A stretch of 64,000 bases of DNA, taken from NCBI GenBank assembly GCA_950106755.1, contig OX467089.1, forward strand, positions 29,741,345 to 29,805,344, in the 5' to 3' direction. Positions 1-64,000 of this stretch are shown here, in pieces (position 1 is the first letter of the stretch; the number at the start of each line of letters is the position of its first letter). The notes under the pieces were generated by a model. It searched no databases, was not told where the DNA came from, and was given only the letters and a program-made list of their open reading frames with translations. This DNA comes from Climacium dendroides (Eukaryota > Streptophyta > Bryopsida > Hypnales > Climaciaceae). The translations under genes were made by a program, and so were the position numbers.

Positions 1-540
1 CGTAACACAGACCTTGCCAACCTTTTTAAACCCATGATAAAAGAATGATTCAACCTCCAGCAAATGCAAAAGAAATGAAATAAGCATCATAGCATTGGGA
101 AATAAGTCGATGAAGAAGAATCACCGAATGCCACAGAATTACTACTACCACAGAATTAGGTCAACAAAATCAAAGTCCCACCAAATTGTCCCAAATCCGC
201 AATACTAAACCAGATTAACTGCACTTGCATGGTCAAATGTGCAAACAAGTTTAGGCTGCTACAAGTGACATCATATGCAATTCAAATACTTTGTCAATTG
301 CATACGGAAAAATAACACTATGAATCTAAAGCCATTCATACTAAATAATAAAACACAGAAATTCAAAAACTTGAAAACTCAATCCAATACATGCAGGACA
401 ATAAACCTGTGAACGTGGACTATGTAAACCAAGACCAATGCACGTAGCACAACAAGTACAAGCTTGTGCAAATAATACTATCACACACTACAATTGCCAA
501 ATCTACTTACATCCCGCTAAGAACCAGACTGCACCAAACT
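1..540. other. Noncoding, nothing recognised
   Basis: AT-rich sequence with no convincing reading frame, repeat or motif on either strand. Confidence 0.5.
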
Positions 541-1150
541 AATTGTCACTAAAGCAAACTCCATATCGCAACTGACATACCAGAAAATTGTCACTGCATA
601 CCAACTAACATACCAGCTGATATACCAGAAAATTGTCACTGAATACCAACTGACATACCAGCTGAAAACCAAAACTGACATCAACTCCCAGGAACACAGA
701 ACGTACTCACAGGAACAATGCACTCATAGGAACACAGAATGCACTCACAGGAACAATGCACTCACAAGAACAATGCACTCACAGGAACATAGAATGCATT
801 CACAGGAACGATGCACTCACAGGAACAATGCACTCACAGGAACACAGAACGCACTCTCACGAAGACGATCACACGGCGCAGCAACAGGGAATGACAAAAA
901 AATGCTTTACCTCGTGCTCTAGAAGCGTAGTGGCAGCTACACGTTTTTGTTTGCCTTGTCGCATGCTCCAAAAGCGCACTCAAAGGAAGATAGAAACAAC
1001 TAAAGCTGATACAATGCACTCACTTCCAATTTCCGCGCACTCTCAGGAACACAGAATGCACTCACAGGAACACAGAATGCACTCACAGGAACACAGAACG
1101 CACTCTCACGAAGACGATCACACGGCGCAGCAACAGGGAATGACAAAAAA
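541..1150. repeat. Minisatellite blocks
   Basis: At 541-670 a phrase containing AAAATTGTCACTG and ACATACCAGCTGA recurs. From about 680 a 20-bp phrase (AGGAACACAGAATGCACTCA and variants) repeats many times to about 1110. A longer block with CGAAGACGATCACACGGCGC occurs twice, at about 839-901 and 1089-1150. The plus-strand frame at 756-1205, rich in HSQE repeats, is simply the translation of this array. Confidence 0.85.
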
Positions 1151-1199
1151 ACACGAAATGCGAAGGAGGGCGCCAAACCCTAACCCCGATGCTGGCTTC

Positions 1200-1530
1200 T
1201 GTTGATACCCAACCCTCTGTTGATATCCGACCCCCGCTGATACCTGACCCTCCGCTAATACCCGACCCCCTGCTGATAACCGACCTCCTCTAATACCCGA
1301 CCCCTTCTGCTACCCTAACCCCACCCACTTTTGATACCCTAACCCGACCCGCTGCTTGATAACCGACCCCCTACTGATAACCGACCTCCTCTAATACCCA
1401 ACCCCTTCTGCTACCCTAACCCCACCCACTTTTGGTACCCTAACCCGACCCGCTGCTTGATAACCGACCTCTCGCTGATACCTGACCCCACCTTACCCGA
1501 CCTCTTCTTACCCGACCCCTTCTCATATCC
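1200..1530. repeat. CCGACCCC-type tandem repeat
   Basis: Pyrimidine-rich phrases of the form TGATACCCGACCCC recur. A block of about 100 bp, running from CTGATAACCGACC to CCCACCCACTTTTG, is present twice in tandem at about 1272-1370 and 1372-1470. No gene is seen. Confidence 0.75.
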
Positions 1531-1603
1531 AAACCGGGTCCAGACCAGGTCCCATTGTGACGACTACATTAATGATGATAAATACTAGTATATTGTCATT
1601 ACT

Positions 1604-1817
1604 CTAATGATGATAAATAGTGTTACCTACACTAATTTATTTAGAAAAGCCATAAGTTTTCATTCTTGATGAATATTTTTACCAACTATAGATGCAGAGT
1701 TTTCTCACTTAGAATTATACTAGGATTTATGGTTATCATAAAAATATTTATGAAGAGTAAAAACTTATAGCATTTCTAAAACAATTAGTATGGGTAACAC
1801 TATTTATCATCATTAGT
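1604..1817. mobile_element. Foldback MITE-like element
   Basis: The left end reads CTAATGATGATAAATAG and the right end CTATTTATCATCATTAG, which are exact reverse complements. The similarity continues inward with interruptions for about 85 bp on each side. The element is about 214 bp, AT-rich and has no coding capacity. This size and near-complete foldback structure suggest a MITE. No target duplication is certain, and an extra TAATGATGATAAATA copy sits just outside at about 1569. Confidence 0.7.
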
Positions 1818-2532
1818 GGTGTTACCTAAACCTTTCTTTTGCATTCTAAACTTCGATTAGTTACCATTTTTCATTATATTCACTTTTTTGACCAATAACC
1901 TTTTTGAGCATGTCATACGGTTTTGGGATTATATGTTTTCTTTTCCATTTTCATGAAAAAATAAGGTAATAGTAAATGGAAACTTGTAAAAAGATTTATA
2001 CCCAATAAATCAATACACTTATGAAGATTTTAATTCTAAGAATGTCATTATAATAATAAATGATGGATTATAATGTTTCCTTACCAAAGCAAGCACCAAG
2101 TGTGTAATTCCAATTTTATCAGAATTTGTGATATTATAGGAATACAATAGCTTCTACAATATCACATCTTTAAATCTTGGGAATTACAAAAACATTATGG
2201 TAAATGAAGAGAGTTGAAATTCGAAAGTAAAAATAGAGTGATATAAGAGAATTGACAATTCACAAATTTTCCAAATTTACATCAATTTACATTCAATTTA
2301 CATCAAATTTACATCAAACTTGAATGCAGATCATCTACATCTTCAATTGCATTGAAAATGTAATTGCAATGAAAATAAAATCTAAAGTCAATGACATTCA
2401 AATTCCATATATACATCCATATACACACCCATGAATTCAAAATTTGTATCCAATCATGGTACTTTCCCTACCTACAGTAACTACTTTCGAAGGAGTTTTG
2501 GCCTATCTTGGTATATTCGTCAATGGCTCTAC
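1818..2532. other. AT-rich noncoding stretch
   Basis: No gene seen. Short direct repeats of CAATTTACATCAA lie around 2270-2320. Confidence 0.5.
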
Positions 2533-3235
2533 ATTGGGATCCAAAAGTACAGTCAATTTTAAGACTTCAGGTTTGAAAAAAACATGTGGAACACCCATTT
2601 ATATTTTTCACACATGCATTGACCTAACCCACAACCAAAAAAAATTTAGAACTTGTGGGAAAATACTTTGGGCCCATCTAAATTGACCTTGATTGATTTT
2701 CATGACATTGGGACCCAAAAATACAGTCAATTTGAAGACTTTACGTTTGAAAATACATATGGAACACCAATGTATTTTTTTCGACACATGCATTGACCAA
2801 AACCACATTAAAAAAGAATTTAGAACTTGTGGGAAAATACTTTGGGCCCATGTAAATTGACCTTGATTGATTTTCATAACATTGGGACCCAAAAGTACAA
2901 TCAATTTTAAGACTTTAGGTTTCAAAAAACATGTGGAACACCCATTTATTTTTTTCACACATGCATTGACCAAATCCACAACCAAAAAATATTTAGAACT
3001 TTTGGAAAAATACTGTAGGCCCATCTAAATTGGCCTTCATTGAATTCCATGACATTAGTACCGCAAACTACAGTCAATTTTAATAGTGTAGGTTTATAAA
3101 TACATGTGGGTCACCAAATGAATGTATTTTTTTCGACACATGCATTGACCAAAACCACATCCGAAAAGAATTTAGAACTTGTGTACACAGGTTTTTGGCC
3201 CATCTAGATTGGCCTTGATTGAATTTCATGACGTT
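2533..3235. repeat. Tandem array, ~174-bp unit, four copies
   Basis: Units start near 2533, 2706, 2881 and 3053 with ATTGGGACCCAAAAGTACAG or variants, and the remnant of a fifth appears near 3232. Each unit contains CATGTGGAACACC, CACATGCATTGACC and TTTAGAACTTGTGGG in the same order. The last unit is the most diverged. The 138-codon minus-strand frame at 2608-3024 exists only because the unit length is close to a multiple of three, and it is not taken as a gene. Confidence 0.85.
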
Positions 3236-5125
3236 GGTATCTCAAGGTATTATGACATTCATACCACAAGGTACTATAACGTTAATGATGTTCGTACAGG
3301 CTTGGCCTTTTTTATATGAACTTTGAGGCACGTGGAAATATTCACTTACATTATTTTTTTGATTAGATGTCCATGGATTGTTAAAGAAGAGCGTGATTGC
3401 AACTTCTATGAATTTTTCCTTTCTCATTTGCACTTTTATTGCATATTTTTTTTGACTTTGTGAGACAAAGTGCAGGCTCAGTCAGTTTAGCATGAACACT
3501 GAGCACGTGGAAAAATTGAATTACATTATTTTTTTCATGAGGTGCCCATGCATTATCATTGAATAGGGCGTTTTTAATTTCTATTACAATTTTTTCTCTC
3601 ATTTACATGTCTATTTCATTAGCCAAATGAACCAAAAAGTTTTAAATTGTAGATGTTTCTATAGTCAATATGTGTTCCATCTCCGAAGTGTAGAGTGACC
3701 TGGATTTGTTGTAATTAAGTAAACTTAAAATTATTGTGGAGAATGTATTTTACATTTGTGGGATTTACTATTAAATAGATGCATTTATTTATATAGAATA
3801 CTGAATTATTCAATCTGGACTCTGGAGTTGTTATGTTTTTTGAACCTGTTATTAGTAGATTTAATATTCTTATTAATATGGAATATATTGAATTAATAGT
3901 GCACTCATTTTGTTTAAAAAACATTCATGCCTATTTTTGATTTCACAACAATTAAGTTGTTTATGGAAATCTTGAAATTTACATTTCAGAAGTGCTTTTT
4001 TTTTATTCTAGAATTTGGATTGCCATTGTTTGTAATAATTGATTCAAATTTCTAATGCATTTTAATGTATCATTAATGTATATTATTTAACATAAATCGT
4101 TTAATGAATTTTTGTTGTATATATCAAAGTTTGCTCATTTGAAAAAAAATTTAGAAAAAATTTAATAGTTTTTAGTTGAATATTTATTTTGAAAACTATT
4201 TCTTATTCTATCTTATACATAAAAATTATACTGAAATTCAAATGATGAATGCATAGCATAGCAAGGACGAATCGATTCTTCATAATTTTTTTAAAAATTA
4301 ATTTCAATTTGAAGATTTATTAAATTTTTGTTTCTGCATTCTATATGATATAATGCACTTAAATTCTAACAAAATACTAATTATGAATTTAGAAGTACCA
4401 ACCGCTAGTTAAACTTTAGAGTATTTCCCTAAAAAGTATGCGTTCCATATTCTCGGGAATGTATGATTGGAATGTACACCTAATAGTACCCCGGAAGTTT
4501 GCTTCGGATGCTCTTTTTTGGCTGTGCTTTTTCAAAGTACTCCCTGATTCTAGGAAGCCCTACAGTAACGCATTTCAAATTTCAATTCGCACCGTTCTCT
4601 TGCCACCCAGAAGTTCCCGCCATTGACTGGGGAGTACGCCTTCGCACGGAATTCAGTCATCTTCTTTCTTTCTTGCTCTCTGTCGCTCTCTCTGTCGTCA
4701 TCCGTGTCGACTTGCGTGTGCTTTTCCCTCAGCATTTATGAAGGACTTGTAAGTGCTACACTTGTTTCTTGCAGATTAGGGGATGCTTTCATATTTCTTT
4801 TGAATGAGACGTACGTGATGTGGTGGTATGCGACTTCCGTTTGATGCTTTGCTGTTTCCGTATCGCAGTTTGATCGAAATAGAGTTCAGGACTTCGCAAC
4901 TCTAGTGTACTGATGAACGCGTCGGCCGTTTCTATAGTTTCGTAACGATGATTGTATGAAGCAATTTGCCCTTCATTACCGATTTAATTCTACCATTTGG
5001 CAAACCTCATCGATGATGAATTAGAGTTGTCGCAGTGTTGAGGGAACTCCGAAATGTATGCCGGAAAATACGGAATACTATATTCAATATTATTGAATCA
5101 GTTATTCCGGAAAATCTGGGGAGAT
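3236..5125. other. Noncoding, upstream of element A
   Basis: AT-rich to about 4430, then more balanced in composition. A pyrimidine-rich tract of TCTC/CTTT character at about 4660-4720 could belong to a promoter of the downstream transposase gene. No gene is supported, and the left end of element A could not be fixed. Confidence 0.45.
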
Positions 5126-5720
5126 TTAGTTCGAATCGAGCTTATCATTAACACACAAGAAACATATTGACTAAGTGCAGAAACTGTACAGTCAGCTCGA
5201 TTTGAGCTGACTGAGTTGACAAAGAATATATATCATCGAGTGCACCTACTGCACGATCAGTTCGATCTGAACTAAACTATGATTATTGAAGATCTTATCT
5301 TGCCAGTTGAGATATAATTATCAATTTCACATATTTGCTCTGAAAAGAGCTGAACGAGGAAATAGTCATGCAATGTGGTTGATCAGCTCGGTTCGAGCTC
5401 AATAAGGATTTATGATCATAATGTGGTTGGTCATCTCGAGTCTCTGTGAATAAGGATTGTGATATAGAAAATTATAAATTAGATTGAATAGGTGTGAATC
5501 GATAGATCCAGTGGTCAGCTCGAATCAAGCTGACATTGACGTGGTTAAGTTCCCATTTATTTGTCGAGGAGGATTTCTAATGCCTTAACTACTTGCGCAC
5601 CCTTTTCCAAATATTCAGAGCTTTCAGCCTTTCTAGATGCTTGTATACGTAGAACGTACTATCATTTTAGTGAGTGTACTAGATCTCGAGATCCACTCTG
5701 TTAAGCTCGATTCGAACTGA
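5126..5720. promoter_or_regulatory. AGCTCGA palindrome array (element A)
   Basis: At least six interrupted palindromes of about 19-21 bp share the arms CAGCTCGA and TCGAGCTG around a 1-3 bp centre: 5126-5144, 5191-5211, 5257-5275, 5383-5401, 5514-5534 and 5701-5720. A weaker one lies near 5431. All lie upstream of the transposase-like gene starting at 5803. Clustered, inverted, near-identical sites beside a transposase suggest subterminal binding sites or an autoregulatory operator. That function is inferred. Confidence 0.75.
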
Positions 5721-5802
5721 TTGTTATGGTTTCATTCGGATACTGAAAGACGTGTTGTTCTTCTGAATAGAGTGACTACCATTTTGTCTAAAGGATACGG
5801 AG

Positions 5803-8644
5803 ATGAATATCGACGGGGACCCCATCAACGACATGGAGTTCTCGGATGAAGAATTTTCTGTTCTGGAAGGGATGAATGTCGGCATTCCTGAATGCGAGGG
5901 CATCCCGCGTCATCTATGGAATACAAGATGTGTCACTCTCTACAATGAGGCGGGTTTACTTGTTGGCGAAGGGACTTGCCATAGTGTCAACTCAGACCTC
6001 GTGCTTGGAGCTAGTGGTCCCCTTGGAGATACCCATGTAGCAGTCCACATCACCAAGACATTCTCTGAAGTGGATATTCCTCAGGAGCAGATTTACTATT
6101 TGGTAGCTTGGCCGATTAAGCGAATCCACTGCGCGGGAGTAAGCCTTCACGACCATGAGGCTTGGGATAGATTTAATCAACTGCAAGCTCGCCTCCAAAA
6201 TCCACAGCCTCCAACATCTGCTCGACCATATTCAAGTATCCTCAGAAATCCACCTCGCGTAACATCCCGCAGATCTAAGGAACTCCTCACCCCAGAGTCC
6301 ATTAACTTGGTGTCTAGTAGAGTCTGTTGCTCTCAAAATTGCGTTCAGTTGTTTCCAAGGGAGAAGATTCGAGCCTTCCGCGAGCGAATGTACTCTTGTA
6401 CATCATTCAAGTTCAGGTCGCACATAAAAACTGAAGTACATAGGTCTGTTCATTTGGATGCACGTGGAAGGAAGACAGTGACAGTTGAAGGTATTAATGT
6501 GTGCATGCGAGCATGGATGCATATTTTTGGAGTCCCGGAGGCCACGTTTTACCGATACCTCAAATATTGGAAGGACGAACGAGAGGCAAGAGACCATGGG
6601 AATACAGGATTGGAGAAGCCGAGAAAGCACACCCAACAAGCAACTGCAACGCTGAAGTGCATCCTCGAGAAGGAGGCGGACCACATACCACATTGTACTT
6701 GAACTTTGAAGTCAGGGGACAAGGTTGTTTCCATGTGTCTTCCCTCTACTTTTCAGTGGAAGGATAAGATGAAGGAAATCAACGACGTCAATGCAGCATT
6801 CAGATTACCCGAGGTTTCAACTTCGAACTTAAGCAAGATCAGGTCTTCAAAGTTCTCGGAGTTCGAGGTGAAGAAACCTGGTGATAATTTCGCTCGGTGT
6901 TCAGTGTATGACAAATTATAAGAGCTACGAAGAAGTTGTATTGCTGGATCTCAAAGTGCTTTGATATGGTCAAGGAGGCTTGACAAGCATTTGGCTATTG
7001 CTCGGGTGCATAGGGAGATGTATTACGTCAATCGTTACCACTCGTACGAGTTTCCACACGAATGTTTGACAATCATGCATGACAAGATGGACCATGCCAA
7101 AACTGCTTCTCCGATCTTTTCCCATAAGACTAAAGAACTTGATGGACTCACGAAGTTGCTCGTTTCAGTGACTGGCATGATTGCCCACGGTCATGGTGAT
7201 GTTCGATACGCGCATTATGGCTTGGATATGTTTCCCCACGACTCCAACTACACTATTGGCTCCATGGCGAAGTTGTTGCGAGATTTGGAATTACCACCAA
7301 AATCATCTTCTCGGCAATTGTTTACGGGGTCGGGATCCACAAATTTGTCCAAGGCAATTCTCAAGGGTGCCGAAGTGTGTGAAGCGTCGCTACCCCCACC
7401 ACTGGAAACCTTATGTCCAGGGATACCACTACCTCCAATTCTGAATGTGCAGATGGATAATGCCACCGGAGACAACAAAAACAGATTTGTTTTTTGTTAC
7501 TGGTCTCTACTTGTTGCAAACAAGATCTTTTGTGAAGTGTACGTGAACTTCATGATCGTGGGTCATACTCATGACGACATTGATGCGCTCTTTGGAAGAT
7601 GGAGTATGCTTTTGAAGAAGGAAAACTTCCTTACAATTCCTGCACTTATGAAGTCATTTATGGATGTGGAATCCATTCCAACAATCCCTCACCTCATAGA
7701 GGAGGTGCCAAATTTCAAAGGTTTCATAGTAGGTAGTATTTTAGACGGCAATGACATCATAGTTGGTCATACAAAGCCACAACAAGTCAAGTTTTACTTG
7801 GACTCTACTGGATGTCCAGTTATGAAGTACAAGATGTTGTGCACTGATGTTGATTGGTTACCAAAGGGGGCTGGTAATGGAATGAAATTGTGGAAGGAGG
7901 ACTCGGAAGGGCAAAGTTTGTGGCCACATGGAGTGCCAGAAGTAGTTTTGCCAAGTCCAATGAAAGGCACGGAGGACATCTTGAAGGGCATATCCGGATT
8001 TGTAAAGTACTGGGAGCATTTGTGCAATCAAGATCACACTAGGGAGTACCGAAGACGTTATGAGCACGTAGTGCACTACTGGCGTGGCGTCAAGATAGCA
8101 TTGCTAGAACCACTACCTTCATCTTCTGTTTTAAAGGATGGTTTCTGGCCAACTAGCCGTGTTCAAGCTACTCGGGTGGATGAATTAGATGAAGATGGCA
8201 AGGACCGTGAAGAGTTCGGAGAAGATGATGCATACATAGGCCTCTTTGAGAGGTCGTCCACAACCATCCTTTAGGGTGAGTCGAGATCTCTTTGAAGGAT
8301 ATTTTGTTGCAGTTCGACCCGCAGAAGGTGACAGTCATCCTGTTTGGATTGCAAGAGCATTGTCTGATCCAAATTGTAATCCGGAGAAATCTAATTGTAT
8401 ACGCATTCAGTACTTCCGTCCAACATCGAGAGATGAAGATGTTCAAGACTTCTACGCTAGATGGGACAGTGAAAGAGGTCTACGTTGGAAAGTGGATGAA
8501 ACCGAACCGCCACTTTGGGAGCATACAAATGCTCTTATGATAGCGTGGAAGCCTAACATTCGGAAGGATACTCGCCAATGCATGATCAAGATTCCAGCTG
8601 CTCAAATTGACATCATCAACCGAAGCCTTGCATCATATACTTGA
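5803..8644 (+). pseudogene. Putative transposase, DUF8039/DUF7869-like (A)
   Basis: One frame runs from the ATG at 5803 to 8274, broken by TGA at 6700-6702 and TAA at 6919-6921. The tail at about 8246-8644 is in another frame, so a frameshift or lost intron lies near 8250. The N-terminal part (about residues 30-110: NTRCVTLYNEAGLLVGEG, then GPLGDTHVAVHI, then AWPI) resembles the plant DUF8039 domain. The core contains TIMHDKMDHAKTASP, VTGMIAHGHGD, VQMDNATGDNKN and VGHTHDDIDALFGRWS, matching DUF7869-type proteins. The spaced acidic residues in HDKMD, QMDN and HDDID look like an RNase H-fold (DDE) active site, but this is my inference. The C-terminal part (EGYFVAVRPAE, RWKVDETEPPLW) is conserved in such proteins but of unknown role. 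A second copy is at 60207. As it stands the gene cannot make a full protein. Confidence 0.7.
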
Positions 8645-9649
8645 TATTTGTAGCTATGTATTGATGTATATTGCAAGTTTTATAAATATGTTGTTTCCAT
8701 CGTCATGTTTTATAAAACGAATGGAATTCATATATTAAAGTAGATGGTGTAGGTTTGATTTGATTGTTTGTATTTCATTGCTTGGTATTGCATAAATGTG
8801 TTGAAGTGTATGTTTTGTGTTTACAAAACAATGTTTTTCTATTCAATATTCTTTATTTTGTATTCTTCAACTTTGTTTTATCTATTTTTTACTTCATTTT
8901 ATTTTGTGTTTATCATTGAGTACATTTAATTTGAAATTACATTGCTATTGGGGAGCAAAATGTAGTGGAAATATCCACTATTTATTTATATTAATCAGAA
9001 CATTTACTCTAAACCAAATTACATGTGTTTGAACAGACAATCACTCAAAAGACTCTCATTTTAATGGAAATTGCAAATTACAACTAGAAAATTTAGCCTA
9101 AACTGTGGAACATTATAATTCATTATTTAGGGTCTAAATGGACTATATTATTTTGAGAGACTCCAAACCTCTCAAAATATTGAATATAGTGTTCACTGTA
9201 GTTGTTTTATAGTTGTAGTATAGTTGTATTACAATTGAGCTTTGGTCATTTTTCAAACTATATCTAACTACAGTTTTATACGTTGAAGTCTAGGACCATA
9301 CATCAACAACGTTGATGAACTTTGGATGTAGAGTACTTCACATCTACACTTTTATTACTCTCTCGTAAAGCTTTCTAGTTGAACTGTAGTCATTTTTCAA
9401 ACTACATCTGACTACAATTTGATACATTGAAGTCCAGGACCGTACATCGACGACATCAATGTATTTTGGATGTAAAATGCTTCACATCTACTCTTCTGTT
9501 ACTCTCTCGTAAAGTTACACATCATTCTATGACTATTTTGCAACTAGAACAAAGTACACGACCAATTTGGTGCAAATATGGAGGGCAACAGTTGTACGAT
9601 AGTTGTATAGGACACATAGTTGCATTCTAGTGGGTTGCAGCGGACACGT
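8645..9649. other. Noncoding, 3' flank of element A
   Basis: AT-rich 3' flank with no supported gene. It contains the direct repeat listed separately. The right end of element A and the truncated left end of the Ty3/gypsy element must both lie here or just beyond, but I could not find terminal repeats. Confidence 0.45.
9246..9516. repeat. Direct repeat, ~127 bp, two copies
   Basis: Copies at about 9246-9372 and 9390-9516 share CATTTTTCAAACTA, TTGAAGTC, AGGACC, TTTGGATGTA, TTCACATCTAC and ACTCTCTCGTAAAG in the same order, with scattered substitutions. Noncoding. It may be a subterminal repeat of a neighbouring element. Confidence 0.75.
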
Positions 9650-10805
9650 TTTTCTTCTAGTGAACTTGACTTGGGTTGGTTTCAAGGAACGCATTAGCGA
9701 CCGCTTCACTCCAAAATACCAAGACATTCGTGATGGAGTGGCACTTATAAGACTTAAGTAAACTGGGAGTCTTAGGGGTTATGTCTGGGAGTTTAATGCA
9801 CACTTGAATGTACTTCCAAGGCTAGATGAGCTAGCCAAGAAAATCATTTTCTTCAATGGGTTGCAAAGTTGGGCAGAGCGTGCATTGTTTAGAATGCCCC
9901 AACTTCCAGAGTCATGTGCGGAGTTGTTAAAGTTGGTTAAAAGGATTGGTGATGATGAAGGCCAAAACAAGAAGGCTAAAGATGGGCCTTCAACAAATGA
10001 GTCAAGTAAACACTCCAAGCGTAAGTTGAGGCATCATGTTTGGATGAAGAGCAAGCATGGTGGGGATGGAGCCAAGTCAAGTGGGCCAAAAGAAGGACAA
10101 GCTAAAGGCATTGACAAAGGGGGTGACAAAACCAAAAGGGATGTGAGCCAAATGACTTATTACAATTGTGGAGAGAAGAGCCACTTGTCCCGGGGTTGCC
10201 CCAAACCTAAGGTGAGTGTTCAAAATGCATGCTCTCACATTGGAGAGCATGTTCTTCAAGGTGGCTTCTTGGCTAAGGCAAATCAACCCAAATTGAGTCC
10301 CCGCTTGTTGTTCTTAAAAGGGTCCATAAGTAAGCATGATGTTTCACTCCTGGTGGATACAGGTGCAACTCACTCATTCGTGAGCCCAAGACTTGCTATG
10401 GAGTTGGGCTTGCAAATCAAGGAGTCTTGCAAGCCCATTAAAGTGCAATTTGCCAAGGGCAAGCCGCACAAGACAAGCAAGGTGGCAACAAATGTGGAAG
10501 TCAGGTGTGGAGAGTTCACCTTTGTGGAAGACTTCACGGTGTGTGATATAGATGGGGTAGACCTCATCCTAGGAAATACTTTCCTAGATACTTATGAAGT
10601 AGACATAAGAAGGCGGCCATCTTTGAAGGTGGTTGCCAATGTAGATGGCAAAGAGATAGAGTTAGAAATAACTAAGTCACCCAAGATGTTGGGGATTCAA
10701 ATCCATCTAGTAGTTTTGGAAGAACTTAGTGATACTAAATTCTTGGTTGTTATGCGTGCCGGTGTGGTTGTAGGGCAAAAGAAGTTGGCTAATAGGGCCA
10801 ATTCC
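9650..10805 (+). pseudogene. Ty3/gypsy gag-protease, 5' part
   Basis: Retrotransposon capsid protein and aspartic protease. From about 9650 the frame shows gag-like sequence broken by a stop (RFTPKYQDIRDG, then GSLRGYVWEFNAHLNVL). The longest open part starts at 9804. A zinc knuckle lies at about 10152 (YYNCGEKSHLSRGC), but the first Cys of the CX2CX4HX4C pattern is Tyr. The protease active site LVDTGATHSFVS is at about 10345. The element's 5' LTR and gag start are missing. The frame is interrupted at 10805 by the 20.85-kb MULE and resumes in the same frame at 31671, so this and the reverse transcriptase region at 31.7-34.2 kb are one element. Confidence 0.9.
10795..10805. repeat. Left target-site duplication of the MULE
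   Basis: GGGCCAATTCC, identical to 31660-31670. Mutator-like elements normally duplicate 8-11 bp. Removing the element and one copy of this word keeps the gypsy reading frame open across the junction. Confidence 0.93.
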
Positions 10806-11025
10806 AACGACGCTAGCGTGCGAGCAGGAGCGTGGAGCTTGTGAGCATGGAGCGTGGAGTTTGTGAGCATGGAGCGTGGAGTTTGTGAGCATGGAGTCCC
10901 CAAACCCAAAAAAATAGAAATTTGTACTCCCAAATGTTTTTTCTCCAATTTTTTTGTGAAAAAAGAGGAGAAATGTCTAATTTTTGACCTATTACCGTGT
11001 CCCCTATAACCGTGGATTTGATGAA
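10806..11025. repeat. MULE left terminal inverted repeat
   Basis: Similar in inverted orientation to 31500-31659. The best match is in the outer 45 bp. Further inward both ends share a poly-T/AAAAC tract and a TAACCGTGGATTTG / TGACCGTGGACTTG block. The outer part also holds a 21-bp tandem repeat, GAGCATGGAGCGTGGAGTTT, at about 10844-10890. Confidence 0.75.
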
Positions 11026-11034
11026 AATTTATTG

Positions 11035-11455
11035 GAAATTGGGGGGCAATTCCATCACTCACCGTATTTTTTTCCCTAGAGGTTCTGAAAGTCAAGTACC
11101 ACCAATGAACACAATTTCATCTACTAATTTTAATGGGGGGGGCAATTCCATCATTCCCCATTTTTTTTTCCTAGAGGTAGTGAAAGTCAAGTACCACCGC
11201 TGAACACAAATTCATTCACTAATTTTAATGGGGGGCCAATGCCATTATTCACGATATTTTTTTTCCTAGAGGTTGTAAAAGCCAAGCAACTCTAGTGGTG
11301 ACTACAAATTCATCCACGAATTTAGGGTGGGGGGCCAATGCCATTATTCACGATATTTTTTTTCCTACAAGTTGTGAAAGCCAAGCAACTCCAGTGAACA
11401 CATAATCCTCCACAATTTTAAATGAAGGACAACTCCTTCACTCACCGTTTTCTCC
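11035..11455. repeat. MULE subterminal tandem repeat, ~97 bp, five units
   Basis: Units begin near 11041, 11137, 11233, 11330 and 11426 with GGGGGGCAATTCCATCACTC or variants. Each contains CCTAGAGGTTGTGAAAG and CAAGTACCACC- or CAAGCAACTC-type phrases. There is no matching array at the right end, so the two subterminal regions are asymmetric. Confidence 0.8.
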
Positions 11456-11828
11456 CCTAATTATGGAGTTGGGTAAATACAAAGTACACATGCCATAATT
11501 AATCCTAAGCAAAAAGCGAGAGAACTGTTGGGAATATAATATGCCATACAGTTAAGGCCAATCCCTATTCCCCCGAACAATTCTCTAGCCATGACTGTTC
11601 ATTGAAGATGACAGCTTATATAGTGACTCATTTTTAAATGTCATTCGTTATGGGGCAACTGAAGGCTGCGAAATAAGCTCTGAACATATGCTTTAGGACA
11701 CATAAATAGGAACCCTACAACATTGGTCTCTTCACTCTATCCCACAGAAACTGTGCATCAAATCATTTCAATTGTCATATACAAAAGAACGCATTACAAT
11801 TGAAATGCATTGTAAACTGTGGCCATGT
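11456..11828. other. Noncoding, 3' flank of MULE transposase
   Basis: No gene seen. It would contain the 3' UTR and poly(A) signal of the minus-strand transposase gene. Confidence 0.5.
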
Positions 11829-13217
11829 CTATTCTGGAAGTGTGATCATTCCAGCTCGAACTAGGAGTTCTTTCAACTCATTGAAGCTATAATTTGGTGC
11901 ATGAATGAATTTGTCTTTGTTGACATCCATTTTGCAGAAGTACCTGTATAAGTAGTACAAGTGCTTGCAATTGACGTATTGCTGCCGACCTCCAATAGCA
12001 GACACTGTCATATTTACGAAATCTGGGCACGTGCAAGTGGGAAATTGGCCCATTGTAACTCGATATGCATTTTTGTTAGAATCAGGCCCTGTCTCCAACT
12101 CCACAATCGCACCAAGGCCTGGAAGAGGGAGTAGTGTTACTCCTACAATTTGCCCTCTAACATTACCTGCACTTTCCCACTTATTCCGTTGTTCGGCAGT
12201 AGGTACATTTGCAATCCTTCGAATGGCTCTACTGTTCCTCACTGTTGGATACACATCCGAGTTCTTCGGTAACGGCTGCTCATACAAAATAGGATTAAAA
12301 ACCTTCGACATGTTGAACAACCGACGTGGTGACAAGACTGGTCGTTCTTGGAGTCGAAATCCTGCGTGCTGTAGCAACAATGTCTCCTCTCGGTTTAAGT
12401 TAGTTCCGGACAAGACTGGCCAAACCTTCGGCACCTCCGGCCAATCAAGAACCCACTTCCGCTTTGTTCCTTTCACGCATCGTTCAATGTCATCCCAACA
12501 AAACCAGAAATCAGCCACCACCTCTCGCTTACTCCCGTACTCTTCTTTTCGACCATGGTAAGTAGGAGCTAGAGTATCCTTCTTCCCTTTTGCAATTTTG
12601 CTGGTGCACTTGATGTTCGATCTATGTTGTTGGGCTTGGCATCTTGCGTTGGATTTGTGGCTGATTCTAGCAATGTGCCATTTTGATGTGTTGCAATCGC
12701 TTTCAAATGCTACCGCAACATGACGAGAAGTATTTGGCTGAAGTTGTTTACCCTTGTCTTCAGAAGATTGAGAGGCACTTGTGGTGGACCTCCTTCTCAT
12801 GCGGGGTTGAGAAAAGTTGATCTTGTCCGGTCTATGGGAGTCTCCTGCATCACCAATGGGCACGTCCAATTTCCTCTTAGTGCTCCCAAAAATCTCTTCT
12901 CCTTCCAAGTGTGGCACTCTAATTCCCACACCCTCTGCTCCAGGCAATGTGTTCAATGCCTCTGCGATTGTTTTGGGATCTCCACTTCTCCTAGCAGCTC
13001 TCAACCTCAGCTCCCCCTTTGATGGCCCTGATCCTGATGCATATCCCTTCAAGTATGCACGGTAGTTGGTCATTTGCATCCAAGCCCGGATACTATCATC
13101 ACATGTGGCGTCAAACAAGTTGTTTCCTCGTTTTCCAGACATTTGTAGCCACTTGTTATGCACCGTTTCGGATAAATTGCATGATGGTAAGTCCAACATC
13201 TCCTCCAAGTTTAATTT
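11829..13217 (-). CDS. Intact 3' exon of the MULE transposase (SWIM)
   Basis: The last exon is still fully open, about 462 codons, starting after the acceptor TTTGTAG at 13218. The codon phase matches the donor at 13701. It holds the conserved MULE C-terminal region (DATCDDSIRAWMQ, then GDPKTIAEALNTLPGAEG), a basic middle with HVAVAFESDCNTSKWHIARI, and the SWIM zinc finger near the end, a presumed DNA- or protein-contact module of MULE transposases. It cannot be made as part of a full protein here because the upstream exon is broken. Confidence 0.8.
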   Translation of the reverse strand, partial: KLNLEEMLDLPSCNLSETVHNKWLQMSGKRGNNLFDATCDDSIRAWMQMTNYRAYLKGYASGSGPSKGELRLRAARRSGDPKTIAEALNTLPGAEGVGIRVPHLEGEEIFGSTKRKLDVPIGDAGDSHRPDKINFSQPRMRRRSTTSASQSSEDKGKQLQPNTSRHVAVAFESDCNTSKWHIARISHKSNARCQAQQHRSNIKCTSKIAKGKKDTLAPTYHGRKEEYGSKREVVADFWFCWDDIERCVKGTKRKWVLDWPEVPKVWPVLSGTNLNREETLLLQHAGFRLQERPVLSPRRLFNMSKVFNPILYEQPLPKNSDVYPTVRNSRAIRRIANVPTAEQRNKWESAGNVRGQIVGVTLLPLPGLGAIVELETGPDSNKNAYRVTMGQFPTCTCPDFVNMTVSAIGGRQQYVNCKHLYYLYRYFCKMDVNKDKFIHAPNYSFNELKELLVRAGMITLPE

Positions 13218-13478
13218 CTACAAATTCCACGCAAGAGAATAATAGAGTTAGTAATTCATATGTACAATTGTGTGAACTTCCAAATTCCTGACCGTGTATC
13301 TTGGTTCCTTGTGTAATTCTAGAAGGTGACACCCTTGTAATCACTCCTATTGGTAGGAATATAATTATGCCTGTAGACATAATGAAGTCATTTCTTCCAA
13401 CTTCTTTTCCTGTAAAGAAAAATATTTAGCATTTGCTATTACCAACACTCAATTATCCATTACATTTAACGAAAATGA

Positions 13479-13550
13479 GGGGGTCATGATGACACCTCTA
13501 AAACGTCAGTCGGATCCGAGGCATGTTTCTATGGTGTTTGTAGGACCCCC
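13479..13550. repeat. 72-bp palindrome P1 (in transposase intron)
   Basis: GGGGGTCA, 20 bp, CAGTCGGATCCGAGGC, 20 bp, GGACCCCC. It has the same 8-20-16-20-8 design as the other six copies and is one of the more diverged. It lies within the intron 13218-13701 of the transposase gene. Confidence 0.9.
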
Positions 13551-15859
13551 CCATTTTGGTAGTGTGGAGGAAAATATTCCAAAATCCCAATAAAAATAAA
13601 AGACAAAATTAAAATGTTGTCTAGAATGTAGAGTTTCCTATAACAAAATGAGCTTCAAAACCTTTAGTCATAGTACACATTAAAATTCACAATTCACTCA
13701 CCATGTCCATGAAGCCTCCCCATTGACGGTATCGGAAATGCCAAAACGCTAGCCAATGGTCTAGGTGATGTAGACCTTCTTCACCAGCAGCTCCAGAGGA
13801 CAACCACCAAGACCGTATTGCGAGGTAGCGGACCTCAGCTTGGACCATGTTTTCCGAATCTTTGTATTGTTTACACAAAGTAATATGTTGCTGTTGGAAT
13901 GCTTCCTTGATGTACTTCTACGTATGCTTGTGAAGAGAGGTACTCCAATGCAACAAACATGTCCTCTCGCGATTCTCCATTTCATCATTAGCAGACCACT
14001 GCCATATACAATGTGAACCGCATTCCAGTTGGCCATGGCGCTATCTGCCACGAATCCCTTAAAGTTAGGATTTGCCACTCCATGGCGATGCATGACAGCG
14101 TTCAGGCTCCGTCAAAATTGTACTTGAACTTCTGTATCTTCGGATTGCATATCACACATTGCAATAGTCATCACCTTTTTATACTCTGTATCATACACGT
14201 GGCAAGCCATTGTGGTCCAGTCCTTCACGCGCTTCACATGGTCAAACATCAACCACGCATTTTCCAAGTCCCCTATTGGCTGCATCCGCCTGACGAGGTC
14301 CATTCCACTTCCGGGTCCTTCTGTAAGCATCTTGAAAATGTATACCTTTTCCTTGCCTTGACCTGGGAAGACGCTGTCATGTATGAACTCAAACTTCGAT
14401 TCTCTCTTCATGGTCATAATGTTGTCGATTATCCCTCCATGGTTGTTAGAACGGAAAGAAGAGATGACGTTGCGAATACTTGGACTACTCAAATATTGGA
14501 AGCGATCCATGACCTCCTCCATTTCCTCTGCTTTCAACATCTTCTTCTCCCCCTCTCCATTGTGAAATAGATAGTTCCCGAGAAAGTCTTTACTAGCAGA
14601 GAGAACAATTGCGGAGTTTGTGGCTGTGGGTGTTTTGGCCACTTGCTCCGCGATGAGTCCGCAAATCACTTTAGTAGAATCTCTATACATACCTCTAGCA
14701 ACAGGGTGGCCATGCTCTCCAAGGTGAATAGCAGCCCTAGTCATTTCTGGATTATCAGTATACGCAAAGTATATCCTAGCCTTGCATGTACCAAGACACG
14801 TCGGTGGCATCTTGCAAACCTTACAAACTAGGGTGGATTCTTTTGGGGGACACCCGCCAACAGTGAAAGGAAACACAGTGTAGCCACTCCACTCAGTTTC
14901 ATTTTGCCATGAGGCTCTTTTCAAATATTGACAGTTGGCACTCTCACAAACGAGATGGCCAGCGCAGTAGGACTTACGGAATTTGAGGTTGTTAGAGTTG
15001 TGGATGTTTGTGGTCACGAGCTTGCACCACGGATGTCCATCGTAGCGCTTGTCCATTCCTTCCAAGTGCTTGGCCCCCGTTGAAGATGAAGATGTTCCAC
15101 AAGGAGGCAATTCGAAGATGACATCCCCGTCGTATACAGGTGGGAGAAACGGAACCCTTTGGTGCTTCACAGTGCTCAAATCCATTGTTGACAATTCATT
15201 TCGAGAGCGATGCATAGTGGCAAGTCTTCTCAAACACTCCATGATGCTTGCTTTTGCTTGTACCTGTGTTTGTATTGGAGGTAGTGACATTGACAAATTA
15301 GAGAGACTTCTTGACGGGGTACTAGATAGTGATTTCCCAAGCCTGTCTCTCCAGATGCAATCTGGACAGAACAACTTTGATTTGGAGCATGGACATTGGG
15401 AGACTCTCTTTCAGATTCGGTGGACAACTCTATAATTGGATCTAATCCCTCCACTTTCACATCAAGAAGTACTGGAGGCATGAGTGGGACTCGTAGAGCT
15501 TTTCTAGTTGGAGTAGGTGATAGGGCAGAAGGACTACATGGCATATCCACTGTAGAATTATCTGATTGGCGACTCTGGATTTCTGTAGACGCACCTAGCA
15601 TGGAGAGTGGAAGTCCATACGCTCTGTAGTTCCCAGGAGTAAGATACCAACAACACGTTCCATCCTCCTCCGACTTCACTAGCGGAATAGACTAAAGCAC
15701 TTCACCTGATTCCGACCTTTTTTCTTCCTCGACATAGATGGAGGACTCTACAAATTTGAATCGGACGTGTAGGAGGTGACAAGAGACTCTAGCGCGTCCA
15801 TCATCACCAACCGGGAATACAAGAGGAACGTCATAACCATCAACTCTCATCGATGCCAT

Positions 15860-18800
15860 TGTTGCAACTGGAGGAGGCACTCAAAGAATGCCGGAAATCT
15901 AAATGCAAGCAAGGAGAAGAGGTAAACAACAACAAAGCTTTGGCTTTTGAATGATTAAGATTTCGGAAATCCTTTAGTCTAGGGTAGTCTTACAGACTCA
16001 GGGTTGAACCAAATAATTGTGTCGTATTCTTCTTCCTCAGACATTTACTTTCATGACATGGCAATTGCCATTAAACAATAATGTCTTCCATGTACATTGA
16101 ATTCAAAAAACTACTTCACTATTAAACCTAGTGAAGCTCCCCTAGAAATCAATTAATTACATCCTAACGAATCCCTAGGATTGCAGTGCCATTCAAAACA
16201 AAATATTTAAAGGTTTTCTCTTCTCAATTAATGTGAATGCTCATTACAAATGCACACGTCAAATGTCCTTGTCATACATAGGTAAAAACAATTTCAGAAA
16301 AGTCTATTCCATGTAATCACACATTAGCACTCCTCTAATCTAATTTCTTTCAACACCTCCAATATAGATCAAAATGAAAAATGAAAACGAAAGAAAACTC
16401 CTCCTCTCACATTCCTATAAGTGAACTGTACAAATTGCATTCAATATGTAGTTGAACATTCAATTAGACTAATCACATCAGAATCCAGAGACCCTACTTT
16501 GAAGTTCCGCAATCCCAAATTATAATATTTCAGATTGGAGTATAAATATGTAAAATTACCTACAAGTAACTTACCTGCTGAAGGTCTAAAATATGGGGCA
16601 AATATCATAATACTATTATACTGCTATACATTCCTTGAAATGATTTCATGCACAAAGAAAAACATACCAAGTCTGCAGGGCCTATTCTCAATACAAAAAT
16701 TGAGAATTAGGTCTTTGACAATCTACAGAATTTTGTTTCTTAATGCACAGGATTGTCGTCAAGCTCCAGCATGTGCGAGTATTGAAGCTTGTGCATACAG
16801 AATTAGGCCCCTCTTTAATTGCATCGCCGTCAGTTTGGATTGGCGGCATCATCTTTAATGTAGGCTCCGCCTGCACTATCAGTGAACCTCTAGATTTGAA
16901 TTCGTGGGCACATTAAGGAACCTGCCACGCGCCGACTTCTGCATCCTCTTGTCATGTGTGTCAGAATTACTAAATGAGGATGTGGCGGCCCATGCAAGCA
17001 TAGTACTGTGTAGAATATAAGAACCACCACTTGTATTATTTTTCCTCATTCAACTGGTTTGGCTTTCATTGTTTGTGTCGTAGTTGAGAGCGTTGATGTA
17101 TAGGCTATCTGAGCTCCCCCTTCATGCTTGTAGACAACTCAGTTAAGGAGTTCATTAGTCTGAGACCTAGAAAGAGAGGGAAGAGACGAGGTTCCATATA
17201 TTTCTCATCGTCCAAGGCATTACGGCAATCTAGAATGACGAGAGGAGGGAGAGCGGCACAAAAGACTACCGAACCAGTACCAGTCGATTTGCGGAGAGTT
17301 CTTCGATATGAAGGTGGGAGTACTGCTCGTGAGGAGGATGTGCATGCTGCCGATGTTGACGCAACGCTAGAGGTGTCCTTGTTAAATCCAAGTTCCCAAT
17401 GCGGTAGACGGGCAGCGGACGCCATGATAAGAAGCTTTGAAACTGCTCATTTTGTATTCCTTCTTTCCTTTTCGTGGTTTAGTAGGAACGCAAGAGTATA
17501 GACAATTTTCTGGCAAACTCTAGTACGTCATTGTAACGGTCTTATTGTATAAGTAGTAGGAATAAGCAGATTGCAAGACATGGGTAGCTAAAAACCTTCT
17601 ATTCATTCAGACCCGCTCAGTTTGATTGTAAAAGAAGTTTTTCTTCAAGAATAGAGATTTGCTTTCAAAATCTTAGTTAGCCCCTTAGCACTTTAGTGAA
17701 AGTGTCGAATATAGAAGTGTCAATTTGGTCAAATTCCCTATCCTTTTATACAATCAGTTGCATTCCATCAATGCCAAGGTGTGAAGTACAATGAATTTGA
17801 TAGCTTCTCATGTTACAATAACTTTTGTGAATGCGCACTTCAGTGTGTTTAGGCGATATCTAGATGTTCATGTCACCTCCGATTCTAAAGAACATTGATT
17901 TCCAAATTTCGAAGACATTGTGGTGAATGATAGGATTTTAAAAAAAAAAATAATCACTTCATTTCTTACCATGACAGCGCTCCTTTAGAATTACAGACTC
18001 AACATTGGTAAAAGTATGGAAGCTCTCTCAACACCTTCATTGCCAGACTTTGAAAAGAAATAACTTCGTTTTATTGAAGACAATGATAACCCCTTACATT
18101 GTTTCTCTAGGAAATGCATCTGTAGAGTGCCTTAGGCATTTAGGAGAAAATAATATAAATCTCTCCTTTCAATAGACCGAAGGGGCAATTTAGCATTCCT
18201 ATTGCTTATTTTAGATTGCGATTGTCAACTTCGTTAGGATTTTCAAAACATCTTTTGGTGACTTATTTTGACTTGAACGTGTCATCTGAGGCCACGTGTC
18301 AACATCAGTAGCTATCCCATCTCCTGACAATCCAAATTCAAAATGGACCGTTGATTTTGACGAGTCATCCACGGCTCCAGATTTCTACCATATCCAAAAA
18401 AACTCGAGGAAATGGATCTCCTCGTTATTCTGTAGATTGTTCCTGCGATGCAATCCGGAATGTGGTATGTGCATTCCTTTTCTAAATTTCCCGTGACCTT
18501 CATCAGAGAGGGCATCTCAGGTAGATTAATTTTTAGCAATTTCTATTTTCCTCTGATGTTGTGTACTTCCGAAATTCCGAGATTTGGGAGGACTGACTGC
18601 GTCATCTCGCCGAATCATTTTCTGGAAATTTCAAATACACTCGGACGTGCTCATTCTTCAACCGCGCGAGGTCGCGAGGAATCCTAAATTGATGGCAGGA
18701 GACCTTATCCGAAGGTGCATGATTCCTAAAATTAGAATGGAGATTCCAAAATTGCGGTTTCTGGGGCAGCATAGCGCGCTCTAGCCTTGCCCTTGCGACT

Positions 18801-19323
18801 GCACTGGCCACTGGCACTACCATTCCCTCTGTGAATGCTTGGTTTTCCTCATTTGAGTTCCTTTTGCACGTTCTTGGTAGCAGCACGAGATGACGAGGAC
18901 TACACGGAGCCGCGCGGGCGGAGTTCAAGATGAAGGTGTCGTTCTTTGGCTGGACAGGAGAATCGCCAAGGTATTCTTCAAATTCTCTCTTTCATTCAAT
19001 CGGTGACCTCATGAACTGTTGATTTTCCTTGGTTCTCCACCATTTTTGGCTTCTAAGTTGGAACCAGTTTGTTGCATTCGTCCTGTTTCTATCACGACTT
19101 TGGGGCGCTGTTCAGAATGGGATTTGAAAACCTCGATGCCACTTAGAGAAGCTCAAATCCAAAATGGGTTCTGTAAACTTCCATTCCGAAATTTCTTAAA
19201 AATGATTGCCACAACAGTCTTCCCGTAATCCTCATCGTGCTCGACCTATCCGCCACACGGGGTTCCAAAGAATTGTTTCTAGATTCGAGATTCTCCACTA
19301 GTTTCCCTGATGCTCAGAGCTGA
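15860..19323. other. Intergenic region between divergent MULE genes
   Basis: About 3.5 kb with no gene I can support. A 125-codon plus-strand frame at 17124-17501 (start MLVDNSVKEFISLRPRKRG) is the longest candidate, but it has no recognisable domain and overlaps an equally long antisense frame. The promoter and 5' UTR of the minus-strand transposase must lie near 15860-16100. Confidence 0.5.
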
Positions 19324-19915
19324 GGGGGTCCCGCCGAGAGCTCCAGGTGCAGCCTCGGATCCGAGGCATGTTGCCGGTGAGGCACTGGGACCCCCACTTT
19401 TTTGGAAAATTCGTTCGTGTTTGATAATTTCTTGGGACTGGTTCCCCTCGGTGATGGATGTTGACCCCCTCCAGACGTGGAATTCTCTTGAATCCCACTG
19501 ATTCAAGAAGGGCGCTTCCACGTGAGGAATCTAACTGCTCTTGATTTGGAAATTTCTCTTGTGAGGCTATGCAACTGCATGTTCACCTTCTAGGAGTCAG
19601 AATTCGATTGCGTGTCCCCCATCCCGATTCCTTGAATTCTGGACTCCTTGTTGGTAATTCAAGTCCACCTCCGAGATAATCTTGGCATCCTTACCTGCTT
19701 CCACAGCTAGACGGTTGAGGCTAATCTGCCTTGATGTCCACATCAAACGAAATTCGGTGGTCTTATTTTTGTTGACTGAAATGCCCACAGGGGATTGTTA
19801 TGTAGACCACCGTAATCTAAGCGGCTTGTAATCTCAGAGCTGAGGGGGTCCCGCCGAGAGCTCCAGGTGCAGCCTCGGATTCGAGGCATGTTGCCGATGA
19901 GGCACTGGGACCCCT
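19324..19915. repeat. 72-bp palindromes P2 and P3
   Basis: P2 is 19324-19395 and P3 is 19844-19915. They are near-identical, including a preceding CTCAGAGCTGA, so one is a recent duplicate. Outer boxes are GGGGGTCC/GGACCCCC (P3 ends in CCCCT) and the centre is GCCTCGGATCCGAGGC (P3 has GGATTC). The two 20-bp spacers of each copy pair poorly, unlike those of P4 and P6. Confidence 0.92.
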
Positions 19916-20576
19916 ACTTTTTCTTAAACTTGTCGGATTCCCATTTTATGAGATCGGTAACCCTACCCAGTTTGTTATCGATCCCGACAGTCACTGGATA
20001 TCCAAGGATTCATCCTTGTCATCACAAGCTTCCCGATCCCCGTGAGAAATCTTACTGTTTTCCTGTTGAATCTAGTTTTTATGAGCTACAGCATCCGCTT
20101 GTGGATCTTCCGAGGGCTAGTGCAATGAATTAATACTACGTAACGAGTACTGATTTTGTGAATCAGCAAATATACTGAACTTGTGAGCAAGTACTGAACT
20201 TGTGAGTATTGATAAGGTTTTAGATAACAGAACTATAGTCTTGGCAGGGTCAATCGGGTGATCCGGTTTCCGGTGGACGGAGCTAGGTGGACCGGTGACC
20301 AGGATCCGGTTCATCATTGAAATTGTTGGTTTTCCTGAAGGATTGCCTTTGCTGGTTGGTGATCACGTTCAACTTTAGAGAGTTTGTTGATTTTGAAGAT
20401 TCTTGCACTAATTGATTATCCTATTCAATTTTATAGTGATTAATGATGATGATACATTTCGTGTTTTCTGTCTAGTAACTGTTCATTTCTATAGTATTTG
20501 AAGATCTAGCCAGTCTATGCATTGTTGTGGTTTAGCGTTGGACCATGTCAAACTCTTATTCTTATTTTAAAAGTAT

Positions 20577-20970
20577 GGGGGTCCTAGTGAGTGCGACCAA
20601 ACAAGCCTTGGATCCGAGGCTTGTTTGGTGGCACTCACTAGGACCCCCTTTTTTCTTAAGAATTGTGTGGATTATGATGAAAATGTCAATCATTACTTTG
20701 GGACAAGGCCTTACGTTAATTCTTTTTGTAAGAAAATAGGGGTCCTAGTGAGTGCCATTAAACAAGCCTCGGATCCGAGGCTTTTCTACTGGCACTCATT
20801 GGAACCCCCTCAATTTTAAAAACCGTATAGATCATGCTAACTTATGGCTTTGATTAGTTTTGGAACATGCCTTAGGTTTAATCTTATTTCAAAAATAAGG
20901 GGGTCCTAGTGAGTGCCCCCAACCAAGCCTCGGATCCGAGGCTTGTTTGGAGGCACTCAATAGGACCCCC
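20577..20970. repeat. 72-bp palindromes P4, P5 and P6
   Basis: P4 20577-20648, P5 20738-20809 and P6 20899-20970, spaced almost evenly (161 bp centre to centre). Outer box GGGGGTCC, 20-bp spacer, GCCTCGGATCCGAGGC (P4 has one change), 20-bp spacer, GGACCCCC. Here the spacers pair too (TAGTGAGTGC with GCACTCACTA), so P4 and P6 are nearly perfect 72-bp palindromes. A-rich sequence precedes and T-rich sequence follows each copy. Confidence 0.95.
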
Positions 20971-21550
20971 TTATTTTCATGGGATTGTGATTATAATGTT
21001 TATTAGTTATTGCTATTAGCTTTGAAACTTGTACTTTGATTCTTCTTTTTCTAGCAATAATTTGATTCTGTTGTAAAGAAGATAGTGTTTAGTGATCCTA
21101 ATGATGGTCACGATGTATGAAAATCTCTTGGATTGTAGAAGAGTTCAGGAATCCTGCCAATTCGTAGTGTACTCAGTGATCCTGTTTATTCTTACAATGT
21201 TTGGTAACCAGGCTTACTCTTATTGGTTTGGGTGGTCCTCGTGATTCTTCTAATGCTCGGTGATCTTGTTGATTCGTCTAGTGTTTGGTAATGTTCATCA
21301 TTCTTACTATGATTTATGATCCTTATGATTGTCTAGAAAGCATAAAAAAATGGATACGATCGATTACATTGTACCTTCTATGTCTAAAACCATGTACATC
21401 TTCACCAGCATTGGTAGAACTCTTTTATTTCTTTTGTACTTTGAAACTTTACTTTCATTATACAAAACTCCTCATTCCTCAAGCTCTATGTGGCTCTACC
21501 TGATTCTGATGAGGCACTTCTAACTTCAATAATGTTGCAATGTAAAGAAG
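20971..21550. other. Upstream region of ParB/methyltransferase-like gene
   Basis: No gene seen. It presumably contains the promoter, 5' UTR and perhaps a first coding exon, because the exon beginning near 21551 has no in-frame ATG near its start. TGATCCT / TGGTGATC-type short phrases recur at 21090-21270. Confidence 0.45.
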
Positions 21551-24500
21551 GTTCGACGTGGCCAAAATGTCTCTTCATCGACCTTGGCACCTCCTCATGT
21601 CATGGGCATCCATGAGGCAGGACCATCTCAGGCTCTCACACCAGTGAAGGAGACTCTAGAGGTTCTTTACGATTCTGATGAAGACAAAGACACTGAGGAA
21701 GATCAAGTTGATGAAGAGCAATTGGTAAGTTTTGATGATGTTATGGACGTAGCTGATCACGCTGTCGATGCCTTTGAGAGTTCTAAACTCAGTCGGGTGA
21801 GTGACACCCGAGCACCAAGACATGCACGCCACTTTACGCCCGCACAGAATCATAGACGTCTTCAAGTTATACTTGAGATGGCTAGAAACCGCCCACTGCA
21901 GTGTATGTCTCCCGAGAGTTCGGACACTCAGTATTCCTCAAAGACGCAGGGGTCCATCACCATTGATGGGCCACCGATGGAGGAGACCCACGATTGTGCA
22001 CGTAGTTCGCTCCAAGGTTTAGAAGAAGTCGTCATCATCCATCTCAGCTCTGACTCAAAGGATGATGTAGAGATAGAGTGATCCCATTGTATTGGATTTC
22101 CTTCAAAGACACATCGCTTGTGAGCGTGTCTTATACAATGCATGTTCTTTGTTACTAAATCTTTTGCCTGAGCTGCGTCATTTCTCTTGCAATCATTTGT
22201 TTTTAGAATCCCAGTATGTTTCTGTTTGTAGGGGAATTTGGATCCATTGATAAAAGTCCAAGCATGCTGCTTAGTTTTATGTTTGAGCCTTGCAGATGGA
22301 TGCGACTCCTACAAACCTGTGGCACGAGGAGACTATTCTGGAAACGCCAAACACTGATGATTCAATGCAACCGCCCATTGCAGGTGAAGGTGATGGTGAA
22401 GAAGAGGGAGACGCAATGGAGGAGGACGTTCTGGATGACCTATTGCTGGCCGATAATAAGGACTTGTTGGAAGACGATCTCCGACAATATCACAAGGTGG
22501 ACTCCGTGAATACCATTGCTTCATTGAGGATGAAGCCACCTCACCTCTTTCGACTCCAAATCCCGCTTTGCTGAATGGTTCCCATGCCTATGGTGAGACC
22601 TACCCTCTCGTGTGATCTTGATTTCCTGGAGCATGAGTTCAGCAAGGGTTACAGAGAAGGAGCGGCAGTTTTCTACGTCACTACTACAGATGAGGCTGGA
22701 GAAAGCTCACAGTTCACAGAAGAGGAGATAGCGAAGTGGGATCCATTGTGGAAGTCAAAAAATGACGCCTTCAATGCTAGTGTCGAATCCAAACCCGAGT
22801 TGAGGTTTTTGAAGAACATTAAATTCTATGTTTGTGATGGTAATCACAGACTCATCTCGTGGATGAGTTACATTACCAAAAAGCACTCGAAATACGAGGA
22901 GTGGCATTACGCAGTGGATTCCATTGTACTAGATACCAAGGGCAAGACCGAGCTAGTCATGCATGTCATGCATGACATTAACAAGTAAGTGTGTAATCTC
23001 CCTCTTTGGAATTCTAATGCCTCAGTTGATTTCTCAAGGGGGGGCACTCTGTGACATCCATTTATTTATGTTCAAATTCCATATGTTATCCATTGTTGTT
23101 AACTCAACATATCATTTATTTTCTTCACATCCTTTCTTGGAAAATTTATTTGTATGTTGCGTAACACTAAGTGAACATTTTCTTTGTCAACTCTATAACA
23201 TGCATTTCTTCATATTCAAATTGTTTATGTTTTATGGATTTACCTTCTCAAAGGTCTACATTTTCTTTTTAAAAATAGACACACTTAACACAACACTATT
23301 ATTACATACCCTATAGTTGTTAGAAGACATAGAATGGTATTTTAGGACCCTGGAGCATTAAAGGACAAATTATACTGCTTATCTCAAATGTTTTTTAGGC
23401 ACCCTATTAGTTGATTGCATGTAGTATTTGACTGTTGCCGCTCACTTCAGCCCCCAAGTTAGGTTGTTCTTATAGTTTGTGATATGTTGCAATTTCTGGA
23501 TACAACAATAACTGAAATCGCTTCTGTGCATATCAGGTCCACGGAAGACTCGCACGTGAAGACCAATTTGGTGCACACGTTATACAGGATTCAAAAATAT
23601 GGTCTCCTTACTATTGAGCGGTTCAAAGAGATGCTCAGGCCATCGGAGGTCCGACTGTGTGGGGCACACAAAGCTAAAAAGACTTGGTATTCTATGCCAC
23701 TACAAGTCTTCACGTCGTTTGTTTTCAGGGTAAGAATCTTTGTGAATGCTTCTCCCTTCGTTTCTATTGTATTTGTCTGTACCATTTTATTATACAATCA
23801 TATATGTGTAATTCTTTTCTGTCACACCTTTGCAGCAAGAAATTGCCCAATCAGCAGATGCAACAGGGCGGAGGTACAATGAGATGACACCGGAGGACGA
23901 CAAAACTCCTGAGGAACTGGCGCATGCCATGAGATCCAGAGCTCATGAGAAGACCAGTAAACTGAACCTCAAAATGTCTAAGTTGGTTGCGGTGGCGAAT
24001 CCAGCTAACAAGCAAGGTTTTCTAGATGAGGTGATTTTATGACCTACATCATAAACTGAATCTATTGATGTCATGCAAACCTCAGAATCTAACATCCTCT
24101 GCTTTCCTTTTGTTGACCAGATTGAGAAACATTGGAGTTCCAATGAGGTTCCGGAGATGACTCTAGAGAAGCTCCAAATGGTGGCCACTTGCAATACCAC
24201 GGCAGATCACAAGATCAAATTCCTGAAGTGGTGGAACTCCTCTACACCATCACGTGATGCTAGACGTTTTCCGCCTAGGCCAGTGTCAGAGACACTACTT
24301 GGTCCTTTCTTGAACCGTTGTGTTTGGTACGTAGGGGTAAGTGATTACCTATTCATGTAATTCAACTTGAAAGCCATCATAGTTCATATTCACTAGGATA
24401 TTGAGAAATTAGAATTCTTGAAAGGCAGTGCATATCATATGATTTTGGTTTTGGCATCTCTTTCTACAGATTGAAGATGCAGTTGTACAATACTTCGAAG

Positions 24501-24836
24501 AAGTTGTCAAGCAAGACAACATCATCATCAATATGAACGTTCTGCTTCAACCAGAAACCTTACCGGAATACTTGGAAGGGTGGAGGAGGAAAATTTGGGA
24601 TCACGGGTTCTTGGCTCATTTTAGAGGAGCTAAGTACTTCAAGAAAAGCGACAACTTCAACACTTATGAGGGGTCCCAACAGGTAGTGAAGAGGGTCCTT
24701 TATCGGTATGTCTTTAACTGGATTAAAAAATATTCATTTGGAAGTGACTATTTGAATTAAAAATCTCTTGTCATTTGGCTAAAAATACATTGTTGAAGCA
24801 GGAAACCTATTAGAGATGAACGAAGGGAAAAAAATA

Positions 24837-24908
24837 GGGGGTCCTTAGGCTACCTGTAGAACATGCCTCGGATCCGAGGCACGCTCTAGAAGTAGTTGGG
24901 GGACCCCC
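24837..24908. repeat. 72-bp palindrome P7 (in intron)
   Basis: Same 8-20-16-20-8 design with perfect outer boxes and a perfect GCCTCGGATCCGAGGC centre. The 20-bp spacers pair only partly. It lies in the intron 24706-25072 of the ParB/methyltransferase-like gene. Confidence 0.93.
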
Positions 24909-26639
24909 ATTTCTGTCCTTTGAAAGGTCTACAATTTAATTTTTTGATCTTCTATTTCTTGAGACATAAGAAATGTTGCTTTGAAGCACATGTACACGAG
25001 ATTGAAATTCTTCTTCTGTCTAATTTGATTTTTACAATTCGTGCTTACCATTCTTTGTTTATCATGATGCAGCTACTTCAAGTTTGAACTGGAAGGAAAA
25101 GGAGCCATCCAGAGGGCAGACCTTCCTCCATTCCTTTCGGTCTTCCTAGATCGCAATTCCGCAAGTTGCATATACACGGCAAATCAGCTCAAAACATTTA
25201 CCACGGCTCATCTAAATGGCGGTGGATGGTACATTGATTGCCCTATATTGTACACGCATCCATCGGAGGTACAACTCCGCGATTCCTTGAAGGACATTGG
25301 AGCGGTGGACATGGATGTCGATGAGTTTGCGGGCCTCACCGAAGATCAAAGGAGCAAGGCAATTGAAAGGAGGAACAACGCTGACAAGAAGAAAGCGGAT
25401 CGTCTACAAATTGCTTTGGATAACAAGCAAAAAAAGGAGGCAGAGCATTTGGTAAAGATAGAAGAGAAGGAGAAGGAAAAGCAGAAGGAGAAGGAGGAGA
25501 AAGCAAAGGCAAAGGGGAAGAAAAAAGATGATGGTGATATCGTCGTTCCTACATCATCAGCGGTCGATCAGAGCTCGCAGTTGGTGCAGGGAAGTCAGAG
25601 TGGGATGAAGAGGAAGGCTGTGCTTGCCGAGTGGACGGAGGATATGGTGACACAAGGCACGCAAGTGGTTATATTAGATGATGACGACGTCAAGTCGGAG
25701 GAACTAATCTTGAATGTATCCATTGTTGACATCATGGACAATTTGGAGAGTTCACCACCTAATTCTTATATTGAGGTCATGGACTTCATTCGAAAGGTGT
25801 GTGGCAACATGAAGTTCAGTTTGTAACTTCATAGGATTTCTTCATGAACAAATAGTTTCATTTTTTATCTTCTAATAACATGTACAATCACTGGACTGTA
25901 GGCAAATGCAGGAAAACTTCGTTCATTGAATGGCAGGGTGAGCCAAGAGCCTTTGGTGGATCTTATTATTTTTGATTGCCAAGAGAACCTGCCGTACCAC
26001 TCATCTCTGAAAAGCATGTTCCGGCATGGAACTCGGACCCAATATGTGCAGGAATGCAAAATGCATTTCACTTCGCCGAGGAGAGCTTACAAGACAACAG
26101 CTGCATTCTTGTATTTCACTCATACAGCCTTCAATTGCGGCGTATGTTTGCGGGACTAAAGAACGTCTTCAAGAAGTTGGTGCTGAAGAAAGAGTGGTTG
26201 GCATTCAACCAATTGGACCTAGCGTCGGGTATTACACCTAGTCAGATGGTAAGTTTTTCTAAATGTATAGCGCGCATGTCATTTGGTTTAGCGGCATTCT
26301 CCCTTGCACTAAACCATTTTTTGCCTTTTTGCAGACTGTGAAGTTCGGAGTCACCCTTTTTGTGAAGGATTTGGGTGAGAAAAAAAAATTAGCTTTCACA
26401 TTCAGGCAGACTGAGGCCATGACGAAAGCAAAGTGGAATCTTCAGAGGAAGGACATGGTCATCAATTATATCACCGAGGAGACAATGTTAGTCAACAAAG
26501 AATCAAAAAAGCCTTGGCGCGGGCTGCGAGAGAAAGATGCAAGGTTCCTACAATTTTTCATCGAAGGTTGCTCGGATGAAGAAGATGTAGTTTTGGACTG
26601 CACCACTGCTACAGGTGATTTAATACTTTGAAATGAGAG

Positions 26640-29600
26640 TGTCATAGCACAAGGAAGCACAAATCCTACCCTTAGGTGTTAAATTGATGTAAAACACCTT
26701 AGATGACTCGTGTATCGTTCACTCAGGATTTCAACGTTAGTTTCCTCAAGATATCCGGAATAGGATTCGGAAACACCAAACCCAAGCAAAACCGGATCTA
26801 AATATTTGCAACATAAAGCTCTCTCAATACCCTCTCCTCTCCATATTCCAATTCCCTTACATCCACTCCGAATCTTCCACCAGTAATCGAACAAGGAGGA
26901 TTGTCATAATCCTGTACTTCTCTCAATCCGGATCAATTTAGACGGATGCGAAATCGGAAAGAGGATTTCTATCCGGTTATAGTAACTCACAAATTCTCAG
27001 TTTTACCTCTACCAAGAGGGTTCCGCTCTTTGGTTTTAGGAAGGGAACGTAAACCCTACCCTTCAAACGTGTTTAGAGTGAAATGAAGATCTACTTTAAA
27101 TAACAACAACAAACACCAGAATAGGAAATAGTTACTTCCTCACAACTAATCCGGATGTTGATCCAGACTAGCAGGTCACTCAGGAAACCCCTATTATCCT
27201 CTCAGTACTACAACGACAGACCTATCCGGATAGAATTCCAAGAGCGTGATCCGGCACCCGATAACTAAGAGATCCTAACTACCTTCCTATTCCTCTCTTC
27301 CGGATTCAATAGAACCTCATCAGACGTCAGTTGGCGTTCGTTCTCCCTCCTGAAGAATTCACCCAACCTAAGAATGGCTATCCTACTCAGAAGACACCCA
27401 AGGAACTTCAGTAACTAGAACTCCCTCTCAATACACAAAGTTTTCCTTAACCAAACCTCAATGCTCTCAAAATCAGATCCTAGACAGAATCCGGGGGCTA
27501 CTTGTCTTCCTCCACACCTGCAAACCAGCTATCCGCACTAAACAATGGTTCTAGCATTGCACGGCATACCAACACAGAACTTAGCCTTTTCAGGCCAGCA
27601 TTTATGAAGTGGAAATCTGAAATCAATTTGCAAAGTGTTAAAAAAACACAAATATGAAAACACACTCGCCCGGGGCTTCAAGCTAACTTCAGCCCCCTAA
27701 ATACACAACTCCCAAGGAACCCTAAAGGTCCCCAGGAATAAAACCAAAGGACAGGAGAATGACAGGTGTCATTCCTTATCCTTCTAAGTTGACTTTCCTA
27801 CCAACCCCATCCGATCCGTAAAATGTGGATCTCAGATCCTAAAAATCCGGAAAGTGCAGTCCAAGTGCATGCACCTCAAAAGCACCTCCCAAGCTACTTC
27901 CTACTTACCAAAAACTTGGGTTTTCGGCTGACCATGCTAGGATCGCTTCCCAGAAACTTCCTAACTACTTTCCTACCTATTTCCTAGCCTTCTTTGGAGA
28001 AGGTTCTTCTAACTTTGATGCCCCCTTCCTAGCTGGCTGTTTCCTACTGGCTGACGGTTTCCCACTCAAGGGTGGCTTCCCTTTAGATGGTGTTGAAGCT
28101 TTCCCCTTGAACTTCGTTGGTGAGATTTGCTCAGGTTCCGACTCCTCTTCTGATCCGGTGTCTTCCGATTCCTCTTCTCCGGATCTCGACAAACTTTCCT
28201 CTTGCTCGGACTGGCTTGGAGATTCGTCCTCCGCAGATTGTTGGCTCCTTGGAGGCACGTCTCTTCCTCTGATGGGAGTAACCTTCTTCACAGTCTTCTT
28301 GGCGGTTGAGGGTTGAGAGCCTTTACTCGGTGGTGTGCCTAGGTCGGATTCCGACTTCCGAATTTGAGTCTTCGATCCGGATCCGTGCACTGATCCTTCT
28401 TTCCTCCCCTCCATACTTTTAGACGTTGGTGTCAACTCTTCCTCCTGCCTTTCCTACTTGGCTGGCGTCTTCGTTGGAGTCTTTGTGGACGCATCCTTCT
28501 TGGCTGGCTCCATCTCCTCATCCTCCTTCTTTATTCCGGATTCCGGAAACTGTTCTACTTGGTGAAGAACATCTCGGACTTCAAACATGAACTTTTCCAT
28601 TTCTTCGGAATACTCTGCCAACACCATGACAGCCTTACCTGCGGCTTCCGGTCCTACCTTATGGATCCTCTCATCATAGAGTTTGGCTTTGTTTACAACA
28701 TCCGCAGTGTTGGAAACAAAGGCCCCAACTCTCCTAATGACCCCCTTAAACTCTGAGGTAAGCCGTTCCACCTCTCTCTTCTTTTCCTCACCCTTCTCAA
28801 TTTGCTGCTGGAGATCCGCATTCCTCTTAGTCAACTCCTTGATGCGGGTTTCCCACTTCCGGTTTTCACTATCCCGGAGCAACCTTTCTACTCTCTCTGC
28901 GAGCTCTGACACTTTGATCCCTCCAAGCAGTCCACATACATTCCTCACTGCTCCTCTCTCCGTGTCAAATTCCTCCCGGACTCTCCCTAAATCCGAAATG
29001 ATCCTCCCCAAAGTATCCTCTCCCAGAACTTCTGATTCCGGCGAGGCTTTCCCTTTTCCTTTGGATCCCCTCTTAGAAGAGCCTGACACCCTTTCAGCCT
29101 CTATTCTCCTTTCGGAAAGATCCTTTCCTCTCTCTGAGGATTCCCCCTCAGATCCCTCATCTGGTCCTTCCTTTCTCTCTTCTTCCTCCTCCTCTTGGGG
29201 TGGGGTAAGATTAAGTTTCACTAGGGTGACTGCAGCCTTGTACATGGTCTTCTCTGAAGTTTTCAGAGTACTTAGGGAGTCATACAAGTGAAAGAGGAAT
29301 GGCCCAATGGGGGTGGCCTTTGCGTTTCCTAGGGCGTTTACCATCTTTCCTACCAGATCTTTCACTATCCCTCCCCAAAACACTTTCCTTTCTCCACTCA
29401 ACGCTCCGAAGATCGTATTGGCCCACGTCACCGTGACCCGGTTTGGCCGTTCCGGATACAGGATTGGTACTATAAATTCTAACATCCTCCTCTCTCTTGC
29501 TACCTTGCAATCTGCTACTGCGTAGCCATCCTTAGGGTGAGGAGGATTAGAGAATTTACCTTCCGCGAATTTGTAAACCCGCGAAGCCATCCCCTCTCCA

Positions 29601-30497
29601 GATCGAGGAAAGTTGTAGACCCTCTTCCAGATGTCCATAGTCCACTTTCCGAGCAGAGCTCAAACGGTCTTGATCCATTCGTTCGACTACTCATTCATCA
29701 GCTCCCGGATCATTTCCTCGCTCTTTAAACTCCATGGTCGGCATAGGAATCCCGCACACCCCAATTGGCTCAGATCCTCCTCCAGTTGCTTCCTCTCTCT
29801 GTCATCCTTCGGAATCACTGGACAGATGCTCTTGGTCTTGAAAGAAGATGACCCGCTTGCTTCCACCTTCACCATGATTGCAGAATTCTCCAAAACACTC
29901 AAACCTCCTACCCTTTTCTTACCACAGCTCCCGGTCAATCCTCTTCCTCTCCACGACAGGATCCGGAAAGTAAGATTACCCAATCCTCTCACACCTCTAA
30001 AGACAAACCTCGCTCTAAGAGTGCTCCAAACCACAAAGACACAATGAGGTTTGAGGAACCAAACCCTTGCGTATCCTTTCCTGGCAGTCACAGCCGTTGG
30101 GAAAGTAGCCGTTTCCGCAATCATCGCGGAGGAATCTAGCCGTTGAACGGTCCTCCGTGATGTATGGAATTACCGTTGGATCCGAGATTTCCTCTTCCCG
30201 TCCCGATAATCTTCCGATAGCGTGCGGATGCGTTTACTTCCGACCCCGGTATATTTTTCCAATCCCTATTTAGTTCCTTGGATGCGGATCCGGTTCCGGA
30301 TCTTTAGGAAAACAGGAAACATATAATATCTTTCTTAACCAAATTATCTATCTACTACTAATCCAATAGTGAGGTAGAGTTAATATTGGTAATATGATTA
30401 GTTTACCATTTTGTAAATCAAAAAATTTTACCAATGTCAACTCTTTACTTCTAAATTCTATATAACCAACTTCATCCTCTCATTTTGGTCTACGACA
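26640..30497 (-). mobile_element. LTR-type unit, family 2, copy 1 (3,858 bp)
   Basis: The plus-strand ends are TGTCATAGCAC and CTACGACA, a TG...CA pair with an inverted TGTC(A/G)TAG terminus. It is flanked by the 5-bp direct repeat GAGAG (26635-26639 and 30498-30502), so it is one precise insertion, made into the last intron of the ParB/methyltransferase-like gene. It contains one gag-like gene on the minus strand and no pol, and I see no internal pair of LTRs. The simplest reading is a solo LTR that carries a coding region. A short non-autonomous element is the alternative. Copies of the same family start at 36318 and 60902. Confidence 0.85.
27977..29875 (-). pseudogene. Gag-like protein of LTR family 2, copy 1
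   Basis: The frame starts at ATG 29875 (MVKVEASGSSSFKTKS). The N-terminal globular part contains LEEDLSQLGCAGFLCRPW, then RRMLEFIVPILYPERP and NTIFGALSGERKVFWGGIV, and PFLFHLYDSL. An acidic stretch, coiled-coil-like segments (about 28700-28950) and a Ser/Lys/Pro-rich tail ending in PKKARK follow. The layout suggests a structural, nucleic-acid-binding protein like Gag. The globular part loosely recalls plant 'putative transposon protein' (PF20167-type) domains, with low confidence. In-frame stops: TAG at about 29684, a TGA shortly after, and TAG at 28454-28456. Confidence 0.65.
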
Positions 30498-31142
30498 GAG
30501 AGTCCTAAATTAAAATGTTTGTGTGTATGTAAAATCTGTGAACTTCTAATGCTCGCATAGTTGTACTATAGGTGCATCGATTCTTGCATGTCGTGGCACT
30601 GGACGGCATATTGTGGCTTTGGAGGAGGATGAGAATATCTTCAAGGGGGTTCTCTTGCTAATGAAAAAAGCCGCTCCAGTGCAAGAAATGACACAAGCTC
30701 CGGCAAAAGTTTTTGCCGCTCTTGATCTGGATGCCGTGCACGTGGAACCAATGGTGTTTACACGCAACATTAGACCTAATAAGTAAGTTTCACTTTTGGA
30801 AGACATGTAGATTTTTGTATTCAACAAGTATTGCATTTCATAAATCAATATGACTAACGTTGCATTGTTTGTTTTTGAAGGAACAAAGGAGTGATGGATG
30901 AACATTGTGTGAAGAAGATCAGAAGACTTATTTTGAGTCCCGAGAAGTCTTACGATCTTCCAGTGTATGCCGAGAAGATGGCATCACAGTATGAATGACA
31001 TGGTTGTAGAGAGCCTAAGCCTTCCAAACCCAAGTATGCTGCAAACGTAGTTCATTTTCTAGACGTTTCAGCTTCTGAAGGTGAAGAGACTCCAGAGTCA
31101 TCCTCCAGTGAGGTTTCTATGGCCAACTCCACCGCCACTTAG

Positions 31143-31499
31143 ACTCATAAGATTGACGTATCTTATGAGTTGAATTATGTGTATTGATTTCTATGTGGAT
31201 TTGATTTTGTGTGTTTTATGGCTACAAGCTGCAAGCATTGTGCTTCTCGTTTGATATTCAATGTACATGAGAAATGAAGTAAAGAAAAATGATCTTCAAT
31301 GGTAAACAATCAATAGTTGATAAAAAAAAAGATGCTAGATCTTGGGCTCATTCATTTTCCTTCCCATTCTTAGACCACTTCATGTGTGACAACAAATTAA
31401 TTCTTATTTATGTGAAAAATGTTCTCCACAATAGTGGTAGTGCCTCTAAGAGTCCACAAATGACCCTTAACTTACATACATATAATTATGAATGACATC
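31143..31499. other. 3' flank of the MULE cargo gene
   Basis: Noncoding, presumed 3' UTR and spacer before the right terminal inverted repeat. No gene seen. Confidence 0.5.
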
Positions 31500-31659
31500 C
31501 ACGGTCATAGAACCTCGGTTGACTCCAAGTCCACGGTCATGGGTTAATCACAACTTCCCCCTATCATATACAAATTTTTCCACAAGTTTTCTCATCAAAA
31601 AAATTTCCCGCTCACAAGCTCACAGGCTCCTGCTCCAAGCTCGCACAATAGCAACCCTG
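31500..31659. repeat. MULE right terminal inverted repeat
   Basis: Reverse complement of the left end in outline: GCTCACAAGCTC, GCTCCTGCTCC and GCTCGCACAATAGC match the left end's GAGCTTGTGAGC, AGGAGC and GCTAGCGTGCGAGC, with a 6-9 bp length difference between blocks. CCACGGTCAT phrases further in match the left-end CCGTGGAT block. Confidence 0.75.
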
Positions 31660-31670
31660 GGGCCAATTCC
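31660..31670. repeat. Right target-site duplication of the MULE
   Basis: GGGCCAATTCC, identical to 10795-10805. Confidence 0.93.
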
Positions 31671-34186
31671 CCTCCAAAGTGTGTAACAAGTATAATTCAT
31701 AAGTTTATGGATGTTTTGACAATAGAGTTGTCTGATGCCTTGTCTCCTAAAAAAGAAGTGGATCACAAAATTGAGGTGGTGCTTGGGTCACAACCACCGT
31801 CAAGGCACCTTACTGGTTGAATCAAAGGGAGTTGAAAGAGTTGAAACACCAACTTAATGAGCTCTTGGCTAAAGGATACATTCGCAAAAGCAAGTCACCT
31901 TATGGAGCGCCAGTCTTGTTTGTGGACAAAAATGATGGAAAACTTTGCATGTGTATTGATTATAGGGTGCTCAATAAGATCACCATTAAGAACAACTACC
32001 CTTTATCTCAAATTGATGATCTCTTTGATTGGTTGGCAAAGATGGTGTACTTTAGCCGCATTGATTTGAAGTCAGGCTACTACCAAATTCAAATTGCACT
32101 TGGAGACATTGAAAAGATAGCATATAGGACCCGATATGGATCCTATGAGGTTTTGGTGATGCCTTTTGGTCTATGCAATGCCCCTTCAACATTCACCACC
32201 CTTATGAACACTGTGTTCCATCAAGAGATGGATGAATTGGTCATTATATATATTGATGACATCTTGGTGTACTCCAAGACGGCGGAGGAGCATGCCAAGC
32301 ACCTTGAGATTGTGTTGGGAAGGCTTAGGGAACACAAGTTGTATGCAAATGGAGAGAAAAGTGAGTTTGGTTTGATGGAGATTGACTTCTTGGGCCACAT
32401 GTTGTCTGGATCGGGGATCAAGACGGATACAAAGAAGGTAGAAGCAATCAAGGAGTGGAAACCACCTACCACCTAAAAAGGTGTAAGGTCATTTCTTGGA
32501 CTTGCTAATTATTATAGGAGGTTCATTAGAGACTTCTCTAAGATTGCCAAACCTTTGTCTAACTTGTTGAAAAAGAACCAAGCCATAGTATGGACCAAGC
32601 CATGTGAGCAAGCTTTTGAAGAGCTCAAGGCCAAACTTTCTTCTCATCTAGTGTTGAAGTTCCCGGAGTTTGATCAACCTTTTGAGGTATACACGGATGC
32701 AAGTGATTTTGCAATTGGGGGAGTGTTGATGCAAGGTGGGAGGCCCATTGCTTTTGAAAGCAAGAAGTTGGATGGGACCCAAACCAAGTGGCCAACACAT
32801 GAAAAGGAGATGTTTGCAGTGGTGCATTGTTTGAAGACATGGCAACATTACCTTGGTCTTTATCAAACCAAGGTGTTCACCGATAATGTGTCGTTGAAGT
32901 ATTTTGAAAGCGAGGCTAGAGTAACAGCCAAGCAATTGAGGTGGTATGACACCTTGGCTCTTATGAATGTGGACTTGATTCACAAACCGGGCAAAGAAAA
33001 TGTGGTGCCCGATGCCCTTAGCCGAAAGGATGAGTTCAAACCAAGTTCTACTCAAATACTAAGGTTAATGTATGAGGGAGAAAATGACTTAGCTAGGAGA
33101 ATAAGGGAAGCTTATATAAAAGACCCAGAGGCTCAAAAGTTCCTAAGTGATTTGAGGGTTGGCAAGAAAGTGAAGGGAATTCGATTACATCAAGGCCTAA
33201 TCAAATTCAAGCAAGGTAGAGTGTGTATCCCAAGGGGAAAGTTGGGGTTGCAAGTCTTGAAGGAAGAGCATGACAAGCCTCTTGCAGGTCATAGAGGTGA
33301 GAAAGCTACCATAAGTTTTGTGGCTAAGAGGTTCTATTGGCCTGGCATGAAAGAAGACATTGCACATTATGTAAAGACTTGTGTCACTTGTCAAGCCAAA
33401 CGAGCTTCATATCAAAAACAAGTTGGTTTACTTAAGCCTTTGTCCATTTCAAATGGTCTATGGAAATGTATTAACATGGACTTCATCACTAACTTACCAG
33501 AGTCACAAGGGTTTGATTCCATCTTTGTGGTAGTAGATTGGTTTAGCAAGTTGGTTAGGATGGCTCCAACAACAAGAGTGGCAACTGCATTTCAAACAGC
33601 CACATTCTTTTTCAACACTTAGTGGAGGCACAGTGGATTGCCTAGGTTGATTGTCTTTGATAGAAATTCCAAATTCACAAGTGCATTTTTAAGGTACTTG
33701 TTTAAAAAAATGAAGACCAAGCTTTCATTTAGCACAACCTTTCGTCCTTAAATAGATGGATCAATAGAGAGGGTGAATGAGGTCTTGAATCAATACCTTA
33801 GGAATTATGTGAGTGCTGACCAAAGTGATTGGACAGAATATTTGGCTTTGGCTGAGTTTAGTTACAATAAAGGCAAACATGCAGCTATAGGAAAATCGCC
33901 ATTCAAAGTGGCTTATGGTGTGGAGCCACTTATGCCTACTGACCTTGCCTTGGAGGGGTTGCAATCAAAGTTTGAAAGAAGCCAAGTTGTAGAAGACTTT
34001 GTTGTCCATAGAGAAGCTATGTTTGAGAAGATCAAGTTGCATTTAGATAAGGCACAAAAGAAATACATCAAACAAGTGAATAAAGGAAGGCGCCATGTAG
34101 AGTATGCTGTAGGACAAAAGGTGTGGTTGAATGTGAAGAACTTCACATTGCCAGAAGGACTAACACCTAAATTCATGGCCAAATAT
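31671..34186 (+). pseudogene. Ty3/gypsy pol: RT, RNase H, integrase
   Basis: Continuation of the gypsy polyprotein split by the MULE. The frame from the left part stays open through KFMDVLTIELSDALSPKKE, then shifts near 31803. Reverse transcriptase: [13 protein letters not shown] and the YIDDILVYS box (about 32250). RNase H: VYTDASDFAIGG (about 32685). Integrase: an HHCC zinc region (HRGEKATISF ... CVTCQAKR), Asp in FVVVDWFSK, Asp in IVFDRNSKF and Glu in SIERVNEVL. In-frame stops are TAA at 32474, TAG at 33620 and TAA near 33750. The sequence ends within the integrase C-terminal domain at 34186, where an LTR-type unit is inserted. The rest of the element is not found downstream. Confidence 0.93.
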
Positions 34187-35082
34187 TGTAGTGATTAGTC
34201 GGACATGTATTTCTCTAGTTAGCCCTTAATTCCCACTAAAGACCAACTTAAAGTAAACCACTCCGGAATCGCTCCCACAAGGACTTGAGGCTCACGGATC
34301 TATAGGCTAATTTCGCTCTAAGCTTTCCCTTTCTTTCCTACTTTCTAATCCGGACCAGAGGTCCGGTCCGGCTACTAGTGCCGGATGGTTTCCAGAAAAG
34401 TCCGGAAACCATTCACTTGCCCCTTCCGAGATCCCTAGGTTTAGATGACAAGTGGCCAAATCCACCGTCCGGATATTTACCATGTCCGGATACACTGATT
34501 CTCTCTCTCTCTCCAAAGACTAACTTAACTTAAGGGATCGGAAGTATCCTACTGTTCCGTCACCTTACAAATCCGGAATACATATGTCGCAGTACAGGAT
34601 AAGTAAAATTCCCTATTATACTCACAAAAATCCCTTTAAAGCATAACAAAGTGACTCTAAAGATCGAACCCAAGAAACTCTGTGAAGTGTTTTGTGTTAC
34701 TAAGTGGTTTGAGGAAAATTCTCAATTCAAATATTCTTCTTTATCACTCTTAACCCTTTTCTCCAAATACCGAACAATTTCCTTCTCTCTCTATAGACTA
34801 ATTCGGTCCAAACTAATACTGATCCGAATCAAAATCGATTTACAACCTACAAGAACCAAACTGGAACTCACACTCCCGACCGGATCTTTTACTACTTTAT
34901 CCGAGGGCTCACTTTCCTCGGTTTCTATTCCGGTTTTACTTAACCTCTATTGGTACTTGAGAGGGATCTGCCGCTTGTTCTTAGAGAGGTAGGTGCTCCT
35001 CTCCTTCCGGTCTTTATAGTGATGGAAGATTCACTCAGCTAATCTATCCGCCTATTCTAACAGGATCCGGTTTGATCTTTCA

Positions 35083-35200
35083 CAACAAACTAGAAGTAAT
35101 CCCAGCAAACTAGAAGTAATCCCAACAAACTAGAAATAACCCCAACGAACTAGAAATAATCCCAATAAACTAGAAGTAATCCCAACAAACTAGAAGTAAC
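35083..35200. repeat. 20-bp minisatellite, six units
   Basis: AACAAACTAGAAGTAATCCC and close variants repeat six times with an exact 20-bp period inside the family-1 LTR-type unit. Confidence 0.95.
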
Positions 35201-35283
35201 CGTACTATCTTCTGAAATCCATGCGAAACTAAGGTGGCTACAAGTGTGTCTGCCCGTACCAACACAATCTAAAACTCTTCCGT

Positions 35284-36317
35284 TTACTTCTTCAGATGGT
35301 GAGACCTCTCAAGCATCGTGGTCTTCACCTTCCAATCCGCTCTCACTACACTGAGAATCCGGATTTGGTCATTGTATGGGCCCGTCAGGTCCATCAACTG
35401 AGACGATGGAACGGGTCTTGGCTTGACCACTTCCACAGGCTCTTGCTTCTTTGGGATGACCAGCTCCACTGGTTCCGGTCCCTTGTCCTTACGAGGCCCT
35501 GAAGGAGAGCCCCTTAGATTGGGTATTCTCTTGATCCTCCTTCGGTTGAGAGGAACATCCTCTTCCTCCTCTTCTTCCTCTGCCCAATTCCTCTTCCTAG
35601 GGTTTTCACCCTTATCTTCCGGTTTCGAGCTATCCGGTTCCGTCTCGGATTCTTCATCCGATCCACCGCACGTCCAGAGAGCCATTTGAGCTCTCCACTC
35701 CTTGTTCTCCTCCAACATCAGGAGACTCTGATTCTTGTATAGGTGGAAAAGGTAGGGGCATATCGGAGTAGCCCTACTCTTTCCCACATTCGAGACCCAA
35801 ACATTCACCAACGTTTGAATGTAGGCCGCCCAATCCATCCGCTTCTCTCCGCTCAGGGCTCCAAAGATCGCATTCCCGATTGTGTAAGTCACCCGAGTGG
35901 GTTTTTCCGGATGCAGGATCGGTACTAGGAATTCGAGTAGCCGCCGGTGTTGCGCATTGACACAGTCTTCGTTGGCGTATCCATCCTTGGGGTTAGCCGC
36001 TCCCTTGAACTTTCCGCGCACAAAGTCTCCCTTAAGGCTGGCCTGTTCTGCGCCGCCTTCTTCCAAGTCGTAAACTCTCCTCCAAATCTCTCTTGTCCAC
36101 ATGGGCGAAATCGGTCGGAGAGAGTTGTCGAACTGGTTAGGGCTCCTTTGATGAGCTCCCTAACTATTGCCTCGCTTCGAAAGCCCCAGGTTTTTCCCAA
36201 GGACCCCGCGCACCCCATGGCGAAGAGGTCTTCCATCAATTCTACTCTCTCCCGTTCACTACTAGGCTCTAAGGGAACCACCTTCCTCACTCTAATTTCT
36301 ATTCTGTGTGCGCTTGC
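35284..36317 (-). pseudogene. Gag-like protein of LTR family 1, copy 1
   Basis: Minus-strand coding remains with the same module order as its relatives: a first part ending in LMEDLFAMGCAGSLGKTWGF (frame from 36317 down), then, after a frameshift near 36100, TREIWRRVYDLEEGG, LEFLVPILHPEKPTRV, NAIFGALSGEKRMDW and CPYLFHLYKN, followed by an acidic, Lys/Arg-rich tail. The N-terminus was cut off by insertion of the family-2 unit at 36318. Likely a structural protein of the element. Homology to the other gag-like genes here is clear, but the outside family is uncertain. Confidence 0.65.
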
Positions 36318-39300
36318 TGTCGTAGCACAGGAAAGCAAAAATCCTTCTCTAAGGCTCAATATTTCTTAAAAGAGGCTTTAAAGTGACTCGAGTATCGTTT
36401 CCACGAAGATCGAATTCCTAGGTTCACAATTACCGGAAAATGGTAGAGTGCTGGTCACGAAAACACACAAACACAAAACCCCAAGCAAAACAATAGACCG
36501 GAACTTCCACTTGGCCTTCTTATTTCCTTGGACAAACACAACCAGATCCCTCCGGTCCAGCAATTACTAATACACGTTAGACCGGATCTTCTTGATCTAA
36601 CAACACTGATCGGATCTAATCCGGTTTAACACCCACTTGTTTATCATACAAACTCTCTAACTGGTTAATTTACTACCCTACAGCTTTATACTACCTTGTA
36701 ATTCTCCCAACACTTCTATTCACATACCTTTAGTAGTCACCTGTATTTATGTTTTACAGACCGTAACCAGGATCCGCGTTTCCATAGATCTAACCTTAAC
36801 CTCTAGTATTCACATCCGGTCCAGATCTCTACTCATAACCATGTCGAGTTTAACCTCTGAACAAAGAGGAATCTGCTAATTGGGATTCAGGAAGGAAGCT
36901 TAACTTCTACCCTCCGATTTTAAAGTGTCAGAAGTTTCACTATGTGATCAAACTTTCAAAAATAAACTTTCAAATCCTACAAATGAGAAAACAAACCGTC
37001 CTCACAACTGGAAAGGAAACGCAGTCGTGTCCAGCAGGTCACGCAAGCCGGTCTAAATCCTCCTAACCAATGCTACAACGATAGCCTACTGAGTTAGTCC
37101 TAAATCCGGTCTGAACTAGCGGAGAAGAGAGGGGAAACGAGCGCTGCGGAGGCATGCTAACCCTTACTCTTTCCGGAGAGTACCCCTCCTAAGTACTCCT
37201 TTCGAGTCCATTCCTAGTCCACACTAGAGATCCCTTCTACCTCCATCCACACGCACTAATTCAATACTGGACCGGATAAACTCAACATCCGGATACACCT
37301 TGTATCCACTTACACTCACTTTCCAGCCTGGACTTCCAAAACACGGACAAGTGTCAAGTATACACAACTATGATTTGTTTCAATCACGCCAAGAGCGAAC
37401 CCTCAGGTACTCATGAATATAAGAAAATAAGATAAAGATGCACACCGGGATCAAACCAGCCCCGGATTTAAATACTAAACTACTCCCTCAAAATCCTAAT
37501 CTAAAAGTAACTCTCCAGCCAATCAAGGCCAAACATGTTTCATTCCCTTACTATTTTCTAGCCCTATTGACTTTCACTCAAACTCCCACTACTTCCGCTA
37601 AAAGTGGATCTCAGATCCTATAATTACGGACCCGGTCACTTTCCAACTGCTAGTGGCCGTGTCACTCAAAAAGTAAACTTCCTAATTATGTACAACTATC
37701 CCAAAACTTTAGATTTTCACCACCCTATCCTCAGAGATTTACCCTACGTAACTTTTTAAGTTTTTAACTTCTTCGCGGCCGGCTTCTTTCTGGTTCCGAT
37801 CTTCTGTCTCTGGCGTACCTTACCCCGAGCGGCAAGCTTCTTCTTCTTAGATGCTGCAGCCTTAGTTGCTCAAGTCTCTACCAATGCTTGATTCGGGTCA
37901 AAATACGGCTCCGAGTCTTCCTCAGTCCTGGATTCTTCATCCTCGTCCTCTTCTTCTTCTTCTTCCTCCTCGTCATCGTCCTCTAGAATCGGACTCTTCT
38001 TCTGTGTTGACATAATTGGAGGCTTCTTCTTCTACATGGTTAGTGTGGGCAGAACATTGGCCTTAGCACTTTGAGGAGTGGTTTCCTCAATCGTTCTACC
38101 CTTTCCGGATCCTTGTCCCTGTGATCCGGTCTTCCTTTCCTCCATTGACCCAATTTCACTTCCCAAAGCTAAGTTGAGTGGGGTAGAAGGAAATACCTTT
38201 TCTGTCTTTGTAGGAGGAGTTGAAGAAACAAGAGATAATTCGCTTAGGTCGATAAACTTGTTGCTTAGCCCTAGTTTGGGCACGTTCTTCTTCTCGGACG
38301 GTTCCGGTCCAGATCTTGTCTTTTCTTCAGCTGCGGCCTTCACCTCCTCTGATGTTTCCTTCGCCTTGCTTGCTGTCTCCACTTCTCTGGTCTTCTCTTC
38401 CTCAGCAGCCTCTACTACTCGTGCTGTATTGAGAGCAATGTCAGTTACTTCCCCCAGTAGGGAAGTCATTTCTCCCTTAGGCTCCGACCGGATGGAAGAG
38501 CTTGGCACGTCCTCCACCTTGTCCTTCGCCTGAACTTCTTCTGCGGTGACCGGAAGGGGTGCTGGTGCGAGTTCCGTTTCCGTTTCCGGTCCCTGCTCCC
38601 GCTCTCTTCGTTCTTCTACCTCCATCACCTCGCGTAGTGGCTCCACTATTGCCTCCATCTTGCGGTGGTAGGACACTAACACCATCATCAGGTTGGCTAG
38701 AATTTGCTTTCCGGTCTCCATCACCTTTTCGTCAAACAACATTGCTTTATTGATAACTTCGCTCGGATTGCCGATGAACTCCCGGATCGCTTGAAGGTTC
38801 TTTGCGGCTGTTTTGGAAAATTTCTTCTGCTGATTCAGTTCTTCTCTCTTCACCTCCAACTCCTTCGTTAGCTGGTCCACCTTACGCGTGGATTCGCTCA
38901 GCTCTTTCTTCACTACTTCTTTCATCTTCCGGTCTAGTTGGGAAACCAGCTGCTGCGGCTGACTGATCTTCAACAATTGGCATAGTTCTTGAATGGTCTC
39001 CTGGTTTTTCCTATACTGGACCCGGAACTCACTAAGTTCCTTCACAATCCGACCCAAGGGATCCTAGTTCCAGACCGGATCGACTCCCTTACTACCCTCT
39101 CCTATTTCTGAGTCTTTATCCTTTCGGTCCTACCTCCTCCACTGAGACTTAGCTTCCTCGATCGGTATAGTGTCTGCCTCTGAATCTTCCTCTTCCTGCT
39201 CGGCTTCCTCATCCAAGTCTTCTATTTCGAATTCTGACATGGCTTTGGCCGTATTGTATGAATCTAACTCTCTATTTGTAAGCCAGCCATGTACTTGATA

Positions 39301-40873
39301 CAAGTGGTAGAGAAAAGGGGTTATAGGGGAAAGTTTAGACTTCCATATACCTCCTACCAATCTCTTTATCTGATCTCTCATTACTACGCCCCAATCTACT
39401 TTCCGGTCACCCGACAGTGCACCGAAAATAGTGTTCACCAGGGTGACCGTAATCCTGTTTGGCCGCTCTAGACTAAGGATGGCTGCTAGATACTTCATTA
39501 AACGTTTCTCCCTACCATTTATGCATTCTGCCACAGGGAAACCATCCTTCTTCGTTGGGGGATTCTGGAACTTACCCACATAGAAGCAATTCGTCCGGAA
39601 AGCCGGTCCCTTGTCCGTCTTCTTGAAATCGTACGTCTCCCTCCACAGTGTTGGAGTCCAGTCTTCGGGCCAGCTCCTCGACGTCCCCTTCCACTTCCTT
39701 AATGGCGCGCCGATTACCTCCCTCACAATCTCCTCATCTTTCAAATTCCAAGGTCGGGCTAGAAACCCCTCACACCCCATCTGCCGAAGGTCTTCTTCTA
39801 GCTCCGCTTTCTCTCGTAGATCCGCTGGTACCACCGGCTTCACCATGCGTAAGGATACAGCTACCTCTGCTCTCACCATCGTGGACTGTTTCCTCTAACC
39901 CTCTCAGTGACCGAAATCACTCTTTGGAGTCTTACAATCACTAGCGCTCTAGTCTTCCTATTCCGCTCAAGGATCCTCCTCAAGAGTTGCCTCACCAGTA
40001 CACTTCTAATTCTACACTCATATGTGAACTTCTAAGCGAACTCTCTTCTTGAGACCCATCTGTCCTTAATCCGGTCTGTAAACTGAGCCCGTAACTCTTT
40101 TCTTTGGCTGACATATAAGTACACCGCGAATGCTCCTCATCAATCTCTTTTCAAGGTAGTTTCCCCGCAAAAGGAGGTCTCAGCCACCTGCCCCTCCTAT
40201 TTCTAGGGCTTCACTCACCAGGGCCGTTACAGGTGACCGTTTTCCTCAAAATAGACCCGCTCTCAAGTGTGGTCTAGAACTAGGTAGGCACCCGTTACAC
40301 CCGGATTGCTTGTCATCCGTTTCCGGTCTCTGGTCCTTTATTTTCTTCCGGTTTCCGGTTTCTAATAAAAATCACTCTGACCTACTCTTGACCTATCTAT
40401 GCCGTTTCCGGACTTTCGGTTTCCGGTTTCCGGTTACTTCTGTTAACACTATTATCTATTCTAAAGTAACCCTATTCCGGTATCCGATTTCTAACTACTT
40501 ACGGTCTACTTTTCTAACGAAAAACGAAAAAAAATATGGAGTAAGAAGCTCTATTCCCCTTATTTCCCTTCTAAACCTAAAGACTAGATTCCCATGCTTC
40601 CCCACTCGCTTGGATCTGATTTTGTCCGCGCTTTAACTACGGCATCCGTCTTTCTTTTAGATCGCTACCTCACTTCTCTCCTAGCCGCACGTCCCGTTTC
40701 CTCACACTCACTCTTTGGTCTCAACCGAGTCGCTCAATGCGCCAATCTCACACAGCTCTCGCGGTACTCTCTCAATCTCAACCAACGCTCATTCAACCTG
40801 TTCCTCTCTAATCTCTACGCCCATGTACAGGAAACAAACACACTCACATACAACTTTGCACAACTCTCAAAAA
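36318..40873 (-). mobile_element. LTR-type unit, family 2, copy 2
   Basis: The left end TGTCGTAGCACAGG aligns with the left ends at 26640 (TGTCATAGCACAAG) and 60902, and the next 70 bp align as well. It is inserted inside the gag-like gene of the family-1 unit. The right end is uncertain. A CTTGC word matching the left flank (36313-36317) occurs at 40874-40878 and 40883-40887, at roughly the expected place, but the terminal CA is not clear. It contains one gag-like gene and no pol. Confidence 0.6.
37756..39879 (-). pseudogene. Gag-like protein of LTR family 2, copy 2
   Basis: A single frame from about 39879 (MVRAEVAVSLRMVKPVV) to a TAA at 37756-37758. The N-terminal globular part includes LEEDLRQMGCEGFLARPW, WTPTLWRETYDF, NTIFGALSGDRKVDWG and TPFLYHLYQV. 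The acidic region, long coiled-coil-like segments (about 38600-39000) and a Lys-rich tail (KKKKLAARGK, RKKPAAKKLK) follow. Four in-frame stops: TAG near 39127, TAG near 39065, TAG at 38032-38034 and TGA near 37869. Three of the four are TAG. Confidence 0.68.
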
Positions 40874-41268
40874 CTTGCACAACTTGCACAAACACACTCA
40901 ATTTGCAGACACAAACACAAAGCATTGAGAGCGTGCCAAGTACACTGGTGCTCCCAAGTGCAAATGACAGTCAAACCCTAAAACAGCTTCTTTTGTATCC
41001 TGAAAACCTAATCATTACTTTTTCCGATTTTCCGGACGTAAATCCTAGATCCGTTCCTCCGGTTATGGGACTAGACCAGATTCGTTTCCGATATCTGTTC
41101 CACTCGATAATCCGGTTCATTCAGGGCTTATAGTTCTAGTCTTCCTAACTCTTGGCTTTTCCTTTCCTTTCGATGCCAATCCGGGTCTACTTAATCCGGA
41201 TTCCGTGTTTCAATACACGATAGAGAGAAAAATCAAAAAGTTAGGTTTCGACATATTTGCTCCCAACA

Positions 41269-41936
41269 GATTGGATCTTTCTTTTTATTTGTTGCGAGGA
41301 ATCTGGTTGCTTGGAATATGTTTGTAGTTTGTTTCTTGGAATTTGGTTTGCAATGTAAGTTTTTAAAAATTGGGTTGTTTTTTGCATTGTAGATTGACGA
41401 TTGTAGCACTGAAGTTACAGGATTGGGGAGTCCATAATAAGCAGCTACAGTGAAAGTAGGAGCTAAGTTGAGGCTGAAGTTGCATAGCGATTGCTTGCAG
41501 AAACTCAGGTATGTATTAATTTCAATTCTCTTGCACCATCTGTGCTTTGAATAGTGATTTCTGTGATTGTTGTAAAGCTAGCTGCAATGTCCAATGAATG
41601 TATTAGTGGGGTTTAAGTTGCAGGATGTATCGTGTGCATACGTGCGTTTTTAGTTCTCTTGAGGTTTGTTGATTTCTGTTAGAAATTCATGGTTTGGGAG
41701 TTGCTAGATGGAAGCATGCTTGTTTGAGATGTTGTAGGTTTGCACAATTACTTTTTGGTTTTAGGTTTAGGTTGTCTGCTGATTTGAGATGTTGTTGTTT
41801 TTTATTTTTTGGCGTTTTTCAACTCTTGAATCTGTTGAAAATGTGGATAATCTTGCAGGATTTGGAGATTAATCCATCTACATTGCATTTCAAGGTCCTC
41901 ATTTTTCAATTCCCCAGGTGAGTTTTAATGCACAGG
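41269..41936. other. Noncoding, left of element B
   Basis: No supported gene. Pieces with good splice-like signals (TTGCATTGTAG at about 41390, CTCAGGTATGT at about 41510) hint at noncoding or 5' UTR exons, but no protein is evident. Confidence 0.4.
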
Positions 41937-42150
41937 ACTTTGTTTAGGGTTTAGGGTTCAGAAATTGGCATTCATTGCTTAGGGTCCAGATTTGTTTAGG
42001 ATCCAGTGCTTAGGGTTCAGGGTTTGTTTAGGGTCCAGTGCTAAGGGTCTAGGGTTTGTTAAAGGTCCAATGCTGAGGATCCAGGGTTTGTTTAGAGTCC
42101 AGGGTTTCTTTAGGGTCCATTGCTTAGGGTCTAGGGTTTGCTTAAGGTCT
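41937..42150. repeat. Degenerate TTTAGGG-like repeats
   Basis: GTTTAGGGTTTAGGGTTCAG and many variants of TTTAGGGTCCAG / CTTAGGGTCTAGGG. Two perfect plant-type telomere units stand next to each other near 41940 and the rest are degenerate. This is an interstitial telomere-like tract just outside the first AGGTCGA palindromes. Confidence 0.8.
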
Positions 42151-42300
42151 AGGAATTAGAATTCAGAATCTCACGATAAGAAATGACCGGCCACAACCAC
42201 ACAAATTCCCCAGAATCAACTCGGTACTACCCGAGAATCATTTTGTCACCCTAAATTTTTAAACGTACCGGGAATGTATGTCACATGAACCAAACTACTA

Positions 42301-42989
42301 TTCAGGTCGCATCGACCTGAATTGCATAGCCCCTTCAAACATATCCTCTCTCAAATCTATACTTTTGTCCGTGCAAGGTCATGGATAATTTTGAGATGAG
42401 ATTAACATGCATTTCAGGTCGGTCTGACCTGAAATGTACACCTACTAGGATTGTCTTTACAAAGAAAGCAACTAAATAGCAGGCAATTGCACTAACATCC
42501 CAGAAGAGAAATTATATCATTGTCAAAATCAAATGCAGATCAGGTCAGTCCGACCTAAACAGCAAAGAAGACCCTATGCAATCTGACGCGTCAAATACGT
42601 TGTGGTACCAACAAATAAATTAATATCAGGATATTAGACACCTAGTATAATTAACAAATTGACCATTAAATACATTTCTAATAATCATCCAGCTAACAAC
42701 AATAGACCTGACAAAATTTACGCATTCAATTCAAGTCGGACCGACCTGAATTGCAAGTTCAAGAATGAAAACACTATGTACTACGACATGTATGACAATC
42801 CAATAACAATAATCAATAACAATGAGGCCATCACAATATCAGAAATATTTGCATATTCCGACTAGAACTTCAGGTCGACTCAACTTAAAGCGTATGAAGC
42901 AAACCGAACCGAATCCAAGTAGATCAAACACATAGAAGATGAAATGTAAAATCTCCATGTACTGGCATTTAGGTCGAATCGATCTGAAT
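42301..42989. promoter_or_regulatory. AGGTCGA palindrome array, element B, cluster 1
   Basis: Six interrupted palindromes with arms (T)CAGGTCGA/TCGACCTGA: 42301-42321, 42412-42434, 42541-42559, 42728-42752, 42868-42890 and 42968-42989. They lie directly upstream of the ParB/methyltransferase-like gene starting at 43045. Spacing is irregular, about 90-180 bp. They differ from the element A array by C to G in one arm and G to C in the other. Confidence 0.88.
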
Positions 42990-44495
42990 CAATAGAGCAA
43001 CAACTTTTGTTGTAACAACATACCGTTTGAAAAATGAATGCAGAATGGATGACCAAATTGAGAAGCTAGAGGCCTTCTACATATGCTGTGCGCACAAATC
43101 CTCTAGAGAGGAAGGGGACGACTTTGACAATGACGGAGACTACTAGGAATTCAAAAATCCCGAAAAGGTTGAGAGTTGGAGTCTCCAAATGATTCCATTC
43201 AAGAACCTCATTTGTTTTGCTGCAAAGTTTAAAGACACGGACCATTTCTTCAACATATCATTTGATGAGAAAATAAAGGACATCACCCATGATAGTGGTC
43301 CATTCTTGAAAATTTGTTGTGTTATAGCTGTGACAGGCTAGCTTGAAAGCAAGCAGTACCACTTCACTATTCGCTTGGATTCCTCAAGATGTGCCTTCAA
43401 CATATCGCACTTCCTCTCAACGCTGGAACCGACTGAGTACAGAACGCAGATACCCGACCTTGAGAAGAAAGTTGACCACAAATACTTCAAAACAAAAGAT
43501 GGGAAGTTGGCAATGGGGAAGGCCCTATACTCTTGCGTGAAGACACTCCTGAATGACTTCACAATTCTGAAGACGAAACTTGAGCTCAAGAAGAAAGACA
43601 TGACTGTCAGAACTGTCTCCTAGGAGTTTCCAAGTAACGTGGAGGGACAGAGCTCAATGGATACACTTGGAACCCAACAGAGTCGGGGGACAAGAAAGTC
43701 CAAGCAGTCTGCAACTCCTCCACTAGCTCCCAGGCAAAGTAAGATGGCATCAACCTTACCAGCAGTAGCAGTAGAGCAAGACCCTAGTGTAATTTTACCA
43801 GGGGAGTAGAGTTTTGTGTCTGCGGTAATTGAGGTTCTTCTCCCTTATGACGCCAAGAAGTCCCATGATTATATTGCGTCTACGGAAGCGTACAAGGCCT
43901 ACTGGAAGCATTGCACTGACGCCTACATCTTTGGCTTGGAGGATAAGAAGACGATTTCCATTGAGCAGCTCATCAAGGCCCCAGAGGACTTAAACATCCG
44001 TAGCCATGAGATGAAGCTCGCGGAGGACATGATGACATACCTCTGGGAAATGTCAGATAAGTCCACAAAACAAATGTTGTGTGTCATGCTAGTGGATTGC
44101 TCCGAGAAGCCAAAGCTAAAGCCTGGAGGACTGGCCAGCACTTGAAAGAAAAAACTTCTACATCATCAATGGGCAGTACAGTGTGATTGCCAGCAAAATG
44201 ATGGTGGACCAAAACCTTAACGAAGAGATTGTCAAGAACTTTCATCAATGGGATTGCTACGTGGTCTAGTCCACCGATGCCCAGAAACTACGCGACATAT
44301 CGGCATACTACAATAGGGTCAACCACTTCGTGGCGTAGAAGCCCTCGTGGTCAACAAACATTCTGGGAGCCAGAAAAGTGTGGGAACCGATGGGGAGGCC
44401 ACGCAATCCGAAGGAAGCCGCCCCAATAGCGACAATGTCCAACGTTAGGCGAAACGTTGAAAGTGCAGCAAATAAGAAGAAATTCATGGTAAGAG

Positions 44496-44675
44496 ATTCA
44501 AGTCGAGTTGACTTGATCTGTGAATGTCGTCTACCACCTAGTGTTCCCGCAACAATAGGTGATGTGTTGATCTTCTTCAGGTGATACTGAATGAAGTGTT
44601 CGAAGTAAGCAGAATGACAAAGGTGCATTTGACGTTAAAAATGAAATGTGTAGTTTAGGTGGGTCTGAGCTGAAT
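44496..44675. promoter_or_regulatory. AGGTCGA-type palindromes in intron 1
   Basis: 44496-44517 (CAAGTCGAGTTGACTTGA type) and 44654-44675 (TTAGGTGGGTCTGAGCTGAA, diverged). Both are inside the intron 44489-44718 of the element B ParB/methyltransferase-like gene. Confidence 0.7.
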
Positions 44676-46118
44676 AGAGAGCTCCAAATTGATCGTGAAA
44701 TACAAAATTATGGTGCAGGAATTTTCATCGGCAATGTATAAGCAATTCGCTTTGCTAGATGTATTTAAGGCCCAAAAGACTACGAAAGGCAAGGACGCCA
44801 AAGAGAAGCTCGAGATCCGAAACAAGCTCAAGATTATCACAGCTCTAGACGACGTGTACAACCTGTGGAGCGAAGTCATCTCCAGTGCTGCGCATGGGGA
44901 GTTGATAGACCCCAATACAAGACTGTAGTACAACAAGAAGGTGACTTGGAAGCCCGAGCAAGGGAATCTGACGCATGAGTTTTTCAAAGTTCTCGGAAAC
45001 CTTTCCTTCAGCGACTTGTTGAAGCTGGCCGAACATATTCTGCATCAGAATCCAGGGAGCAAGATCAAGGAGTACCCGAAGGTCACAATCAAGCTTCTCT
45101 CTACTGTACAGAAGAGCTTCTACATTGCTAGGGAGTGGGTGGAGAGAAGGAAGCGCAAATACAAGGTGAAGATGGAGCTCCACACCCTAAACGCAAGCCT
45201 CGGGCTCATGACCTCCTTGAACGAGCTGAACCACGAGAAGTGGAGGGAGTTCAAAAGAAGTCGGAACTTCACGAGTGCCACCATGAACGTGCTGCTAGAG
45301 CAACTAGGGAACGAATACTGGATGGAGGCGAAGCAATCAAGAGCAAAGGGGAAGAGCGTTGAGGAGATGTCAATGTACGCGGTTGAGTTCTTCCGGGTCT
45401 TCTTGTAGCAGAGAAACAACTTTGTGCCCCCAAAATCCACTGCATACTATTGTCTATATGACGTTATGTATAAGACGCACTAGGATTGGTCTAGAGGCAT
45501 GCTCACTGCAGAGAACGTCAAGGACATGAAGCTCAGAGTGTGGGACCTGCGTTATACCCCGAATGTGGTGTCAAAGTTTAAGTGTACGCCAGCCGATCCA
45601 TACTTCGCTGTAGTTGTCAAGTCCTTCCAAGAAAAGGGTCAACCCCTTTTCGAGGACATTTCAGTGTAGGTGCTCATTTGTTCCGACCTCACTGAGCAAA
45701 CGCAGGCACTCCACTTTATAGACAACAATCCCGCGTTGAAGGAGTATTCCATGAGTTTTTCTAATTACATTCCCTCACCCAATGAGCGTATCGGTGACTT
45801 GTCTGTACGAAGCGAGAAGGCGATGGAACCAATTTATCTGACCATCCTGCAGAGCCTAAGCAACGCTAGGATGGTGAAGATGAGGTCATCCTATGATGCT
45901 CCCAACACTGAAACATTCACGAGGCCCGGGGCTTACAACAAGTTAGAATTCAGGATTAACAATACTGAGCTACAGGTGGAGTTTTTTCTCAATCTCGTGA
46001 AGAAATTCTGAGCTCCTGGAGCAAGCGTAATGTCATTCTTTGCTGGGTCGAAGTTCACATGTGCTGCGATGGTAAGCCTAGACGCAATTAATTCGACAAT
46101 GTCATGTTTTGGCTATGG

Positions 46119-46305
46119 TTAAGGTCAATTCGACTTGAATAAAATGAACATGTATTTCATTCTTGTAATTATAAGGTGATATAAGTCAGGTCAGGTCGAC
46201 CTAACTCGTAGCATTGACTGGAGTGATTTGTTCCTTAGGTCGGCTCGAACTAATTGGTAGCATTGAGTGCCCAAGCCTCAACTTCAGATCAGGTCAACCT
46301 GACCC
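46119..46305. promoter_or_regulatory. AGGTCGA-type palindromes in intron 2
   Basis: Four copies, 46119-46139, 46187-46204, 46235-46253 and 46288-46305, within the intron 46072-46399. They are somewhat diverged, but both arms are recognisable in each. Confidence 0.78.
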
Positions 46306-46401
46306 AAAGTACTGCTGACATTACTTGATATACCATTGTATCTTCGTTAGGGAATTTTCATACCATCGCAGTCTGATGACAATGTGTGTAACTTTGCAGA
46401 T

Positions 46402-46441
46402 GAGTGGGGTTAATGTGTTTGGAGTGGGGTTAATGTGTTTG
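46402..46441. repeat. 20-bp tandem duplication disrupting exon 3
   Basis: GAGTGGGGTTAATGTGTTTG occurs twice without change. A 20-bp gain shifts the frame. Ignoring one copy gives a continuous MSGVNVFAVGDSEE reading into the rest of the exon. Confidence 0.9.
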
Positions 46442-47394
46442 CTGTGGGGGACTCGGAGGAGTCTGACTAGTGGACTGAAATTACAACCACTGCAAAGAAA
46501 CTAGATAAGAACGATTTTCTTCCAAAGGGATACTTTGTTGATGAGGGCAAATTCTCGCACCGACCATCGGGGTCAAACACGCTATCGTCATCAAAGCGCA
46601 AGGGGAAGGCAATTGGAGAGGCAAGCACGCCGTCCGGTTGGAGGTCATCTGCAATTATAGTATGTGAGTCCTTCGACAACGATGGGGCAGCCGATGATGA
46701 CGACGACGATGACGTTCCCATGGATTGGAGCACCCCTCCAGTGATCATCTCTCAAAACATCTAGGGATCATCAACGTCGTCGGGTCAGCTGCCTGACTAA
46801 TTTACCATGCCGTCTCCAACATCTAGGGAGAAGAGAAAGAGGAAAAGATCGCAAGCCGACGAGGACTATGAGGCGGAAATTGCAGAGCTCAAGAGGAGGC
46901 AGGAACAGGACCAGATGATGTTTGAGAGGCAGGCCAGGGAGATGGCGGAGTTGCGACAGTTTATGGTGGCTATGTCATAAAAGAATGACTCCAAACTCGA
47001 GGCCATTATGAACAGTCTTGGTGGGGCCATGCCTCTAGCATCCGTGCAGCCGTCTGAGGTTGACCAGGAGCTTTTGCTGCAAGGAGCGCCAACAAGACCA
47101 ACGATGAGTGGATCCTCAAGCTTACCCACCACTCCACGATTGACTAGGGTGCCTTCTATTTCTCTCACTCCTCCTGCAAGTTCCACAAATCCTCTAGCTT
47201 TTCCTCCTACTAAGGAGTGTCCCTTGACCTCCGCACCTCCATCCGATGATGAAGACACAACACGAGTTCCACTTGATGGTGGCAAGTCCTCAGAGACCTT
47301 GGAGTCTAGCCCGAAGATACTTGCGGATCCTGTCGACGCCATTGATGATGATCAGAGTGATGCATTGGATGGCCAGGATGCACCATCAAGTTGA

Positions 47395-47738
47395 CTACAC
47401 AATCACTCAATGTCATTTGTATAAAATTAGCTCAACTCAAGCTGATTTGTGTCATAGGTTGTACTAAGATAGAAGCCCTTAGTGTGGGAGACAAAACTTT
47501 CTGATAGAAAACAATTTTTTTGGCTAATCCATATCTTCATGTAAGATGATGACTTTTTTGTACTCAATTTTATTAATCAATTATACGGATTTTCAGTAAA
47601 AATTTTAAGTCTTGTTTGTCTTGCCCTTCTTAAATTGCAAAACCTCCTCTAATGGCTATCTCAACTGAATCGAATGAACTTCCATAATCTATTGTTCTTG
47701 TACAGCATGTACAAAGTCCACCGTTTGGTTGTGGCGGT
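47395..47738. other. Intergenic, upstream of the phosphatase gene
   Basis: AT-rich spacer of 344 bp that should hold the terminator of the preceding gene and the promoter of the next. No palindrome of the AGGTCGA type was seen here. Confidence 0.5.
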
Positions 47739-48826
47739 ATGAAAGCTACAAGTAGAAGTGCACCTGAATCTGAGTCCATGCACTTAGATGATGACGTTTC
47801 TATTCCCGACGCTCAACTTCTGGAGATTGAAATCCCGGACCCCGTTGGACCGACATTGTCTTTGCAGCAAAAGGTAACCTCGTGCCCATGCGTCCTTGAT
47901 CTCTGCGCTAATAGGTACCTCTGTATTCATAGTCTGTGACATTTGGATTTTGCCTTTTTCCTTGAGTTTCGAAATGTGTCAGTGCAGCTTAGTAACTGGC
48001 TGCACATTTGTCCGTTTGATAGCAGGGATCAGTTCCTCCATCTGAACGTGGAGATACATTGAAGGATGTTGAGATTCCATTGATGTCCAGGGTGATCGTC
48101 GCCGAGAAGTCGCTGAATGTTGTCTTGGACTTGAATGGAGTCTTGTGTGTTTGTGAAGACGCCAAGTACAAGGGGTGGGCTGTGCACATTGGGAATGCAG
48201 ACCAACCGCACTCCGCCACGATTCCTATGATTGTGGGACCAAAGGCGGTCTTTGTCTACCCGAATTGCGCTCATTTTCTTCATGAACTAGGATTGATAGC
48301 ACACGTTTCTATTTGGAGCTCGATGAAGAAGTTTACTGTCCAAAAAATTGTCGAGTATCTTTTTATCGGTCTGAATAAGCCCCGCATTATACTTGGGCAA
48401 GAGTCTTGCACGACACTCAAGTGTGAGGAACAAGGCCGAATAGTCACATTAAGGGAGCCAGGCACCACCAAGGACCTGTTCGTGAAGGACACGAACACCT
48501 TGTTTAATAATTTCAATGGACAATTTCTTCGAGAGAATACTATCATAGTTGACGACAGTCCTATGAAGCACTTCATGAACAAGTCGGAGAACGTTGTTCT
48601 CCCCATCAGTTGGTCTCCCAAGGGTAACGGTCCCAGAGACTCATATTTGGACATGATCCTTTTGCCCTGGCTCAAGCAACTTCACGTAGCTCGAGATGAA
48701 GGGTTGAAATCATTTCGCAAGAGTAGTGCGGGGAAGATTGGGCGGAAGATGTTGTATGACGAGAGAAATCGTAGCATGTACAATAGTCTTATGGATGCAG
48801 TCAGAGTGTCTTCAGCGTATCGATAG
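47739..48826 (+). CDS. FCP1/NLI-type HAD phosphatase-like protein
   Basis: Two exons, 47739-47873 and 48026-48826, with a GT-AG intron and phase-0 junction, about 311 codons, with no frame damage. The second exon holds an FCP1-homology (HAD) domain: SLNVVLDLNGVLCVCED is motif I with DLNGV in place of DxDGT, HVSIWSSMKK is motif II, and IIVDDSPMKHFMN is the acidic motif IV. Such enzymes remove phosphate from proteins such as the RNA polymerase II tail. The second Asp of motif I is Asn, as in plant 'DLNG' FCP1-like proteins, so activity is uncertain. It lies between broken genes of element B and is followed by two element palindromes, so I take it as transposon cargo. All six Gln codons of exon 2 are CAA. 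The terminal TAG could itself be a mutated CAG. Confidence 0.78.
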
Positions 48827-48925
48827 CGCACTGCATTTCATTGCATGTTCATCAACCACGTCGATGCAGTGACTGTGTCATCGTCTAATCGGCGTTACGA
48901 GACAGTAGTTTATTTATTGCTTTAG

Positions 48926-49116
48926 TTCAGGTCGAGTCGTGCTGAATGGCATGTGGATTTTTCTCTGAGTTCCTAGTGAACTTCAGCTTGCCTGGACCTT
49001 AATGGCTCGTGCATTCGCATGTATGGTTAGAGATATATGTAATTTCTATAATATATTTTTTCATGAATACCTTTCTGTATTTTCTTCTTCCTCCAGTTTA
49101 GGTCGGGTCGACCTCA
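48926..49116. promoter_or_regulatory. AGGTCGA-type palindromes, element B, downstream
   Basis: 48926-48946 (CAGGTCGAGTCGTGCTGA) and 49097-49116 (TTAGGTCGGGTCGACCTCA). They lie between the phosphatase-like gene and the next coding segment, possibly in an intron. Confidence 0.8.
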
Positions 49117-49227
49117 TTCGATGGCCAGGACTTTCTAAACTGCATATTTGTTATTCGAGTTTACTTGTAAATGTAATTACAGTTATAGTTTTTTTGAATT
49201 GTTTTAATCTCTTTCTTTTCTTAGAAT

Positions 49228-49818
49228 TTGGGAACGTCGTCCTCTCCTGTTTGGCACACTAGTCTTCAGTGCACTGCATCAGCTGACTCATTCTCTGACT
49301 ATGGGCAGAATCTAATTCTGAGTATAGGAAACTTCATGTGTTTGGCTGCCATTGCAAATTCAACAATGGACTTCTCCCTAAAGCCCGTTGATGATGGGGT
49401 GGTGGATAGTCCCCCGGGTTCAGCTCCACATCGTCTAAAATCATGTTCTCCATCGCCCATGAAGTCTAGCGATGTTTTTGCTACACCGATGTCGTCCTCA
49501 CCTTGCAATAGAGCAACACAACGGAAACTATATAGTGAGGACGTGGGTCCTTTCTTAGATGTGGAAATGTTGACTGTGGTATTGTTAGAGGTTTAGCGCA
49601 AGGAAGTGGTTCACGCGACGGCCTCATTTTACAAGACGACTTGTGCCCAAAATTGGATGGCCCAATATACAAAACAATATAGCATTGAGAGTATGCGCTT
49701 TTTGTTTTCTATGGGATCAAATGTTCAAGGAAGTATGAGGCTTTCCAAGCTCATGGATTACAAGCAAGTACAGCCACAGGCCGAAGATGACAAAGGCAAT
49801 CGTGGAGCTCAAGAGTAA
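49228..49818 (+). pseudogene. Unknown protein segment, element B
   Basis: One frame of about 197 codons, preceded by a splice acceptor (TTCTTAG) at about 49227 and without a plausible ATG at its start, so it is probably a 3' exon. An in-frame TAG at 49594-49596 splits it. Readable parts are NLILSIGNFMCLAAIANSTM, a Ser/Pro-rich middle (SPPGSAPHRLKSCSPSPMKS) and SFYKTTCAQNWMAQYTKQY. I do not recognise it. It could be the last exon of the upstream phosphatase-like gene or of a separate cargo gene. Confidence 0.45.
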
Positions 49819-50239
49819 ATGACAAGTATAGTACTTGTTCATAGTGTAGAGTCATACATTTATGCTTCATGAAAGCTCAATGTGCATATTACAAAACAAC
49901 TCAACGCTCGAGTGAATCACACTCGTAGCCTTTATAATGTATACAGTGCAATGTAATGAACTACATTACTGGCCTTTATAGTTCGTTGCCTGTAATATAG
50001 TGTCACTAGCCCTATTCAAGTATAGTTGGAGATGTATGGAACAACTCATGGTATACAAGTGAAAGGTCAATATGAACGTTTACCTTGTAGTTCTGATATT
50101 TGATTTTTACTTGTGTTCATCTGATTTTAATTCTTGTATGATTTGAATATTGTTTGAGGAATTCTCTTCTCCATTTTTGAATGAAATTAGACTTCTGTAA
50201 CTCTCATTTTGGTGGAATACTCTCATTTTAATGAATATT
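49819..50239. other. Noncoding, junction of element B and LTR elements
   Basis: No gene seen. The boundary between element B and the inserted LTR retrotransposon lies in or near the right part of this stretch. Confidence 0.45.
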
Positions 50240-53100
50240 ACGTTCAACGGAGTCGGTACATAATCTTGGCGACGGATTATGCAACCAAATGGGTAGAGGC
50301 AAGTCCAACCTGGAAGAATGATTCCCGAACAGCTACGGATTTTCTGTATGAGAAAATCCTGATGCGATATGGCTATCCTCTGGAGATAGTTAGTGATAGG
50401 AGAACATATTTTCTGAATGAAGTGGTTTCTTCACTAACCAGTGGGTATCGCATCAAGCACCGGAAGACGACGCCATACAACCCCAAGGCCAACGGACTCA
50501 TAGAAAGGGCAAATGGCATTATTGGAAACATCCTCAATAAGGTGGTTACTTGTGGGAATGTGATCCCACATACTAGACCCAGAAAACTAGCATTAGACAG
50601 AAAACTTTAAAATTTAGTCCTTTAAAAAGGGAAGTTTTGAAGTTCTAATAGGATATTAGAAAGATTTGGGAAATACCGGAACTCCGGTTTCGGAAAATTC
50701 CAAATAGGTCTAAGAAACCTTATTCTGGAACCCTAAAAAGTTCCGGAAAACGGATGACGGCGCTGGCCCTAAAAGCCGGAAAACGGATCCACACTAGAGT
50801 TAGGTTTTGCCGCCAAAACCTATCCCGTATTCTCGTCCGACCATCCATCCATCTGACCAGAATAAGAAGAAGACTGTAGCCGGTGGAAGGCAAAGTTGCA
50901 TTCTTACTTTCTTGCATCTTTGTTTTCCTGCCTTTTTTAGCTCTTAGAAATTTCTGGTAGATTTTATTTCAAATAGAATTTGAAGTAAGAAATCCATTCA
51001 TAGTATATAATTCTTTTTATTTTGTGAGATAGAAATAGAGAAATTACTAGAGTTATGGATTAACAACTATAGGGGCTCTTAATTGTGGTAAAATGGTTAA
51101 GGAGGAAAATTGCACTTTCTGTCCTAACCGGAAATCGGAGCCTGGAGAGTTGTCCAAAAAGTATTTTCAAAAGACTTTTTGTAGCATCGGAACTAAGTCC
51201 GGAATCAATCCGGAACTATTCCGAAACTAATGGATCCAAAATCTGTAAATGTCTAGGATTTGGATAGGATCCGGATGAAGATCCGAATAGGATACAGAAT
51301 CCGGAACATGATTTGGAACAGAAGCCTCATACCGGGCGGCAACAAAGACGACTCCGGTTGGAAGCGGAAAGGGTGGATCGGCGGATCCGGAAAAGGCAGA
51401 TCTGAAACGGATCCGGAATTTTAGGAATTTCCAGAATAGATCCGGAATTTCCGGAATGGATTCGGAACTTCCGGAAGATCCGGTTTTTTAGGAAGATCTG
51501 GAATTTTAGGAAATTCCGGATTTATAGGATCTGACACTGATCTTTCCGGATTTATAGGATGTGGGATTTATCGGAAATCTAGGGACCAGTAGGAATGTTT
51601 TGTAGGATTTTTAGGATGATGTTAGTCTTAGTATAAGTAGGGGTTTTAATGGCCTTTCTGGTCATTTGCATCCATCCCATAGTTCCAGCATTGTACCTTT
51701 TTGAGCTTAATTCCAAGTGTTTGGAGTATCCATTCTCTTATCTTTTTGTATGCGGTACATGTTTGTGGGAGGTATAGGTCCATTCTTGCTTTTCCGAAGA
51801 CTGAGAACTTACCTTGAGTAGCAAGAGTCGATTTCGTGAGCGGTTTCCAGATGTACTAACTTGATGGGGAGATCAACCGGATGGTTCCGGCAGTAGTGTT
51901 AGTGTAGTACTGCTCGGATGCCGGTATAGCCTGCGTGTAGGACACAGGCTTAGGTGAAAGGGGTATCTGAGAGGTTGCTAGCAACTTTCGTGTACGGAAG
52001 TGTTGCAAGATGTGCCCAAATTCCGGATTGCCGGAATTCCCCGTAGAACAGAGTCAAAGCCTCAACGCAAGCCCAAAAGAGTACAAGGAAACCCACCCGG
52101 TCGATGGGAGGCTCAGTGCCCAGTTAAGGTTAGAATGTCGTTGTAGTCCTTGACCGTCCCTACTTGACCTAATCCGGAAAGCCTTCCGGATTTGTGAGAT
52201 GACGAAACAGGAGGACACTTCCGGTCCCTGAAGAGTTAGGTTAGTACTAGTATTAGAGAGAGAGAGAGAAAGAGAGCGTGTTTTCGGATATGGTAAGCAT
52301 CCGGACGGTGGATCTGGCCACTCGTCACCCAAACCCAAGGATCCCGGAAGAAGCACTGAACGGTTTCCGGATTCTTCCGGAATCCATCCGGCACTAGTGG
52401 CTGGACCGGACCTATAGTCCGGAGTAGTCTGACGGAGAGAAAGTGAATGCTTAGATTGGGTTATCCTATAAATCTGTAAACCTCAAGTCCTCGTGGGAAC
52501 GATTCCGGAGCGGTTACTCTAAGTGGGCCTTTGGTGTGAATTAAGGGCTAACTAGAGGAATACTGGTCCGACTAATTGCTACATTACTTGCCATAAGGCA
52601 GATTGGGACCAGAAGCTCAACTCAGCTATTTTTGCATACAACACCACCCGGAAAAGTACTACTGGTAAAACCCCCTTCTTCCTAGTATTTGGAAGGGAAG
52701 TTTTACAAGGAGTAGAAACGGAAATTGAGACATTCAGGATTTTGGCGGCTCGTTACGGGCAACGGTCAGAGGATCCTCAGTCATGCCTTGCGGAGATTGA
52801 AGCTCTGGAGGAAAGTAGGGGGGATGCTCTGGACCTGACCGTCTAGGTACAGAAGCGCCGGAAACAAATTTTTGACTAGAAGTTACCAATGGAATCCGGC
52901 ATCACAAAAGGATGTTTGGTTCTACTATATGACAACCATTACAAAGATTTTCCAGGTAAGCTTCACACCAGATGGATCGGTCCATACCAAGTGGTGAAGG
53001 TTTATGAAATCAGATCTTTGCAACTTTCGAACTTAGACAGAAATCCTTTAGACACCCACACGAACGAATCGCGGGTGAAACTCTACCTACCGGACTTATG
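50240..53100 (+). pseudogene. Ty3/gypsy-type integrase, split by a solo LTR
   Basis: The integrase catalytic core is at 50240-50550: ILATDYATKWVEA (first Asp), EIVSDRRTYF (second Asp) and NPKANGLIERANG (Glu). The coding sequence then breaks at a 2,033-bp LTR insertion and resumes at 52589 with DQKLNSAIFAYNTTRKS and TPFFLVFGRE, then KLHTRWIGPYQVVKVYE (C-terminal domain), ending at 53100. TAG stops occur at 52844-52846 and 52877-52879. Upstream RT and RNase H are missing. A purine-rich tract (AAAGAAGGGG) at about 53133-53142 lies just before the LTR start at 53145, as expected for a polypurine tract. Confidence 0.85.
50551..52583 (+). mobile_element. Solo LTR, family 1 (2,033 bp)
   Basis: It starts TGTGGGAATGTGATCCC and ends GACTAATTGCTACA, flanked by the 5-bp repeat TTACT (50546-50550 and 52584-52588). 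Its first ~400 bp match 53145-53540 and its last ~980 bp match 55790-56775. The gag-like gene present between those parts at 53.1-56.8 kb is absent here. The first 20 bp contain the inverted repeat TGTGGGA/TCCCACA. Confidence 0.92.
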
Positions 53101-53144
53101 ACAGTAGGAGTTCATGGGGACGTTTACGAGTAAAGAAGGGGTAA

Positions 53145-56100
53145 TGCTGGAGTGTGATTCCACATGCTAGACATAGAAAACTAGCATTAGACAGGAAATT
53201 TTAAAATTTAGTCCTTTAAAAAAGAAAGTTTTGAAGTTCCAATAGAAGATTAGTAAGCTTTGAAAAATACTAGAACTCCGGTTCCGGAGAATTCCAATTA
53301 GGTATAAGAAACCTAATTCTGGAACCCTAAAAAGTTCCAGAAAATGGATGATGGCGCCGGCCCTAAAAGCCGGAAACAGGATCCGTACGAGGGTTAGGTT
53401 TTGCCGCTGAAATCTCTCCCGAACTTTCGTTCATCCGTGCGACCGTCCATCCGTCTGGACTAGTATAAGAAAAGGACTGTAGCCGGTAGAAGGCACAGTT
53501 GTTTTCTTACTACATTACATCTTTGTTTTGTGTTTCCCCATCTCTTAGAACTTCCAATAGATTGAGGGACTGTGTGAGTTGTAATCGTGTAGGTGTATTC
53601 CGGAGTGACCTTTTGTGAGTAAAAGAGTTAGGGAGAGGTTGTGAGAAGCTTTTCGAGTGTGCGTGATGACTTCTAGGGCAAGCCGGCGCAGACTGAGGGA
53701 TGAGCCGGAGGATTCAGATAAGCCGACTCCAACGTCGCCACCCCGGATGAAGACAATTCCGGTGCAGAGAATAGTGCTGGAAATTCCAACCGATGAGGTC
53801 TGGTTGGAGTGTCTCTGGAGGAACCTCACCAACATGGGATGCGCGGGATTGATGGATGTCCCTTGGAGCATTCGGAAGCAAAGTCTGGTGGTGGACCTGC
53901 TACACCTAGAGAGTGGTATCTTGGATACCACCCTCTGGGCCAAACCTGAGCTGTGGACGGTGGACCAGTGGAGAGCCGTCTACGAGTTCCGGGTGGCGCC
54001 AGACAAGGTGATGAAGAAGAATGAGGAATGCATGGAGGGCAAGTTCCGAACGGCGATGAACCCAAAGGAGGGATACTAGGTCTCAGACCTAGTAAACCCA
54101 GAATACCGGGATGTGGTAGCGTTTCTTAACCCTATCCTCCACCCGACCAAGCCGAGGAGAATGGTGGCCAAGGTAGCTTCAACCATTCTGGGGAGCCTCC
54201 AAGGAAAAATGATGATGGACTAGGCGTTCATCATCTTTAAGTTGGTAGGGGATCTCATGCGTTCTCTCCGGCAAGGGAAGAAGGGTGGGAGCCCTCTTCC
54301 GGCTTATGTCTCCCACTTATATTCCCACCATTCCTTATTCAAGACCAATGAGGAGGAAGCCTATCTGGAGTTGATTCAACTCCAGAAGTACGGAGGAGAT
54401 GAACCCTCTCTCTAGGAAGATCCAGATGACGAGGAGACGGAAGACGAGGAGCAGTCTACTCCTCTGAAGAAAAAGACCCGACGGCAGACGACTCCACCGG
54501 TGATGCCAACGAAGGATCCTCCCGCTCCAAAGCAAACGAAGGAGGACGCTCCGAACCAAACAGAAGACGTTATGGCCCAATTAGAAGCCGGTCCCTCCCG
54601 AACCAATCCTACAGAGGCAGAGGAAGAAGAAAGGACCGAGATCCGACTAGGGGGGTCGCCCTACGAGGATATTTTGGAACTGACCCAGCACATTGTGTGG
54701 CGGGCTAACGATCTCATGAAGATTCTCCAAAACTATGAAGAGACCTTCAAACGGGTGTGCCAGAAGATGGCACTGATTGACCGGAACGCCATCTTTTGGA
54801 GGACGGACGCCTTGGTGACGACCGAGAAGCAAAACACCCTTCTGATCAAGGAACAAAAGAGGATGGTGATGGAGGTGGGCGCTCTACGGGTGGAGAACTA
54901 GACTTTGTTGGAACGAGCCCAAGAGTCGGAATCCACTTGTGCTCGGTTAGAGAATGAGTTGCGGACAGTCCAAGACAAGGCCAAAGTCGTGGAGGAAGAG
55001 CACCGCTGGCAGATGGAGGCACTAAGCCGGAGTGTGACCCAGCTTCGGAACTCCTTGGAGATCCCGGCGGACTACATTAATACGGCTCGGTTGTTCGAAG
55101 CCAACTTTGACGTAGCCGCAAGCTCAAGCCGGATACCCATAGTCAAGTGTCTATTGGAGAAGGCGAGAAGGACGGAAGCATCGTGAGCAAAGATGCGGGA
55201 ATTGGTCGCATACTTGGCATCCGTAGAGCCAAATCCGGTAGACCCTCCTCCTTCTTCTCTCGTACATACCTTGCCGGTTCCGGAGAAAATTGTTCTTCGG
55301 AAAACCGCTGTTGCAGAAGTGTCGCCGGTGGTACCTCCTGTCCTAGAGCCTTCACCACTACCGGAGAGACCATGAGTGGTTTGGAATACCATTGTACCTA
55401 AGGGAAGTGAGGACCTCCTCTAGGAGAATTTGATCATTGACCTTACAGGTACTCCTTTGGAGACAAAGGCAACTCGGTCTGTTTAGTCTTCTCCCCGCCA
55501 TAAATTTATCAGGAAAGATTCTCGAGGAAGTCCGGAAGTTCCGATAGTCGGAACCCGGAGTGCAGACAGAGGAACCGATATCGCGGAGGCCCAAGTTGGG
55601 GAGCAAGAGGCCCCGACGTGTTTCCTCCGGAGAGTAGCCAAAAGAAGATATACCAGGATTTGTTAAAAGAAATTATTCCTCCTAAGGATAAGGGTGCAGG
55701 GGAATAGGAAACAGTTTTAAACATACTTGTGACAATACCGGAGTCCGGTCGCCGAACCGAAAAAATAGGATCTAGCGGATTATCGAAAATCTAGCAGACC
55801 AGTAGAAGTGTTTTGTGGGATTTTGAAGATGATGTTAGGTTTAGTATAAGTTAGTTTTTGATGGACCTTTGTGGTCACTCACTCACATTATTATTTTTAG
55901 TGTGTACCTTTTTGAGCTTAATTCAAAGCGTTTGGAGGCTTTCCATTCTCTTCCTTCTTATACTTGGTGCATACTTGTTTGGGTGTGCGTCCATTCGTGC
56001 CTTTTCCAGATGCTAAGAACTTACCTTGATTAGCAAGAATCGACGTTGTGAGTGGTTCCGGACGTCACTGAATTGATGGGGAGATCGGTCAGATTGTTCC

Positions 56101-56775
56101 GGAAGTAGTGTTAGTGTGTTGCTTGCTTGGATGCCGGTATAGCCTGAGGGGAGGATACTGCCTCGTGTGTGAGGGTGTCTGAGAGGCTGCAAGCAAGCTT
56201 CTGTGTACGGAAGTTTGTACGACATGCCCGAATTCCGAATACCGACATTCCCCCATAGACGGAGTCAAAGCCCCGGTGTAATGTCCAAGAGAGTGCGAGG
56301 ATGTCCACCCGGTCGATGGAAGGCTTAGTGTTGGGTTGATGCTAGAATGTCGTTGTAGTCCTTGACCGTCCCTACGTAACCTGGTTCGGTAAGTATTCCG
56401 GATTTGTGAAGTGACGGAATAGCAAGATACTTCCGATCCCTAAAGTTAAGTTAGTCTTAGGAGAGAGAGAGATAGAGAGAGTCAGTGTTTCCGGACACGG
56501 TAAACATCCGAACGGTGGATCTGGCCACTTGTCACCTAAACCCAGGGATCTTGGAAGGGGCAACTGAACGGTTTTTGGACTTTTTTGGAACCCATCCGGC
56601 ACCAGTGGCCGGATCGAACCTCTAGTCCAGATTAGAAAGTAGAAGAGAAAGGAAAAGCTTAGATCGAAATTAGCCTATAGATCCTTAAGCCTTGAGTCCT
56701 CGTAGAAACGATTCCGGAGCGGTTAGTAGGAATTAAGGGCTAATTGGAGGAATACTAGTCCGACTAATCACTACA
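53145..56775 (+). mobile_element. Family-1 LTR containing a gag-like gene (3,631 bp)
   Basis: It starts TGCTGGAGTGTG directly after a polypurine-like tract and an integrase gene, so it is placed as the 3' LTR of that element. It ends GACTAATCACTACA like the other family-1 units. Between LTR parts shared with the solo LTR at 50551-52583 it holds an about 1.7-kb gag-like gene. Followed at once by an inverted partial copy of itself. Confidence 0.75.
53666..55375 (+). pseudogene. Gag-like protein of LTR family 1, copy 2
   Basis: One frame of about 570 codons from ATG 53666 (MTSRASRRRLRDEPED) to TGA 55373-55375. The module order is as in the other gag-like genes: LWRNLTNMGCAGLMDVPW, WTVDQWRAVYEF, PILHPTKPRRMVAKV and LPAYVSHLYSHH, then an acidic Lys-rich linker (DDEETEDEEQ) and two coiled-coil-like stretches (about 54700-55100). 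Five in-frame stops: TAG at 54077, 54221, 54413 and 54899, and TGA at 55184. Likely a structural protein of the element. It is unusual in lying within an LTR. Confidence 0.65.
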
Positions 56776-58020
56776 TGAGTGACCACAAAGGTCCATCAAA
56801 AACTAACTTATACTAAACCTAACATCATCTCAAAAATCCCACAAAACACTTCTATTGGTCCGTTAGATTTTCAGTAATCTACTTGATCCTATTTTTCCGA
56901 CTCGGTGACCGGACTCCGGTACTACTACAAGTATGTACAAAACTACTTTCTATTCTCCTGCATCCTTGTCCTTAGGAAGAATAATTTTTTTTAACAAGTC
57001 CTGGTATATCTTCTTCCAGCTCCTCTCTGGAGGAAATACATCAAGGCCTCTTGCTCTCCAACTTGGACCTTCTGCAATAGCGGTTCCTCTGTCTGCACCC
57101 CGGGTTCTAACTATCGAAACTTCCGGACTTCTTCGGGAATCTCTTTGGGTAAATTTATGGCGAGGAGAAGACTGAACAGACCGAGTCCCTCTTGTCTTCG
57201 GAAGAGTACCTATAAGGTCAATGACCGGATCTCTTGAAGGAGGTCCTCACTTCCTTTAGGTACAATGGTACCCAATCCACTTTTGGTCTCTCCGATGGCG
57301 GTTATAGCTCTGAGACAGGAGGTACCACCGGCGACACTTCTGTAACAACGGTTTCCGGAAGAATAATTTCCTCTGGAATCGGCAAGGTATGTGCGGGAGA
57401 CGAAGGAGGAGGATCTATCGGATTTGGCTCCACGGGTGCTAAAAACACCACCAATTCCCGCATCTCTGCTCGCGATGCATCCATCCTTCTCGCTTGCTCC
57501 AATAGACACTTGACTATGGGCACCCGGCTTGAGCTTGCGGCTACGTCGAAGGTGGCTTCGAACAACCAAGCCTTGTTAATGTAGTCCGCTGGGATCTCCA
57601 AGGAGTTCCGGAGTTGATTCACACTCTGGCTTAGTGCCTTCGTCTGCCGGTGGTGCTCTTCCTCTACGATTTTGGCCTTCTCTTGGGCCGTCTGCAACTC
57701 ATTCTACAACTGGGCACAAGTAGACTCCGACCCTTAGGCTTGTTCTAGTAAAGTCCGGTTCTCCACTCGTAGAGCGCCCGCCTCTGTCACCATCCTCTTT
57801 TGATCTTCGATCAGAAGGTGGTTTTGCTTCTCAGCCGTCACCAAGGCGTCAATTCTCCGGAAGATGGCATTCCGGTCGATTAGTGCCATCTTCCGACGCA
57901 CCCGTTTGAAGGTATTTTCATAGTTTTGGAGAATCTTCATGAGGTCGTCAGCCCGCCACAATAAGTGTTGGGCCAGTTCTGAAATGTCCTCGTAGGGCAA
58001 CCCCCCTAGTCGGATCTCGG
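56776..58020 (-). repeat. Inverted partial copy of the family-1 LTR
   Basis: The reverse complement of about 54643-55883: the left edge GTGAGTGACCACAAAGG mirrors CCTTTGTGGTCACTCAC at 55865-55883, and the right edge mirrors GACCGAGATCCGACTAG near 54640. Two arms of about 1.25 kb lie about 0.9 kb apart in opposite orientation. The copy begins exactly after the CTACA end of the preceding LTR. Confidence 0.85.
57210..58020 (-). pseudogene. Gag-like gene fragment, inverted copy
   Basis: Minus-strand remains equivalent to the 3' half of the gag-like gene at 53666-55375: SPYEDI-like GLPYEDISELAQHLLWRADD, VRRKMALIDRNAIFRR, SLEIPADYINKAWLFEATF and SRVPIVKCLLEQARRM. The N-terminal half is absent because the inverted copy stops there. 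Comparison of the copies could show which stops are ancestral. Confidence 0.7.
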
Positions 58021-59326
58021 TAAATGTCAATTGAAATGGGTTTTAAAAAAAAGACTTTAAAAATGATGTTCTATTTTATACAAACAAAACCATTAATTTG
58101 TATCGGTTTTGACGTGGAAGCATGTCCGAAAATATAACACACAAGTTGCAAATCTTCGAAATAATTAGGATTCATGGAAAAATTAATTTTGCGAACATTG
58201 CAAAAAAAAATTGAAAGCGCATGTAGTATAATTCCTATGTACAAAAACCTTGAATTCACTTCTAAATTAATATTTGTTCAACATTTCAAAAACATGATAT
58301 GGAATGATTTAGTAAACTACAAAAATACCTAAACTGTAGACCCTAAACCCTAAAGACCCTAAACCCTGAAAACCCTAAACCCTAAACCGTAAAACCCTTA
58401 TTGATAAAATCACATGCAAACAATTGGGTGGTGCAAAAGGTCGTGTTTGTCTAAATTTACAAACAGATTCTAACTTCACCAAAATCAAATTGACTTCCAG
58501 AAATTGCAAAAAAGAAAAAGACAATGAAGACTTCTTGCCTAGATTCTATTAGAAATAGAATCTACAAATTAGTGCTTAACAGTGCAATAAAGCAACCTCA
58601 TAAGTACTTAATAGCTATCAGTGGCTATTTCTGTCATTAACAGTCTAGATAGGAATCAAAACCCAAAGGAATTTGCGGAAGGAGTTCGGGATTTTCAAAT
58701 TCCTTCCTACAGCTCCTGCCTTCCCATTCACGCCTACACATTGCCACCAAAATTATTTTGAATGTCGTTGCATCTGCGCGCATTAGGTCACTCTCCTTCT
58801 TCGTCGCGAATGCATGGACGTTTATGTGAGATTTCACTTCTCTCATGTCATTACTGAACTCTATCAACTTTTGTACTTCTACTATCTAGAGTGTCGGAGT
58901 ATTGCGCTTAGAGGATCTCGGTGAACGCGCTTGTTGCCTTCTATATGTCCTCATATTAGAAGCCTTTAGCATCTCCAAACATTTCATTCAATGGATTGCA
59001 CATAGTTACTTTGTAAGCACATAGTAGTTTTGTGAGTGTGTATAATGTTTCTTTCAGCGCTGCCATCTATTGTCGAGTTCCTAGTTGTTGAAGTTGGTAG
59101 AGTGCGTGTGTTTCCAATGTTCATTTCCCAAAAATTGAGTTGCATGATTATGAGTTCTGGACTTCCTCAATTCTTAGTGACAACGTTTGTATTCAATGTT
59201 CAGTTCTTGACACTTGAGTTGCAGAATTCTGAGAGTACAGCGCCCGATTATCTCGCCGAGAAACCTAGAATGCGAGTTCACAGTTACTACGAGATTGCCA
59301 ACACAATGTCCGAGAAATCCAGAACT
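58021..59326. other. Noncoding, element B upstream of transposase
   Basis: AT-rich, with the telomere-like tract listed separately and no supported gene. The minus-strand frame at 58637-58867 has no recognisable content. Element B appears to resume at about 58021 after the LTR insertions. Confidence 0.45.
58337..58400. repeat. Short CCCTAAA telomere-like tract
   Basis: CCCTAAACCCTAAAGACCC, then CCCTAAACCCTGAAAACCC and CCCTAAACCCTAAACCG: several perfect plant-type telomere units within 65 bp. The strand is opposite to that of the TTTAGGG tract at 41937-42150. Confidence 0.85.
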
Positions 59327-60135
59327 GTTTAGGTCGAGTTGACCTGAATACAAACTACGGTACATGAATAATTTGTTAATGCACTTCAGGTCGAGTCGAC
59401 CTGAATGTGAGATTGTCTACATTAATAATTCATTCATGCACTTCAGGTCGACTCGACCTGAACTGACGCATATGATAGTAATTAAAGTAATCTAAAACGT
59501 ATCCTAGGTAGATTGAATAGTTCTGTCATCGAATATGTTAATGAAATTATATACATGGCATTTCAGATCGAGTCGACCTAAACCGTATCTTTAATTGTAA
59601 TTTCGTTCAAGTGAAAATCTCGTAGATGTCCTTCTGACATTCCCGATATTCACAGATTCAGTCACCAAGAATTCTGTACGTAGTGATAATAGTGTACAGA
59701 TGGGATTCGTCTCACTGTATGTCCTAATTTCAGGTCGGTTCGACCTAAAGTGTGGATACTCCCAGTACAGACCTCAATTAGAGAAGTTCGAGACTTTCAT
59801 AGGAATAAAATAGGGGTTTCCCGTCGAATTGAACAGATGAAGATGGGTTTATTCTCTCAGAGTACAAGGGACACTTTAGGTCGATCCAAGCTGAAGTTCA
59901 GGAATGTACTCAGTTTTCTTACGTTTATTTTCTTGGCTATCGAAAATTAGACAAGGCAAAGGTCAAGCACTTCAGGTCGATTCGACCTGAAAACAGAGTT
60001 TACATATATCTGAATTTATAAGGAATTTTAATGAATGATGTCAATTGCAGTTGAAACCTAGGCTTCAGCACATAGGTTCGTTGGTGTCATAGATGTAGCT
60101 ATAACATTTGATCATTTAGGTCGGGTCGACCTGAG
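59327..60135. promoter_or_regulatory. AGGTCGA palindrome array, element B, cluster 2
   Basis: Eight palindromes, several perfect: 59327-59349, 59384-59405, 59441-59462, 59561-59582, 59728-59749, 59874-59896 (diverged), 59970-59992 and 60114-60135. The consensus is CAGGTCGA-N-TCGACCTG. They fill the region just upstream of the transposase-like gene at 60207, the same position as the AGCTCGA array of element A. Confidence 0.93.
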
Positions 60136-60206
60136 CATGAATGAAACTGCATGATCTATGCTTCAATTCACTTACACTATTTCACATTGCAATTTTACAG
60201 GTATCC

Positions 60207-60901
60207 ATGGATACTATAGATGACCCTGATGACATGGACGTGTCATCGGGTTCTGAATCCAGTGAATTCAGACATGATGATGAGGATTTTATGGCATCTT
60301 CAAAAGACGAATTTAAGAATGTCGAAGCAATGAATGTTGGGGTCCCGGAATGCGAAGGTCTACCGCGCCGGCTTTGGAATACTCGAGTTGTCACCTTGTA
60401 CAATGAGGTTGGAGTGCTTGTGGGTGAAGGTGTTTGTCACAATGTGAACTCTGACCTCGTTTTGGGTGCCAATGGTCCTCTTGGTGACACCCACGTGGCA
60501 ATCCACATCTCCAAAACACATAGCAAAGAGGACCTACCGGAGGAACAAGTGTATTCATTGTTGGCTTGGCCTATTCATCTTGTCCACTGTCGTGGAGTTA
60601 GCCTTAAAGACCATGAGGCTAGGGACAACTTCAACTGTCTCCAACAGGCTCTCTTAAATCCGCCCTCTTCGATGTCTTTGAGACCATACACAAGTATCAT
60701 CCGAAATGCGCCCCGCGAGGCAAATTTGAAATCGAAGGAGTTGCTTACTCAAGATTCCATCCATGTAGTGTCTACCAAATTATGTTGTAGTCGGAATTGT
60801 GTTTAGCCATTTCCTAGGGATAAGATTCGAGCCTTTCGTGAATGCATGTATCGCAACTCCATGTTCAAGCACAGGGCCTACATGAAAATGGATGTGCACA
60901 G
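60207..60901 (+). pseudogene. Putative transposase, DUF8039-like (B), truncated
   Basis: Starts at ATG 60207 (MDTIDDPDDMDVSSGS), after a splice-like TTTTACAG at 60200. Clearly related to the gene at 5803: MNVGVPECEGLPRRLWNTR, YNEVGVLVGEGVCHNVNSD, GPLGDTHVAIHISKTH and LAWPIHLVHC match in order. An in-frame TAG at 60804-60806 stands where the A copy has CAG (Gln). The frame continues to 60900, where a family-2 LTR-type unit is inserted, so the DUF7869-like catalytic core is not present in the window. Its promoter carries the AGGTCGA palindromes. Confidence 0.75.
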
Positions 60902-63900
60902 TGTTATAGCACAAGTAAGCACAAATCCTACCCTTAGGTATTAAATTGATGTAAAACACCTTAGATGACTCGTGTATCATTCCCACAGGATTTCAACGTT
61001 AGTTTCCTCAAGATATCCGGAACAGGATTCGGAAAACACCAAATCCAAGCAAAACCGGATCTAAATATTTGCAACATGAAACTCTCTCTCAATACCCTCT
61101 CTTCTCCATGTTCTGATTCCCTTACATCCACTCCAAGTCTATCACCAGTAATCAAACAAGGAGAATGGTCATAATCCTCTATCCCTCCCTATCCGGATCG
61201 ACTTAGACGGATGCGGAACCGGAAAGAGGATTTCTATCCGATTGCAGTAACTCACAAAATGTTAGTTTTACCTCTACCAAGAGGGTTCCGCTCTTTGGTT
61301 TTAGGAAGGGAACGTAAACCCTACCCTTCAAACGTGTTTAGAGTGAAATGAAGATCCACTTAGAATAACAACAACAAATACCAAAAAGAAATAGGAAATA
61401 GTTACTTCCTCACAACTAATCCGGATGTTGATCCAGACTAGCAGGTCACTCAGGAAACCCCTATTATCCTCCCAGTACTACAACGACAGACCTATCCGGA
61501 CAGGACCCCAAGAGCGTGATCCGGCACCCGATAACTGAGAGATCCTAACTACCTTCCTGTTCCTCTCTTCCGGATCCAACAGGACCTCATCAGACGTCGA
61601 CTAGCATTCGTTCTCCCTCCTGAAGAATTCACCCAACCTAAGAATGGCTATCCTACTCAGAAGACTCCCAAAGAACTTCAGCAACTAAAATACCCTCTCA
61701 ATACACAAAGTTTTCCTTAACCAAATCCTCAAAGCTCTCAAAATCAGATCCTGGACAGAATCCGGGGGCTACTTGTCTTCCTCCACACCTACAAACCAGC
61801 TACCCGCACTAAACAATGGTTCTAGCATTGTACGGCATACCAACACAAAACTTAGCCTTTTCAGGCCAGCACTTATGAAGTGGAAATCTGAAATCAATTC
61901 GCAAAGTGTTGAAAAACACAAATAAGAAAACACCCGGGGCTACAAACTAACTTCAGCCCCCTAAATACACACTCTAGGGAACCCCAAAGGTCCCAAGGAA
62001 TAAAACTAAAGGACAGGAGTATGACAGGTATCATTCCTTATCCTTCTAAGTTGACTTTCCTACCAACCCCATCCGATCCGCAAAATGTGGATCTCAGATC
62101 CTAAAAATCCGGAAAGTGCAGCCCAAGTGCATGCACCTGAAAAGCACCTTCCAAGCTACTTTCTACCTATCAAAAACTTGAGTTTTTGGCTAACCATGCT
62201 AGGGTCGCTTCCTAGAAACTTCCTAACAACTTTCCTATCTATTTCCTAGCCTTCTTTAGAGAAGGTTCCTCCAACTTTGTTGCCCCCTTCCTAACTGGCT
62301 ATTTCCTACTGGCTGACGGTTTTCCACTCAAGGGCGGCTTTCCCTTAGACTGTGTTGAAGTTTTCCCTTTGAACTTTGCTGGTGAGATTTGCTCAGGATC
62401 CGATTCCTCTTTTGATCCAGTGTCTTCCAAATCCTCTTCTCCGGATCTCGACCGACTTTCCTCCCGCTCAGATTGGCTTGGAGACTCGTCCTCCGCGGAT
62501 TGTTGACTCCTTAGAGGCACGTCTCTTCCTTTGATGGGAGTAACCTTCTTCACAATCTTCTTGGCGGGTGAGGGTTGAGAGCCTTTACTCTGTGGTGTAC
62601 CTAAGTCAGATTCCGACTTCCGGATTCGATCCTTTGATCCGGATCCGGATCCGTGCACTGATCCTTCTTTCCTCCCCTCTATACCCTTAGAGGTTGGTGT
62701 CAACTCATCCTCCTGCCTTTCCCGCTTGGCTGGCGTCTTTGTTGGAGTCTTTGTGGGCGCATCCTTTTTGGTTGGCTCCATCTCTTCATCCTTCCTCTTT
62801 ATTCCGGATTCCGGAAACCGTTCTGCTTGGTGAAGAACGTCTCGGACTTCAAACATGAACCTCTCCATTTCCTCGGAATACTCTACCAAAACTAAGACAG
62901 CCTTACCTACGGCTTCCGGTCCTGCCTCATGGATTCCCTCATCATAGAGTTTGGCTTTGTTTACAACATCCGCAGTGTTGGAAACAAAGGCCCCAACTCT
63001 CCTAATGGCCCCCTTAAACTCTGAGGTAAGCCGTTCCACCTCTATCTTCTTTTCCTCACCCTTCTCAATTTGCCGTTGGAGATCCGCATTCCTCTCAGTC
63101 AACTCCTTGATGCGGGTCTCCTACTTCCGGTTTTCACTATCCCGGATCAACCCTTCTACTTTCTCCGTGAGTTCTGACACATTGATCCCTCCAAGCAAAC
63201 CACATACATTCCTCACTGCTCCTCTCTCCGTGTCAAGCTCCTTCCGGACTCTCCCTAAGTCCGAAATGATCCTCCCCAAAGTATCCTCTCCTTGAACTTC
63301 CGGTTCCGACGAGAATTTCCTCTTCTCTCTGGATCCCTTCTTAGAAGAGACTGAAACCCTCTCAGCCTTTGTCCTCCTTTCGGAAGGCTCCTTCCTTCTC
63401 TCTGAGGATCCCCTCTCAGATCCCTCATTTGGTCCCTCCTTTCTCTCTTCTTCCTCTTCCTCTCGGGGTGGAGTAAGATTAAGTTTCATTAGGGTGGCTG
63501 CGGCCTTGTACATGGTCTTCTCTGAAGTTTTCAGAGTACCTAGGAAGTCATACAGGTGAAAGAGGAATGGCCCAATGGAGGTGGCCTTTGCGTTTCCTAG
63601 GGCGTTCACCATCTTCCCTACCAGATCTTTCACTATTCCTCCCCAAAACACTTTCCTTTCTCCACTCAACGCTCCGAAGATCGTATTGGCCCAAGTTACC
63701 GCGACCCGGTTTGGCCGTTCCGGATACATGATCGGTACTACAAATTCTAACATCCTCCTCTCTCTTGCCACCTTGTAATCTGCTACTGCGTAGCCATCCT
63801 TAGGGTGAGGAGGACTAGAGAATTTACCTTCCACGAACCCATCCCCTCTCCAGGTCGAGAAAGTCGTAGACCCTCTTCCAGATGTCCACAGTCTACCTTC

Positions 63901-64000
63901 CGGACAGAGCTCGGACGGTCTTGATCCATTCATTCGATTGCTCTTTCATCAGCTCCTGGATCATTTCCTTGCTCTTCAAGCTCCATGGTTGGCAGAGGAA
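60902..64000 (-). mobile_element. LTR-type unit, family 2, copy 3 (runs off window)
   Basis: The left end TGTTATAGCACAAG corresponds to 26640. The sequence parallels 26640-29760 closely throughout, including noncoding parts. It is inserted into the element B transposase gene. The left flank is CACAG (60897-60901). The partner duplication would lie beyond the window. Confidence 0.88.
62239..64000 (-). pseudogene. Gag-like protein of LTR family 2, copy 3 (partial)
   Basis: The frame from the window edge runs down to TAG at 62239-62241 and closely matches the gene at 27977-29875: LEFVVPIMYPERPNRVAV, NTIFGALSGERKVFWGGIV and PFLFHLYDFL, then coiled-coil-like segments and a Ser/Lys-rich tail. Two internal TAG stops: 63121-63123, where copy 1 has Trp (TGG), and 62299-62301, where copy 1 has Gln (CAG). 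The N-terminus lies outside the window. Confidence 0.7.

Follow-up and report, generated by a model that had tools for sequence, protein, structure and literature searches.

A Mutator-like element (MULE) occupies positions 10805..31659 (no strand assigned) of the window, by which we mean the whole 64-kb stretch of DNA analysed; this span includes a later 3857-bp insertion. The element is bordered by a 10-bp target duplication, at 10795..10804 on the left and at 31660..31669 on the right (+ strand), and duplications of the same length were seen by eye at three other copies. This length falls within the range of MULE target duplications, which are about 8–11 bp. Compared as candidate terminal inverted repeats, the outermost 20 bp of the two element ends agree at 14 positions (counted by eye). 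The transposase gene lies on the − strand (11832..15874), with introns and with coding stretches that are conserved with family C, and its fold was taken from a relative, P0010. The model of the P0010 transposase (pLDDT 72.7) matched ISCth4, which we take to be a member of the IS256 family, at an E value of 2.5e-4 and with a low whole-length TM-score of 0.17. As modelled through this relative, the enzyme is an RNase-H-type transposase of the MULE/IS256 kind. Pfam gave no match for the transposase pieces of the window or for three of five relatives, and chance-level matches only for the other two.

The second gene (17231..31144, + strand) has about 12 exons, of which we infer the start and exon 1, and it is broken in the window copy. 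A conserved first exon was found near 17231–17434, and a second-gene exon is widely conserved, with 282 relatives. Among the matches listed for relatives of the transposase and of the second gene, eight contigs of equal size recur. No full-length relative of the 1033-aa model of the second protein was found at E ≤ 0.001 among 7988 scored. Exons 9–11 (25905..30782, + strand, with the 3857-bp insertion within an intron) encode a DNA-methyltransferase-like part. The second protein matched N6_N4_Mtase at an E value of 9.1e-4 (19.7 bits, below the cut-off of 26.7), and CcrM, PRK13699 and PRK11524 at 1.9e-4, 1.6e-3 and 0.023, respectively, all far under the curated cut-offs. N6/N4 DNA methyltransferases have a catalytic motif of the DPPY type; the candidate motif here, assigned by eye, reads DCQE in both the family C model and the window. 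Because of this DCQE we term the product methyltransferase-like and not an active enzyme; judging by its sequence, the end of the protein is apparently a degenerate N6/N4 DNA-methyltransferase-like domain.

The preliminary description had also named a ParB-like protein for binding tests. An exon at 22290..22984 (+ strand) bears a very weak ParB-type resemblance (DGNHR), and phrog_1033 (ParB-like) matched 11 of 45 second-protein members, with a best E value of 0.03. However, the unrelated families Phage_tube_C (0.0035) and KMP11 (0.0071) outscored this match, and a fold search with the second protein gave no match at E ≤ 0.001 (poor model, pLDDT 51). DUF1015 and DndB matched six and one of the 45 members, respectively, and a ribosomal protein at 0.087 was the only match in a PDB profile search. 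The start of the second protein can thus be called ParB-like only very weakly.

Seven 72-bp dyads (no strand assigned) with an 8-20-16-20-8 layout lie within the window, as had been described. P1 (13479..13550) is in a transposase intron, at the same intron place as in families B and C, and P7 (24837..24908) is in a second-gene intron, between exons 24470–24705 and 25074–25796. P2 (19324..19395) and P3 (19844..19915) are followed by P4 (20577..20648), P5 (20738..20809) and P6 (20899..20970), which form an array of 161-bp units; in two other copies, L039 and L047, the palindromes are spaced by 162 bp. Some of the seven had been assigned to a divergent intergenic region, which is probably wrong: given the conserved exon near 17231–17434, P2–P6 probably belong to the first intron of the second gene, and all seven palindromes are then probably intronic.

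From P1 to P7, the box mismatches per 32 letters were 4, 0, 2, 1, 2, 0 and 0, the boxes of P2, P6 and P7 being exact, and the eighth-best site in the window had 14 of 32 box letters mismatched. No half-site with at most 4 of 16 mismatches was found outside P1–P7 in the 64-kb window, and hence none at the element ends. Even the outermost palindrome lies 2674 bp from the nearer end of the element, so the palindromes are not end sites. A dyad scan blind to the boxes, run over the window and seven joined stretches with a threshold of at least 27 of 36 arm pairs (P1–P3 score under it), returned 30 dyads, and all 30 were box palindromes. No duplicated flanks were seen by eye around the palindromes. 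In L034, L035 and L037, one arm appears by eye to be shifted by a base (3 of the 38 palindromes of L029–L048).

Distribution and conservation of the dyads

The host genome contained 396 exact cores and 440 exact half-patterns of outer box, N20 and core (226 forward and 214 reverse, each fully exact palindrome being counted twice), against 0 for the control. At spacings of 21–51, the half-pattern had no match genome-wide, which supports the constant box spacing proposed in the preliminary description. A pattern of outer box (first G omitted), N20 and core had no match in viral contigs, and the collection of prokaryote genomes contained no exact match either.

The proposed association of the pattern with this MULE family also held. 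Among the matches listed, the flanks of the palindrome loci matched this MULE group at 20 of 20 loci tested. Conversely, when 40 MULE copies were picked by their transposase alone, 36 carried the dyad at this same position in the intron, in register with at most 8 mismatches, the minimum for the reversed control being 15. Three of the others (L061, L070 and L081) had no dyad within the 231 bp examined, and the fourth (L062) has what looks like a dyad with an internal deletion, not in register at this threshold. A diverged MULE piece (~75% identical) to the left of A_C3_2 had no palindrome, and the family B counterpart of P7 had 7 box mismatches.

Between lineages, the boxes are conserved. In a comparison of four lineages, from which the four copies lacking an in-register dyad were left out, the centre TCGGATCCGA was identical at 10 of 10 positions, the outer boxes at 12 of 16 and the spacers at 12 of 40. 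The fixed centre had been described as 16 bp long; in other lineages it is the 10 bp of TCGGATCCGA. In an alignment of the intron across families A, B and C, identical columns made up 22 of 32 in the boxes versus 123 of 409 elsewhere (p = 1.7e-5). Within lineages, box rates were not consistently below spacer or flank rates: substitutions per site in boxes, spacers and flanks were 0.039, 0.019 and 0.041 in lineage A, 0.012, 0 and 0.003 in B1, 0.031, 0.047 and 0.019 in B2, and 0.012, 0.028 and 0.030 in C.

Spacer pairing

The spacers paired at 11, 3, 4, 19, 15, 17 and 11 of 20 positions in P1 to P7, which is above chance in five of the seven copies. Of the three copies whose spacers had been said hardly to pair, this is true of P2 and P3, but not of P7. 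Among the 31 unique copies of the largest cluster from intron 1, a copy's own arms out-paired re-dealt arms in 2000 of 2000 shuffles, and 46 compensatory cells were found at 9 pair positions, whereas the P1, P2/P3 and P7 clusters showed no compensatory change. One-sided transitions were G-U-compatible in 46 cases versus 33 others (p = 0.18), giving no RNA signature by this bias; clusters with fewer than four unique copies were left out of both the co-variation and the G-U tests. The co-variation in the main intron-1 cluster implies that a structure, or a process that homogenises the arms, is also at work there. Between lineages the spacers change where the boxes hold, but they are not free in general.

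Proposed function and alternatives

Our preferred reading, which we hold tentatively, is that the palindromes, which sit within introns of the two genes of this MULE group, are conserved operators and candidates for protein binding, with the second-gene product as the likeliest reader and anti-silencing as the most probable effect. A symmetric protein, dimeric or larger, would hold the central TCGGATCCGA and the two GGGGGTCC boxes, which would lie about three helical turns out from the centre, one on each side. The likeliest candidate for this reader would be the product of the element's own second gene. With several such sites in each copy, the element's own copies would be tagged for regulation, of which anti-silencing, the role of VANC in VANDAL elements, is the most probable form. 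The layout of the dyads, their spacing, the tie to the MULE, the common intron position and the box conservation between lineages are observed; we infer protein binding, the identity of the binder and the anti-silencing effect.

The preliminary description had favoured a protein assembly over an RNA hairpin. The fixed spacing, the boxes held between lineages and the boxes kept in P2 and P3 despite hardly pairing arms speak for this, while the co-variation of the main intron-1 cluster speaks against it. If the transcribed dyad folded as an intronic hairpin, for small-RNA processing, splicing control or RNA binding, then the probably intronic position of all seven palindromes, the pairing at 11–19 of 20 in five of them and that co-variation would be accounted for. 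However, a pure hairpin does not account for the boxes kept in P2 and P3, and with neither compensatory change in the other three clusters nor a significant G-U excess we consider hairpins quite unlikely. Spacer co-variation is not something that a box-reading protein would require. Symmetric arms of changing sequence, and box constraint that is inconsistent within lineages, would also fit functionless palindromes whose symmetry hairpin-templated repair maintains, or mobile palindromes of tiny size. The same intron place in four lineages, the boxes kept there while spacers changed, and the lack of visible flank duplications make this decidedly improbable.

Sites for a host factor (insulators, enhancers or splicing-linked chromatin sites that the element picked up and kept) would agree with a dyad conserved in introns of both genes, and nothing here ties the dyad to an element protein. 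Since the flanks matched the MULE group at every locus tested, there was no sign of host genes using the site, and we regard host-factor sites as unlikely. MULE transposases bind DNA, and the dyads are confined, as far as tested, to elements with this transposase, as internal transposase sites would be, whether they served to regulate the transposase or to assemble the transpososome. The distance of the palindromes from the element ends, and the lack of half-sites there, make such sites very unlikely.

Comparison with known systems

For candidate operators read by an element protein there is precedent in motif arrays in noncoding MULE DNA to which an element protein binds, as excerpts of PMC5735166 and PMC10398659 describe them. 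Like the element here, the VANDAL elements of Arabidopsis are MULEs with an extra gene (VANC) and with family-specific noncoding motifs, including intronic ones and partly in tandem arrays, to which the intronic dyads and the 161-bp units of P4–P6 correspond. The motifs differ in kind: VANC motifs are 8–9 bp in one orientation, whereas the dyad is 72 bp with two box types. VANC has been shown to bind its motifs and to cause demethylation, whereas the candidate sites here are read from sequence; the only family matches of the second gene are methyltransferase-like and weakly ParB-type. If the preferred reading is true, sequence-specific control by MULEs of their own copies extends beyond the VANC type, a comparable job being done by another kind of protein together with a large two-box dyad. 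Among the titles and abstract openings listed from an open-licence library, none dealt with such dyads in MULEs. In PMC6446971, the terms 'ParB', 'methyltransferase' and 'moss' are absent and 'palindrom' is used solely for a software tool. The sharp definition of the site makes its binding and function directly testable, and the dyad can readily serve to mark members of this group of MULEs.

Retrotransposons with captured C5 DNA methyltransferases are likewise mobile elements that bear a gene of the methyltransferase type (excerpt of PMC5890265), but those are C5-cytosine enzymes, whereas the MULE here has an apparently degenerate N6/N4-type domain. VirB of Shigella, a ParB-family anti-silencing protein, and ParB–parS also use a palindromic site (excerpt of PMC10653881). 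Those systems are bacterial, whereas here the second-gene product is a ParB candidate and the dyad lacks an exact prokaryotic match, as above. A bolder reading, which we think quite improbable, is a partition-like anti-silencing system in a eukaryotic transposon, in which a ParB-like, methyltransferase-derived protein would load at parS-like intronic dyads and keep silencing chromatin off the element's own copies, as VirB does in bacteria. In that reading, the GGATCC at the dyad centre may be a remnant of the former recognition site of the methyltransferase.

The seven dyads and their setting

Seven 72-bp dyads of an 8-20-16-20-8 design (outer box, spacer, core, spacer, outer box) had been described in the window, and all were recovered at the positions claimed: P1 (13479–13550), P2 (19324–19395), P3 (19844–19915), P4 (20577–20648), P5 (20738–20809), P6 (20899–20970) and P7 (24837–24908). 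Their boxes carry 4, 0, 2, 1, 2, 0 and 0 mismatches out of 32, respectively; the eighth-best site in the 64-kb window has 14, and a window scan found no half-sites with ≤4 mismatches apart from P1–P7. In a box-blind scan with 36-bp arms, covering the window and seven joined stretches and having a threshold that P1–P3 do not reach, every one of the 30 dyads obtained was a box palindrome.

P1 is flanked by two conserved transposase exons and P7 by two exons of the second gene of the Mutator-like element (MULE), in keeping with the placement of the dyads in introns or the divergent intergenic region. For P2–P6, the intronic alternative probably applies: a conserved exon near 17231–17434, which has donor sites in the B and C families of the MULE group, puts them within the predicted intron 1 of the second gene. 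Two loci of a more distant A-like subfamily (L039 and L047) hold arrays of three and four palindromes at 162-bp spacing, a sign that tandem duplication multiplies the dyads. At family C loci L032, L036, L037, L040, L042 and L044, the palindrome flanks match the element on both strands, suggesting that paired dyads sit in a larger inverted-repeat layout.

Genome-wide distribution and association with the MULE

The exact 16-bp core occurs 396 times in the 412.6-Mb host genome (control, 0). The exact half-pattern (outer box–N20–core) gave 226 + 214 matches at spacing 20 and none at spacings 21–51 in this genome, in support of a fixed box spacing. The proposed check for association with the MULE was positive in two samples. 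At 20 of 20 loci, fetched for holding the core and taken from among the matches listed, 52–100% of the flanking sequence beyond the palindromes matches MULE copies. A palindrome-independent sample was drawn from a transposase exon search in which 92 of 1572 candidates were scored, using 231 bp at the place of P1 from rows 34–73 (40 of the 92; identity 86–95%). The dyad was present in exact register with ≤8 of 32 mismatches in 36 of these 40 copies, while the minimum for the reversed control was 15.

Conservation between and within lineages

The 36 dyad-bearing copies split into four lineages (11, 9, 8 and 8), whose consensuses agree at 10/10 central, 12/16 outer and 12/40 spacer columns. The position of the dyad in the fetched stretch varies between copies from 73 to 97, and the 72-bp length is constant. 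When introns of families A, B and C were aligned, all three families shared the same base at 22 of the 32 box columns, compared with 123 of the 409 remaining columns (p = 1.7e-5, for columns that are not independent and with the family B core partly changed). Clustering of 82 dyads by spacer gave nine clusters, whose consensuses differ more in the spacers (0.62 per site) than in the boxes (0.11 per site); an exact core was the criterion for fetching 38 of these dyads, and this biases the comparison toward box conservation. Within lineages, the numbers of substitutions per site (box, spacer and flank, in that order) were 0.039, 0.019 and 0.041 (A), 0.012, 0 and 0.003 (B1), 0.031, 0.047 and 0.019 (B2), and 0.012, 0.028 and 0.030 (C). 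These rates reveal no consistent box constraint inside the four lineages, which fits decay of copies after insertion, with constraint showing between lineages only.

Protein recognition or arm pairing

The preliminary description favoured a protein assembly over an RNA hairpin, and the arms bear on this in both directions. Paired spacer positions (of 20) number 11, 3, 4, 19, 15, 17 and 11 from P1 to P7, so that only P2 and P3 hardly pair; P7, earlier grouped with them, has 11 pairs, as does P1, a count with a chance of ~0.004 under a simple 1-in-4 model. No compensatory change was seen in the clusters of P1, P2/P3, P7 and the family C intron. In the largest cluster, which has 31 unique dyads, own arms pair at 16.45/20 and crossed arms at 14.62, with 0 of 2000 shuffles as high (kinship ignored), and there are 46 compensatory cells at nine positions, 93 one-sided and 17 changed on both sides and unpaired. 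Two smaller symmetric clusters lean likewise (49 and 196 of 2000 shuffles, kinship ignored). A G-U bias among one-sided transitions was not significant (46 to 33, p = 0.18). The view that spacers keep length and not sequence agrees with the 12/40 consensus columns but not with the co-varying arms of the largest cluster. Some dyads keep their boxes without pairing, explicable if a protein reads the boxes; others keep pairing while their sequence changes, which may reflect arm homogenisation, a cruciform or a hairpin.

The conserved two-box dyad of one MULE group is real. Its most likely role, which we propose tentatively, is that of a putative operator, which an element-encoded regulator would read through the two boxes. 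Literature searches, covering open-licence papers and the terms chosen, listed no work on such dyads in MULEs. VANDAL MULEs, among which we do not place this group, resemble it in anatomy; their VANC proteins bind family-specific noncoding motifs, leading to methylation loss (PMC5735166, PMC10398659). VirB is a bacterial ParB-family anti-silencer acting at a palindrome (PMC10653881).

The candidate reader

The last part of the second gene matches the DNA methyltransferase entries N6_N4_Mtase (E 9.1e-4), CcrM (1.9e-4), PRK13699 (1.6e-3) and PRK11524 (0.023), all under curated cut-offs, and its candidate catalytic motif reads DCQE by eye. The dyad centre contains GGATCC, a known N4-cytosine methyltransferase site; this is no more than a hint. 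The DGNHR-bearing exon has 282 relatives and a very weak ParB resemblance (phrog_1033 matched in 11 of 45 members, best E 0.03); its DUF1015 and DndB matches in Pfam were outscored by unrelated families, and neither a predicted model nor searches by fold and against PDB supported ParB likeness. Eight putative shared contigs (equal sizes) among listed relatives of the transposase and the second gene suggest that the two travel together.

The element and its genes

The MULE copy in the window (10805–31659) lies between two GGGCCAATTC copies; over the terminal 20 bp its two ends match at 14 positions, and three further copies have 10-bp duplications (both by eye). Since it has a gag-protease ORF (9762–10844, Pfam) on one side and, judged by eye, an ORF resembling reverse transcriptase (from 31775) on the other, the copy is probably inside a Gypsy-type element. 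A 74-bp unit occurs four times, spaced 95–99 bp, near the left end (11067–11429).

The transposase gene runs leftward, and its three window pieces had no Pfam match. The predicted structure of a transposase relative, P0010 (pLDDT 72.7), matches ISCth4 (E 2.5e-4), an IS256-family transposase, which supports the MULE label. P0010 also gave weak matches to DIX, an oligomerising fold (E 0.042), probably in the N-terminal part (residues about 1–90), where strands occur in the model. The second gene runs rightward with about 12 exons, modelled from a family C copy and then mapped onto the window; exon 1, missed by blastn, was recovered by protein comparison. The window copy of this gene is defective: it carries a stop and a frameshift, and one splice donor is altered.

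One second-gene intron carries a 3857-bp insertion (26641–30497) with GAGAGT at both flanks, missing from three compared A copies; a second copy at 60903–64000 is 91% identical over 3.1 kb. A family B copy (B_C2_05, L026–L028 joined) has a separate insertion in the P7 intron (14042–17621 of the joined stretch); the protein encoded there shares 31% identity with the one from the insertion in the window. Similar proteins, by eye, at 5776 and 60141 (ORFs 5776–8274, including a DUF7869 ORF at 6922–8274, and 60141–60806) probably represent another repeated element family.
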